Below, one piece after another: positions 1-46,216 of a stretch of 46,216 bases of DNA. How positions within the stretch are numbered: the stretch's first letter is position 1; each line of letters opens with the position of its first letter. Origin of the DNA: Fundidesulfovibrio magnetotacticus (lineage in GTDB: Bacteria > Desulfobacterota > Desulfovibrionia > Desulfovibrionales > Desulfovibrionaceae). The position numbers were made by a program, and so were the translations under genes. Where the stretch lies: the NCBI RefSeq assembly GCF_013019105.1, contig NZ_BLTE01000024.1:1-46216 (forward strand), written 5' to 3'. The notes beneath the pieces are model-generated. The model ran no database searches, had not been told where the DNA came from, and was given only the letters and a program-made list of their open reading frames with translations.

Positions 1-114
1 CTCGTGGGCTCGGAGGGCAGGCTCCTGAACCAGACGCTGACGTATTGCTTCTTCTACGTGGCCTTCCTGGGCGTCTTCGTCTACCTGGGCAGCCTGTACT
101 TCATGGGGCGTTGA
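1..114 (+). CDS. C-terminal end of a membrane transporter, possibly L-lactate permease (partial)
   Basis: The window opens inside this gene; only the last 37 codons before a TGA are present. The visible peptide has a polar stretch (GSEGRLLNQTL) followed by one hydrophobic helix of about 20 residues and a very short positively charged end. This matches the way LldP-type lactate permeases end (a GxEG..L..TL segment, then a final membrane helix), and lactate uptake is usual in sulfate reducers. The piece is too short for a firm family call; other ion-coupled permeases could end similarly. Confidence 0.5.
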   Translation, partial: LVGSEGRLLNQTLTYCFFYVAFLGVFVYLGSLYFMGR

Positions 115-161
115 AGACGGACGAGGCCTTCCGCCTGAGCGTTCCGCACGGCCCGGAACCG

Positions 162-196
162 GCCGCCGGGGGGATCGGATGCGATCCCCCGGCGGC
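162..196 (+). terminator. GC-rich hairpin after the permease gene
   Basis: Arms GCCGCCGGGGGGATC and GATCCCCCGGCGGC pair almost perfectly (one bulged G) around a short GGATGC loop, 48 bases after the permease stop. There is no clear T-run after it, so it may be a weak intrinsic terminator or an mRNA-stabilising 3' hairpin. Confidence 0.5.
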
Positions 197-451
197 GATC
201 AAGGTGATAAACGCTCGTCATGAATCGGCGGGCCGCCCTCGGCGGGGCGGACGGAAAACACCCGCCGGGCTGCCCCAGCATTTCTTTCGCTGCGAAGCGC
301 GGTGCGATCAACATTTCCCCTTGACTCCGGCACGGGGATGGTTAATTTAGCCCGGTTAACGGCATCGATCTTGTTGAGAGTTGGGTCAAGCGTGTGCTTC
401 GCTCCAATGTGATAAGAATGAATGCCAAAATCAATTTTGGAGTGATTGCAC
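197..451 (+). promoter_or_regulatory. Leader and promoter region of the RRM gene
   Basis: About 255 bases without a gene. The last 110 bases (from about 340) are clearly more AT-rich than the surroundings, as expected of a promoter and 5' leader. I could not settle on one -35/-10 pair. A GGAG Shine-Dalgarno at 439-442 precedes the ATG at 452. A long, AT-rich untranslated leader would fit cold-shock-type control of small RRM proteins, but that is inference. Confidence 0.4.
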
Positions 452-748
452 ATGTCTAAGAAGCTTTACGTCGGCAACCTGCCTTTCTCCGCCACCGAAG
501 ATGCCGTCCGCGCCCATTTTGCCCCCTACGGTGAGGTTGTCTCCGTGGCCCTGATCACCGACCGTGAGACCGGCCGCCTGCGCGGTTTCGGTTTCGTCGA
601 GATGGACGACGAAGGCGCCCTGGCCGCCATCGAGTCCCTTGACGGCCAGAACTTCGGCGGCCGCCCGCTGAAGATCAACGAAGCCCAGGAGCGCCCCCAG
701 CGTCGCCCCTTCGGCGGCGACCGTCCCCAGCAGCGCCGTCCCTGGTAG
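452..748 (+). CDS. Small RRM-domain RNA-binding protein
   Basis: This 98-residue protein is essentially one RNA recognition motif. RNP2 (LYVGNL) is at residues 5-10 and RNP1 (RGFGFVEM) at 44-51, both with the aromatic residues that stack on RNA bases. The remaining 20 residues are rich in Arg, Pro and Gln, as in the glycine/arginine tails of cyanobacterial and deltaproteobacterial Rbp proteins. These cytoplasmic proteins bind single-stranded RNA and are often cold-induced. ATG at 452 is chosen over the upstream in-frame TTG at 446 because it sits 9 bases after GGAG. It is followed by a strong terminator and so is probably monocistronic. Confidence 0.95.
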
Positions 749-771
749 TTTCGGCCGCTAATCGGTCTTCC

Positions 772-805
772 AAGCCCCGTCCCGCTTGGGACGGGGCTTT
801 TTTTT
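772..805 (+). terminator. Rho-independent terminator of the RRM gene
   Basis: A perfect 12-bp stem (AAGCCCCGTCCC with GGGACGGGGCTT) around a GCTT loop ends in a run of eight T. It separates the RRM gene from infA. Confidence 0.95.
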
Positions 806-831
806 CCACTTCAACGCCGGAGGTATTGCAC

Positions 832-1050
832 ATGGCGAAAGAAGAAGGCATCGAGATCCCCGGCGTGGTCCAGGAGGCCCTGCCCGGGACCGTGTTCGAG
901 GTGAAGCTGGAAACCGGCCAGAACGTCCTGGCCTATCTCTGCGGCAAGATGCGCAAGTTCCGCATCAAGATCCTCCCCGGTGATTCGGTCAAGGTGGCCC
1001 TCTCGCCTTACGACCTCACCAAGGGCCGGATCACCTTCCGCGCGAAATAG
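832..1050 (+). CDS. infA: Translation initiation factor IF-1
   Basis: This 72-residue single OB-fold protein has the full length of E. coli IF-1 and its signature segments: MAKEEGIE at the N-terminus, the central [14 protein letters not shown] block, and the C-terminal [15 protein letters not shown]-1 binds the ribosomal A site during initiation with IF-2 and IF-3. ATG at 832 follows GGAGG by 8 bases. The bases just before the start (ATTGCACATG) are identical to those before the RRM gene upstream. The gene lies between two intrinsic terminators, so it looks monocistronic, although no clear promoter is visible in the 26 bases between the upstream terminator and the start. Confidence 0.97.
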
Positions 1051-1074
1051 CGTTGGTCCCGTCCGGGGCCGTGG

Positions 1075-1113
1075 GCGGGCTTTCCCTTATCGGGGAAAGC
1101 CCGCTTCGTCTTT
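1075..1113 (+). terminator. Rho-independent terminator of infA
   Basis: GCGGGCTTTCCC pairs with GGGAAAGCCCGC across a short loop (12-bp stem), followed by the T-rich stretch TTCGTCTTT. Confidence 0.9.
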
Positions 1114-1171
1114 ACGCGGCTTTGGAATTCCACTAGTCTTGCAGCCACTCGACCCAAGGGAGGAATCGTTC

Positions 1172-2155
1172 ATGGAAGCACCCGACCGCAACCTCGCCCT
1201 AGACCTGGTGCGCGTCACCGAGGCCGCGGCCCTTTCCAGCGCCCGCTGGCTGGGCCGAGGCGACAAAAACGCGGGCGATCAGGCGGCCGTGGACGCCATG
1301 CGCCTCTCCTTCGACACCATCAACATCGCGGGCGTCATCGTCATCGGCGAGGGCGAGAAGGACGAGGCCCCCATGCTCTACGGCGGCGAAGAGGTGGGCA
1401 CCGGCACGGGACCGGCCATGGACGTGGCCGTGGACCCCGTGGAGGGCACGCGCCTGCTGGCCTATGGCCGCCCGAACGCCATCTCCGTGGTGGGCGTGGC
1501 CCCGCGCGGCTCCATGTTCGACCCCGGCCCCAGCTTCTACATGCAAAAGCTCGTGGTTCCCTCGGCCGCGCGCGACGCCGTGGACCTGGACGCCCCCGTG
1601 GCCGACAACCTCAAGGCCGTGGCCAAGGCCCTCAGCAAGGACGTGGACGACCTGGTGGTCTTCGTGCTGGACAAGCCCCGCCACCAGCAGCTCATCGCGG
1701 ACATCCGCACTGCCGGGGCGCGCATCCAGCTGCACACCGACGGCGACGTGGCCGGCTCCCTCATGGCCCTGGACCCCAAAGACATGGTGGACGTGATGAT
1801 GGGCACCGGAGGCACCCCCGAGGGCGTGCTTTCCGCCTGCGCCATCCGCGCCGTGGGCGGCCAGATGTTCGCCCGGCTGGACCCCCAGTCCGATTCGGAG
1901 CGCCAAAACCTCCTGGACTCCGGGGTCGACCTGAAACGCGTGCTCACCGCCGAGGAACTGGTCACCAGCCCCGACACCTTCTTCGCGGCAACGGGCATTT
2001 CCGGCGGCACCTGGCTGGAGGGCGTCTCCTTCTCCGGAAGCGGCGCGGTCACCCACTCCCTGGTGCTGCGCGGCAAGACCGGCACCATGCGCCGCATCGA
2101 ATCCCACCACACCTGGGACAAGCTCATGCGCTTCAGCGCCGTGAAGTACGATTGA
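1172..2155 (+). CDS. glpX: Fructose-1,6-bisphosphatase class II (GlpX type)
   Basis: A 327-residue GlpX-family phosphatase that hydrolyses fructose 1,6-bisphosphate to fructose 6-phosphate in gluconeogenesis; some homologues also take sedoheptulose 1,7-bisphosphate. Metal-binding elements are visible: GDQAAVDAMR with Asp36, GEGEKDEAPML with Glu60, and DPVEGT (residues 88-93) with Asp88. The spacing follows the E. coli enzyme with a constant offset of three. Length is close to the usual 320-336. The ATG follows AAGGGAGG; an open frame extends upstream but lacks a start with a ribosome site and runs through the infA terminator. The downstream PhzF-like gene starts 15 bases after the stop, so the two are probably cotranscribed. 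Confidence 0.95.
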   Translation: MEAPDRNLALDLVRVTEAAALSSARWLGRGDKNAGDQAAVDAMRLSFDTINIAGVIVIGEGEKDEAPMLYGGEEVGTGTGPAMDVAVDPVEGTRLLAYGRPNAISVVGVAPRGSMFDPGPSFYMQKLVVPSAARDAVDLDAPVADNLKAVAKALSKDVDDLVVFVLDKPRHQQLIADIRTAGARIQLHTDGDVAGSLMALDPKDMVDVMMGTGGTPEGVLSACAIRAVGGQMFARLDPQSDSERQNLLDSGVDLKRVLTAEELVTSPDTFFAATGISGGTWLEGVSFSGSGAVTHSLVLRGKTGTMRRIESHHTWDKLMRFSAVKYD

Positions 2156-2170
2156 TCGAAAGGACCCGTC

Positions 2171-2992
2171 ATGGCCACACGCCTCTGGACCGTTGACGCC
2201 TTCGCGGAAGCCCCCTTTACCGGCAACCCCGCCGGAGTCTGCCTGCTGGACCGCCCGGCGCCTGCCGAGTGGATGCAGGCCCTGGCCCGGGAGCTGAACC
2301 ACTCCGAAACGGCGTTCCTTGTGAGCGGCGAGGAATGTTTCGGCCTGCGCTGGTTCACCCCCTCCGTGGAGGTGGACCTCTGCGGCCACGCCACCCTGGC
2401 CAGTGCCCACGTGCTCTGGAGCGGCGGCATGGCCCCTCCGGGCGAGACCATCCGCTTCGAGACCGCCAGCGGCAGGCTCTCGGCCACGCCCGGCAAGCAG
2501 GGCCTCATCTGGCTGGATTTCCCGGCCGAGCCGGGCCACCCCCTTCCCGTGCCCGACGGGCTGGCCCAGGCCCTGGGCGCGCGCATCGTGGGCGCGCAGC
2601 GCAACCGCATGGACCTGCTGGTGGAGCTGGAAAGCGAGGAGGCCGTGCTGGGCCTGGCCCCCGACCTGGCGCGGGTGCGCGCCCTGGGCGGCCGGGGGCT
2701 CATCGTCACCAGCCGGGCCGAGAGGCCCGGGGCGGATTTCGTTTCACGCTTCTTCGCCCCCGCCGCGGGCATCGACGAGGACCCCGTCACGGGAAGCGCC
2801 CACTGCTTCCTTGGGCCCTACTGGTCGAAGCGGCTGGGCGCGAACGAACTCACGGGCTACCAGGCCTCGTCGCGCGGCGGCACGGTGCTCGTGGAACTGG
2901 ACGGCGTGCGTGTACGCCTGGGCGGACGAGCCGTGACCATCGCCTCCGGGGAGCTCGCCCCGCGCGCCTTGCCGGTGCGCCCCAGGGGCTGA
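2171..2992 (+). CDS. PhzF-family isomerase/epimerase-like protein
   Basis: This 273-residue protein has the two-domain PhzF fold signatures. The N-terminal part contains VDAFAEAPFTGNPAGVCLL, the NHSETAFL segment with the catalytic-type Glu, and LCGHATLASAHVL. The C-terminal part contains DEDPVTGSAHC. PhzF of phenazine synthesis isomerises a dihydro-anthranilate, but most family members occur without phenazine genes and their substrates are unknown. No phenazine gene is nearby. It follows glpX by 15 bases with an AAAGGA ribosome site, suggesting joint transcription rather than a shared pathway. Confidence 0.9.
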   Translation: MATRLWTVDAFAEAPFTGNPAGVCLLDRPAPAEWMQALARELNHSETAFLVSGEECFGLRWFTPSVEVDLCGHATLASAHVLWSGGMAPPGETIRFETASGRLSATPGKQGLIWLDFPAEPGHPLPVPDGLAQALGARIVGAQRNRMDLLVELESEEAVLGLAPDLARVRALGGRGLIVTSRAERPGADFVSRFFAPAAGIDEDPVTGSAHCFLGPYWSKRLGANELTGYQASSRGGTVLVELDGVRVRLGGRAVTIASGELAPRALPVRPRG

Positions 2993-3261
2993 GGCCCCGG
3001 CGCGAAGCGCCGCCTTCGGCCAACCCGCGCGCTGAGTCGGCCTGACGCGCTTTCGCGTTCCGCGCCGTCGTTACCGCCTGTGCGCCTCGCGATGGCGCGC
3101 ACCGCAAGAACCGGCATCGCGTGGCGGCCGATGGCGTCGGGGCTTCGACCGCCGTGGTCCCGCGCGCCGGAGCAGACGGACGACCCCGTCCACCGGCCGG
3201 ATACGCGCCGGGCGGACGCGCCTCGTCGTATCGACGACCCGCCACAGCCTGCCCGGTTCCG

Positions 3262-3609
3262 CTAGAAGGTGATCACCGCATAGCCTTTGGCGATCCATCC
3301 CGCCATGCCCGCGTGGCCGTGCATCTCGTCCAGGATCGGCAATCCCTCGCGGGTCACTGCCTCCAGCGCGCCCAGTTGATGGGCGCAGGCGCGGCATGCG
3401 CCGGCCAGGAGGTTCTGGCTCTTGGTGCGCTCGAAAAGCGCGTGCATGGGATGGCTTTCCCGGGCCAGTTCGGACACCACCTTGACCGATTCCCCTTCAA
3501 GTATCACTTGAACTTCATACCCCTTCTCGCGCAGGTCGATGGCGTTGAGCATCACGTGCACGAAACAGGGGATTTCGCCCCGGAAGGCGAAGAGCGCGAA
3601 CTTGTCCAT
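3262..3609 (-). CDS. DsrE-like small protein
   Basis: A 115-residue alpha/beta protein with the pattern of the DsrE/DsrF/YchN family: an N-terminal beta strand (KFALFAFRG), a helix with an amphipathic repeat (HVMLNAIDLREKGYEV), a strand VQVILEGE, then a cysteine-bearing loop ACRACAHQLGA (Cys72 and Cys75). Family members relay persulfide sulfur or act as small redox partners in sulfur-metabolising bacteria. Conserved cysteines fit sulfur handling, but the substrate is not known. ATG at 3609 follows AGAGGA. It is 98 bases downstream of the oxidoreductase beta gene on the same strand and may be the last gene of that unit. Confidence 0.65.
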   Translation of the reverse strand: MDKFALFAFRGEIPCFVHVMLNAIDLREKGYEVQVILEGESVKVVSELARESHPMHALFERTKSQNLLAGACRACAHQLGALEAVTREGLPILDEMHGHAGMAGWIAKGYAVITF

Positions 3610-3707
3610 GGCGTCCTCTTCTGAAACGGCCCGGACGCCACGAGGACGGCCGGGCCGGATGGTTCTGTCGTTAGGGGTCTTGCGTTCGCCGCGGGCGGCG
3701 CGCCGTC

Positions 3708-4553
3708 TCAGGCGTATTCCTCCAGGATCTTCGCCAGCTTGACCAGGTCCGGCCGCGAGGTGGCCAGGGGCCTGCGCACGCGCGGGTCCGGCCGGTAGGG
3801 CGCGCGCTCGCCCCTGTACACCACGCCCAGGGGGATGCGCTCCCCGAACTCGAGGGCCTTGTCCAGGGCCGCGCGGCGGTCCGTGGGGTCGTGCTCCGGC
3901 CCCAGCTTGTAGCAGCGGCTCTTGTACCAGGCGAAGGTGTTCACCTTGTTGAAGGAGACGCAGGGCTGGAGGATGTCCACCAGGGCGAAGCCCGGGTGGC
4001 GCACGGCCTGCTCGATCAGTCCGGCCAGGTGCTCCGGATCGCCAGAGAAGCCCCTGGCCACGAAGGGCACGTCCAGGGTCACGGCCACGGCCAGGGGCGG
4101 GAAGGCCAGGGAGGGCGCGCCGCCCGGCTGGAATTTGGTGACCTGCCCCTGGGCCGTGGTGGGGCTGGCCTGCCCCTTGGTCAGGCCGTAGATCTGGTTG
4201 TCGTGGACGAGGAGCGTCATGCCCACGTTGCGGCGCATGGCGGCCAGGAAGTGGTTGCCGCCCTCGCCGTAGCTGCACCCGTCGCCGCTCTCGGCGATCA
4301 CCGCGAGCCCGGGATTGGCCAGGGCCGCGCCCTGGGCGGGGGGGAGGCCGCGTCCGTGCAGGCCGTTGAAACAGTTGCAGCGCAGATAGTGCGGGGCCTT
4401 GGCCGCCTGGCCGATGCCCGAACACAACAGCACCTGGTGCGGGGCCAGCTCCAGCCGGGAGAGGGCCTTCTTCACCGCCCCCAGGATGGCGTGGTTGCCG
4501 CAGCCGGGGCACCAGGCGGTCTCGATGTTGCCGTAGCGGTCGATGGGGATCAT
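3708..4553 (-). CDS. 2-oxoacid:ferredoxin oxidoreductase, beta subunit
   Basis: A 281-residue thiamine-diphosphate subunit. It has the N-terminal CPGCGNHAILGAV motif, which supplies cluster-ligand cysteines, and the ThDP/Mg motif ESGDGCSYGEGGNHFLA followed by HDNQIYGLTKGQASPT, typical of KorB/OorB proteins. It works with the alpha chain to decarboxylate a 2-oxoacid oxidatively with CoA and reduce ferredoxin. The start ATG overlaps the stop of the alpha gene (ATGA), so the pair is translationally coupled. Sequence alone does not tell 2-oxoglutarate from branched-chain or aryl 2-oxoacids; the 2-oxoglutarate type is the best guess from subunit architecture. Confidence 0.92.
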   Translation of the reverse strand: MIPIDRYGNIETAWCPGCGNHAILGAVKKALSRLELAPHQVLLCSGIGQAAKAPHYLRCNCFNGLHGRGLPPAQGAALANPGLAVIAESGDGCSYGEGGNHFLAAMRRNVGMTLLVHDNQIYGLTKGQASPTTAQGQVTKFQPGGAPSLAFPPLAVAVTLDVPFVARGFSGDPEHLAGLIEQAVRHPGFALVDILQPCVSFNKVNTFAWYKSRCYKLGPEHDPTDRRAALDKALEFGERIPLGVVYRGERAPYRPDPRVRRPLATSRPDLVKLAKILEEYA

Positions 4554-6277
4554 GCCGACACCTCCTCTCCGGCGACGGTCGAAGTTCCTTGCGGGCTCCC
4601 GAGGCGCGCAAGGATATACCCCGCGGTGAAGGGCAGTCCGTCGTAACGCGTCACCAGCCCGTGGAAGGCGAAGCCCGTCTCCTGGCGGATCAGCTTGGCC
4701 AGCTGCCCCGAGGGGTTGCCCTCCACCATCACGGCGCGCCCCGCGCCTTCGAGGACCGGCAGGAAGCTCTCCGGGACAAGAGGCCAAACCTGGGAAAAAT
4801 GCAGCACGGCGGCGGACGTGCCCCGCTCCCGCAGGGTCTGGGCCGCCTCCAGGCAGGCCCCCAGGCTCGACCCCCAGCAGGCCAGGAGCACCTCGGGGGC
4901 CGCATCGCCCGCAAGGGAGGGGGCGACGGCGTCGGCCTCCAGGCCGCGTCCCTTGCGCAGGCGCTTGTCCACCATGCGCACGCGCACGCCCAGGTCCTCG
5001 GTGATGTGTCCGTCGGGGGTGTGCTCGTCGGAATCGAGCACCACGAGGTGCTCCCCGAATCCGGGAATCAGGCGCGGCGAGACGCCGTTTTCGGTGAGGG
5101 CGTAGCGCTCGTAGCCGTGCGGGTCCGGGGTCTCCAGCCCGGGCAAGTCCAGCGGCGGCAGGGCTTCCAGATCGAAAGGGGCCACGGCGCGGTAGGAGTC
5201 GGCCAGGTACTGGTCGGTGAGCACGAAGGCGGGGCTCTGCCACTTCTCGGCCTGGTTCACGGCGCGAAACGTCAGGTCGAAGCACTGCTCGGGTGTCCCG
5301 GGGGCGTAGACGGCGCGCGGGAAATCGCCGTGCCCGGCGTGAACGACCAGGTTCAGGTCGCCCTGCTCGGTGCGCGTGGGCAACCCCGTTGCCGGGCCGG
5401 GACGCTGGGCCAGCACCACCGTGAGGGGCGTCTCGATCATGCCCGCCAGGCTCACCCCCTCCACCATGAGGGCAAAGCCGCCCCCCGAGGTGGGCACGAG
5501 AACGCGCGCCCCGGCAGCCGATGCGCCCAGGGCCATGTTCACGGCCGCGATCTCGTCCTCGGCCTGCTCGGTGAGCACGCCCATGCGCCCGCCGGGAGCC
5601 ACCAGGGCCGCCGCCACGGATGTGGCCGGAGTCATGGGATAAAAGGAGCAGAAATTGACGCCAGCCGCCATGGCCCCCAGGGCGATGGCCTCGTTGCCGT
5701 TCAGGAACAGCCGCTTCTCCCGCCGCATCGGGGGCGGCAGGCAGGCGAAGCTTGCGCCGCTCTCCCTGGTCCAGTCCAGGGCGTCGGAGAATACCTTGAG
5801 GTTCAGGGCCGCCTCGTCCCCGCCCTTGGCCGCGAAGCGCTCGGTGATGAGCCCCTCCAGCCAGGAACGCTCCAGGCACAAGAGACCGGCCAGCACGCCA
5901 AGGGCGGCCATGTTCTCATGGACCGGCCGGGGGCACAGCCGGGAATACGGCACATTGAGGCCGGGCAGGCCGCCCAGGTCGGTTTTCTCCCCGGCCAGGG
6001 CCAGGCCCCCCGGACTCAGGAGCGGGCCATGCAGGGCCAGGCTGGCCTGGTCCAGGGCCACGAGGAGGTCCACGTTCTCGGGCGGGGCGTGCACGGGGTC
6101 GGGGCTCACGCGCACGCAGTAGGTGTTGTGCCCTCCCCGGATGCGCGACAGGTAATCCTGCACCACCAGGATTTCGTAACCAGCCCGCACCAGGGCCTTT
6201 GCCAGGAAATCCCCCACGGTGACGAGCCCCTGCCCCGCTTCGCCACCCACAAGAACCGTGACGCTCGATGCGCTCAT
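4550..6277 (-). CDS. 2-oxoacid:ferredoxin oxidoreductase, fused gamma-alpha subunit
   Basis: A 575-residue fusion. Residues 1 to about 190 form the gamma domain (VLVGGEAGQGLVTVGDFLAKAL, then SRIRGGHNTYCVRVS). From about residue 200 comes the alpha/pyrimidine-binding domain (LNGNEAIALGAMAAGVNFCSFYPMTPATS, EQAEDEIAAVNMALGASAAGARVL), with a C-terminal transketolase-like domain. This is the usual KorA form of two-subunit 2-oxoacid oxidoreductases. No separate delta ferredoxin subunit is encoded beside it, so electrons should go to free ferredoxin. ATG at 6277 is preceded by GGGAGGG; longer in-frame starts lie inside a hairpin. A GC hairpin followed by TTTT lies 27-51 bases upstream and may terminate or attenuate transcription. 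Confidence 0.92.
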   Translation of the reverse strand: MSASSVTVLVGGEAGQGLVTVGDFLAKALVRAGYEILVVQDYLSRIRGGHNTYCVRVSPDPVHAPPENVDLLVALDQASLALHGPLLSPGGLALAGEKTDLGGLPGLNVPYSRLCPRPVHENMAALGVLAGLLCLERSWLEGLITERFAAKGGDEAALNLKVFSDALDWTRESGASFACLPPPMRREKRLFLNGNEAIALGAMAAGVNFCSFYPMTPATSVAAALVAPGGRMGVLTEQAEDEIAAVNMALGASAAGARVLVPTSGGGFALMVEGVSLAGMIETPLTVVLAQRPGPATGLPTRTEQGDLNLVVHAGHGDFPRAVYAPGTPEQCFDLTFRAVNQAEKWQSPAFVLTDQYLADSYRAVAPFDLEALPPLDLPGLETPDPHGYERYALTENGVSPRLIPGFGEHLVVLDSDEHTPDGHITEDLGVRVRMVDKRLRKGRGLEADAVAPSLAGDAAPEVLLACWGSSLGACLEAAQTLRERGTSAAVLHFSQVWPLVPESFLPVLEGAGRAVMVEGNPSGQLAKLIRQETGFAFHGLVTRYDGLPFTAGYILARLGSPQGTSTVAGEEVSA

Positions 6278-6303
6278 GAAGCCCTCCCGGGCCGTAGTGA
6301 AAA

Positions 6304-6328
6304 CGGCCGCCGGGAAGCCCGGCGGCCG
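6304..6328 (-). terminator. Terminator-like hairpin in the leader of the oxidoreductase operon
   Basis: An 11-bp perfect GC stem (CGGCCGCCGGG with CCCGGCGGCCG) and a 3-base loop, followed on the minus strand by GTTTTC. It is only 27 bases before the alpha-subunit start and just ahead of its ribosome site, so it could attenuate the operon as well as stop read-through from the dfx operon. Confidence 0.5.
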
Positions 6329-6454
6329 CCTGCCAGATGATGAACCCCGTTGCCGTGGTTCGCGAGAGCCGCTTGCGGGCGGCATAGCCGCCCTGCTCCG
6401 GAATGCGCTCCGCGCTGGGCCGTCTCAAGGCCGCCAAGCCGATTTTGAAGGCAG

Positions 6455-6489
6455 CCAGACGGCCGCGGGGATTCCCTGCGGCCGTCTGG
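6455..6489 (-). terminator. Hairpin abutting the stop codon of the ferritin-like gene
   Basis: Twelve-base perfect arms (CCAGACGGCCGC and GCGGCCGTCTGG) with an inner GGG/CCC extension begin directly after the TAA. The following minus-strand bases are only mildly T-rich, so it is either a weak intrinsic terminator or a 3' mRNA-stabilising stem. Confidence 0.6.
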
Positions 6490-6978
6490 TTAATCGTTGC
6501 CGGACGAGCCTGCGGGCCTTTCGAGATACTGGCGCAGGTCCGAGAGCAACACCCAGTGTCTGCGCTCTTCTTCAAGGGCCTGATCCAGGATGAACCGCTC
6601 CTGGGTATCGCTCGCGTCCAGAAGGGAGTTCTCCAGGTGACGAAGGCAGGCCTCCTCCAGGCGGAAGGCGACGGTGAGCATCTGGTCGTCCTGGAGGCAG
6701 GTTTCCCCACGCTCCAGGAGTCCTGGCGGGAAAGCCGCCTTCCCGCCCCCGTTTTCCACCAGAGCACAGGCCGTGGCGAGGCTCTGCCCCGCGCGCAACG
6801 CGGCCTGCACCGCCGCGAGTTTCGCCGTGAGGCGGCGCTTGTCGCGCCCCAGAACCGCGAAGACCGCGCGCGCCACTTCGGCCGGACAACGCTCCTTGGC
6901 CATGTCGTAGAAGTCCATGGCCTCGCTCTGAAGCTCCAGGAGCCTGCACAGCGCCGACGCGGCGGCCTCCACGGCCAT
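6490..6978 (-). CDS. Ferritin-like (rubrerythrin-like) protein with incomplete di-iron site
   Basis: A 162-residue, all-helical protein with the four-helix pattern of ferritin-like domains. Helix 1 reads LQSEAMDFYDMAKERC, and the second pair is EEACLRHLEN and DQALEEERRHWVLLSDL with a typical ExxxH-like ending. In helix 2 the expected E..H pair is replaced by GRDKRRL, so half of the di-iron ligands appear lost. It is the third gene of an operon with desulfoferrodoxin and ferritin, 2 bases after the ferritin stop. The ribosome site before ATG 6978 is weak, suggesting coupling to ferritin translation. Role unknown; an oxidative-stress or iron-storage accessory protein is the reasonable guess. 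Confidence 0.75.
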   Translation of the reverse strand: MAVEAAASALCRLLELQSEAMDFYDMAKERCPAEVARAVFAVLGRDKRRLTAKLAAVQAALRAGQSLATACALVENGGGKAAFPPGLLERGETCLQDDQMLTVAFRLEEACLRHLENSLLDASDTQERFILDQALEEERRHWVLLSDLRQYLERPAGSSGND

Positions 6979-6980
6979 GG

Positions 6981-7487
6981 CTACGCCACCGGAGGCGTGA
7001 AGACCCTGGTGGCCAACTCCTTGTCCAGCATGTACAGGGCCGAGGGATTGCCCTCCACCAGCTTGAGTTTGTTCAGGATGTCCTGCACGCTGGCCTCTTC
7101 TTCCACCTGCTCGTCGATGAACCACTTCAGGTAGGACACCGTGGCGTGGTCCTTGAGCTCGATGGCCAGGTCCATAAGGCCGTTGATGCGCGCGGTGACG
7201 CCCTGCTCGTGCTTCAGGGTGTCCTCGAAGGCGGCCAGGGGGGTCTTCCAGTCGCTGGGGGGAGCTTCCAGGGTCTGGAGCCGGATGCGCCCGCCGCGCT
7301 CGATGGTGTAGTTGTAGAACTTGTCGGCGTGGAACTTCTCCTCCTGCTCCTGCACCTTCATCCAGTTGGCGAAACCGGCGAGCCCCATGTCCTGGAAGTA
7401 GCTGGACATGGAGAGGTAGAGGTAGGAGGACCACAGCTCCCATTTCACCTGCTCGTTGAGAGCGGCATCCATCTTGTCGTGCAGCAT
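6981..7487 (-). CDS. ftn: Ferritin (non-haem, bacterial H-type)
   Basis: A 168-residue ferritin of the FtnA type, an iron-storage protein that oxidises Fe(II) and mineralises it in a 24-subunit shell. The ferroxidase pattern is visible: Glu in NEQVKWELWSSYLYLSMSSYF, E-x-x-H in QEQEEKFHADKFYNYTIERGG, and the later EEEASVQDILNKL helix with a preceding WFIDEQVEE. Length is normal. ATG at 7487 follows GGAGG and AGAGG, 4 bases after the desulfoferrodoxin stop. Clustering with superoxide reductase fits sequestration of iron released during oxygen exposure. Confidence 0.95.
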   Translation of the reverse strand: MLHDKMDAALNEQVKWELWSSYLYLSMSSYFQDMGLAGFANWMKVQEQEEKFHADKFYNYTIERGGRIRLQTLEAPPSDWKTPLAAFEDTLKHEQGVTARINGLMDLAIELKDHATVSYLKWFIDEQVEEEASVQDILNKLKLVEGNPSALYMLDKELATRVFTPPVA

Positions 7488-7491
7488 GCCT

Positions 7492-7872
7492 CTACGCCTC
7501 CGACTTCCACAGCCCGTGGATGTTGCAGTACTCGCGCACGGCCACCTTCTCGGCCTGCACGCAGAACTCGGCCTCGGGCTTCTGGCCGGGCAGCAGGTCC
7601 TGGCGGTAGACCTTGCCGTCGGCGATGAGCTCGATGAACTCGATGTAGTGCTTTTCTTCCATGGGGTGCGCAACGCTGCCCACCATGACCTTGTAACCCG
7701 TGGCGGTTTTCTCGATCACCGGGACGTGCTTTTCCTTGGCCGCGTCCACGGTGTTTTCCTCGAAATACTTCATGGGCTGGCCGCAGCAGACCAGATCGCC
7801 GCCGCCGGGATGGAGCACTTCCACGATATTGCCGCACAGATCGCACTTGTACACGCCGTTTTTCTGAGTCAT
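7492..7872 (-). CDS. dfx: Desulfoferrodoxin (2Fe superoxide reductase)
   Basis: This 126-residue protein has both iron centres of class II superoxide reductase. The N-terminal desulforedoxin-like centre uses Cys10, Cys13, Cys29 and Cys30 (YKCDLCGN...LVCCGQP). The catalytic centre uses His49, His69, His75, His119 and Cys116, with the Glu47-Lys48 pair next to it. It reduces superoxide to hydrogen peroxide in the cytoplasm without making oxygen, with electrons from rubredoxin. It is the first gene of the dfx-ftn-ferritin-like operon. ATG at 7872 follows AAGGAG. A short AT-rich segment about 70 bases upstream is the likely promoter. Confidence 0.98.
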
Positions 7873-8164
7873 GTCAACTCCTTACAGTTTGGTTTATGGT
7901 TCGTGCGCACCCGTCGGACGCGCGGAACATTCTCATTTGATAAACCATTTTCAAGAGAAATCCGCAAGGGCTTTCGCAGCGACCGCCTCGGATCCGGACA
8001 ATCCCACGTCCGCGTCGCCCGGGAGAGCCACCCCGGCAGCCCCGTAGCGTCAGCAACGGCACGGTCTTTGCCAGGAGGTAAGCGCGCCCCGCCCGGCGGC
8101 AGAATCCGCCGCCGGACGCAAGCCCGGCCCATCGGGCCGCCAAATTCTCCCGGAGGATCCGCCA
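7873..8164. promoter_or_regulatory. Divergent promoter region between dfx and the FlgO-like gene
   Basis: A 292-base gap between divergent genes. The only AT-rich part is 7890-7965. It contains TTGATAAACCATTTTCAA (7938-7955), an imperfect inverted repeat with 7-base arms. This could be an operator for a Fur- or PerR-like regulator controlling dfx, but the 4-base spacer does not fit the standard 7-1-7 Fur or PerR box. On the minus strand TTGAAA with a 17-base spacer to AATGTT is a weak promoter candidate. The part near 8000-8160 is GC-rich and shows nothing further. Confidence 0.35.
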
Positions 8165-9094
8165 ATGCGCGCCGCCACACTCGCCGCCCTGCTCCTCGCC
8201 GCCCAGGCGGCACACGCCCAGACCGTGGGGCCGGTGAACCCCGGCGCGCAGATGGAGGTCTCCACGCCGCGCTCCATCACCGTCAACGGAGTGTCGGTGA
8301 ACGTGCGCGACACCACCGGCGCGCGCCAGGGCTACCTGGTTCCCGACGGCAAGGGCGGCTATGTGGACTACGCCCCCGGTCCGGCCGCCAAGCCGCCCGT
8401 CTCCATGAACGACGCCGAGGAAATCCGGCTCTTCGCGCGCGAACTGGCCGCCCAGATCACCGGCGGCCCCACGGGCATGGGGTCCCTGGGAGGAGTCGTC
8501 AGCATTCCGTCGGCCTTCGTGGAGCAGGACAGCCGCGCGGCCACGCCCTTCGGCAGGCTCCTGGGCGAACAGATGACCTACGAACTCTCCAGCCGGGGCT
8601 TCGCCGTGCGCGACGCCAGAGGCAAGGCCCCCGCCCCGGCGCGCTCGAAGAAAGGCAAACCCGCCGAACAGCTGGCCGTGCTGGCTGGCTCCTATTACGT
8701 GGACCGCGACACGGTGTTCGTCAACGCCCGGCTGGTGGAACCCGGCGGGCGCGTGCTGCGCACGGGCTCGGTGCTCATGCCCATGACCCCCGTGCTGCGA
8801 CGCATCCTGGGCCTGCCCGATCCCACGGGGCTACGCCCCACGCCGCCCACGCTCATCGGCGCGCGAGACGTGAACGACCCGCCAGGGTCCGGCGCGCGCC
8901 AGGCCACCCCCTACGCGCCCGCTCCCAAGAAGGCCCCGCCGCGCAAGACCCCAAAAAAGACCGCGCAGCCCTGCCCTCCCGGTTGCGAGCCCGTGGACGC
9001 GGCCGCCAAGGCCCCCCAGACCAAGAAACCGGCCCAGGCAAAACCCGCTCCGGAAGCGCAACCCCAGCCGGCCCCGGCCCCGGCTCCCCAGTAG
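8165..9094 (+). CDS. FlgO-like secreted protein with a Pro/Lys/Ala-rich tail
   Basis: A 309-residue exported protein with a signal peptide (residues 1-19, cleavage after AHA). Residues about 80-225 match the FlgO domain pattern: a helix with FARELAAQITGG, IPSAFVEQDSRAATPFGRLLGEQMTYELSSRGFAVRDARG, a strand LAVLAGSYYVDRDTVFVNARLVEPGG and a closing strand. FlgO of Vibrio is an outer-membrane protein needed for flagellar stability. The last 80 residues are low-complexity Pro, Lys, Ala and Gln with one CPPGC, looking like a periplasmic tether. No flagellar genes lie nearby. It heads a three-gene set of exported proteins. The ATG follows GGAGG. Confidence 0.8.
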   Translation: MRAATLAALLLAAQAAHAQTVGPVNPGAQMEVSTPRSITVNGVSVNVRDTTGARQGYLVPDGKGGYVDYAPGPAAKPPVSMNDAEEIRLFARELAAQITGGPTGMGSLGGVVSIPSAFVEQDSRAATPFGRLLGEQMTYELSSRGFAVRDARGKAPAPARSKKGKPAEQLAVLAGSYYVDRDTVFVNARLVEPGGRVLRTGSVLMPMTPVLRRILGLPDPTGLRPTPPTLIGARDVNDPPGSGARQATPYAPAPKKAPPRKTPKKTAQPCPPGCEPVDAAAKAPQTKKPAQAKPAPEAQPQPAPAPAPQ

Positions 9095-9103
9095 GAGGCC
9101 GCC

Positions 9104-9355
9104 ATGCGCCCAGCCGTCATCCTTCTGGCGCTCGCCCTGGCAGCCTGCCAGGGCAGCTCCACCATCGTCATCCCCCAGGACGCGTCGAGCCTGGACCACT
9201 TCGCCCTGGGCCTGCGCTACAAGCAGGAAGGACGCTACCTGCTGGCCAGGGAGCACTTCCAGCTGGCCAAGGCCACCGCCAGGGACATGGACCTCGAACG
9301 CCGCTGCGACTCCGAAATCGACGCGGCCGACCGGGCCCTCAAAGCCCTTCGCTAG
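9104..9355 (+). CDS. Small lipoprotein with a TPR-like repeat
   Basis: An 83-residue predicted lipoprotein: hydrophobic N-terminus with lipobox LAAC, the lipidated residue being Cys15. The mature part holds a helix-turn-helix of TPR type (LDHFALGLRYKQEGRYLLAREHFQLAKAT). It lies 9 bases after the FlgO-like gene and 10 bases before a FlgO-like lipoprotein, so the three are very probably one operon. It may serve as an outer-membrane adaptor for its neighbours. I do not recognise a named family. Confidence 0.8.
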   Translation: MRPAVILLALALAACQGSSTIVIPQDASSLDHFALGLRYKQEGRYLLAREHFQLAKATARDMDLERRCDSEIDAADRALKALR

Positions 9356-9365
9356 GAGCACAGTC

Positions 9366-10094
9366 ATGAAACCCTACGCCTTGCTCACCCTGCTTGCGCT
9401 CTCCGCCTGCGCGCCCATGGCCAACGGCGAGATGGCCTATCTGGTCCAGGGGGTCGGCGAGTCCATGCCCTGGAACAACAAGAAGCCGGACATGAACGAG
9501 TACTACCCCCAGGCCGCCCAGGCCATGGCCGACGACCTGGACGCCCAGCTGGCCGCGCGCCTGGGCTTCGACCACACCACCACGCGCGGGCTCCAGTGGG
9601 TGATCGTGGCCACGCCAGCCGACCTGAACAACCTGACACAGGCCGCCCCTCTGGCCCGGGCCGTGGCCGAGCAGACGGCCCAGGCCCTCACGGCGCGCGG
9701 CTACTACGTGCAGGAGGTGCGCAAGACCTCCGAGGTGGTGTTCGACAAAAGCCAGGGCGAGTTCATGCTCACGCGCGACGCCCGCGCCCTGGCCACCAGG
9801 CGCTTCCAGGGCACCCTCGTGGTCACGGGCACCTACGTGGCCTCGCCTCAGGGCGTTCGCTTCAACATGGAGGCCATCGACGCCCGCAACAACGACGTTC
9901 TGGCCAAGACCAGCCGGGTCATCCCCATGAGCAGGCCAGTGGCCTACCTCATGGAGCAGCAGACGCCAGGACAGAGCAACGTGCGCCCCACCGTGGCCAC
10001 CGTGCCCGGAGCGGCCGATCCCGGCCCAAGCTACCAGCCCCAGGGCGACTGGCGCACCACCCGGCAGAAATTCCCGAACTTCCTGCTGCCCTAG
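9366..10094 (+). CDS. FlgO-like lipoprotein
   Basis: A 242-residue protein with a lipobox (ALSAC, Cys15) and, between about residues 45 and 195, a second copy of the FlgO-type domain: QAAQAMADDLDAQLAARL, a strand WVIVATPADLN, AEQTAQALTARGYYVQEV, TRDARALA and LVVTGTYVASPQGVRFNMEAID. The last 45 residues are polar and Pro-rich. It is the third gene of the exported set. The pair of paralogous FlgO domains, one soluble or tethered and one lipidated, suggests a hetero-complex at the outer membrane. Flagellar function is possible but unproved here. Confidence 0.8.
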   Translation: MKPYALLTLLALSACAPMANGEMAYLVQGVGESMPWNNKKPDMNEYYPQAAQAMADDLDAQLAARLGFDHTTTRGLQWVIVATPADLNNLTQAAPLARAVAEQTAQALTARGYYVQEVRKTSEVVFDKSQGEFMLTRDARALATRRFQGTLVVTGTYVASPQGVRFNMEAIDARNNDVLAKTSRVIPMSRPVAYLMEQQTPGQSNVRPTVATVPGAADPGPSYQPQGDWRTTRQKFPNFLLP

Positions 10095-10196
10095 AGCAGC
10101 CGGAAAACATCGGAAGCGGTCCACAAGCACGAAACCGGCTCTGCAGGCGGCCACGGCGGAAGCCGCACAGCCCGAACACGAACGACAGGGGGAACC

Positions 10197-10889
10197 ATGA
10201 ACCCGGCCGGCCAGTACATCGCCATGAACGCCGCGCGCGCCTTCCTCGCCAAGGATCACAACTTCTTCGAGCAGGGATACTACGACACGCTCTTCAACGT
10301 GATCATGCCCGAGAAGCTGAAGAAGGTCGTGCCCATCAACTACGAATACAAGGACAGGCACGTCCTCTATCAGGCCGTTCACGACAAGGCCGTGGGCAAC
10401 CGCCCCATCGACCTCCTGGAATTCGGCGTCTACCGTGGCCAGAGCATGGGCCAGTGGCTCGGCGTGAACCGCCACGAGCGCTCACGCTTCTTCGGCTTCG
10501 ACAGCTTCGAGGGTCTGCCCGAGGACTGGGTGGGAGGGCAGAAGGAAAAGGGCGCGTTCACCACCAACGGAGAAATCCCCGACATCGACGACCCCCGCGT
10601 GCGCTTCATCAAAGGCTGGTTCAACCAGACGCTCAACGCCTTCCTGGCGGACTTCCGGCCGCAGAACCAGCTGGTGCTGCACATGGACGCGGACCTTTTC
10701 TCGTCCACGCTCTACGTGTTGATGACCCTGGACCCGCTCATCAGGAAGGGAACGGTCGTGGTCTTCGACGACTTCAACCCCCGCGACGACTTCGGCGCGC
10801 TCTACCAGTACGCCAAATGCTGCGGCCGCAACTGGAGCGTGGTGGCCGTGCGCGAGGGACTGAGCAAGATCGGCGTCATCCTGCACTGA
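10197..10889 (+). CDS. TylF-like class I SAM-dependent methyltransferase
   Basis: A 230-residue protein of the TylF/macrocin O-methyltransferase type. The SAM-binding strand and loop read LLEFGVYRGQSMGQWL, followed by FFGFDSFEGLPEDW. The acidic metal-site strands are HMDADLFSST and VVFDDFN. TylF enzymes methylate sugar hydroxyls in antibiotics; distant homologues in other bacteria act on surface glycans or remain unassigned. No glycan genes adjoin it. The ATG follows AGGGGGA. It lies 102 bases after the FlgO-like lipoprotein and may be in its own unit or at the end of that one. Confidence 0.8.
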   Translation: MNPAGQYIAMNAARAFLAKDHNFFEQGYYDTLFNVIMPEKLKKVVPINYEYKDRHVLYQAVHDKAVGNRPIDLLEFGVYRGQSMGQWLGVNRHERSRFFGFDSFEGLPEDWVGGQKEKGAFTTNGEIPDIDDPRVRFIKGWFNQTLNAFLADFRPQNQLVLHMDADLFSSTLYVLMTLDPLIRKGTVVVFDDFNPRDDFGALYQYAKCCGRNWSVVAVREGLSKIGVILH

Positions 10890-11037
10890 GCGCCCCGGGG
10901 GCGCGGCGGATTTGGAACTGCCCGGAGAAGTCGGGCGGCGTCCTTGATCCGGCAGACTCCCGGGGTGACGTAGGGCTTCCTTGCAGCCCGTCCGTGACGG
11001 GCCAACGTGCTGCCCGCGCAGGACCCGTGAAACGCGA

Positions 11038-11073
11038 AAAAGCCCCGGGGCGGCCATGCCGCTCCGGGGCTTT
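11038..11073. terminator. Bidirectional terminator between the methyltransferase gene and dapL
   Basis: AAAGCCCCGGGGCGGC pairs with GCCGCTCCGGGGCTTT over a CAT loop, a 16-bp stem with one mismatch, flanked by A on the left and T on the right. It lies between convergent genes and can serve both. Confidence 0.85.
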
Positions 11074-11126
11074 CGTCATCTGCTCTCGCGCTCCCGCCGT
11101 GCGGCGGAGCGTCGCCCTGCCCTGCG

Positions 11127-12299
11127 CTAGATCTTCGCCAGCCGGGCCAGGGCTTCCTCGAGCTTATCCTTGCCCACGGTCATGGCGATGCGGAAGTAGC
11201 CCTCGCCCGCCTCGGGGGAGCCGAAGCCGTTGCCGGGGGTGAGCACCACGCCCGTCTCCTGGAGCACCTTGGTCACGAAGCCCTTGGAGTCGTACCCTTT
11301 GGGCACCTTGCACCAGAAGTAGAAGGTGGCCTCGGGCAGGCGGAACTCGATGCCCAGCTTCTTGAGGCCTGCGGCCAGGGCGTCGCGGCGCTCCTTGTAC
11401 ACGGCGCGGAACTTCTCGGCGTAGGGGTCGCCCTGCTCCAGCGCGGCGATGCCCGCCTCCTGCACGGCCTGGAAGATGCCGGAGTCCACGTTCTCCTTGA
11501 TCTTGCCCAGGCCCTTCACCAGACCTTCGTTGCCCACGGCCATGCCGATGCGCCAGCCGGTCATGTTGTAGGTCTTGGAGAGGGAGTGGAACTCGATGGC
11601 CACGTCCTTGGCCCCGGGGATCTCGAACACGGAGATGGGCTTGGCGGCCTCGTTGTAGTACATCTCGGTGTAGGCCGCGTCGGCCACCAGGATGGTGTTG
11701 GTCTCGCGGCACTTCTTCACCAGCTTCTCGTAGAAGCTCTTGGGCGCGCAGGCCGAGGTGGGGTTGTTGGGGAAGTTGGTGAAGATCATCTTCGCCTTGG
11801 CCCATTCGGCGTCGGAGACGGCGTCCAGGTCGGGCAGGAAGTCGTTGGCGTCGGTGAGGGGCAGGAACTTGGTGACGCCGCCCGCGAAGCCCGTGGCCAC
11901 GTTGTACACGGGGTAGTTGGGGGTGCACACCAGCACCAGGTCCCCGGGGTTCACGTAGGCCAGGGGGAAGTGGGCGATGCCCTCCTTGGAGCCGATGAGG
12001 CTCACCACCTCGTTGTCGGGGTCCAGGTCCACGCCGAAGCGGCCCTGGTACCACTTGGAGACGGCGGCCCGGAAGCTGCGCAGGCCCACGTAGGAGGGGT
12101 ACTGGTGGTTCTCGGCCTTCTTGGCGCCCGCGTGCAGGGCCTCGATGATGAAGTCCGGGGTGGGCATGTCGGGATCGCCGATGCCCAGGCTGATGATGTC
12201 CACGCCGCGGGCCTTGACCTCGTTCTTGACGCGGTCGATTTCGGCGAAGAGATATGGGGGGAGTGCGGCCAGGCGGTCGGCCATCGCGAACTGAGGCAT
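11127..12299 (-). CDS. dapL: LL-diaminopimelate aminotransferase (class I/II PLP aminotransferase)
   Basis: A 390-residue fold-type I aminotransferase. The N-terminal DIISLGIGDPDMPTP and HQYPSYVGLRSFRAAVSKW segments, the cofactor-contacting FTNFPNNPTSA, and the PLP lysine Lys242 in HSLSKTYNMTGWRIG are those of DapL. DapL converts tetrahydrodipicolinate directly to LL-diaminopimelate for lysine and peptidoglycan, and is usual in Desulfovibrio. Related alanine or aspartate aminotransferases share the fold, so the substrate is a family inference. ATG at 12299 follows AAGGAG by 7 bases. It is divergent from xerD across 80 bases. Confidence 0.85.
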   Translation of the reverse strand: MPQFAMADRLAALPPYLFAEIDRVKNEVKARGVDIISLGIGDPDMPTPDFIIEALHAGAKKAENHQYPSYVGLRSFRAAVSKWYQGRFGVDLDPDNEVVSLIGSKEGIAHFPLAYVNPGDLVLVCTPNYPVYNVATGFAGGVTKFLPLTDANDFLPDLDAVSDAEWAKAKMIFTNFPNNPTSACAPKSFYEKLVKKCRETNTILVADAAYTEMYYNEAAKPISVFEIPGAKDVAIEFHSLSKTYNMTGWRIGMAVGNEGLVKGLGKIKENVDSGIFQAVQEAGIAALEQGDPYAEKFRAVYKERRDALAAGLKKLGIEFRLPEATFYFWCKVPKGYDSKGFVTKVLQETGVVLTPGNGFGSPEAGEGYFRIAMTVGKDKLEEALARLAKI

Positions 12300-12379
12300 G
12301 TTACGCTCCTTGGGCGGTTGCGCGCGGGCGCGAGAAATGGGATAAAACGAGCCCCGGTCATAAAAAGAGGCCACCTGCG

Positions 12380-13333
12380 GTGTCAACTAAAACCAAACAG
12401 CAGCGCGGCGCGCCCCACCCGTGGGTGGACGCCTGGCTCGAACACCTCCTGGTGGTGAAGGGGCTCTCCGAGAACAGCCTTGCGGCCTATTCCCAGGACA
12501 TGCTCCAGTACCACGAGTTCCTGGAGGTGCGCGCCTCTTCCGTGGAGACCGCCACCGACCAGACCATCTTCCTCTATCTGATGTTTTTGCGCCAGAAGGG
12601 GCTCACGAGCCGCTCCCTGGCGCGCATGCTCTCCAGCATGCGCGGCTTCTACGCCCACGCCGTGGCCGAGGGATGGCTGGAGGCCAGCCCCGCCGCGCTC
12701 ATCGAAACGCCCAAGCTGCCGCGCACCCTGCCCGACGTGCTCACGCGCGAGGAGATGGACGCCCTGCTCTCCCGCCCGGACCTCTCCACGCCCCTGGGCT
12801 TCCGCGACAGGGCCATGCTGGAACTGCTCTACGCGGCGGGGCTGCGCGTCTCCGAACTGGTGAGCCTCACTCCCCTGGACTTCGACTCCCAGACCGGCGT
12901 GCTGCGCGTCTTCGGCAAGGGCTCCAAGGAGCGTCTGGCCCCCATCCACGCCCTGGCCCAGGACCTGCTCGCCCGCTACCTCCAGACCGTGCGCCAGGCC
13001 TTCCGCCCGGTGCAGGACGTGCTCTTCCTCAACCGCTCCGGCAAGGGGCTCACGCGCCAGGCCGTGTGGAAGCTCATCAAGCGCTATGCTCTTGAGGCGG
13101 GCATCCGCAAGGAGATCTCCCCCCACAGCCTGCGCCACTCCTTCGCCACCCACCTCCTGGAAGGCGGGGCCGACCTGCGCACCGTGCAACTGCTCCTGGG
13201 CCACGCCGACATCTCCGCCACCGAAATCTACACCCACGTGCAGGCCGAACGCCTGATGGGGGTGCACAGAAGCCACCATCCCCGCTCCAAGGCCCCGGCC
13301 GGGGCGTCCAAGACTTCAAGGAAGGATTCATGA
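12380..13333 (+). CDS. xerD: Tyrosine recombinase XerD
   Basis: A 317-residue tyrosine recombinase. All six catalytic residues are present: Arg156 (AAGLRVSEL), Lys180 (FGKGSKER), His249 and Arg252 (HSLRHSFATHLL), His275 (LLGHADIS) and nucleophile Tyr284 (EIYTHV). The N-terminal SAM-like domain (EHLLVVKGLSENSLAAYSQD) is typical of XerC/D, which resolve chromosome dimers at dif. I chose the GTG at 12380 because AGAGG lies 9 bases upstream; an earlier open frame would overlap the dapL start. The stop overlaps the next gene (ATGA). It is a housekeeping recombinase, not a mobile-element integrase. Confidence 0.93.
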   Translation: MSTKTKQQRGAPHPWVDAWLEHLLVVKGLSENSLAAYSQDMLQYHEFLEVRASSVETATDQTIFLYLMFLRQKGLTSRSLARMLSSMRGFYAHAVAEGWLEASPAALIETPKLPRTLPDVLTREEMDALLSRPDLSTPLGFRDRAMLELLYAAGLRVSELVSLTPLDFDSQTGVLRVFGKGSKERLAPIHALAQDLLARYLQTVRQAFRPVQDVLFLNRSGKGLTRQAVWKLIKRYALEAGIRKEISPHSLRHSFATHLLEGGADLRTVQLLLGHADISATEIYTHVQAERLMGVHRSHHPRSKAPAGASKTSRKDS

Positions 13334-16029
13334 TCCCCAAGCCTGCCAAGGGCTTGTCCGCTCCCACGGTCGTAACCGCCCACATCAACGCAGACTTCGA
13401 CGCCCTGGCCGCCATGATCGCCGCCAGCAAGCTCTACCCGGACGCCACGCTCATCTTCCCCGGCAGCCAGGAGAAGAACCTTCGCAACTTCTTCATCCAG
13501 AGCGCCACCTACCTCTTCAACTTCAAGACCTTCAAGGACATCGACCCCGACTCCGTGCGCACCCTGGTGCTCGTGGACACGCGCCAGCGCTCCCGCGTCT
13601 CCCACGTGGCCCCGCTCCTGGAGCGCCCGGGCGTGGAGGTGCACCTCTACGACCACCACCCCGACACCGAGGAGGACGTTCCCGGACAGGTGAGCGTGGT
13701 CAGGCCCTGGGGCTCCACCACCACCATCCTCACGCACCTGATCCGGGAGAGGGGGCTCTCCCTCACCCCCGACGAGGCCACCTTCCTGGCCCTGGGCATC
13801 TACGAGGACACGGGCTCCTTCACCTTCACATCCACCGTGGAGGAGGACTTCCAGGCCGGAGCGTGGCTCAAATCCCAGGGAATGGACATGGCCACCCTCT
13901 CGGAGCTGCTCACCCGCGAGCTCTCGGCCGAGCAGATCACCATCATGAGCGCGCTCATCGAATCCGCCGCCACCTACGACATCAACGGCGTGGAGGTGGT
14001 GGTGGCCCAGACCGCCATGGACAACTACGTGGGCGACTTCGCCCTTCTGGCCCACAAGCTCATGGACATGCAGAACATACGGGTGCTCTTCGCCCTGGCC
14101 CTCATGAAGGACCGCGTGCACCTGGTGGCCCGCTCGCGCACCGCCGACGTGGACGTGGGCCGCATCTGCGCCTCGCTGGGCGGCGGCGGCCACGCCTACG
14201 CCGCCTCGGCCTCCCTCAAGGACAAGACCCTCACCCAGGCCCGGGAAGACCTCTTCGGGCTGCTCTACTCCCAGGTGAACCCGCAGATCCTGGCCGCCTC
14301 GCTCATGAGCGCCCCGGCCAAGACCGTGCGCGAGGACCAGACCCTGGCCCAGGCCGACGAGGTGATGACCCACTTCGGCCTCAAGGCCGTGCCCGTGCTG
14401 GACGCCGGAGACGGGCAATGCGTGGGCATCCTGGAGCACGACATCGTGGACAAGGCCGTCAAGCACGGCCTGGGCGGCTCCCAGGCCGGGGAGTACATGG
14501 TGCACGGCGCGCTGTGCGTCGCGCCCGCCACGGAGCTCTACCGCATCACAGAGATCATCCTGAACCAACGCCAGCGCCTGGTCCCCGTGGTGGAGAACGG
14601 CAAGGTGGCAGGCGTGGTGACGCGCACGGACCTGATCAACGTGCTCGTGCGCGAGCCCGCGCGCATCCCCGAGACCGTGGGCGCGGGCAGGCGCGGCGAG
14701 CGCAGCATGGCCGGGCACCTGCGCGACCGCCTGCCCAAGGGCCTGCTGGCCCTGCTCAAGCGGGCGGGAAGCCTGGCCAAGTCCATGGGCTACGAGGCCT
14801 ACGTGGTGGGCGGCTTCGTGCGCGACCTCATCCTGGGCAGGCCCAACCTGGACCTGGACCTGGTGGTGGAGGGCGACGGCATCCTCTTCGCCGAGGCCAT
14901 GGCGCGGGAGCTGGGCGGACGCGTGAAGAGCCACCACAAGTTCCAGACCGCCGCCGTGCTTCTGCACGACGGCAACCGCGTGGACGTGGCCACCGCGCGC
15001 CTGGAATACTACGAGTATCCGGCGGCTCTGCCCACGGTGGAGCTCTCCTCCATCAAGATGGACCTCTACCGGCGCGACTTCACCATCAACGCCCTGGCCA
15101 TCCACCTCTCGCCCGAGCGTTTCGGCAGGCTCGTGGACTTCTTCGACGCCCAGCGCGACCTCAAGGACCGCATGATCCGCGTGCTGCACTCCCTTTCCTT
15201 CGTGGAGGACCCCACGCGCATCCTGCGGGCCATCCGCTTCGAGCAGCGCTTCCACTTCAAGATCGGCGCGCAGACCGAACGTCTCATCAGAAACGCCATC
15301 GCCAACCAGTTCGTGCACAAGCTCTCGGGGCCGCGCGTGTTCCACGAGATGCGCCACATCATGGAGGACGACAGGCCCCTGGCCAGCATCCGGCGCATGG
15401 ACGAACTCAAGCTCCTGGCCGCCATCCACCCGGACCTGGCCCTGGACCCGCGCAAGGACGAGGTGCTCGCCGAGGCCGAGCGCGTCATCACGTGGTATGC
15501 CCTGCTCTACGTGGAGCCCAAGCCCGAGGTCTGGCGCATCTACTTCCTGGGCCTGTGCGCCGGCATGGAGGACGACCAGGTGCAGGGCGTGGCCCGCCGC
15601 CTGGGCTTCTCCAAACATCTGGAGGAGAGCTTCCTGGCCCTGCGCCACTCCATCCGCAACACGGCGCAGCAGATTTTCGAGTGGGATTACCGGCGCGGGC
15701 TGCACAGCGAACTCTACTTCCTGCTCAAGGACCTGCCCCTGGAAGGCGTGCTCTACCTCATGGCGCGCAATCCCAAGGAGACCGTGCAGCGCTCCATCTC
15801 GCTCTTCCTGACCACCCTGCGCACCCTGCGCGTGGAACTGGCCGGGGCGGACCTGAAGGCCATGGGCCTGCCGCCCGGGCCGCGCTACGCCCAGATCCTG
15901 CGCGCCGTCACGGCCGCCATGCTCGACGGCAAGGCCACCTGCCGGGCCGAACAGATGGCCCTGGCCAAACGCATGGCCGAGAAGGACATGGGGCTCGAAT
16001 GGATGCCGGGGGCTGCCCCGACCCCATGA
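13330..16029 (+). CDS. DHH-CBS-tRNA nucleotidyltransferase fusion (A-adding enzyme type)
   Basis: An 899-residue multidomain protein. Residues about 15-310 are a DHH/DHHA1 phosphoesterase (HINADFDALAAM; DHHPDTEED; GGGGHAYAASAS). About 315-440 is a CBS pair (MSAPAKTVREDQTLAQADEVM...; VVENGKVAGVVTRTDLI). From about 475 comes a class II poly(A) polymerase/tRNA nucleotidyltransferase: VVGGFVRDLILG, then DLDLVV with the catalytic carboxylates, RRDFTINALAI, and the RILRAIRFEQRF basic motif. Such fusions in deltaproteobacteria and Aquifex relatives add A to tRNA 3' ends, with a separate CC-adding enzyme elsewhere. The start overlaps xerD by 4 bases, so they are coupled. Confidence 0.92.
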   Translation: MIPKPAKGLSAPTVVTAHINADFDALAAMIAASKLYPDATLIFPGSQEKNLRNFFIQSATYLFNFKTFKDIDPDSVRTLVLVDTRQRSRVSHVAPLLERPGVEVHLYDHHPDTEEDVPGQVSVVRPWGSTTTILTHLIRERGLSLTPDEATFLALGIYEDTGSFTFTSTVEEDFQAGAWLKSQGMDMATLSELLTRELSAEQITIMSALIESAATYDINGVEVVVAQTAMDNYVGDFALLAHKLMDMQNIRVLFALALMKDRVHLVARSRTADVDVGRICASLGGGGHAYAASASLKDKTLTQAREDLFGLLYSQVNPQILAASLMSAPAKTVREDQTLAQADEVMTHFGLKAVPVLDAGDGQCVGILEHDIVDKAVKHGLGGSQAGEYMVHGALCVAPATELYRITEIILNQRQRLVPVVENGKVAGVVTRTDLINVLVREPARIPETVGAGRRGERSMAGHLRDRLPKGLLALLKRAGSLAKSMGYEAYVVGGFVRDLILGRPNLDLDLVVEGDGILFAEAMARELGGRVKSHHKFQTAAVLLHDGNRVDVATARLEYYEYPAALPTVELSSIKMDLYRRDFTINALAIHLSPERFGRLVDFFDAQRDLKDRMIRVLHSLSFVEDPTRILRAIRFEQRFHFKIGAQTERLIRNAIANQFVHKLSGPRVFHEMRHIMEDDRPLASIRRMDELKLLAAIHPDLALDPRKDEVLAEAERVITWYALLYVEPKPEVWRIYFLGLCAGMEDDQVQGVARRLGFSKHLEESFLALRHSIRNTAQQIFEWDYRRGLHSELYFLLKDLPLEGVLYLMARNPKETVQRSISLFLTTLRTLRVELAGADLKAMGLPPGPRYAQILRAVTAAMLDGKATCRAEQMALAKRMAEKDMGLEWMPGAAPTP

Positions 16030-16104
16030 GCGATCCGTTGTCCGGCGGAAGGCTTCGGAAGGCCTGCCCCGTCAGACGGCAGCAGGGCCGGGCCGCGCGG
16101 GGTC

Positions 16105-17379
16105 TCAGCCGTTGCGTCGGGGCTGCCGCACCAGGAGCGCCGAGGCCATGCCCAGGAGGATCACAGCGGCAACGTAGAGGAAGGCCTCGGAGTAGTGCCC
16201 GGTGTTGGATTTCACCCAGCCCATCAGGTACGGCCCCAGGAAGCCGCCCACGTTGCCCAGGGAGTTGATGAGCGCGATGCCCGCCGCGGCGGCCGCGCCG
16301 CCCAGGCAGCGCGTGGCCATGCCCCAGAACGGCCCCAGCACGCCCCAGATGCCCATGGCCGCCAGGCTCGCCCCGGCCAGCACGCCCGCCAGGCCCGTGG
16401 CCGCCGAGAGGGCCACCATGCCGCACAGGCACAGGCCCATGGAGCCGATCACGTGCCAGCGCCGCTCCGCGAAGCGGTCCGAACTCGCTCCGATGAGCAC
16501 CATGCCCACCGCCGCGAACCCGTAGGCCACCATCACGTGAAAGCCCACGGACAGGGCGTCGCCCCCGGTCACCTGGGCCACGATCTGGGGCAGGAACATC
16601 ACCAGGCCGTACATGGCCAGCACCGAGCAGAAGTAGATGAAGCCGAAGAGCCACACCACGGGGCTTGTCAGCCCCTGGCGCACGCCGTGCAGGCGTCCCG
16701 GCCCGGCGTCCGCGCCCTCGGCTTCCAGCGCCCCGGCCAGGGCCTGGCGCTCGTCGGGGGTCAGCCATGCGGCCTTGGCCGGTCCCGCGGGCATGGTGAA
16801 CCACACCGCCACGCCCAGGAGCACGGCTGGCAGCCCCTCCAGCAGGAAGAGCCACTGCCAGCCCGTGTGGCCCCAGACGCCGTGCAGCCCCATGATCCAG
16901 CCCGAGAGGGGGCTGCCCACCAGACCCGCCACGGGCGTGGCGGTCATGAACAGAGCCACGGCCCGCGCCCGGCTGGCGTGGGGGAACCAGTAGGTGAGGT
17001 AGAGGATGATCCCGGGAAAGAACCCCGCCTCGCACGCCCCCAGCAGGAAGCGCAGCGCCGCGAAGGAGACCGGCCCCTGGGCGTAGGCCAGGGCCATGGT
17101 CACAAGCCCCCAGCTGACCATGATCCGCGCGATCCAGCGCCTGGCGCCCACGCGCGCCAGCACCAGGTTGCTGGGCACCTCCAGGAGCACGTAGCCCAGG
17201 AAGAAGATGCCCGCGCCGAAGCCGTAGGCGGCCTGGTCCAGGCCGAGGTCCTTGTTCATGCCCAGGGCCGCGAAGCTCACGTTGATGCGGTCCAGGTAGG
17301 CCGCGATGTAGAGCACGAAAAGAAACGGCAGAAGCCGCCAAGTGGCCTTGGAGACGGCCCGCTGGAGAATGGGGGTCAT
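16105..17379 (-). CDS. MFS transporter, anion:cation symporter type
   Basis: A 424-residue, 12-helix major facilitator. The N-terminal LPFLFVLYIAAYLDRINVSFAAL, the motif-A-like RVGARRWIARIMVSWG loop and EAGFFPGIILYLTYWFP identify the anion:cation symporter (ACS) family, which imports organic anions such as tartrate, glucarate, phthalate or hydroxyphenylacetate. The substrate cannot be read from sequence. The long cytoplasmic loop lies near residues 200-230. It is 53 bases downstream of a 60-residue protein gene on the same strand, and no catabolic enzyme adjoins it. Confidence 0.9.
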   Translation of the reverse strand: MTPILQRAVSKATWRLLPFLFVLYIAAYLDRINVSFAALGMNKDLGLDQAAYGFGAGIFFLGYVLLEVPSNLVLARVGARRWIARIMVSWGLVTMALAYAQGPVSFAALRFLLGACEAGFFPGIILYLTYWFPHASRARAVALFMTATPVAGLVGSPLSGWIMGLHGVWGHTGWQWLFLLEGLPAVLLGVAVWFTMPAGPAKAAWLTPDERQALAGALEAEGADAGPGRLHGVRQGLTSPVVWLFGFIYFCSVLAMYGLVMFLPQIVAQVTGGDALSVGFHVMVAYGFAAVGMVLIGASSDRFAERRWHVIGSMGLCLCGMVALSAATGLAGVLAGASLAAMGIWGVLGPFWGMATRCLGGAAAAAGIALINSLGNVGGFLGPYLMGWVKSNTGHYSEAFLYVAAVILLGMASALLVRQPRRNG

Positions 17380-17432
17380 GCCTGGGTATCCTGGGTTTGC
17401 GGCGGCTCGGGCGGACCCCGCCGCACGGGCCG

Positions 17433-17615
17433 TCAGTTCGCCTGGGAGTCCTTGAAAAAGTCTTTGAGGAACTCCTGTTCCTTGGGGCTCAGGTTGAAGC
17501 GCATGCCCGCCTCCCCCAGGAGTTTGGCCAGGGAAGCCCCCGGTTTGGCAAGGGCTTCGGAAACCCAGGACACGGCGTTACGCATCAATTCGGACTGGGG
17601 AATCACGGTGCTCAT
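17433..17615 (-). CDS. Small conserved-looking protein of unknown function (60 aa)
   Basis: Sixty residues, no membrane segment or cysteine. The sequence is amphipathic and helical: QSELMRNAVSWVSEALA, a linker with Pro-Gly, then LAKLLGEAGMRFNLSPKEQEFLKDFF. The regular protein-like composition and an AGGAG site 9 bases before ATG 17615 argue for a real gene; the in-frame upstream start lacks a ribosome site. It sits divergent from uppP and just upstream of the MFS gene. I do not recognise the family. Confidence 0.7.
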   Translation of the reverse strand: MSTVIPQSELMRNAVSWVSEALAKPGASLAKLLGEAGMRFNLSPKEQEFLKDFFKDSQAN

Positions 17616-17642
17616 GGGAAGTTTCTCCTGGTGCTGCAAGCA

Positions 17643-17671
17643 TTACCAAACGGCAATCATCTTTGTATCTT
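17643..17671 (+). promoter_or_regulatory. Candidate sigma-70 promoter for uppP
   Basis: TTACCA, a 17-base spacer and TATCTT (4 of 6 matches each) lie in the only AT-rich part of the gap, about 110 bases before the uppP start. Confidence 0.4.
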
Positions 17672-17778
17672 ATGCACGGAGGGGTTGCAAGGATCGCCCG
17701 CGCGTCGTACCCATGCCCGGCGCGCCGCCTGGCGCATTCCCCTAAGAACCGCAGCCGCGCCGTCAGCAAGGACATCGC

Positions 17779-18579
17779 ATGGACCCCTGGCTCAGTTCCA
17801 TCATTCTCGGCATCGTCGAGGGCGTCACCGAATTCCTGCCCGTGTCGTCCACGGGGCATCTCATTCTCACGGGTGCGCTCCTGGGACATGCGGGAGAGAA
17901 GGCCGCCTCGTACGACATCATCATTCAGCTTGGGGCCATTCTCGCGGTGGTGGTGATGTACCGCGAGCGCTTCGCGGGGCTCGTTGTCCCCCGGCCGCGC
18001 GAGCGTTTCACCGGAACGCGCGGGCTGATGCTCCTGTTTCTCACCTGCCTCCCGGCCGGTCTGCTGGGGCTCTTCGCGCGCAAGGCCATCAAGGCGCATC
18101 TTTTCGCCCCCCTGCCGGTGGCCCTGGCCCTGGCGGCGGGCGCGGTGATGATCCTCATCGTGGAGTCCAGGCGCGGCGGACGCGACAAATACCACGACTT
18201 CGACGACGTATCGCCCGCCCTGGCCCTGGGCATCGGCCTGTTCCAGTGCCTGTCGTTGTGGCCCGGGTTCTCGCGTTCGGCCTCCACAATCCTGGGGGCC
18301 ATGATCCTGGGTTCGCGTCGCAAGCTGGCGGCGGAGTATTCCTTCGTGGCGGCGGTGCCCATCATGCTGGCGGCCACGGGGTACGAATTCTACAAGAGCT
18401 GGGCGGAGTTCAGCATGGCCGACCTCCAGTTCCTGGCCGTGGGGTTCGTGACGGCCTTCTTCTCGGCGTGGCTGGCGGTGAAGTGGTTCATCGGCCTGGT
18501 GAGCCGCATGACGCTCCGGCCCTTCGCCGTGTACCGGCTGCTCCTGGCCCTGGCGGTGTTCGTCTTCTGGCCTTCGTGA
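17779..18579 (+). CDS. uppP: Undecaprenyl-diphosphatase (bacitracin resistance protein)
   Basis: A 266-residue membrane protein with the two UppP motifs: GIVEGVTEFLPVSSTGHLIL near the N-terminus (catalytic Glu and the SSTGH loop) and LWPGFSRSASTILGAMILG in the second repeat. It dephosphorylates undecaprenyl diphosphate at the membrane to recycle the lipid carrier for peptidoglycan and surface glycans. About seven to eight helices are apparent and the length is typical. The ATG follows AAGGA. A tRNA gene lies 76 bases downstream on the same strand. Confidence 0.97.
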   Translation: MDPWLSSIILGIVEGVTEFLPVSSTGHLILTGALLGHAGEKAASYDIIIQLGAILAVVVMYRERFAGLVVPRPRERFTGTRGLMLLFLTCLPAGLLGLFARKAIKAHLFAPLPVALALAAGAVMILIVESRRGGRDKYHDFDDVSPALALGIGLFQCLSLWPGFSRSASTILGAMILGSRRKLAAEYSFVAAVPIMLAATGYEFYKSWAEFSMADLQFLAVGFVTAFFSAWLAVKWFIGLVSRMTLRPFAVYRLLLALAVFVFWPS

Positions 18580-18598
18580 AAAATCCTGCGAAGGGGGG

Positions 18599-18627
18599 TT
18601 GCCAAGGGAAGGGCAACCGTGTACTTA
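18599..18627 (+). promoter_or_regulatory. Candidate promoter of the tRNA-Met gene
   Basis: TTGCCA, 17 bases, then TACTTA (poor -10 match) end 28 bases before the mature tRNA 5' end. The placement is right for a tRNA promoter, but the -10 match is weak. Confidence 0.3.
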
Positions 18628-18655
18628 GCCCCTCCTGCCGCGAGCGGCAATTTGT

Positions 18656-18732
18656 GGCGAGGTAGCTCAGTCGGTTAGAGCATGCGGCTCATATCCGCAG
18701 TGTCGGGGGTTCAATTCCCTCCCTCGCTACCA
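18656..18732 (+). tRNA. tRNA-Met (anticodon CAT)
   Basis: A full 77-base cloverleaf with encoded CCA. The acceptor is GGCGAGG/CCTCGCT (G1-T72 wobble), the D arm GCTC/GAGC, the anticodon stem TGCGG/CCGCA around loop CTCATAT, and the T arm GGGGG TTCAATT CCCTC. The CAT anticodon allows elongator Met, initiator Met or lysidine-modified Ile2. The anticodon stem lacks the three G-C pairs of initiators and the 1-72 pair is not C/A, so initiator is excluded. Elongator Met is preferred over Ile2. Confidence 0.92.
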
Positions 18733-18742
18733 AGAGAACAAC

Positions 18743-18782
18743 GGCCTCTCAGTGTAACCCACTGAGGGGCCTCCTTCTTTTT
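18743..18782 (+). terminator. Rho-independent terminator of tRNA-Met
   Basis: GGCCTCTCAGTG pairs with CACTGAGGGGCC (one G-T pair) around TAACC, followed by TCCTTCTTTTT. It lies 10 bases after the tRNA. Confidence 0.9.
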
Positions 18783-18919
18783 GGCGGCGCTCCCCTCCGG
18801 GCAGGCCTGCCCCGTACTCCGTGCCGGGCCGACGGAACTTGTGCGCCGGTCCGCGCCCGGTTAGAGTGTCAGGCGACGCGCGGCGGCGCGTCGCGACGTC
18901 TACCCAAGGAGCCTGCCGC

Positions 18920-19270
18920 ATGCCTGGCGAACACTTGAACTGGGACGATCTGGAATGGGACATCCCCGCACGGGGGGTCCGGCGCAAGGTGGTGCACGGA
19001 GCGGGCTACACCCTGGCCTTGGTGGAGCTCTCGCCGGACGACTCGCCCGCCCTCCACGCCCACCCTCACGAGCAGGCCAGCACCGTGCAGAACGGGCACG
19101 GCGTCTTCATCGTGGACGGCAGGCGACACCCGGTGCGAAGCGGCGACGTGGTGCGCATCGCTTCCAACGTCCCCCACGCCCTGGCCGTGCCCGGGCCGGG
19201 CGTCGTCACCGTGCTGGACGTGTTCGTGCCCAGGAGGGAGGAGTTCCCGGAGTCGAAGAGGAAAGCGTGA
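18920..19270 (+). CDS. KdgF-like cupin
   Basis: A 116-residue single-domain cupin. The metal-site segment ALHAHPHEQAS has His46, His48 and Gln52, and the second half SGDVVRIASNVPHAL supplies His86. The overall shape closely follows KdgF: an N-terminal W..GV+R+++ segment, the HPHEQ loop, VDGRRHPVRSGD, and the C-terminal LDVFVPRREEF. KdgF opens 4,5-unsaturated uronates released by pectin or alginate lyases. It converges on the end of the hexuronate cluster, which supports a uronate role, but generic cupins share the metal motif. The ATG follows AAGGAG. Confidence 0.8.
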   Translation: MPGEHLNWDDLEWDIPARGVRRKVVHGAGYTLALVELSPDDSPALHAHPHEQASTVQNGHGVFIVDGRRHPVRSGDVVRIASNVPHALAVPGPGVVTVLDVFVPRREEFPESKRKA

Positions 19271-19347
19271 ACCGCCCCCGCTCCGCCCGCCGCTGACGCC
19301 CGCGCTCCGGCGGGAGCCTCCCCTTGGCGGGCACGGCCCCTCGGCGC

Positions 19348-20604
19348 TCAGCGGGGCTTCAGGCGGTGCAGCACCTCGCCCGCGTCCTCCACGAGCAGGA
19401 CGCCTTCGTCCTCTCGGCCCCGGTACGCCTCGATGTCGATGGCGTCCGGGTCCATGTACCCCAGGTTGATGCGGCGGCACTCCTCCTCCGGGATGGACGT
19501 GGCCAGAATCACCTCGATGCGCGGCATCTCCACCCCGTCCTCGAACCGGCCGAGGCCGCGCACGTGCGTGGAATGCGCCAGCACGGCCCAGGGCACGTCC
19601 TTGAACTGGTCCATCCTTTTCAGGAAGTAGTCGCGCGAGTGGTAGCCCACCTTTTTGATCAGCTCGCCCCAGGTGTCCGAGACGCGCGTGATGTGCTTGC
19701 CGTGGATGATGAGCCTGCCCCCGTCCGCAACCACGGGCTCCAGCTTGTACATCACCTTTCCCGCCACCCACAGCTCGTCGTACATGTGCGACGCCGTGCC
19801 CAGCACCGTGTGGTAGGGCTTGTCCTTGGTGACGATGTGCAGCTTGGCGGAAAGTTCCGTGGCCATGGTCCAGGCTTCGCGCGTCTCGCCCACGTAGAGC
19901 CCCGCCAACTCCTGCTTGGAGCGCACCACCATGGACATGCACAGCCTGGGCACCGTGACCAGCCTGGCCGCCCGCGTAAGGGCCTCGCGCACGGGCGTCT
20001 GCCGGATGCCGATGGTGTCCCAGCAGGTGACCACCGCGCCCAGCCAGTGGGTGAAGTGCAGAAAATCGCCCCCCGCCACGCCGGGGAACAGATACTTGTC
20101 GCCCCCGGAGAAACCGGCCACCTCGTGGGGGAACACCGGCCCGAGGATCACGATCAGGTCGTAGTCGTACACGTGGCGGTTGATGGCCACGTCGACGCCC
20201 TGGGCGAAGAGTCCGCCCGAGATGTCGCGCACGTCCTCGTCGGAGAGCCGCCCGATCACCTTGAGGGTGTCGGGCAGGTCCCAGCGGTGGTTCAACAGCC
20301 TGGACCCGGGCAGCAGCCGCGCGCGCGTCTCGGGCGTGAGGCCGTAGAGTTCCTCGATCTCACGCTCGGGCAGCGGCTGATGGGTGCCCAGGGCCACCAT
20401 GAAATCCAGGCAGGCCACGTGGGGGACCATGAGTTCGGCCAGGTTCCTGATCATCATGGGCAGGGGGCAGGTTCGCGTGGTGTCCGGCGTGAGGACCAGC
20501 ACGCGCTTGCCCGCGAACGCCTTCCTCGGCGCGCCGTGCTCCATGACGGAGCGAACTTCGGCCTCGCTCAACCCCTTGTCCAGATATCCGATTCCGTCTG
20601 CCAT
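19348..20604 (-). CDS. LarA-family nickel-pincer 2-hydroxyacid racemase/epimerase
   Basis: A 418-residue LarA homologue. Residues matching those of lactate racemase are visible: DTTR (41-44), GTHQP with His75, NH at 105-106, His160 and Lys170 in PHEVAGFSGGDKYLFPG, and His186 in FLHFTHW. The His160-Lys170-His186 spacing (10 and 16) equals that of the lactate enzyme, whose lysine tethers the nickel-pincer nucleotide and whose histidine binds nickel. The cofactor enzymes LarB, LarC and LarE are not in this window. As the last gene of a hexuronate cluster, 11 bases after an alcohol dehydrogenase gene, it is better read as a sugar-acid 2-epimerase (mannonate/gluconate) than a lactate racemase. Confidence 0.88.
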   Translation of the reverse strand: MADGIGYLDKGLSEAEVRSVMEHGAPRKAFAGKRVLVLTPDTTRTCPLPMMIRNLAELMVPHVACLDFMVALGTHQPLPEREIEELYGLTPETRARLLPGSRLLNHRWDLPDTLKVIGRLSDEDVRDISGGLFAQGVDVAINRHVYDYDLIVILGPVFPHEVAGFSGGDKYLFPGVAGGDFLHFTHWLGAVVTCWDTIGIRQTPVREALTRAARLVTVPRLCMSMVVRSKQELAGLYVGETREAWTMATELSAKLHIVTKDKPYHTVLGTASHMYDELWVAGKVMYKLEPVVADGGRLIIHGKHITRVSDTWGELIKKVGYHSRDYFLKRMDQFKDVPWAVLAHSTHVRGLGRFEDGVEMPRIEVILATSIPEEECRRINLGYMDPDAIDIEAYRGREDEGVLLVEDAGEVLHRLKPR

Positions 20605-20615
20605 GGGCGTCCCCC

Positions 20616-21779
20616 TTACATGGACTTGGTGAAAACGTCCGCCACGTCCTCGCGCGAGAGCGCCACGGGCGTGATGTCGAAATGCCGTCCCACCGTGGCG
20701 TAGACGTTGTCGGTCAAGGCCCGGACGTCGGACGGCGAGAAGCCGTGACCGGAAAGCCTTTCGCCGTCAAGTCCGCACCGCGCGATAAGGTCTTCGAGCG
20801 CCCGCGCGAAGGGCATGGGTTTCCCGTCGTCCGCGCCCAGGGCCCCGGCCAGCGCCAGGAAGGCCTCCGGCTTGCGGGATTCCAGGATGCCGAAGAAGGC
20901 CCGGGAGAGCATCACCAGACCCAGGCCGTGCGGCAGGGAGGGATTCATGGCCGAGAGCGCGTGCTCCATGGGGTGGTGCACGATGTTGGCCGAAAGCGTC
21001 TGGCAGACGCCCGCCGCCGTGGCCGCCCAGGCCATGCCCGCGCGGGCCTCCAGGTTGGAGCCGTCCCTGATGGCCGTCGGCAGATGCCTGGAAATGAGAC
21101 GCACGGACTCCAGGCTGAAAAGCTCCGAGGCTGGCTGGCTCACCGTGGCCAGGAAGGTCTCCGCGGCGTGGAAGAAGGCGTCCATGCCGGTGTGGGCCGT
21201 CTGGGCGGGGGGCAGGCCGATGGTCAGTTCAGGGTCCACGATGGCCAGCGCGGGGATGGTGCTCTCGAACCCGAAGCCCAGCTTCTCCTTGCTCTCCAGG
21301 CGGCTGATCACCGCCCAGGGGTCGCACTCCGAGCCCGTGCCCGACGTGGTGGTGATGGTCACGATCGGCAGCGGCGGCTTCTCGGGCTGCCTGCGTCCGC
21401 CCGTGCCGCGCTGCACGTACTCCCAGAAACGGCCGGGATTCGTGGCGGCCACCGCGACGGCCTTGGCCGCGTCCATGGGGCTTCCGCCTCCCAGGCCGAT
21501 CACCACGTCGCAGGAGCGCTCGCGCGCCAGACGCGCCGCCTCGTCGATGGAGGACTCCACGGGGTTCGGCGTGACGCCCGCGTAGACGACGGCCTCCATG
21601 CCCCGGCCTTCCAGGGCTCGGACCACCCTGCCCAGGATCCCCGCCCGCTCCATGGCGCCGCTCGCGCCCGTGACCACAAGGGCCTTGCCGCCCGGCAGGT
21701 GGGGTGTCGAGCCCAGCTCGGAGAGGCGCCCGGGACCGAAAAGGATGCGGGTGGGCATGAACAGATTGAAGGCATTCAT
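20616..21779 (-). CDS. Iron-containing (group III) alcohol dehydrogenase
   Basis: A 387-residue NAD(P)-dependent dehydrogenase. The nucleotide loop is GLGGGSPMDAAKAVA (GGGS at 97-100), followed by TTSGTGSE. Metal ligands by pattern are Asp200 and His204 (HTGMDAFFHAAE), His269 (HHPMEH) and His284 (LPHG). Such enzymes interconvert alcohols and aldehydes or ketones. In the hexuronate cluster it may reduce a keto-uronate or recycle NAD(P)H, but its substrate is unknown. It lies between a 33-codon ORF and the larA-like gene. Confidence 0.9.
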   Translation of the reverse strand: MNAFNLFMPTRILFGPGRLSELGSTPHLPGGKALVVTGASGAMERAGILGRVVRALEGRGMEAVVYAGVTPNPVESSIDEAARLARERSCDVVIGLGGGSPMDAAKAVAVAATNPGRFWEYVQRGTGGRRQPEKPPLPIVTITTTSGTGSECDPWAVISRLESKEKLGFGFESTIPALAIVDPELTIGLPPAQTAHTGMDAFFHAAETFLATVSQPASELFSLESVRLISRHLPTAIRDGSNLEARAGMAWAATAAGVCQTLSANIVHHPMEHALSAMNPSLPHGLGLVMLSRAFFGILESRKPEAFLALAGALGADDGKPMPFARALEDLIARCGLDGERLSGHGFSPSDVRALTDNVYATVGRHFDITPVALSREDVADVFTKSM

Positions 21780-21798
21780 GGTGTGGCCTCGCTATGGT

Positions 21799-21900
21799 TT
21801 AGTGCTGCATGGGGCGTCCGCTCCCCTCGTCCGCGCGGACCGGGGCCCGGTTCCGGCCCATGGCGGACAGCCCCGCCCGGGCGATGTCTTGGGTGCTCAT
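21799..21900 (-). CDS. 33-residue small ORF in the hexuronate cluster
   Basis: A short frame beginning MSTQDIARAGLSAMGRN and ending in a hydrophilic tail, with a GGGAG site 7 bases before its ATG. It fills most of the 131-base gap between the kinase and dehydrogenase genes, while most neighbouring gaps in the cluster are 7-22 bases. It could be a small protein, a translational coupler, or a remnant of a deleted gene. No family recognised. Confidence 0.35.
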   Translation of the reverse strand: MSTQDIARAGLSAMGRNRAPVRADEGSGRPMQH

Positions 21901-21911
21901 GGCGGGGCTCC

Positions 21912-23411
21912 CTATGCGTTGGCGATGACCTGCGCGTAGAGCGCGCGCTGGCGCTCGACGGCCTCCAGGTGGAGTGCGTGGGCCCCGGCGTCCGGGGCGA
22001 GGGCGGTCCCCTCGGGAACGGGAAGGTCGGCCACGTCGCGCACCACGCCCAGGGCCTCCAGGGCCATCAGGGCCGCGCCGCGCATGGACGGCTCCTCCAC
22101 GTCCGGGAAGAGCACCTCGCGCCCCACGGCGTCCGTGAGGATGCGCCGCCAGGCCGACGAGGCCCGCAACGCCCCGCCTCCGGCCACCACGGTGAATCGT
22201 CCGGGCAGCACGGCGGCAAGCTCCTCCAGCACCATGTACAGGCGCTGGGCCACCGATTCCAGCCCCGCCCTGAAAATCTCCACGGGCCGCGTGGCCAGGG
22301 TCATGCCCAGCACGGCCCCGTTGGCCTTGCCGGACCAGCCCGGCGCGCGCTCTCCCGCCATGAGCGGGAGCACGGTCAGCCCGTGGGAGCAAGGCTTCAT
22401 GGACGCCACCTCGCGTTCCACATCCTCCGGAGCGCCCAGGCGCAGCACCTCGCGCATCCAGGCGGGCAGCGACCCGCCCTCTGTGAGCGCCCCGCCGGGC
22501 AGGGAGCGTTCACGGTCCAGGCGGTAGCGCCACAGGGCCTTGGGCAGCATGCCGGGCGCGCCGGGCGTTACCGCGCGCACGGCGCTGGTGGTGCCCAGCG
22601 TCACGGCCACGCGTTCCGGCGAGGCACAGCCCGTGCCCACGTTGGCGGCCGCCCCGTCGCCCATCAGGGGGAACCACGGGATGTTCGCCAGGGCGGGCCA
22701 GCGCGTGTGCCAGCCGTCGGCCAGCCCCGTGCAGGGCTCGTCCAGGTCCGCCAGGGGCGAGAACAGCGACGGCGTGAGCTCCAGGCGGCCCAGCAGCTCC
22801 TCATCCCAGCGCAGCTCCCGCGAATCCAGGAGTCCGGACCAGGAAGCCGCGCTGAAGCTGGCGCGGGCCTTCCCGAAGAGGGTCAGCTCCAGATACTCGC
22901 CCAGCGTGACGAACCTTGCCGCCGAACGGAACACCTCGGGCCGGTGGCGCTTGAGGTGCAGCAGGCGCGGCGCGGCGTAGCTGGGGTGGAAGCGACACCC
23001 TGTCCGCTGCCTGAAACGCTCCTCGTCCAACTCGCGGCGCAGGAACTCCGCCTCCCCGGCGGAACTCAGGTCCGCGTAGGTGGAGAGCCGGGTCATGGGC
23101 CGCGCGTCGCGGTCCACGGCCATGAGGTTGGAGACGAAGGAGCATCCGCCGACGGCCTTGATGGAGCGGGCCATGTCGCCCGCATCGGCCAGCACCCGGT
23201 CGATGCAGGAGAAGAGTCCGTCCAGCAGGGCGTCGGGGTCGGCGGTGTTCTGGCCGTCCGGATCGCCGCGCAGGACGGTGGGCGCGGCGGCGGCAAGCCC
23301 CTCCACCAGCCTGCCTCCCGCGTCGAACACTCCGGCGCGGGTGGTGGTGGAGCCCACATCGAGGGCCAGCACCAGGGGGGCGGCGGCCTTTGAGGGCGGG
23401 ATGCTCTCCAT
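21912..23411 (-). CDS. FGGY-family sugar or sugar-acid kinase (gluconokinase candidate)
   Basis: A 499-residue FGGY kinase. The N-terminal phosphate loop is LALDVGSTTTRAGVFD. The second domain carries PLMGDGAAANVGTG, VTLGTTSAVR and the adenosine motif VVAGGGALRASSAWRRILTD. FGGY kinases phosphorylate polyols, ketoses or gluconate. The cluster contains no KDG kinase, and relatives beside uxaE in Thermotoga are gluconate kinases, so gluconate is the favoured substrate; xylulose or a ketose would be alternatives. It starts 7 bases after the uxaE stop, so it is in the same transcript. Confidence 0.88.
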   Translation of the reverse strand: MESIPPSKAAAPLVLALDVGSTTTRAGVFDAGGRLVEGLAAAAPTVLRGDPDGQNTADPDALLDGLFSCIDRVLADAGDMARSIKAVGGCSFVSNLMAVDRDARPMTRLSTYADLSSAGEAEFLRRELDEERFRQRTGCRFHPSYAAPRLLHLKRHRPEVFRSAARFVTLGEYLELTLFGKARASFSAASWSGLLDSRELRWDEELLGRLELTPSLFSPLADLDEPCTGLADGWHTRWPALANIPWFPLMGDGAAANVGTGCASPERVAVTLGTTSAVRAVTPGAPGMLPKALWRYRLDRERSLPGGALTEGGSLPAWMREVLRLGAPEDVEREVASMKPCSHGLTVLPLMAGERAPGWSGKANGAVLGMTLATRPVEIFRAGLESVAQRLYMVLEELAAVLPGRFTVVAGGGALRASSAWRRILTDAVGREVLFPDVEEPSMRGAALMALEALGVVRDVADLPVPEGTALAPDAGAHALHLEAVERQRALYAQVIANA

Positions 23412-23418
23412 GCTCGGC

Positions 23419-24975
23419 CTAGGCTCCCGTCAGGGGTCGCAGGTGGCGCTCGAAGTGGATGCGAAGCACTTCCTCGTGCAGGGCGCGGTGTTCCTTGAGC
23501 AGGGCCGCCAGGCGCTCCCTGAAGGATGGCCCGCCCCGCGCCCCCGGGGCGGTGAGCACCGAACCGAAGGTGACGTGCAGTATCTGGCGGCCGTTGTCGT
23601 AGCCGAGGTAGGCCGCTTCGAGCACGCCCTTGTCGAGACGCTCCGGCGGGGAAGAACCGCCCAGCACGGCCGAGATGTGGTAGCTGGCCTTGTCCGTGTC
23701 GAAGCGGGCGCGGGAGAACCCGACGATTTCGCGGAACAGGTCCGGGTCGGCCCGGCAGGCCACGCGCAGGGCCTCCAGGTAGCTGGTCCCGGCGGTTTTC
23801 ACGTGGAAGACGCCCCTGGTGGCCTTGGCGAGCAGGGGGTAGACCCCGAACTTGTCCGATCCGCTGTGCAGGGAGAGCTTGTAGGGGCCGAAGCGCTCGG
23901 CCACGGCGGCGTGCCGGGCCAGCACGTCGCGCAGTTCGCGCAGGTCGCCCCGGTAGTCCACGCCCTTCTCGAAGGCTCCGGGGAAGCGCGGGGCGAGGCT
24001 CACGATGGCGACGCCCCGTCGCTTGAGTTCCATGGCGATGTAGCAATGCTCGGCAACGCTGGTGGGCTCCTCGGTCTCGTCGACGGAGACCTCGATCTCC
24101 CAGGGCTTCCCGGCGCGGACCTCGGCGATGTGGGCGGCCATGGCCTGGATGTGGTCCAGGGCGCGGCCGTACTTCACCACGGCCCGGTACAGGGTCTGCC
24201 TGTCGAAGGCGACCGCGCCCGTGCCGAGATCGAAGGATTTGCCCTCGTAGAGCCCGGCCGCCTGCTCCGCGCCCCCCTGCCCGGCCTGGACCATGGCCTC
24301 GAAGCGCTTCTCGAGTTCCGCCCCGTCGTACCCCCCGGCGTTCTGGTCCACGTGGTCGGAGGGATCGATGGTGAAGAAGACGAAGCCGGACGCGGCGGTC
24401 ACGTCCACGTCCGCGAAGGTTTTCAGGTGGTCGGCGTCCGCGCCGGTGGGGCCGGTCCAGCCGGAGCGCAGCGCCCCGAAGACGGCGTCGGACATCACCT
24501 CCGGCGGTGTGCGGCGGGTGCGGGTCATCTCCCGGATGGATTGCTGGCAGAAGATGGGGACAAGGCCCTCCCCGGCCGCGCGCATGGCCGCGGCATGGCC
24601 GGGGGTGGCCAGGCCGATGCGGTCTCCGAAGCCGAAGGAGGGGGCGAGCCCGGTGGCCCCCGGGGTGAGCGAGGGCATGGCGGCCAGGAGCGCGGGCAGG
24701 TTGGCCGGGCAGGAGCGTCCTAAGGACAGGGAGTATCCGCCCGCATGATCGAGCGTACCCTCCGCCAGGGAAAGCAGGGGCGCGCCCGGGGTCACCGAAA
24801 AGACGTGCTCCACTCCGCTTTTGTCCATGACGCCCGCCACGCCGCCCCCGGCGGGCGCGAGAGACGCCGCCACGACATCCGAACCCAACGTGCCGGAAAG
24901 GGCGTCGGTCAGCTTGTCCCGGCCTTCTCCCTGGTGGACGAGGAATGCCCCCAGGGGGGCCTTGATGGCTTCCAT
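23419..24975 (-). CDS. uxaE: Tagaturonate/fructuronate epimerase (UxaE family)
   Basis: A 518-residue protein of the UxaE type. It has a TIM-barrel-like C-terminal half with TFADVDVTAASGFVFFTIDPSDHVD, WEIEVSVDETEEPTSVAEHCYIA, FGPYKLSLHSGSDKFGVYP and FHVKTAGTSYLEALR. These acidic and histidine residues fit a metal-dependent keto-sugar epimerase. UxaE links galacturonate and glucuronate breakdown by interconverting D-tagaturonate and D-fructuronate, as in Thermotoga. Neighbours UxaC, an SDR and an FGGY kinase repeat the Thermotoga grouping. The ATG follows GGAG; it is 11 bases after the SDR gene. Confidence 0.85.
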   Translation of the reverse strand: MEAIKAPLGAFLVHQGEGRDKLTDALSGTLGSDVVAASLAPAGGGVAGVMDKSGVEHVFSVTPGAPLLSLAEGTLDHAGGYSLSLGRSCPANLPALLAAMPSLTPGATGLAPSFGFGDRIGLATPGHAAAMRAAGEGLVPIFCQQSIREMTRTRRTPPEVMSDAVFGALRSGWTGPTGADADHLKTFADVDVTAASGFVFFTIDPSDHVDQNAGGYDGAELEKRFEAMVQAGQGGAEQAAGLYEGKSFDLGTGAVAFDRQTLYRAVVKYGRALDHIQAMAAHIAEVRAGKPWEIEVSVDETEEPTSVAEHCYIAMELKRRGVAIVSLAPRFPGAFEKGVDYRGDLRELRDVLARHAAVAERFGPYKLSLHSGSDKFGVYPLLAKATRGVFHVKTAGTSYLEALRVACRADPDLFREIVGFSRARFDTDKASYHISAVLGGSSPPERLDKGVLEAAYLGYDNGRQILHVTFGSVLTAPGARGGPSFRERLAALLKEHRALHEEVLRIHFERHLRPLTGA

Positions 24976-24986
24976 GCTCTGCTCCG

Positions 24987-25784
24987 TCAGATCGAAGTGA
25001 CGGCGAATCCGCCGTCCACCACGAGGTTGGCTCCGGTTATGAAGCTGCCGGCCTTGTCCGATGCCAGAAGGAGGGTTGCTCCCACAAGCTCCTCCGCCTC
25101 GCCGAAGCGGTCCATGGGGGTCTGGCGCATGATGGAGGCGATGCGGTCCTTGTCGAGCACCTTGCGGTTCTGCTCGGCCGGAAAGAAGCCCGGGCACAGG
25201 GCGTTGACCCGGATGCCCCTGCCTGCCCATTCGCGGGCCAGGTTCTGCGTCAGGTTCCACACGGCCGCCTTGGTGAGACTGTAGGTGAACACCCGGGACA
25301 ACGGCCTCAGCGCGGACATGGAGCTCAGGTTGATGATGGAGCCGCCCCTGCCCGCCCCTGTCCAGTGGGAGGCGACCACCTGGCACCCCAGGTGCACGGA
25401 GAGGAGGTTCGTGCGGACGATGCGCTCGAATTCCTCCTCGGCGATCTCCAGGTAGGGCGTGGCCGAATTGACGCCCGCCCCGTTCACCCAGACGTCCACG
25501 CCGCCGAAACGGTCCAGGGAAAGTTCAAGTGCAGCTTGAAGGTCCGCCTTGCTGGTGGCCTCGGCCCTGGCGAAGAGCACCTCGTCCTCGGGCGCGCCCC
25601 AGGCTTCGCGGTGCGCGCGGGCCTTGGACTCGTCCCTGCCGACCAGCACGACCCGGCAGCCCGCCCGCCACAGCCCTTTGGCCATGGCCCCGCAGAGCAC
25701 GCCCGTTCCGCCCACCACCACGGCCGTCTTGCCGGTCATGCCGAACAGTCCGGCCAGAAAACGCTCCGTTTCCGTGTTGCTCAT
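24987..25784 (-). CDS. SDR oxidoreductase, probable fructuronate reductase (D-mannonate oxidoreductase)
   Basis: A 265-residue classical short-chain dehydrogenase. It has the cofactor loop VVVGGTGVLCGAM (25-32), NGAG (101-104), Ser154/155, Tyr168 and Lys172 (YSLTK), and the C-terminal ITGANLVVDGGFAV. SDR-type enzymes replace UxuB as fructuronate reductase in several uronate clusters and make D-mannonate from D-fructuronate; that role is inferred from position between the TRAP transporter and uxaE. An in-frame start 30 bases earlier is less likely because ATG 25784 has GGGGAGAG in front. Confidence 0.85.
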   Translation of the reverse strand: MSNTETERFLAGLFGMTGKTAVVVGGTGVLCGAMAKGLWRAGCRVVLVGRDESKARAHREAWGAPEDEVLFARAEATSKADLQAALELSLDRFGGVDVWVNGAGVNSATPYLEIAEEEFERIVRTNLLSVHLGCQVVASHWTGAGRGGSIINLSSMSALRPLSRVFTYSLTKAAVWNLTQNLAREWAGRGIRVNALCPGFFPAEQNRKVLDKDRIASIMRQTPMDRFGEAEELVGATLLLASDKAGSFITGANLVVDGGFAVTSI

Positions 25785-25800
25785 GAGGGCTCTCCCCGAC

Positions 25801-27084
25801 TTACTTGCCAAGATATTTCGGCACGATGAGGGTTATCCAGGGGATGTAGGTGGCCGCCATGAGCGCCACGACCATCGCCGCGTAGAACGGCCAGATGGCG
25901 CGCATGGCCTCCTCGATCTTGATCTTGCCCACCGCGCACCCCACGAACAGCACCGACCCGACCGGAGGGGTGCACAGGCCGATGCCCAGGTTGATCATGA
26001 GCACGATGCCGAACTGCACCGGGTCCATGCCCACGGCCTTCATCACCGGCAGGAAAATGGGCGTGCAGATGATGATGAGCGGGGCCATGTCCATGAACGT
26101 GCCCAGGAAGAGCAGGATGGCGTTCACGATGAACATGATCACGTAGGGATTGTCGGACACGGCCCGCAGGATCTCGTAGAGCTTTGCGGGCACCTGGTTC
26201 AGGGCCAGCAGCCAGCCGAAGGACGCGGCCGTGCCGATGATCAGCAGCACCAGGGCCGTGGTGCGCGTGGCGTTCACCGTTGCCCGCTTGAAATCCTCCC
26301 ACTTGAGGGACTTGTAGCCCAGCGCCGTGACAGCGACCGCGTAGATGACCGCGATGGCCGAAGACTCCGTGGCCGTGAAGATGCCCGAAAGCACGCCGCC
26401 GATGATGATCACGGCGGTGAGCAGGCCCGGCAGCGCCCCGAAGAAGGAGGCCAGCAGGGCCGCGAACCCCGGGAAGGGCTCGCGGGGGTAGTTGCGCTTC
26501 ACAGCGATGAGGTAGGCGGCGGCCATGAGGCACAGGCCCACCAGCACGCCGGGGACGAAGCCGCCCAGGAACATGTTGGTGACGGAAACCGTCCCGCCCG
26601 CCGCGATGGAATAGATGATCATGTTGTGGCTGGGCGGGATGATGAGCCCGATGGTGGCGGCGGTGACGGTTACGCTCACGGCGTAGTCCGTGCCGAATCC
26701 CTTGCGCTTCATCATGGGGATGAGCGTGGTGCCCAGGGCGGAGGCGTCCGCCACGGCGGAGCCCGAGATGCCGCCGAAGAACATGCTGGCCACCACGTTC
26801 ACCAGGCCAAGCCCTCCCCGGATGTGGCCCACCATGCCGCTGGCCAGGCGCACCAGCCGGTCGGAGATGCCGCCGTACTGCATGATCTCGCCCGCGTAGA
26901 TGAAGAACGGGATGGCGATGAGCGAAAACGAGTTCATGCCCGAGGCCATGCGCTGGAACACCACCATGGGGGGAATGTCCATGTAGACGATGGTGATCAG
27001 GCTGGAGACGCCCAACACCACGGCGATGGGCACCCCGATGAGCATGAGGACCAGGAAGGAGCCGAACAGCACCCAGAGTTCCAT
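25801..27084 (-). CDS. dctM: TRAP transporter large permease (DctM)
   Basis: A 427-residue inner-membrane protein with about 12 helices and family motifs GIPIAVVLG-like at the start, MASMFFGGISGSAVADASALG, and PPSHNMIIYS. It is the sodium-dependent translocation subunit of a tripartite periplasmic transporter. It follows dctQ by 10 bases and precedes the SDR gene by 16. Together with UxaC and UxaE it should import hexuronates or unsaturated uronates. Confidence 0.95.
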   Translation of the reverse strand: MELWVLFGSFLVLMLIGVPIAVVLGVSSLITIVYMDIPPMVVFQRMASGMNSFSLIAIPFFIYAGEIMQYGGISDRLVRLASGMVGHIRGGLGLVNVVASMFFGGISGSAVADASALGTTLIPMMKRKGFGTDYAVSVTVTAATIGLIIPPSHNMIIYSIAAGGTVSVTNMFLGGFVPGVLVGLCLMAAAYLIAVKRNYPREPFPGFAALLASFFGALPGLLTAVIIIGGVLSGIFTATESSAIAVIYAVAVTALGYKSLKWEDFKRATVNATRTTALVLLIIGTAASFGWLLALNQVPAKLYEILRAVSDNPYVIMFIVNAILLFLGTFMDMAPLIIICTPIFLPVMKAVGMDPVQFGIVLMINLGIGLCTPPVGSVLFVGCAVGKIKIEEAMRAIWPFYAAMVVALMAATYIPWITLIVPKYLGK

Positions 27085-27094
27085 GTTGACCCTC

Positions 27095-27577
27095 CTAGTC
27101 CCTGGCCGCGCGCCAGAAATGCTCGATGCTGAAGAGAACGAAAAGCAACCCCGCCACGGGGAACGGCAGGTAGCTCAGGCCCGTGGAGATGCCCAGGGTG
27201 GGGATGACATGCCCCCAGGTGGTCATCACCTGTTGCCAGCCGAAGTAGACCATGCACCCGCCGAACGTCCCGACCACCACATGAATGAGCATGGAGCACG
27301 CCTTGCGCATGGGCCGGGGCATAAGGTCCAGGGTGAAGGAGATGCCTATGTGCGTCTTTTCGTGCACCCCGGCCGCCGCGGCGATCATGATGAACCACAC
27401 CATGACGAACAGGACCGACGTCTCGGACCACTGTGGGCTGTCGTTCATGATGTATCTCGAAAAGATCTGCCACCCGATGACAACAATGCAATAGACGAGC
27501 CCTATCGCACTGAACTGCATGCACAGACGTGCGATCCGGGTGTTGAATGCCGTCAGTCTTTCCAGCGCGGACGTCAT
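27095..27577 (-). CDS. dctQ: TRAP transporter small permease (DctQ)
   Basis: A 160-residue membrane protein with four predicted helices; the second contains the typical QIFSRYIMNDSPQWSET segment, and the third WFIMIAAAAGVHEKTHIGI. It pairs with DctM in the TRAP membrane complex. ATG 27577 follows AAGGAG by 6 bases; an earlier in-frame start would lie within an intercistronic hairpin. Confidence 0.93.
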   Translation of the reverse strand: MTSALERLTAFNTRIARLCMQFSAIGLVYCIVVIGWQIFSRYIMNDSPQWSETSVLFVMVWFIMIAAAAGVHEKTHIGISFTLDLMPRPMRKACSMLIHVVVGTFGGCMVYFGWQQVMTTWGHVIPTLGISTGLSYLPFPVAGLLFVLFSIEHFWRAARD

Positions 27578-27598
27578 GAAGGTCTCCTTGATGGGGGG

Positions 27599-27626
27599 GC
27601 CGGACGCCGCCCTGGCGGCGTCCGGC
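27599..27626 (-). promoter_or_regulatory. Perfect hairpin between dctP and dctQ
   Basis: Thirteen-base perfect arms (GCCGGACGCCGCC and GGCGGCGTCCGGC) meet with a 2-base centre, 12 bases after the dctP stop and 22 before dctQ. There is no T-run. An intercistronic stem here would protect dctP mRNA from 3' decay and raise the binding protein above the membrane subunits, as known for malE-malF. Confidence 0.7.
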
Positions 27627-27637
27627 GGCATCCGTGC

Positions 27638-28621
27638 CTACTGAACGGCCTGGATCTTCGTCACCAGGTCCTTGAGCTGGGGGGTGTTGGCGAACTTGTC
27701 GTACAAGGGAGCCATGGCCTTGATGAAGGGCTCCTTGTTGACTGTGTTGATCTTGCTGCCCGCGGCCTCGACCACCTTGCGGGCCTTGTCCTCGCGCTCG
27801 GCCCAGAGCTTGCGCATCACGGGCACCGACTCCCTGGCGGCCTTGCGCAGCAGGGCCTGGTCTTCCTTGGAGAGCTTGTTCCAGGTCACCTTGGAGACCA
27901 CCAGCACCTCGGGGGACATGGAGTGCTCGTCCAGAGAGTAGAACTTGGCCACCTCGAAGTGGCGGGTGGATTCGTAGGAGGGCCAGTTGTTCTCCGCGCC
28001 GTCGATGACGCCGGTGGAAAGGGCCTCGTACACCTGGCCGAATTCCATGGGCGTGGCGTTGGCGCCGAGGGCGGCCACCATGGAGACGAACAGGTCGGAG
28101 TTCTGCACGCGGATCTTCATGCCCTTCATGTCTTCAGGCGTGTTGATGGGCTTCTTGGAGTTGTAGAACGAGCGCGCGCCCGAGTCGTAGAAGCACAGGC
28201 CGATGAGGCCGTAGGGCTCCAGCGAGTCCAGGATCTGGTCGCCGATGGGGCCGTCCATGACTTTGTGCATGTGTTCCACGGAGCGGAAGATGAAGGGCAG
28301 GCCGGGAATGGCGGTGGGCGGGGCCACGCTGTTGAGCGGCGCCATGTTCACGCGGTTCACGTCGATGGCCCCCGCGATGGTCTGCTCGATGGTGTCCTTT
28401 TCCTCGCCCAGCTGGCGACCCGGGAAAACCTTCATGGTGATGCGTCCCTTGGACTGTTCTTCGAGCGTCTTGGCCATGGCCTTCACGGCCTGGACGGTGG
28501 GATAGTCCTCGGGGTGGGTGTCGGCGCTCCTGAGGGAAACCTTGTTCTGGGCGAAGGCCTGTCCCGCCAGGGACAGGATCAGCGCGCCCGCCATCAAAAA
28601 ACGCATCGCTTTCGTGGCCAT
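27638..28621 (-). CDS. dctP: TRAP transporter solute-binding protein (DctP)
   Basis: A 327-residue periplasmic binding protein with a signal peptide (residues 1-24, ending AFA). Family features: KVSLRSADTHPEDYPTV at the mature N-terminus, GRQLGEEKDTIEQTIAGAIDV, and the ligand-binding strand PEDMKGMKIRVQNSDLFVSMVAALGANATPM with the conserved Arg that holds the substrate carboxylate. TGVIDGAENNWPSYESTRHFEVAKFYSLDEHS follows. The cluster implies a uronate ligand. A strong AAGGAGG precedes the ATG, but it sits in a small hairpin. Confidence 0.95.
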   Translation of the reverse strand: MATKAMRFLMAGALILSLAGQAFAQNKVSLRSADTHPEDYPTVQAVKAMAKTLEEQSKGRITMKVFPGRQLGEEKDTIEQTIAGAIDVNRVNMAPLNSVAPPTAIPGLPFIFRSVEHMHKVMDGPIGDQILDSLEPYGLIGLCFYDSGARSFYNSKKPINTPEDMKGMKIRVQNSDLFVSMVAALGANATPMEFGQVYEALSTGVIDGAENNWPSYESTRHFEVAKFYSLDEHSMSPEVLVVSKVTWNKLSKEDQALLRKAARESVPVMRKLWAEREDKARKVVEAAGSKINTVNKEPFIKAMAPLYDKFANTPQLKDLVTKIQAVQ

Positions 28622-28622
28622 G

Positions 28623-28641
28623 TGTTCCTCCTTGTGGAACA
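28623..28641 (-). promoter_or_regulatory. Hairpin over the dctP ribosome binding site
   Basis: On the transcript TGTTCC pairs with GGAACA, placing ACAAGGA in the loop and part of the Shine-Dalgarno in the stem. Six base pairs would be modest; it might tune translation of the binding protein. Confidence 0.35.
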
Positions 28642-28674
28642 GGGTGTCTCGTCGACCAAATCGATCCGCGCGAA

Positions 28675-30090
28675 TCAAAGGCGGTAAGCCTTTTTGGCCA
28701 GGGAATAGGCCAGCTCCCGCGCCAAGAGGACGGCCTCGTCCTCGTCCAGGCGGTGGGTGGCCACCATGTCGGCCAGGAAGGAACAGTCGACCCTTCTGGC
28801 CACGTCGTGCCGGGCGGGTATGGAAAGAAACGCCCGCGTGTCGTCGTTGAAGCCCACGGTGTTGTAGAAGCCCGCAGTCTCCGTGACCATGCGGCGGTAG
28901 CGCATCATGCCCTCGGGGCTGTCGTGGAACCACCAGGCCGGACCCAGCCGAAGGACCGGATACACCCCGGCCAGAGGGGCCAACTCCCGGCTGTAGGCCG
29001 ATTCGTCCAGGGTGAAGAGGATCACCGTGAGGCCCCGCTCGTGCCCGAACCTGTCCAGCATGGGCTTCAGGGCGTGCACGAAGTCCGTGCGGGAGGGGAT
29101 GTCCGCTCCCTTGTCGCGCCCGAAGCGGGTGTGGATGTCCAGGCTGTGGTTGCGGAAGGAGCCGGGATGGATCTGGATCACCAGTCCGTCGTCCAGGCTC
29201 ATGCGCACCATCTCGGTCAGCATCTGTGCGCGGAACAGCTCGGCTTCGGCCGGGGTGGCCGTGCCGCGCAGGGCCTTGTGGAAAAGGCGCTCGCACTCCG
29301 AAGCGTCGAGATCGGCCGTGGCCGCCGAGGGATGGCCGTGGTCCGTGGCCGTGGCCCCCAGGGACTTGAAGAATTCCCGTCTGGCCGCCAGGGCGCGCAG
29401 GTAGCCTTTCCACGATCCGGCGTCCTCGCCGGTGAGCTGGCCGAGACTGGCCACGTTGGCCGCGAAGCCCTCGAAGTCCGGGTCCACGCAGGGGTCCGGG
29501 CGGAAGGTTGGGACCACCCTGCCCTTCCAGCCGCTGTCCAGCACGGCCTTGTGATGTTCCAGGGAATCCAGCGGGGAATCCGTGGTGGCGATCACCTCGA
29601 TGTTGTAGCGCTCGTAGAGCGCCCGGCATCGGAACTCCGGCAGGGACAGCCTGGCGGCGAGCCGGTCGTAGAAGCTCTCCGCGTTGGCGGCTTCCAGGCG
29701 CTCCTCGATGCCGAACACGTGCAGGAACACGTGTTCCAGCCACATGCGCGAGGGGGTGCCCCTGAGCAGGTGGTAGTTCTCGGCAAAGAGGCGCCAGATG
29801 GCGCGCGGGTCGGCTTCGGTCCGGCCGCCGTCCACGCGGGGCACGCCCAGGGCTTCCAGGGGCACTCCCTGGCTGTGGAGCATGCGGAACACGTAGTGGT
29901 CCGGAATGAGGAAGAGCACGGCCGGGTCCGGGAAGCGGACGTCCTCGGCGTACCAGCGGGGATCGGTGTGGCCGTGGGGGCTCACGATGGGCAGGTCCTT
30001 CACCTCGGCGTAGAGTCGGCGGGCTATGCCGCGTGTTCCGGGGTCTGCCGGGAAGAGCCTGTCCTCGTGCATGGTCCAGTTCGTGTTCAT
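28675..30090 (-). CDS. uxaC: Uronate isomerase (glucuronate/galacturonate isomerase)
   Basis: A 471-residue amidohydrolase-fold isomerase of full UxaC length. Signatures: LPIVSPHGHTDPRWYAED (metal-binding HGH), RTPSRMWLEHVF-like segment, TTDSPLDSLEHH, IQIHPGSFRNHS, and the C-terminal RLGPAWWFHDSPEGMMRYRRMVTETAGFYNTVGFNDDTRAFLSIPARHDVARR. It converts D-glucuronate to D-fructuronate and D-galacturonate to D-tagaturonate. It is the first enzyme gene of the cluster, 21 bases after the regulator gene, and 53 bases before dctP. Confidence 0.97.
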   Translation of the reverse strand: MNTNWTMHEDRLFPADPGTRGIARRLYAEVKDLPIVSPHGHTDPRWYAEDVRFPDPAVLFLIPDHYVFRMLHSQGVPLEALGVPRVDGGRTEADPRAIWRLFAENYHLLRGTPSRMWLEHVFLHVFGIEERLEAANAESFYDRLAARLSLPEFRCRALYERYNIEVIATTDSPLDSLEHHKAVLDSGWKGRVVPTFRPDPCVDPDFEGFAANVASLGQLTGEDAGSWKGYLRALAARREFFKSLGATATDHGHPSAATADLDASECERLFHKALRGTATPAEAELFRAQMLTEMVRMSLDDGLVIQIHPGSFRNHSLDIHTRFGRDKGADIPSRTDFVHALKPMLDRFGHERGLTVILFTLDESAYSRELAPLAGVYPVLRLGPAWWFHDSPEGMMRYRRMVTETAGFYNTVGFNDDTRAFLSIPARHDVARRVDCSFLADMVATHRLDEDEAVLLARELAYSLAKKAYRL

Positions 30091-30111
30091 GGGGTTGTTT
30101 CCTTTGCGGGC

Positions 30112-30819
30112 CTATTCGCCCAGCAGTACGCGGCGCACCTGCTCCAGGTGGCGGCGCATGGCCGCGCGCGCGCCCTCGGCGTCCCCGACGGCGATCCTGT
30201 CCAGGATGACGCGATGGTCCTTGGCCGCACGCCTGGCGTTGGTGGGCAGCTTCACTTTCCTGCAGATGGCCTGGAAAAGGGGATGCCGCATGCCCTCCCA
30301 GAGGTCCTGCACGATGGCGCGCAGGACGGAATTGCGGGAAACGGCCGCGATGCGGGCGTGGAACAGGAGGTCGCCATCCTCGTGGGAAAGCACCTCCTGC
30401 GTTCCCGTCTCGATGTCCGCCTCCATCTTGCCGATGGCTTCGGCCAGGCCTTCGATCTCCTCGGAGGTGATGTCCCGGGCGGCGATGGCGGCCAGCTCCC
30501 CCTCGATGACGATGCGCGCGGAGATGAGGTCGAAGGGGCTGGGCCCCTGGTCCATGGAGGCGCGTACGGCCTGCCCGGGCTCGGCGGGCAGGTCCTTGAC
30601 GAAGATGCCCGACCCGGTGCGCACTTCGACCAGGCCCTGGAGTTCCAGGGCGATGATGGCCTCGCGGATGGTTGGCCTGCTCACGCCGAAGCGCAAGGCC
30701 AGGTCGCGCTCGGAAGGGAGGCGCTGCCCTGGCTGCCATTCCCGACCGGCCAGGGCCTCGGCCACCTGGCTCGCGACCTGCTGGTAGAGTCTCTGGCTTT
30801 CGACAGGCTGGAGAACCAT
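30112..30819 (-). CDS. GntR-family (FadR/FCD) transcriptional regulator of the hexuronate cluster
   Basis: A 235-residue regulator. The N-terminal winged helix contains YQQVASQVAEALAGREWQPGQRLPSERDLALRFGVSRPTIREAIIALELQGLVEVRTGSGIFV, a canonical GntR domain. The C-terminal FCD domain carries the metal/ligand pattern with His in LLFHARIAA and RRAAKDHRVIL. UxuR/ExuR-type members sense uronates. As the first gene of the cluster, with palindromic sites over its promoter, it probably represses itself and the downstream genes. ATG 30819 is chosen over an earlier in-frame start because GAGG lies 8 bases upstream and the earlier one would begin inside the promoter. Confidence 0.92.
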   Translation of the reverse strand: MVLQPVESQRLYQQVASQVAEALAGREWQPGQRLPSERDLALRFGVSRPTIREAIIALELQGLVEVRTGSGIFVKDLPAEPGQAVRASMDQGPSPFDLISARIVIEGELAAIAARDITSEEIEGLAEAIGKMEADIETGTQEVLSHEDGDLLFHARIAAVSRNSVLRAIVQDLWEGMRHPLFQAICRKVKLPTNARRAAKDHRVILDRIAVGDAEGARAAMRRHLEQVRRVLLGE

Positions 30820-30833
30820 GGGCAGACCTCGAC

Positions 30834-30850
30834 AAATTGGTTTGGCCAAT
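30834..30850. promoter_or_regulatory. Candidate GntR operator 1
   Basis: AAATTGGTTTGGCCAAT is an inverted repeat (ATTGG and CCAAT, 5-base centre). It resembles the ATTGGTATACCAAT consensus of UxuR-type repressors. It lies at the -10 region of the predicted cluster promoter, 15 bases from the regulator start. Confidence 0.45.
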
Positions 30851-30876
30851 GTCGCATCACGATTCAATTTGGTCAA
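30848..30876 (-). promoter_or_regulatory. Candidate promoter of the hexuronate cluster
   Basis: On the minus strand TTGACC (5 of 6), a 17-base spacer and GACATT (3 of 6), flanked by both putative operators. It would drive gntR-uxaC-dctPQM and the downstream enzymes. Confidence 0.45.
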
Positions 30877-30889
30877 GTGGCATTACCAA
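30869..30889. promoter_or_regulatory. Candidate GntR operator 2
   Basis: TTGGT and ACCAA half-sites face each other with an 11-base gap, overlapping the -35 element. The half-sites match those of operator 1; the wide gap makes this a weaker site. Confidence 0.35.
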
Positions 30890-31056
30890 TTTTTGCGTCC
30901 CGTCCCGACTTCCCGCTCGGCCTTCGCCGCAATTGCTCCAGCGCGAAAAATGATATACGCGCATAGAAATCCCCGCGGGCAAACTGCGCGGCGCCGCCCT
31001 TCGTCCGCCTTTCAGCTACTGCCTCGCGGCCCGCATCGGCGACGACCGAAGGCCTC

Positions 31057-32802
31057 ATGGGACACTACCGCCGGATCATCCTCTTCAACATTCTCGCGCT
31101 TCTGGCGTGGTGCTGCTGTATTTACGTCCTCTACACCAAGGCCATCAAGGACGACGTGCGCTCCATGCGCTTCGCGGCCCTCACCGAGGCCCGCATCGCC
31201 TACGACAAGGACATCACCTACCGGCGCTGGGCCGCCAAACTGGGCGGCGTGTACGCCGAGATCAGCGAGTCGCTGCACCCCAACGAACACCTCGACGTGC
31301 CGGGCCGGGACATCACAACCCCGGACGGCAAGCGCCTCACGCTCGTCAATCCCGCCTACATGACCCGCATGGTCCACGAAATCGCCCAGGAGGCCGCCGG
31401 GCTCAAGGGGCATATCACCAGCCTCGACCCCATCCGAGCGGCCAATGCACCTACTGCCTGGGAGGCGCAGGCCCTGCGCTCTTTCCAGGAAGGCGTCCCG
31501 GAATTCATCGCTTTCGACGACGAGGACGGACGCCCCGTACTGCGCTTCATGCGCCCCATGATCACCGAAAAGCCCTGCCTGAAGTGCCACGCCCGCCAGG
31601 GCTACAAGGAAGGGGACATCCGGGGCGGCATCAGCGTCACGATGCCCCTCGACCAGTACGCCCCGGCCCTGGCCGACGCCGAGTCCGGCACGCGCACCCG
31701 CTACACGCTCATCCTGCTGTCCGGCGTGGTGCTCATCGCCTTCTCCACGGGCGTGCTCTGGCTCAACGAACGCCTGCGCGACAAAACAATGCGCATCGCC
31801 ATGGAATCCGACCGCCGCATCCGCGAAAGCGAAGAGCGCTACAGGATGTATGTCCAGCACGCGCCCCTGGCCATCTTCATCGCCGACGGCCAGGGCCGCC
31901 TCGTGGACGTGAACCCCATGACCTGCGAGGTCACCGGCCACTCGCGAGCCGAGCTGCTGCGCCTCACCCTGCTGGACCTCCTGCCGGGCAACGCCCGCCG
32001 GGTGGGGCGACTGCATATGGAGAACGTCGCCGCCAAAGGGGCCACCGTGGGCGTGCTGCCCTACCTCACCCGGGAGGGCGCGGTGCGCTGGTGGGAGGTT
32101 TCGGCCGTGAAGCTCTCGGACGACCGCGTCCTGGGCTTCGCCAACGACATCTCCGACCGCAAGCGCGCCGAGGACACCCTCTCGGCCTCCCTGCACGAGA
32201 AAGAGGTGCTCCTGCGCGAAATCCACCACCGCGTGAAGAACAACCTCCAGATCGTGTGCAGCCTGCTGAGCCTCCAGGGACAGGGCGTCGACAACCAGGA
32301 CGCCCTTCGCGTGCTGGGCGACTGCCAATGCCGCGTCATGTCCATGGCCCTCGTCCACGAGCAACTCTACCGCTCCGGAGACCTCTCCGGCATCAACGTG
32401 CGCCACTACGTGGAGACCCTCCTCTCCCGGCTGCTGGCCTCCTGCAGGACGGAGTCGACGATCACCCTCTCCGTGGACATCCCGCCCATGAACCTGAGCC
32501 TGGACCAGGCCATCCCCTTCGGCCTGGTGCTCAACGAACTGGTCACCAACTCACTGAAGCACGCCTTCACGGGTCGCGCGTCCGGCCACATCGAGGTGCG
32601 CGGCGTCCAGGAGGACGGCGAAATGGCCTTCACCATCCGCGACGACGGCCTCGGGCTCCCGCACGGCTTCAAGGTGGAGCTCGCCACTTCGTTGGGCCTG
32701 CAGATCGTGAGCACGCTGGTGGGGCAGTTGCGCGGCAACATGGAAATGCGCTCCAACGGAGGCACCGAGTTCGTCTTCCACATTCCCGGTCCGGCCGCCT
32801 GA
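31057..32802 (+). CDS. Membrane sensor histidine kinase with periplasmic haem-type DUF3365 domain and PAS
   Basis: A 581-residue sensor kinase. Helix 1 is about residues 7-27. The periplasmic part (28-215) is of the Tll0287/DUF3365 type and contains the c-type haem motif CLKCH (174-178). Helix 2 is about 216-236, a PAS domain about 256-370, then a HisKA_2-type domain with LREIHHRVKNNLQIVCSLLSLQ (His390 or 391) and an HATPase with NELVTNSLKHAF and DDGLGLP. The layout suggests sensing of redox state, NO or CO via haem. No response regulator adjoins it, so its partner is elsewhere. The ATG follows GAAGG. Confidence 0.9.
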   Translation: MGHYRRIILFNILALLAWCCCIYVLYTKAIKDDVRSMRFAALTEARIAYDKDITYRRWAAKLGGVYAEISESLHPNEHLDVPGRDITTPDGKRLTLVNPAYMTRMVHEIAQEAAGLKGHITSLDPIRAANAPTAWEAQALRSFQEGVPEFIAFDDEDGRPVLRFMRPMITEKPCLKCHARQGYKEGDIRGGISVTMPLDQYAPALADAESGTRTRYTLILLSGVVLIAFSTGVLWLNERLRDKTMRIAMESDRRIRESEERYRMYVQHAPLAIFIADGQGRLVDVNPMTCEVTGHSRAELLRLTLLDLLPGNARRVGRLHMENVAAKGATVGVLPYLTREGAVRWWEVSAVKLSDDRVLGFANDISDRKRAEDTLSASLHEKEVLLREIHHRVKNNLQIVCSLLSLQGQGVDNQDALRVLGDCQCRVMSMALVHEQLYRSGDLSGINVRHYVETLLSRLLASCRTESTITLSVDIPPMNLSLDQAIPFGLVLNELVTNSLKHAFTGRASGHIEVRGVQEDGEMAFTIRDDGLGLPHGFKVELATSLGLQIVSTLVGQLRGNMEMRSNGGTEFVFHIPGPAA

Positions 32803-32848
32803 CGCGCCCCAAGGGGCGACACGAGAACCCCATCCCGGAGAATCCCCC

Positions 32849-33334
32849 ATGCGCACCTTCCTCCCTGCTCTCATCCTGCTTCTGACGCTGACCCAGGCGA
32901 GCGCGACGAGCGCGGAACCCGGCAAGACAGCGGGACCTCCCCCGGCTTCCCTGGCCGTTTGGGAAGGCCGCTATCCCTTGGGCTATCGGGGCGAATACGG
33001 ATCGTTCTTCGAAGACAAGGCCGTGAAAGCCCTGGTGGCGAATTCGGTGGATGCCAGGTGGCTGCGCAAGGTGCTGGGCTGGACGGTGAACACGCCCTTT
33101 ACGCGCTCGGGCGACGTGCTCATGGCAACGCTGTGCAAACCGCACGACTGCGGAGACCACAACGCCGTGATCTTCTTCGACATGGACCGGGGCAGCCTCC
33201 AGATGTGCGTGAGCGAATTCGACGCCAGGCTCCAGACAGTGACGCACACCTGGGTGGGAGCGTCGCCGCGCCGCATCGAGGGCGGGGCCTGCGAGGACAC
33301 CATCGGCTGCTACCGCCGGTTCAGGGACAAGTAG
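32849..33334 (+). CDS. Ivy-type vertebrate lysozyme inhibitor
   Basis: A 161-residue exported protein with a signal peptide (about 1-22). The defining Ivy loop CKPHDC is at residues 96-101; its histidine inserts into the active site of C-type lysozymes. Flanking segments also fit: SGDVLMATLCKPHDCGDHNAVIFFD, a later conserved Cys120, and a second disulfide pair near 148 and 154. It acts in the periplasm, where Ivy proteins protect peptidoglycan from host lysozyme or control the cell's own lytic transglycosylases. It is 46 bases after the sensor kinase gene and may be cotranscribed. Finding it in an anaerobe of this type is unusual. Confidence 0.85.
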   Translation: MRTFLPALILLLTLTQASATSAEPGKTAGPPPASLAVWEGRYPLGYRGEYGSFFEDKAVKALVANSVDARWLRKVLGWTVNTPFTRSGDVLMATLCKPHDCGDHNAVIFFDMDRGSLQMCVSEFDARLQTVTHTWVGASPRRIEGGACEDTIGCYRRFRDK

Positions 33335-33567
33335 GAGAAGGCGGCCGTGCGGCCGCGGGAGCGCACAGGACGCGCCACGCCACGAATTGACGGACAGTGC
33401 GCCCCGGGGTATCGGGCTTAAAGGTCGACGGCGCTGACAGCAGAAAGGGCTCCGCTGCGGACCGGCCACGCTTGCCGGAAATGAGGGACCTGCCGCCCCT
33501 CCAGCGCCGTCACGACCTCCCTCGAACGGCAGGATGCCGACAGTTCAGCACGGCCTGAACAATGACT

Positions 33568-33650
33568 TGGTGCGAGAGGGGGGACTCGAACCCCCACGGT
33601 TGCCCGCCAGATCCTAAATCTGGTGCGTCTACCAATTCCGCCACTCTCGC
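33568..33650 (-). tRNA. tRNA-Leu (anticodon TAG)
   Basis: An 83-base class II tRNA with encoded CCA. The acceptor is GCGAGAG/CTCTCGC, the anticodon stem CCAGA/TCTGG around TTTAGGA, with a long variable arm and T arm GGGGG TTCGAGT CCCCC. The TAG anticodon reads CUN leucine codons. It begins 16 bases after the thiD stop on the same strand, so it may be processed from the upstream transcript. Confidence 0.97.
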
Positions 33651-33666
33651 ATCGGGGCGAAACGCC

Positions 33667-34476
33667 CTAGCACGACTCGCCGAAATCCGCCAGATGGTCG
33701 GGGGGCGAAGCGCCGCGCCCCACGGCGAAGCCTGCGACAAGGGCGCGGTTCAGAAATGTCTGGGCCCCGCGCACGGCGTCGCGCAAGGCCTCTCCCCTCG
33801 CCAGCCGTGCGGCGATGGCCGCCGACAGGGCGCAGCCCGTGCCGTGGGTGTGCGGGGTGTCCACCTGGGGTACGGGAAGCGGCTCGGGTTCCTGCCCGGG
33901 CAGGGCCAGCCAGTCGATAAGCTCGCCGTCCCGGGCCTCCATGTGCCCGCCCTTGAGCAGCACCGCCCGGGGACCGAACGACAGGAGCTTTTCGAGCACC
34001 GCCAAGAGGCTCTCGCGGTCCGTGACCGCCATGCCGGTCAGAGCCTCGGCCTCGGGGCGGTTGGGCGTGGCCAGGTCGGCCAGGGGCAGCATCCGGCGGC
34101 GCAGGGCGTCCAGGGCGTCGCCCTTGAGCAGGGCGTGACCGCTCTGGGAAATGCACACCGGGTCCACCACCAGGGGAAAACGCTTGCGTTCGAGCCCCGC
34201 CGCCACGGCCTCCACGATGGCCGCCGAAAAGAGCATGCCCGTCTTGGCCGCGGCCACGGGGATGTCCTCCAGGACGGTGCGCAGCTGGAGCGCCACGAAG
34301 CCCGGTTCCGGAGCGTGGATGCCCGTAACCCCCCGGGTGTTCTGGGCGGTGAGCGCCGTCACGACGCTGGCGCCGTAGCAGCGGTGGGCCATGAAGGTCT
34401 TCAGGTCGGCCTGGATGCCCGCCCCTCCGCCGGAATCGGACCCGGCAATGGTCAGCACGCAGGGGCGCGCGCTCAT
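33667..34476 (-). CDS. thiD: Hydroxymethylpyrimidine/phosphomethylpyrimidine kinase
   Basis: A 269-residue ribokinase-fold enzyme with ThiD signatures: [22 protein letters not shown] at the N-terminus, [15 protein letters not shown], and the C-terminal anion-hole motif [16 protein letters not shown]. It phosphorylates HMP and HMP-P for thiamine synthesis. The family usually reads VMVAKSG; here the segment is [12 protein letters not shown], within normal variation. The start overlaps the upstream flippase-like gene (ATGA). No other thi gene is present here. Confidence 0.95.
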
Positions 34477-35432
34477 GCGTCCAGCCCCTCCCCGCTGCGC
34501 CGCAGGTTGCGCAGCGAGAGACCGCTCTTGGCCAGCACCATCAGCCCGGTCACCGTGGTGGGGATGTACTGCATCATGTGGATCACAAGCCCGATGGCCA
34601 GGGCCAGCTCCTTGTCCACTTTGAAAAGCCCAAGCCCGAAGATCACGGCCGCCTCGAACACCCCCACGGAGCCGGGCGAGGAAGGCATGGCCATGCCCAG
34701 GGCCGAGAGGATGAACACGGCCAGGATCTGGCCCATGGTCAGCTGGAGCCCGGCCACCCAGGAGATGACCATGAAGGTGGGGATGGCGTAGAGCGCCCAG
34801 ACCAGGGCCGTATAGAAGCCCAGGCCGATCAGGTAGCGCAGGGTCACCCCGTGCACCAGCTGGAGCTTCACCTCGTAGATGAACTCCCGCAGCCTGGCCA
34901 CGGGCACCAGGGCGATGATCTTCTCGGCCTTCTCCGGCCACTTGCGCACGAAGAACAGGCAGGCCCAGATGGAGCCCACTCCCACGGCCAGGGGGAAGAA
35001 GGCCATCTTGAGCTTGAAGTGGAAAGCCACCACAAGGCCCATGGCCAGGATGGCGTTCAGGTCGAAAAAGCGCTCCCAGAAGACCATGCTGATGGACTGG
35101 CTGAGCGAATAGCCGCACTCCTTGCGCAGGTAGAAGGCCTTGGCCAGCTCGCCCAGTTTGGCGGGCACCACGTTGTTCACGGCCATGGAGAGCACGAAGG
35201 CCTTGAGCCCCACCCAGTTGCCGCAGGTGTAGCCCGAAAGGAAGTGCATGCGCAGGGCCATGGCCCCCCACCCCAGGAAGGAAAACAACGTGGAGACCAC
35301 GAGGGCCGTGGCGTCGAAACGGGCGAAGGCCCCCCCCAGTTCCCGGAAATTGACGCCCCAGAAGGCGTAGACCAGACAGGCTCCGACCAGGCCCACGCGC
35401 AGGGCCAGGCTGACGGTTTTCTTCACGAGCAT
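34473..35432 (-). CDS. Lysylphosphatidylglycerol synthase transmembrane-domain (UPF0104) family protein
   Basis: A 319-residue integral membrane protein with about eight helices. Family marks: [21 protein letters not shown] and [21 protein letters not shown]. This domain is the flippase-like part of MprF; stand-alone members are of unknown function and possibly translocate lipids. No aminoacyl-transferase domain is fused. It starts 21 bases after recD2 and overlaps thiD by 4 bases, so it belongs to the dnaX-recR transcript. Confidence 0.87.
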
Positions 35433-35453
35433 GTGCGTGTTTTTTGGTCCAGG

Positions 35454-37628
35454 CTAGCGGTTGAAGCTCTCTTGGAGCCGGTAGCGCAGGTGTGTATGAC
35501 GCTTGGAGGCGCCCACCGCGCCCAGGCCTATGGAAAGGGCCTTCTTCGCGCCCAGAATCACGGCCAGTTTCCGGGCGCGGGTCAGGGCGGTGTAGATGAG
35601 GTTTCGCTTGAGCATCACGAAATGTTGCGTGACCACGGGCATCACCACGGCGGGGTATTCGCTGCCCTGGGACTTGTGCACGCTCACGGCGTAGGCCAGG
35701 GCCAGTTCGTCCAGTTCGGAAGACTCGAAGGGCACGATGCGGCCGTCGAAATCCACCGTGAGCGACTGTTCACGGGGATCGGCCTCCACGACCCACCCCA
35801 GGTCGCCGTTGAAGATGTCCTTTTCATAGTTGTTGCGCATCTGCAAGACCCTGTCGCCCACGCGGAAGCGCGACTTCCCCCGGACCACCTCCCGGCCGCG
35901 GGGGTTGAGCCGGGCCTGGAGCAGCTCGTTGAGGGCCTGGGCTCCCACCTCGCCCTTGTGCATGGGCGAGAGCACCTGGATGTCGCGCAGCGGGTCGAAG
36001 CCGTAGGTGCGCGGGATGCGCGTGGACACCAGGTCGATGATGCGCGCCTGCACGTCCAGGGGGTCGTCGCACTCCACCCAGAAGAAATCCGCGTCCGGGG
36101 GCGGCTTGGGCGACTGCACCGGCAGCTTGCCCTCGTTCACCCTGTGGGCGTTGACCACGATCATCGATTCCAGGGCTTGCCGGTAGATGTGCGTCAGGCG
36201 CGCCTGCTCCATGGTTTCGGAGTCGAGCAGATCGCCCAGAACGTTACCGGGGCCCACGGAGGGCAGCTGGTTCACGTCGCCCACCAGCACCAGACGCGCC
36301 GTGAGGGGCAGGGCGCGCAGGAGGTTCAGGAAGAGGCTCACGTCGAGCATGCTGGCCTCGTCCACCACCACCACGTCGGCCTTGAGCTTCTTCTCCTCGT
36401 TGTGGGAGAATCTGCCCCCGGGTTCCGAGCCCAGGAGCCGATGCAGGGTGGAGGCCGGAAAGCCCGTGGCCTCGCTCATGCGCTTGGCGGCGCGTCCCGT
36501 GGGGGCGCAGAGCTTCACCTTGAGGCCCAGACGGTCCAGCACGCGCACCACCGCGCGGGTGATGGTGGTCTTGCCCGTGCCCGGACCGCCGGTGATGATG
36601 AAGGTCTTGCCCGAACAGGCCTGGGAGACCGCCAGATGCTGTTCGCTGGAGAGTGTGATGCCCGATTCGGCCTCCACGGCGGGCAGGGTCTTGGCCACCT
36701 TCTCCGAGAGGGAGGCCGCCGGGTGGCTGGCGATGGCGTGGAGGCGCTCGGCGATTTCTCGCTCCCAGTTGTAGAAATGGGTGAGGTAGACGGCCTCCTC
36801 GATGCCCTGCTGGGGCAGATTCACCACGCGCACGCGCTTCTGCACGGCCAGGTTTTCCAGGGCCTCGTCCAGCAGGTGCGCGCCCACGCCGCCCAGCAGG
36901 GCGTCCACGCGTTCCAGGAGCTTGTCGCGGGGCGCGAAGAGGTGGCCCGAGTCGGAGAGGTTGAACAGGCCGTAGACGATGGCCGCCTCCAGGCGCTGGG
37001 GGCAGTCGTGTGCGAAGCCCAATTTGAGGGCCATGGCGTCGGCGGTCTTGAAGCCGATGCCCTGGATCTCGTGGGCCAGCCCGTAGGGGTTCTCCTTGAG
37101 CTTGTGCACCGCGCCCGCGCCGTGGTGCTTGAAGATGCGCTGGGCGAAGGTGGTGGGCACGTCGTGGGTCTGGAGGAAGAGCATGAGCCCGCGCACCTCG
37201 CGCTGCTCGTTCCAGCTGTTGGTGATCTTCTCCAGCACGCGGGGCGTGACGCCCTTCACCTTCAGGAGCTTTTCGGGCGTCTCGTCCAGCACCTCCAGCA
37301 CCTTGTCGCCGAAGGCCTCCAGGAGCTTGCCCGCCAGCACCGGCCCCACGCCCTTGATCTGTTTGGACTCCAGGTAGCGCTTGATGCCCGTGAGCGAGGC
37401 CGGCATCTGCTGTTCGAAGCGCTCCACCGCGAACTGGCGTCCGTATTGCGGGTGGGTGGTCCACTCGCCCGCGAGCTTGAGCGTCTCGCCCGGGGTCACC
37501 TGGCCCATCACGCCCACGATGCTCACCGTGCCGGGCTCGCCGGGCACGCGCACCTTGGCCACCAGCCAGCCGGTGGAGTCGTTGAAGAAGGTGACGGTGT
37601 GCACCTCGCAGGTGATTTCGCTGGGCAT
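35454..37628 (-). CDS. recD2: RecD2-type ATP-dependent DNA helicase (SF1B)
   Basis: A 724-residue RecD2. The N-terminal OB and helix-hairpin-helix part (about 1-320) includes IKGVGPVLAGKLLEAFGD and GIGFKTADAMALKLGF, which separate it from RecBCD's RecD. The motor follows: Walker A GGPGTGKTT (347-355), CAPTGRAAKRM, DEAS (423-426), GDVNQLPSVG, and the C-terminal SVHKSQGSEYPAVV and YTALTRARK. It is a 5'-3' helicase active in repair or replication outside RecBCD. It starts 5 bases after recR, which makes a recombination-repair link likely. Confidence 0.95.
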   Translation of the reverse strand: MPSEITCEVHTVTFFNDSTGWLVAKVRVPGEPGTVSIVGVMGQVTPGETLKLAGEWTTHPQYGRQFAVERFEQQMPASLTGIKRYLESKQIKGVGPVLAGKLLEAFGDKVLEVLDETPEKLLKVKGVTPRVLEKITNSWNEQREVRGLMLFLQTHDVPTTFAQRIFKHHGAGAVHKLKENPYGLAHEIQGIGFKTADAMALKLGFAHDCPQRLEAAIVYGLFNLSDSGHLFAPRDKLLERVDALLGGVGAHLLDEALENLAVQKRVRVVNLPQQGIEEAVYLTHFYNWEREIAERLHAIASHPAASLSEKVAKTLPAVEAESGITLSSEQHLAVSQACSGKTFIITGGPGTGKTTITRAVVRVLDRLGLKVKLCAPTGRAAKRMSEATGFPASTLHRLLGSEPGGRFSHNEEKKLKADVVVVDEASMLDVSLFLNLLRALPLTARLVLVGDVNQLPSVGPGNVLGDLLDSETMEQARLTHIYRQALESMIVVNAHRVNEGKLPVQSPKPPPDADFFWVECDDPLDVQARIIDLVSTRIPRTYGFDPLRDIQVLSPMHKGEVGAQALNELLQARLNPRGREVVRGKSRFRVGDRVLQMRNNYEKDIFNGDLGWVVEADPREQSLTVDFDGRIVPFESSELDELALAYAVSVHKSQGSEYPAVVMPVVTQHFVMLKRNLIYTALTRARKLAVILGAKKALSIGLGAVGASKRHTHLRYRLQESFNR

Positions 37629-37633
37629 GGGTC

Positions 37634-38239
37634 CTAGACGTTCTGGCGGTGGATCATGGACTGTTTGAGCGTCTCGCGGTCCACGTACTTGACCTCCGCG
37701 CCCAGGGGGATGCCCTGGGCCAGGCGGGTCAGGCGCACGCCCGGGTGGGAGCGCTCCACGAGGTTTTTCACGAAACTCGCCGTGGCCTCGGCCTCCAGGG
37801 TGGAGCCCAGGGCCAGGATTACCTCCTGTACCGCGCCTTCGGAAAGGCGGGCCTGGAAGCGGTCGAACTCCAGGCTGCCGGGGTCCACGCCGTCCAGGGG
37901 CGAGAGCAACCCGCCCAGGATGAGGTAGCGGCCCTTGTAGAGGCCGGTCTCCTCCAGGGAGAGCAGCGAGTCCCACTCGCTCACCAGGCAGAGCTGCTCG
38001 GCGTGGCGGGCGGGGTCGGCGCAGATGGGGCACGGGTCGGACTCGGCCAGCCCGGCGCAACCGGAGCACAAAAAGAGGTTCTCGCGCAGGTCGTGGATGG
38101 CGCGGCCGAGGCCCTGGGTGCGGGCCTTGGGCCACTTGAGCAGCGTGAGCGCCGCGCGCAGCGCGGACTTGGGGCCTAGCCCCGGTAGCGAGGAGAGCTC
38201 GGCCACCAGGTCGGCCAACGGCTTGGGCAGTGCTTTCAT
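37634..38239 (-). CDS. recR: Recombination mediator RecR
   Basis: A 201-residue RecR with the N-terminal helix-hairpin-helix (LSSLPGLGPKSALRAAL), the zinc finger (Cys58, Cys61, Cys70, Cys73 in CSGC...CPIC), and the Toprim domain (LCLVSEWDSLLSLEETGLYKGRYLILGGLLSPLDGV). It loads RecA at gaps with RecO and RecF. The Toprim segment has SEWDSL where E. coli has a similar acidic loop. The ribosome site is weak. It lies 227 bases after ybaB, a large gap in an otherwise tight operon. Confidence 0.97.
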   Translation of the reverse strand: MKALPKPLADLVAELSSLPGLGPKSALRAALTLLKWPKARTQGLGRAIHDLRENLFLCSGCAGLAESDPCPICADPARHAEQLCLVSEWDSLLSLEETGLYKGRYLILGGLLSPLDGVDPGSLEFDRFQARLSEGAVQEVILALGSTLEAEATASFVKNLVERSHPGVRLTRLAQGIPLGAEVKYVDRETLKQSMIHRQNV

Positions 38240-38466
38240 GAATGTCCGGTTCGGGTTGTCGGGCGCCTCCGCGCCCGCGTGGCGGGCCGCCGGGGAACTT
38301 GCGCCCCCACCGGCCCGTCGGCTTCATGGACCGGCCGTCAGGGCCGCCCTCGGGCGTGGGCCGGAGGCCTTGTCCGCGCACTCCATCACGGCGCGGACAA
38401 GACGACGCCGGGAAACAAGCGGACCGCGGCGCGCTTCGAACGTCCCGGCATCTCCCCCGCGAGACG

Positions 38467-38778
38467 CTAGAAAAGCCCCGGGATCTTCAGGCCGCCGGTG
38501 AGGCCCGCCATCTCGGACTGCTGGAGGTCGCGCGCCTTTTTGAGGGCGTCGTTGACCGCGGCCAGCACCAGGTCCTGGAGCATGTCCACGTCCGCGGGGT
38601 CCACCACGGACTTGTCGATGGCGATGGACACGATGTCCTGCGCGCCGGTGGCCACCACGGTGACCATGCCGCCACCGGCGGTGGCCTCCACGGTGCGCTT
38701 CTTCATGTCTTCCTGGATCTCCTGCATCTTGCGCTGCATCATCTGAGCCTGACGCAGCATGTCACCCATGCCTTTCAT
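38467..38778 (-). CDS. ybaB: Nucleoid-associated protein YbaB/EbfC family
   Basis: A 103-residue YbaB. The helical N-terminus MGDMLRQAQMMQRKMQEIQEDMKK, the strand VTVVATGAQDIVSIAID and the PADVDMLQDLVLAAVNDALKKA helix are typical. It is a dimeric DNA-binding protein usually encoded between dnaX and recR, as here. A second in-frame ATG four codons later is possible; ATG 38778 is preferred for its GGAGG-like upstream site. Confidence 0.97.
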   Translation of the reverse strand: MKGMGDMLRQAQMMQRKMQEIQEDMKKRTVEATAGGGMVTVVATGAQDIVSIAIDKSVVDPADVDMLQDLVLAAVNDALKKARDLQQSEMAGLTGGLKIPGLF

Positions 38779-38805
38779 GGTTTCCTCCGGTGGTGGTTTC
38801 GGGCG

Positions 38806-40617
38806 TTACGCCTTGGAGCGCACGTCGATGATGTACGCTCCCATGGTTTCGCGCGCCTCCTGGAACAGGGCGGAGTTCTCGGCCCTGGTCCTGAGTTCTT
38901 TCTGGGAAAGCTGCGCCCTGGGCGCGGCGGCCCCGAAGCGGATGCGCACGGGCCGGGCGAAGTAGGCGTCCGCCAGGGCCTGGAGCGCGGCCAGGTTCTG
39001 GCGGTTGTCCTTGAACTGGCGCAGCTGGAAATCGTTGCCCTCCACGTGGAGCCCGCCGTCCTCGTAGATCCCCGAAAGCTGGGAGACGGCCACCTTGAGG
39101 GGCGCGTTCTCGCGCAGCTCGTGCCGGGCGTGGGCCACGAACCCTTTCCACGTGGCCGGACCGAGGGGCTTGGCCGTGACGGCCGGGATCTCCCGGGGCT
39201 GCTCGAAGTCTTCGGCGTCGGGCTCCGCGTCGGGGTCCTCCGGGTCGGCCGGGGCATGGACCGCCGCCGGGGACGCCGGGGCCGAAGGCCTGGGCGGAAC
39301 CGCCCCCTGGGCCTGGCCGGGCGCGCCGTAGGGGCCTGGGCGCGGAGCGGCCTGGGCGTCCGGCCGCGTCGGAGGGATGTAGCGTCCGCCCTGGGGCTGC
39401 GCGCCGAAGGGCGGCTGGACTCCGTGGGGGGCCGGTCGCGACGGCGCGGGCCGGGGCGCGGCGTTCTGTCCGCCCGGACCCTGGGCTGGCGCGGATCGCG
39501 CCTCCAGGGCCTCCAGGGAGAGGAGCCTTGGCACGTAGGCCAGGTTGAGCAACAGAAGCTCCAGCGACATGGCCGGCTCCAGGCTGGTCATCACGCGGCG
39601 CTGGCCTTCCAGGGTCATCTGCCAGCAGGCGTGGATGTGCCGGGCGTCGAAGAGCTGGGCCCAGGCGAGCCATTGCCTGCCCTCCTCCTCGGTGAGCTCC
39701 AGGGTGGAAAGCGCCTTTTCGCCCGCCTGGTTCAGAAGGAACATGTCGCGCCAGCAGGCGGCCAGTTCGCGCAGGAAGAAGCCGATGTCCAGGCCCCGGT
39801 CCAGCACGGAGCGCAGCACGCTGCTCACCTCCAGGCAGTCCTGGTCCTTGAAGGCCTGCATGAGGGCCAGGAAGACGTCCTGACCGGCCAGACCCAGCAC
39901 GTCGCGCACGTCCTGCTCGCGCAGGGTCTCTCGGCCCATGGCCAGCACCTGGGCCAGGAGCGACATGGAGTCGCGCACGCTTCCCGCGCCGCGCCGGGCG
40001 ATGAGGCTCACGGCCGGGGGCTCGAAGGCGATCCCCTCGCGGTCGAGCAGCGCGCCCAGGTGCGCCTCCAGCTCGGGCTGGAGCAGCCGCTTGAACACGT
40101 AGTGCTGGCAGCGGCTGACGATGGTGGGCAGGATCTTGTGGGGCTCGGTGGTGGCCAGGATGAACGTGACGCGCCCGGGCGGCTCCTCCAGGGTCTTGAG
40201 CAGGGCGTTGAAGGCCGCCTTGGAGAGCATGTGGGCTTCGTCGATGATGAAGACCTTGTAGCGGCTCTGCAGGGGCGCGTAGCCGATGTCTTCCTTGAGG
40301 CGGCGGGCCTCCTCCACGTTGCCGTGGGTGGCGGCGTCGATCTCCACCACGTCGGGCGAGACGCCCGCGGTGATCTGGCGGCACTGGGCGCACTCGTTGC
40401 AGGGCTCCGGCGTGGGGGCCTTGAGGCAGTTGAGGGCCTTGGCCAGGACGCGGGCAAGGGTGGTCTTGCCCACGCCGCGCGTGCCGGAAAAGAGGTAGGC
40501 GGCCGCGACCTTGTCCTCTGCCGAGGCGCGCGAGAGGATGGTCTTGACGGCTTCCTGCCCTGCAACCTCGCTGAAGCGCTGGGGCCGGTATTTGGCGGTA
40601 AGGCTCTGGCTGGACAT
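38806..40617 (-). CDS. dnaX: DNA polymerase III gamma/tau subunit
   Basis: A 603-residue clamp-loader ATPase. Walker A is GTRGVGKTT (45-53), zinc cysteines Cys64, Cys73, Cys76, Cys79, the DEAH box 126-129, and sensor 1 FILATTEPHKILPTI. The region about 370-470 is Pro/Ala-rich, as in tau linkers, followed by a C-terminal domain (about 490-603) of the polymerase- or helicase-binding type. No A-rich slippery sequence for a gamma frameshift was seen. It follows ilvE by 45 bases. Confidence 0.97.
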   Translation of the reverse strand: MSSQSLTAKYRPQRFSEVAGQEAVKTILSRASAEDKVAAAYLFSGTRGVGKTTLARVLAKALNCLKAPTPEPCNECAQCRQITAGVSPDVVEIDAATHGNVEEARRLKEDIGYAPLQSRYKVFIIDEAHMLSKAAFNALLKTLEEPPGRVTFILATTEPHKILPTIVSRCQHYVFKRLLQPELEAHLGALLDREGIAFEPPAVSLIARRGAGSVRDSMSLLAQVLAMGRETLREQDVRDVLGLAGQDVFLALMQAFKDQDCLEVSSVLRSVLDRGLDIGFFLRELAACWRDMFLLNQAGEKALSTLELTEEEGRQWLAWAQLFDARHIHACWQMTLEGQRRVMTSLEPAMSLELLLLNLAYVPRLLSLEALEARSAPAQGPGGQNAAPRPAPSRPAPHGVQPPFGAQPQGGRYIPPTRPDAQAAPRPGPYGAPGQAQGAVPPRPSAPASPAAVHAPADPEDPDAEPDAEDFEQPREIPAVTAKPLGPATWKGFVAHARHELRENAPLKVAVSQLSGIYEDGGLHVEGNDFQLRQFKDNRQNLAALQALADAYFARPVRIRFGAAAPRAQLSQKELRTRAENSALFQEARETMGAYIIDVRSKA

Positions 40618-40662
40618 GGTGGATGCCGGGGAAGGGGCGGCCCTCCCCCGGCGATGGATCTT

Positions 40663-41589
40663 CTAGAGTTCGTAGCCCGAGAGCCAGGAGGCGTACTTGG
40701 TGTTCTCGCCCTTGACCACCTTGAAGAACTCCTTCTGAATGGCCTTTGCCACCGGACCGGCCTTGCCCTGGCCGATCACGCGGCGGTCGAGCTCCCGGAT
40801 GGGGGTGATCTCGGCGGCGGTTCCGGTGAAGAAGGCCTCGTCTGCGGTATAGAGTTCGTCGCGGGTGAAGCGCGACTCGCGCACCTCGTAGCCCAGGTCC
40901 CTGGCCAGGGTGATCACGCAGTCGCGGGTGATGCCCGAGAGGATGGAGGTCAGCGGCGGGGTTTTGATCACGCCGTCCACCACCATGAAGATGTTTTCGC
41001 CCGAGCCCTCGGAGACGTAGCCCTCGGTATCGAGCAGCAGGCCTTCGTCGTAGCCGTCGGCCAGGGCCTCGTTCTTGGCCAGCACGGAGTTGACGTAGTT
41101 GCCGCAGACCTTGGCCTTGGTCATCATCACGTTGACGTGGTGGCGCGTGAACGACGACGTGCGGATGCGGATGCCCTTCTCCAGGGCCTCGTCGCCCAGG
41201 TACGCGCCCCAGGGCCAGACGCAGATGGCCGTGTGGATGGGGTTCTTGCCCGGGAACACGCCCATGGACTGGCCCGTGCCGATGAAGGCGATGGGGCGGA
41301 TGTAGCCCTCGGCCATCTTGTTGGCCTTGAGCGTCTGGAGGATGGCCTCCGTGACCTGGGCCTCGGTGTAGGGGATCTTGATCTCCACGATCTTGGCCGA
41401 ATCGAAGAGCCTGTGCACGTGCTCGGCCAGACGGAACACGGCGGAGCCGCCGCCCGCTCTCTTGTAGGCCCGAATGCCCTCGAACACGCCCACGCCGTAG
41501 TGCAGCGTGTGGGTCATCACATGCACCTGGGCCTTTTCCCAGGGCACAAGCGCTCCATCGAACCAGATCAGCTCGGATTTCGGCGACAT
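40663..41589 (-). CDS. ilvE: Branched-chain amino acid aminotransferase
   Basis: A 308-residue fold-type IV aminotransferase. It has the N-terminal [34 protein letters not shown], the PLP lysine near Lys160 in [18 protein letters not shown], and [18 protein letters not shown] with [12 protein letters not shown]. It makes leucine, isoleucine and valine from their 2-oxoacids. ATG 41589 follows AAGAGGA; an earlier in-frame start lacks a site. It may be cotranscribed with dnaX. Confidence 0.96.
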
Positions 41590-41816
41590 AGGTTCCTCTT
41601 TGATTAGGATCATACGGACACGGGACGTGCCGGGCCTGAACGGTTACGGATAGGCAAAACACCCGTCCAGGTCAAGGCGGGCGCGGAGCCTCCTGGCGCG
41701 GCCACGGCCTGTTTTCCGAAAGCCGACGCGCTGTTGCCTTCGCGGCCACCAGCGGGTACTAAGCGGCCGCGCGGCACTCCATCGCGCCCACTCCACCCCC
41801 CGAGGAACCGGCCGTC

Positions 41817-42821
41817 ATGAGCCTTCCCCCCATCGGTCCGGGCCTGCCCTGGCTGGCCCCCCTGGCCGGATATTCAGACCTGCCCTTCCGCCTGCTCTGC
41901 CGGGAATACGGGGCCGCCTGCGCCGTCACCGAGATGGTCAGCGCCAAGGGCCTGGTGTTCCACTCCCACGGCACGCGCGACCTCCTGAACACCCTGCCGG
42001 GCGACGCCCCCCTGGTGGTGCAGCTCTTCGGCTGCGAGCCCGAGATGTTCGAGCGCGCCATGGACCACCTTCTGGAGCACGGCTACGAATACTTCGACCT
42101 CAACTGCGGCTGCTCCGTTCCCAAGGTGGTCAAGGCCGGGTGCGGCTCGGCGCTCATGCGCGAGCCCGCGCTGCTGCGCGAGATCGTGCGGGTCATGGCC
42201 GCCAAGGCCGGTCCCGGCCGGGCGGGCGTCAAGCTGCGCCTGGGCTGGGGCGAGCCCGAGCCCCTGGTGTTCGAGCTGGCCCGGGCCCTGGAGGACGAGG
42301 GCGCGGGCTGGCTCACCCTGCATCCCAGGCACGCCCGCCAGGGCTATTCGGGCACGGCGGCCTGGGAGCACCTGGCGCGGCTCAAGGCCCAATCCCGCGT
42401 GCCCGTGATGGCCAGCGGCGACCTCTTCAACGCCTACGACGCAAGGCGCTGCCTGGACGCCACCGGCGTGGACGGCGTGATGTTCGCCCGGGGCGCGCTC
42501 TACGATCCGGCCGTGTTCCGCCACTTCCTGTCGGGCACGCTGGCCGCGCCCTCCGGGCCGGAGATCGCGAGGCTGGTGCGGCGCCACGCCGAACTCATCC
42601 GCGTGCACGGCAGGCCCGAGAAGTCTCTTCTGCGCATGCGCTCCATCGTGCCGCGCTATGTGCGCGGACTCCTCGGCGCGCGCGCGTTGCGCCAGGAGGC
42701 GTCATCGTGTACTTCGTGGGAGCGCCTGGAGGAGATCGTGGAGGCCATCGCCGCCTCGGCTTCCGCGCCCGGCGGGTTGCACGGGGCGCACATCAGGGAG
42801 GAATGGGATGGACGTTCTTAG
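41817..42821 (+). CDS. dus: tRNA-dihydrouridine synthase
   Basis: A 334-residue flavin TIM-barrel enzyme. Key segments: LAPLAGYSDLPFRLLCREYGA, VTEMVSAKGL, VVQLFGCEPEMF, FDLNCGCSVPKVVKAGCGSALM with the catalytic cysteine, LHPRHARQGYSG, and GVMFARGALYDPAVF. It reduces uridines in tRNA D-loops. It resembles DusB-like bacterial forms; the position modified is not certain. Its last 14 bases overlap ispH in another frame. Confidence 0.95.
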   Translation: MSLPPIGPGLPWLAPLAGYSDLPFRLLCREYGAACAVTEMVSAKGLVFHSHGTRDLLNTLPGDAPLVVQLFGCEPEMFERAMDHLLEHGYEYFDLNCGCSVPKVVKAGCGSALMREPALLREIVRVMAAKAGPGRAGVKLRLGWGEPEPLVFELARALEDEGAGWLTLHPRHARQGYSGTAAWEHLARLKAQSRVPVMASGDLFNAYDARRCLDATGVDGVMFARGALYDPAVFRHFLSGTLAAPSGPEIARLVRRHAELIRVHGRPEKSLLRMRSIVPRYVRGLLGARALRQEASSCTSWERLEEIVEAIAASASAPGGLHGAHIREEWDGRS

Positions 42822-43659
42822 GGCCGAGACGGCCGGATTCTGCATGGGGGTCGACCTGGCCCTGCGCAAGCTCGACAAACTTCTGGCCGGCAACGCGTCC
42901 GAGGCGCCCATCTACACCTTCGGCCCGCTCATCCACAATCCGCAGGTGCTCAGGGAATACGCCCAGCGCGGCGTGCGCCTCTGCGAGGACCCCGAAGTCA
43001 TCGAGCCGGGGGCCGTGGTGCTCATCCGCGCCCACGGCGTGCCCAAGGGCGTGTTCGAGCGCCTGCGGGCGCGCGGGGCCATCATAGCCGACGCCACCTG
43101 CCCCAAGGTGACCAAGGCCCAGAAACTCATTGCCCGGCAGGCCGACGAGGGCGGCATTCTCCTGCTCTACGGCGAGGAAGCCCACCCCGAGGTGCGCGGC
43201 CTGCTCTCCCACGCCTCCCACGGGGCCATCATCTTCGACAGCCTGGCAGAACTGCAGGGCCACACCCTCGACCGGGCCGACTCCTACTTCCTGGCAGCCC
43301 AGACCACCCAGGACGAAGAGGAGTTCGAGCGCATACGCGACCACCTCTTCACCACCCTGGGCCGCGCCATCCCCGTGCTGCACACAATCTGCGACGCAAC
43401 CCAGAAGCGCCAGGCCGAAGCCATCGCCCTGGCCCGGTCCGTTGACTTCATGGTGGTGGTGGGCGGGCGCGAATCCGGCAACACCCGCCGTCTGGCCAAA
43501 GTGGCCCAATCCCAGGGCACGCCGTGCGCCCTGGTGGAGACCGCCGCCGAACTGCCGCTTGAAAAGATGCGCGGGCTCTCCCGCATCGGCTTGACAGCGG
43601 GGGCGTCTACCCCCAAAAAGATTATCGATGCCGTGGAATCGGCCCTGCGCACGCTCTAG
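42808..43659 (+). CDS. ispH: 4-hydroxy-3-methylbut-2-enyl diphosphate reductase
   Basis: A 283-residue iron-sulfur enzyme with cluster cysteines Cys12 (GFCMGV), Cys98 (ATCPKV) and Cys195 (TICDATQ), and active-site histidines in LIHNPQV and RAHGVP. It makes IPP and DMAPP in the last step of the MEP pathway. ATG 42808 follows GGGAGG and overlaps the dus stop by 14 bases, indicating coupling. cheV starts 15 bases downstream. Confidence 0.97.
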   Translation: MDVLRAETAGFCMGVDLALRKLDKLLAGNASEAPIYTFGPLIHNPQVLREYAQRGVRLCEDPEVIEPGAVVLIRAHGVPKGVFERLRARGAIIADATCPKVTKAQKLIARQADEGGILLLYGEEAHPEVRGLLSHASHGAIIFDSLAELQGHTLDRADSYFLAAQTTQDEEEFERIRDHLFTTLGRAIPVLHTICDATQKRQAEAIALARSVDFMVVVGGRESGNTRRLAKVAQSQGTPCALVETAAELPLEKMRGLSRIGLTAGASTPKKIIDAVESALRTL

Positions 43660-43674
43660 ACCTGGAGGACTTCA

Positions 43675-44640
43675 ATGGCCCAGACCAACATTCTCTTGGA
43701 AGCCGGCACAAACGAACTCGAAATCGTCGAGTTCTTCCTCGACGAGGCCTTGCCCGAGGACGCCCCGGCCGACAAGAAGTCCTACAAGGGCTACTACGGG
43801 GTCAACGTGGCCAAGGTGCTGGAGATCATCCGGTTGCCCAAGATCACGGCCCTGCCCGAGGTGTCGCACCCCTCCGTGCTTGGGGCGTTCAACCTGCGCA
43901 ACCACATCATCCCCCTGGTGGACCTTTCGGTCTGGCTGGACAAGAACCGCGTGGAACTGGAATCGCCCAAGGTGATCGTCACGGAGTTCAACAAGGTCAC
44001 CACGGCGTTCATGGTCTCGGGCGTCACGCGCATCCACCGCCTTTCGTGGGAGGCCGTGGAGCCGCCCAACAACTACGTCTCCACCCTTTCGGGGGAATCC
44101 ATCACGGGCGTGGTGAAGCTCGAGGACCGCATCGTCTTCCTGCTCGACTTGGAAAAAATCGTGGCCGACCTGAACCCCCAGCTGGGCCTGCGCCTGGACA
44201 CCAGCATCGACTGGCGCTCCAGCAACCGCTACCGCGCCCTCATCGCCGACGATTCGGCCCTCATCCGCGAGATGTTGCGCGACCTCATGGAAAAGGCCAA
44301 CTTCGACGTGGAGGTGGTCACCACAGGCCTCCAGGCCTGGGAGCGCCTGCAGATCCTCAAGCAGAAGGCCGAGGAAGAAGGCAAGGACATCACGGACTAC
44401 GTGCAGGTGGTGGTTTCAGACATCGAAATGCCCACCATGGACGGCCACAACCTCACCAAGCGCATCAAGGACGACCACATGCTGCGCGTGCTGCCCGTGC
44501 TGTTGTTCTCCTCGCTCATCACGGACAAGCTGCGTCACAAGGGCGAGGCCGTGGGCGCGGACGATCAGATCTCAAAGCCCGAGGTGAGCCAGCTGGCCCT
44601 GCGCGCCAAGAAGCTCATCGAGGAGCGGCTGACCGACTAA
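43675..44640 (+). CDS. cheV: Chemotaxis protein CheV (CheW-receiver fusion)
   Basis: A 321-residue fusion: a CheW domain (about 1-170, with GYYGVNVAKVLEIIRLP and GAFNLRNHIIPLVDLSVWL) and a CheY-like receiver (about 185-321). The receiver has the acid pocket ADDS (191-194), phospho-acceptor Asp249 in VVVSDIEMP, and Lys in QISKPE. It couples receptors to CheA in the polar arrays and may act as a phosphate sink. It follows ispH by 15 bases with GGAGG, and ends before a strong hairpin. Confidence 0.96.
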   Translation: MAQTNILLEAGTNELEIVEFFLDEALPEDAPADKKSYKGYYGVNVAKVLEIIRLPKITALPEVSHPSVLGAFNLRNHIIPLVDLSVWLDKNRVELESPKVIVTEFNKVTTAFMVSGVTRIHRLSWEAVEPPNNYVSTLSGESITGVVKLEDRIVFLLDLEKIVADLNPQLGLRLDTSIDWRSSNRYRALIADDSALIREMLRDLMEKANFDVEVVTTGLQAWERLQILKQKAEEEGKDITDYVQVVVSDIEMPTMDGHNLTKRIKDDHMLRVLPVLLFSSLITDKLRHKGEAVGADDQISKPEVSQLALRAKKLIEERLTD

Positions 44641-44845
44641 CCGACCCCCCCCTCAATAAAACGAAAACGCCCGGCGGGCCCTGCCTGCCGGGCGTTTCTT
44701 CGTTCCGTTCCGGTCGCGAGCGCCGGTGCTTCTCCTTGCGTGTGTAAACCGTGCGGTCGCGCTGCGCGCGCGACGGCGGGGCCTGCTTCTTTCGGATGGT
44801 CACGTCCTCCTCGCGGATGACGATGACCGTCTTGCCTGCGGGCAT
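44615..44845 (-). CDS. Candidate ArfA-like non-stop ribosome-rescue peptide
   Basis: A 76-codon frame opened by a strong AGGAGGTG 7 bases before its ATG. The peptide begins MPAGKTVIVIREEDVTIRKK and carries YTRKEKH (34-40) followed by RRSR, matching the YxRKxKH core of ArfA, which E. coli uses to rescue stalled ribosomes. A terminator hairpin (44665-44697) followed by TTTTCGTTTTATT on this strand lies inside codons 50-64. No stop precedes it; the only stop is at 44615, beyond the terminator and inside cheV. The mRNA should thus lack a stop codon, as known for arfA. The N-terminus does not resemble ArfA, so a different rescue factor or an unrelated small protein is possible. Confidence 0.55.
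   Translation of the reverse strand: MPAGKTVIVIREEDVTIRKKQAPPSRAQRDRTVYTRKEKHRRSRPERNEETPGRQGPPGVFVLLRGGSVSRSAAPR
44665..44700. terminator. Bidirectional terminator after cheV and inside the ArfA-like frame
   Basis: AAACGCCCGGC pairs with GCCGGGCGTTT across an 11-base loop. T-rich sequence follows on both strands (GTTTCTTCGTT on plus; TTTTCGTTTTATT on minus). It ends the dus-ispH-cheV transcript and, on the minus strand, falls before the stop codon of the small gene. Confidence 0.9.
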
Positions 44846-44925
44846 GTTCCACCTCCTGCGGGTTGGGTTCGCGCCCACTGGGCTGCCGTTTCTTTGGTCC
44901 AGTATGGAACGTCGAGTCCTTTCAT
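44800..44925 (-). CDS. 41-residue small ORF upstream of the ArfA-like gene
   Basis: A short frame starting MKGLDVPYWTKETAAQWART, with GGAGG 6 bases before the ATG. It overlaps the start of the ArfA-like gene by 46 bases in another frame, and its second half becomes low-complexity Ser/Arg where it overlaps. It could be a small protein or a leader whose translation is coupled to the downstream start. No family recognised. Confidence 0.4.
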   Translation of the reverse strand: MKGLDVPYWTKETAAQWARTQPAGGGTCPQARRSSSSARRT

Positions 44926-45041
44926 GCTATGCCTCCATTGCGTCGCGATCGTAACGGAGAGGGGATGGACTTTTTCAATGAACCATGTCGCCCCTTTGTG
45001 ATGCATCTCCCTGAATGAGGGACGGGCCATTCCGTCAACCG

Positions 45042-45851
45042 TCAGATGCTCTCCACGAGTACCGTGCCCAGTTTGCGGCCCAAGAAGCGCTCGCCAACCT
45101 CCCTGAAGCGCTGGGGCACGTCGGTGACGTGGAAGACGTGCTCGGGTTCGCCAGGGCCGGGGTTTTCCAGGTCCATGGCCCGCAAAAGGTCCTCCACGCG
45201 CTCCGAAACGGCCTCCGCCGAATCCACCAGACGCACGCCCTGCCCCATCACCGAGGCCAGCATGGGCTTGAGCAGCGGATAGTGCGTGCAGCCCAGCACC
45301 AGAGTGTCCACGTTCTGGGCCAGGAGCGGGGTGAGGTATTCGAAGGCAGTGAGTCGCGTCACGGGGTGGTCCAGCCAGCCCTCCTCCACCAGGGGCACGA
45401 AGAGGGGGCAGGCCTGGGCCGCGATGAACATGCCCGAATCGTCGTGACGCTCGATGGCCTCCAGGTAGGCCCCGGAAGCGATGGTGGAGGGGGTGCCTAT
45501 CACGGCGATGCGGCGGTTGCGCGTGCGGGCCACGGCCGTGCGCGCCCCGGCGTCGATCACCTCCAGCACCGGCACTGGCGATATGGCGCGGATTTCTTCA
45601 TAGGCCACGGCCGCCATGGTGTTGCAGGCGATGATGAGCATCTTCACGTCCCTGGCCAGCAGGAACTCCGCGATCTGGCGCGCGAAGCGGGCCACGGTGT
45701 CGGGAGATTTCACGCCGTAGGGCACGCGGGCCGTGTCGCCAAAATAGACGATGGATTCGCGGGGCAGACGCTCCATGACCGCGCGGGCCACGGTGAGCCC
45801 GCCCACGCCGGAGTCGAAGATGCCGATGGGCGAGGATGGTGCGAAATGCAT
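45042..45851 (-). CDS. murI: Glutamate racemase
   Basis: A 269-residue Asp/Glu racemase. The two catalytic cysteines are Cys76 (IIACNTMAA) and Cys188 (LVLGCTHYPLL), with Asp13 in GIFDSGVGGLTV and the YFGDTARVPYG loop. It supplies D-glutamate for peptidoglycan. ATG 45851 is the start that aligns with the family; AGGGA lies 12-16 bases upstream, somewhat far. It is separated by 116 bases from the downstream small ORFs on the same strand. Confidence 0.96.
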   Translation of the reverse strand: MHFAPSSPIGIFDSGVGGLTVARAVMERLPRESIVYFGDTARVPYGVKSPDTVARFARQIAEFLLARDVKMLIIACNTMAAVAYEEIRAISPVPVLEVIDAGARTAVARTRNRRIAVIGTPSTIASGAYLEAIERHDDSGMFIAAQACPLFVPLVEEGWLDHPVTRLTAFEYLTPLLAQNVDTLVLGCTHYPLLKPMLASVMGQGVRLVDSAEAVSERVEDLLRAMDLENPGPGEPEHVFHVTDVPQRFREVGERFLGRKLGTVLVESI

Positions 45852-46100
45852 GGTGTTCCATTTCCCTGATGATGACTGCCCGGGTCTGACCACACACCGC
45901 GAACGACCGCAACCACTTTCTCTCCTGCGGAAGTCTCCATTGACGAATCGTGTATGGCGCGCTTCTACTGGAATGAATGGATAGTGGAACCCTGAGCCTG
46001 GGCTAACGGTCGGGGCCTCTGGGCAGTATCCCGCCCGCGAGTTCGAGTATTGAGCAGGTCGCCCGTGGAGGAGGAGGGGTTGCTGAGGTTGCAACAAAGC

Positions 46101-46130
46101 AAGCCGCCCGCTCGAAAGAGCGGGCGGCTT
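46101..46130 (-). terminator. Terminator of the rRNA operon
   Basis: AAGCCGCCCGCTC pairs perfectly with GAGCGGGCGGCTT around GAAA, with GCTTTGTTGC following on the minus strand, just after the 5S 3' end. Confidence 0.85.
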
Positions 46131-46141
46131 GTTTAAAGGAT

Positions 46142-46216
46142 CCTGGCAGCGACCTACTTTCCCACCAGCGGTCCTGGCAGTATCATCGGCGAAGGAGGGC
46201 TTAACTTCCGAGTTCG
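46142..46216 (-). rRNA. rrf: 5S ribosomal RNA (3' part, runs off the window)
   Basis: Read on the minus strand, the end of the window gives CGAACTCGGAAGTTAAGC, then CGCCGATGATACTGC and GGGAAAGTAGGTCGCTGCC, the standard 3' two thirds of bacterial 5S rRNA. The 5' part, and presumably 23S and 16S, lie beyond the right edge. Confidence 0.97.

Follow-up and report, generated by a model that had tools for sequence, protein, structure and literature searches.

The question raised by this locus is how D-galacturonate and D-glucuronate could be consumed by Fundidesulfovibrio magnetotacticus when its hexuronate genes are not accompanied by those of the canonical dehydratase route. The window, that is, the whole stretch of 46,216 nucleotides analysed here (contig NZ_BLTE01000024.1, positions 1 to 46,216), carries a minus-strand run of ten genes, which Pfam profile matches identify, in the order given by an earlier note on this DNA, as a GntR regulator, UxaC, three TRAP transporter genes, an SDR, UxaE, an FGGY kinase, an iron-containing alcohol dehydrogenase (Fe-ADH) and a LarA homologue; UxuA, KdgK and Eda are, as the same note had it, missing from the ten. 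Its description of the gaps as mostly of 5-60 bases holds for eight of the nine, which measure 6-53 bases, but not for the widest, the 132 bases between the FGGY kinase and Fe-ADH genes (with likely starts, and from the GntR gene downward: 21, 53, 6, 10, 16, 11, 7, 132 and 11 bases). The grouping is more than chance, because another genome of the family (L008/L013) has the same gene order except for the Fe-ADH, and because the LarA homologue lies beside SDR, UxaC, UxaE and Gnd genes in other phyla. The cluster can with good confidence be read as a hexuronate uptake and degradation operon in which a nickel-dependent epimerase would lead to gluconate, followed by the action of the 6-phosphogluconate dehydrogenase Gnd.

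D-galacturonate and D-glucuronate would be taken up by a TRAP transporter composed of a hexuronate-type solute-binding protein, DctP (27638..28621, minus strand; Pfam DctP 302 bits), a small permease, DctQ (27095..27631, minus strand; Pfam DctQ 112 bits), and a large permease, DctM (25801..27084, minus strand; Pfam DctM 394 bits, TIGR00786 431 bits). Among solved structures DctP scores highest against 4n8y (403 bits), followed by 4x8r (385 bits), 4ovr (356 bits) and 4mhf (345 bits); the reported ligands are galacturonate for 4n8y, glucuronate for 4x8r and both for 4mhf, and by these scores the binding protein is close to hexuronate-bound structures, the two nearest included. The GntR/FCD regulator (30112..30819, minus strand, with an ATG at 30819; Pfam FCD 85 bits, GntR 74 bits) is nearest to the UxuR, NanR and ExuR types, all below their cut-offs (125 bits against a cut-off of 442 for the NCBIfam Uxu operon regulator). 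The uronate isomerase UxaC (28675..30090, minus strand; NCBIfam NF002794 580 bits, cut-off 387; Pfam UxaC 264 bits) is assigned to a family that converts galacturonate to tagaturonate and glucuronate to fructuronate, and would yield one or the other here, whereupon tagaturonate would be turned into fructuronate by UxaE (23419..24975, minus strand; Pfam UxaE 436 bits, cut-off 27), a tagaturonate-fructuronate epimerase whose family has matches in 3 of the 348 genomes of the class. The SDR (24987..25784, minus strand; Pfam SDR families up to 164 bits) finds its best NCBIfam match in the D-mannonate oxidoreductase PRK08277, at 227 bits under the cut-off of 281, which is exceeded by the SDR adjoining Gnd and the epimerase at another locus, L025 (352 bits); it is probably a D-fructuronate reductase (D-mannonate oxidoreductase) and would reduce fructuronate to D-mannonate.

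The following step would fall to the LarA homologue (19348..20604, minus strand; Pfam Lar_N, PF09861, 72 bits, cut-off 23), which stands together with UxaC and UxaE in the window, each above its Pfam cut-off. The Thermotoga D-gluconate 2-epimerase GntE2 (4NAR) is the best match by sequence (188 bits, 35% identity) and also in the fold search, with a TM of 0.86; the other 18 chains with E up to 0.001 reach 0.58-0.72, and all 19 are LarA-type. In the sample of related loci, for which the 80 best of 117 confirmed loci were kept, residues D41, R44, H75, H160, K170, H186 and K283 are each kept in 80 of 80; with LarA numbered as in PMC7583248, D41, H75, H160 and K283 are the equivalents of the catalytic D72, H108, H174 and K298, and R44, K170 and H186 those of the cofactor-binding R75, K184 and H200. 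The substrate loop behind the catalytic histidine, E161-V162, is found in all 80 as well, where E and V/S are expected of GntE; an identity as lactate racemase was rejected on this loop (E-V against F-F) and on 4nar as the best fold. GntE enzymes are further expected to carry A and H where LarA has W358/T359; an A343-H344 pair is invariant in the 80, but GntE2 N348, placed at LarA W358 in PMC7583248, aligns with A340. We consider the protein a probable NPN-dependent D-mannonate/D-gluconate 2-epimerase that, with the nickel-pincer nucleotide supplied by LarB, LarE and LarC, would invert C2 of D-mannonate to give D-gluconate. Identity to GntE2 is 33-41% over the relatives in the best 80 of 117 loci, and against NF052594 (LarAH group 18, putative hexonate epimerase) the window protein scores 178 bits and seven relatives 154-194 bits, all under the cut-off of 500. 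This distance from GntE2 and group 18 counts against the proposed route, as do the scores of the SDR and the FGGY kinase under curated cut-offs. A tree whose outgroup consisted of five of the ten other LarA loci (a preceding one used L102 and L105) does not firmly place the branch next to GntE2, which sits on a terminal branch of 4.0 in an uncertain position.

The FGGY kinase (21912..23411, minus strand; Pfam FGGY_N 117 bits, FGGY_C 66 bits) is probably a gluconokinase, its best NCBIfam match being gntK_FGGY gluconokinase (196 bits, under the cut-off of 649), against 167 bits for xylulokinase (cut-off 380), and its best solved relative the gluconate kinase 3gbt (131 bits); it would phosphorylate D-gluconate to 6-phosphogluconate, from which Gnd, encoded on contig 9 (633 bits, cut-off 427), would produce ribulose 5-phosphate and CO2. 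Gnd is unlinked to the cluster, which is again a point against the route. The gene families, the conserved catalytic residues, the cofactor genes, gnd and the lack of UxuA, UxaA and Eda matches are read from the sequence; what the SDR, the epimerase and the kinase act on, and in which order the final reactions run, we infer. The passage from mannonate through gluconate to 6-phosphogluconate by a nickel LarA-type enzyme that the earlier note proposed agrees with the lack of a uxuA match, with the presence of larB, larC, larE and gnd, and with the company of uxaC, uxaE and gnd that the epimerase keeps at other loci, and is a well-supported prediction. The same note offered the pentose phosphate and Entner-Doudoroff pathways as points of entry: the former is favoured by Gnd, while the latter was rejected, being unavailable by known genes since Eda gave no match and the only ILVD_EDD protein in the genome is IlvD, with no other Edd-like protein beside it.

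In this genome, rated 100% complete, UxuA, the altronate dehydratase UxaA and the KDPG aldolase Eda each gave no match, whereas 14 control genomes were matched in 5, 5 and 8 cases, respectively; an exit through altronate was likewise rejected, for want of a UxaA match. The cofactor genes are all present, larB (287 bits), larE (289 bits) and larC lying contiguously in this order on contig 16. The window protein is the sole Lar_N match of its genome in a Pfam search that was silent in the control C. glutamicum, the source of GntE1 (PMC7583248), so that this negative for further Lar_N proteins is not absolute; a separate profile search for LarA homologues likewise returned one match. Other LarA homologues are present in four of the six other genomes of the genus, so that larB, larC and larE need not have been acquired for the window enzyme, a further point against the route.

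A gene in the related loci was taken as a neighbour if it shares the strand of the epimerase and lies no more than 8 kb from it; neighbours were counted by tblastn, since the gene caller misses or shadows some ORFs; tblastn itself misses two divergent UxaC genes, at L014 (Pfam 43 bits) and L015 (by cluster). Among the best 80 of 117 loci, SDR is near the epimerase in 47, Gnd in 20, UxaC in 13 and UxaE in 13, and at least one of the last three in 29; the remaining 51 have none, an observation that goes against the route, and where at least 6 kb is available on both sides (36 of the 80) one of the three occurs in 15. Kinases of unrelated families accompany the epimerase: PfkB at seven and FGGY at two of these 80 loci, and a GntK-type gluconokinase (151 bits, cut-off 114) at L028, in a run of SDR, LarAH, kinase and Gnd. 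At L083 UxaC, UxaE, SDR, LarAH, Gnd and a PfkB kinase form a single run. At 12 loci the epimerase has a HAD hydrolase nearby and neither a PfkB nor an FGGY kinase was detected, and this too speaks against the route. LarC was detected in 40 of 50 genomes taken from the 80 related ones. The co-occurrence with uxaE for which the earlier note proposed a survey, and that with uxaC and gnd, are seen at other loci, but the accompanying lack of UxuA is not general, as UxuA coexists in 13 of the 50 at E up to 0.001 (6 at E below 1e-30), which again weighs against the route. We lean towards the broader reading that these relatives are a branch of nickel-pincer mannonate 2-epimerases, present in eight or more bacterial groups, and that they mark a common way of taking hexuronates to ribulose 5-phosphate without a dehydratase: UxaC, UxaE, SDR, epimerase, a kinase from one of several unrelated families, and Gnd. 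This route would replace UxuA, KdgK and Eda and be the sole one for hexuronates in some bacteria, the present relative of Desulfovibrio among them.

The last steps might run in the reverse order, with the FGGY kinase producing 6-phosphomannonate from D-mannonate and the LarA homologue epimerising it to 6-phosphogluconate. Both activities have been observed in a Lactobacillus suebicus extract, where they were not tied to genes (PMC6978723), and the diversity of the neighbouring kinases, of which the FGGY and PfkB members are only candidate gluconokinases, is compatible with such an order; it is nevertheless unlikely, given that the GntE assays were reported on unphosphorylated mannonate (PMC7583248) and that a GntK-type gluconokinase stands between the epimerase and Gnd at L028. 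Less likely still is that the LarA homologue acts on another hexonate or uronate-derived acid, such as altronate or an aldarate, and that the Fe-ADH (20616..21779, minus strand; Pfam Fe-ADH 171 bits, no NCBIfam cut-off reached) is the matching reductase. The very high KM of GntE1 on mannonate, for which its authors suspect a different native substrate (PMC7583248), would fit this, as would the Fe-ADH, which has no assigned step in the gluconate route, a further point against that route. However, neither altronate dehydratase nor Eda is matched to consume the product, and the Fe-ADH, which is dispensable for the gluconate route, has no match in the sister cluster L013 and a single weak one, some 9 kb off the epimerase, among the best 80 of 117 loci, where the linkage of Gnd (20 of 80) points to 6-phosphogluconate. 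Hexuronate genes are commonly scattered in genomes, but an ordinary hexuronate operon with its KDG route encoded elsewhere and a LarA homologue of unrelated role is hardly credible here, in view of the missing UxuA, UxaA and Eda matches in a genome rated 100% complete and the positive controls.

The gluconate route has a precedent, and the claim of the earlier note that the combination was undescribed proved wrong: passage of mannonate through gluconate to the pentose phosphates was proposed for Thermotoga maritima by Rodionova et al. in 2012 (as cited in PMC6978723 and PMC7583248), and conversion of D-mannonate to D-gluconate was demonstrated for GntE1 and GntE2 in 2020 (PMC7583248). The T. 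maritima branch (UxaE, fructuronate reductase, GntE and gluconate kinase), in which gntE is placed between the gene for the reductase and that for gluconate kinase (PMC6978723), follows the same logic of mannonate epimerisation and a pentose phosphate outlet, but UxuA and Eda both match in T. maritima, so that the branch may stand there beside a KDG route, whereas neither was found in the genome of the window. With the GntE-type enzymes (GntE1, of LarAH group 19, GntE2 and LarAH15; PMC7583248, PMC11770544) the relatives share the fold nearest to GntE2, the catalytic and cofactor residues and the loop glutamate, and differ in the low identity and sub-threshold group 18 scores given above. The galacturonate-to-phosphoketolase route of L. 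suebicus, in whose proteome UxuA, KdgK and KdgA were not detected (PMC6978723), has UxaC, UxaE, the reductase (UxuB) and C2 epimerisation toward 6-phosphogluconate in common with the route proposed here, but places phosphorylation before epimerisation. The canonical route (UxuA/UxaA, KdgK, Eda) shares UxaC, the reductase and the regulator type.

Although the idea of an epimerase route was already published for Thermotoga, here it is apparently the only hexuronate route, in a relative of Desulfovibrio, and employs a separate enzyme branch. This sole use of the route and the separate branch, which extends across many phyla, are what is new here; a literature search confined to openly readable texts turned up no paper about the branch, nor one about such a route in Desulfovibrio. 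If this is true, many uncultured bacteria would use the galacturonate and glucuronate of plant and animal glycans through a nickel-dependent, redox-neutral route to pentose phosphates that standard annotation overlooks, since a genome without uxuA and eda would be taken to be unable to use hexuronates. Moreover, the NPN cofactor genes in these genomes would be linked with a definite pathway, and there would be substrates to test for a large LarA branch that is as yet uncharacterised. As a minor observation, a consensus scan for promoters and terminators gave no firm signal, with one promoter-like site against 0.8 expected and ten terminator-like sites against 5.8 expected.

The probable epimerase gene (LarA homologue, 19348-20604, minus strand) is the last of a ten-gene minus-strand cluster that runs from 30819 to 19348 in the order GntR regulator, UxaC, DctP, DctQ, DctM, SDR, UxaE, FGGY kinase, Fe-ADH and LarA homologue, with intergenic gaps, from the GntR end downward, of 21, 53, 6, 10, 16, 11, 7, 132 and 11 bases. 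A consensus scan of 18500-31300 returned one promoter-like site against 0.8 expected, which is chance level; a separate promoter could lie inside the 132-base gap upstream of the Fe-ADH gene. Among solved binding proteins, the cluster DctP matches best 4n8y (403 bits), followed by 4x8r (385) and 4ovr (356), with 4mhf (345) among those that come next; the available text describes 4n8y as bound to galacturonate and 4x8r to glucuronate (PMC11668362), and 4mhf as binding both (PMC7660916).

The genome of Fundidesulfovibrio magnetotacticus (4.46 Mb in 58 contigs, rated 100% complete with 0.28% contamination) gave no match to UxuA, a search positive in 5 of 14 control genomes including T. maritima and E. 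coli, so that no dehydratase was detected for mannonate. No match was found there to Eda (PF01081; 8 of 14 controls positive) or to the altronate/galactarate dehydratase family (PF04295; 5 of 14), and the single ILVD_EDD protein is IlvD by score (803 bits, cut-off 644), reaching 241 bits with the Edd model, below its cut-off of 708. One Gnd is encoded (633 bits, cut-off 427), and the LarB, LarC and LarE genes are contiguous on contig 16. The epimerase is the sole Lar_N match, leaving these cofactor genes with one detected client; the C. glutamicum control was negative, so divergent homologues could escape this search. The bypass put forward in the earlier note, in which a nickel LarA-type enzyme would epimerise mannonate to gluconate for phosphorylation to 6-phosphogluconate, agrees with the outcome of the genome searches for uxuA, gnd and larB, larC and larE.

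That note also knew of no description of the combination; for the route this is incorrect, since Rodionova et al. (2012), as cited in PMC6978723 and PMC7583248, proposed for Thermotoga maritima that GntE converts mannonate to gluconate, followed by pentose phosphate metabolism, and the accessible text of PMC7583248 reports D-mannonate to D-gluconate conversion by GntE1 (KM 120 mM) and GntE2 (KM 17 mM). LarAH15 is GntE, and LarAH10 is active on mannonate, according to the available part of PMC11770544. In L. suebicus, phosphorylation precedes epimerisation, the genes being unidentified in the portion of PMC6978723 at hand. In the literature searched, no report was found of the present epimerase branch, nor of the route in Desulfovibrio relatives.

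Aligned across 378 columns, the protein shares 35% identity with GntE2, and among solved structures its sequence matches 4nar, which is GntE2 (PMC7583248, available text), with 188 bits, the runner-up scoring 41. An AlphaFold model (pLDDT 84, pTM 0.85, from an alignment of nine sequences) also retrieved 4nar first in Foldseek (TM 0.86), 18 other LarA-type chains giving 0.58-0.72. Following the LarA numbering and GntE2 G286 as given in the available text of PMC7583248, the equivalents of LarA D72, R75, H108, H174, K184, H200 and K298 are invariant in all 80 relatives, as is the E-V loop, and the residue preceding the catalytic lysine, G286 in GntE2, is glycine in 73 of 80. The curated group 18 model, whose cut-off is 500 bits, gives it a score of 178 (154-194 in seven relatives checked), so that the protein is, judged by sequence, a GntE-like enzyme outside every NCBIfam equivalog.

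Scanning the GTDB contigs yielded 117 confirmed loci, and the best 80 were taken (epimerases 46-66% identical to ours). A tblastn search (E up to 1e-10) for same-strand neighbours no more than 8 kb away gave, in these best 80 of 117 loci, SDR (47), Gnd (20), UxaC (13), UxaE (13), HAD hydrolase (12), PfkB kinase (7) and FGGY (2). Of the three genes Gnd, UxaC and UxaE, 29 loci had one or more, 14 had two or more and 51 had none. Flanks of at least 6 kb on both sides were available for 36 loci, 15 of which hold Gnd, UxaC or UxaE. By arithmetic estimate only (16 kb in a several-Mb genome with one or two gnd copies), chance would link Gnd in well under one of 80 loci, against 20 observed. The Gnd-linked loci are labelled as Spirochaetes (6), Hydrogenedentota (6), Verrucomicrobia (2) and, once each, Chloroflexi, Neomarinimicrobiota, SAR324, KSB1 and Desulfobacterales, together with a bin labelled Paceibacterota whose epimerase groups with Verrucomicrobia. 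Runs include SDR, LarAH, GntK gluconokinase (151 bits, cut-off 114) and Gnd (L028); TRAP, SDR, Gnd and LarAH, the SDR exceeding the D-mannonate oxidoreductase cut-off (352 vs 281; L025); UxaC, SDR, LarAH, PfkB and Gnd (L040); and UxaC, UxaE, SDR, LarAH, Gnd and PfkB (L083). In 50 of the 80 locus genomes, nearly all metagenome bins of unstated completeness, UxuA was found in 13 at E up to 0.001 (12 above the family cut-off) and in six at E below 1e-30, and LarC in 40. Of the 50, 24 carry Gnd, UxaC or UxaE close to the epimerase, and these include two of the six strong-UxuA genomes (L018, L058).

Other neighbours recur at these loci. A HAD-type hydrolase accompanies epimerase and Gnd in L014, L015, L016, L018, L020, L032, L033, L052, L056 and L061 (Spirochaetes and Hydrogenedentes), often with a PPi-type phosphofructokinase, and some loci combine epimerase, hydrolase and this phosphofructokinase with no sugar-acid kinase in reach; speculatively, this phosphofructokinase might act on sedoheptulose phosphate after the Gnd step. 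A PdxB-like 2-hydroxyacid dehydrogenase lies directly upstream of the epimerase in L029, L033, L045, L052, L056 and L061 (Hydrogenedentes, KSB1). Verrucomicrobial SDR-epimerase pairs in L038, L043, L053 and L065 lie near a sulfatase-type gene, with no Gnd, UxaC or UxaE in reach, and perhaps serve uronates of sulfated polysaccharides.

Among 348 genomes of the class, three gave a UxaE match (G000, our genome; G235; and G347, 58% complete) and two the present LarA branch, G000 and G235. These two scored about 800 bits with the branch profile, although both are themselves part of the query alignment, and the match after them scored 103; LarA homologues of any kind (E up to 0.001) occurred in 111 genomes. 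The set contains six further genomes from the genus, none with a UxaE match, and the operon was likely gained by horizontal acquisition; four of these six hold LarA homologues of other types, so larBCE is perhaps older in the genus than the operon. The cluster of G235, a genome of the same family (L008, matching L013, Desulfovibrio sp. Madre1, in length and place), keeps our gene order minus Fe-ADH, and beyond it lie what we take to be KduD-, KduI- and PfkB-like genes. The Fe-ADH (20616-21779, minus strand) has no pathway step to fill and no match in this sister cluster, and among the 80 loci it has one weak match (39% identity, L081, about 9 kb off the epimerase).

Convergent with the epimerase 3' end is a small cupin gene (18914-19270, plus strand; Pfam Cupin_2), whose product presumably resembles KdgF, a protein of uronate ring opening. 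Near the cluster, an MFS transporter (16105-17379, minus strand) scores 320 bits with the D-galactonate transporter subfamily, below the cut-off of 395, and 322 of 615 with 4-hydroxyphenylacetate permease. Divergent from the cluster regulator is a sensor histidine kinase (31057-32802, plus strand) with Tll0287-like, PAS and HisKA_2 domains.
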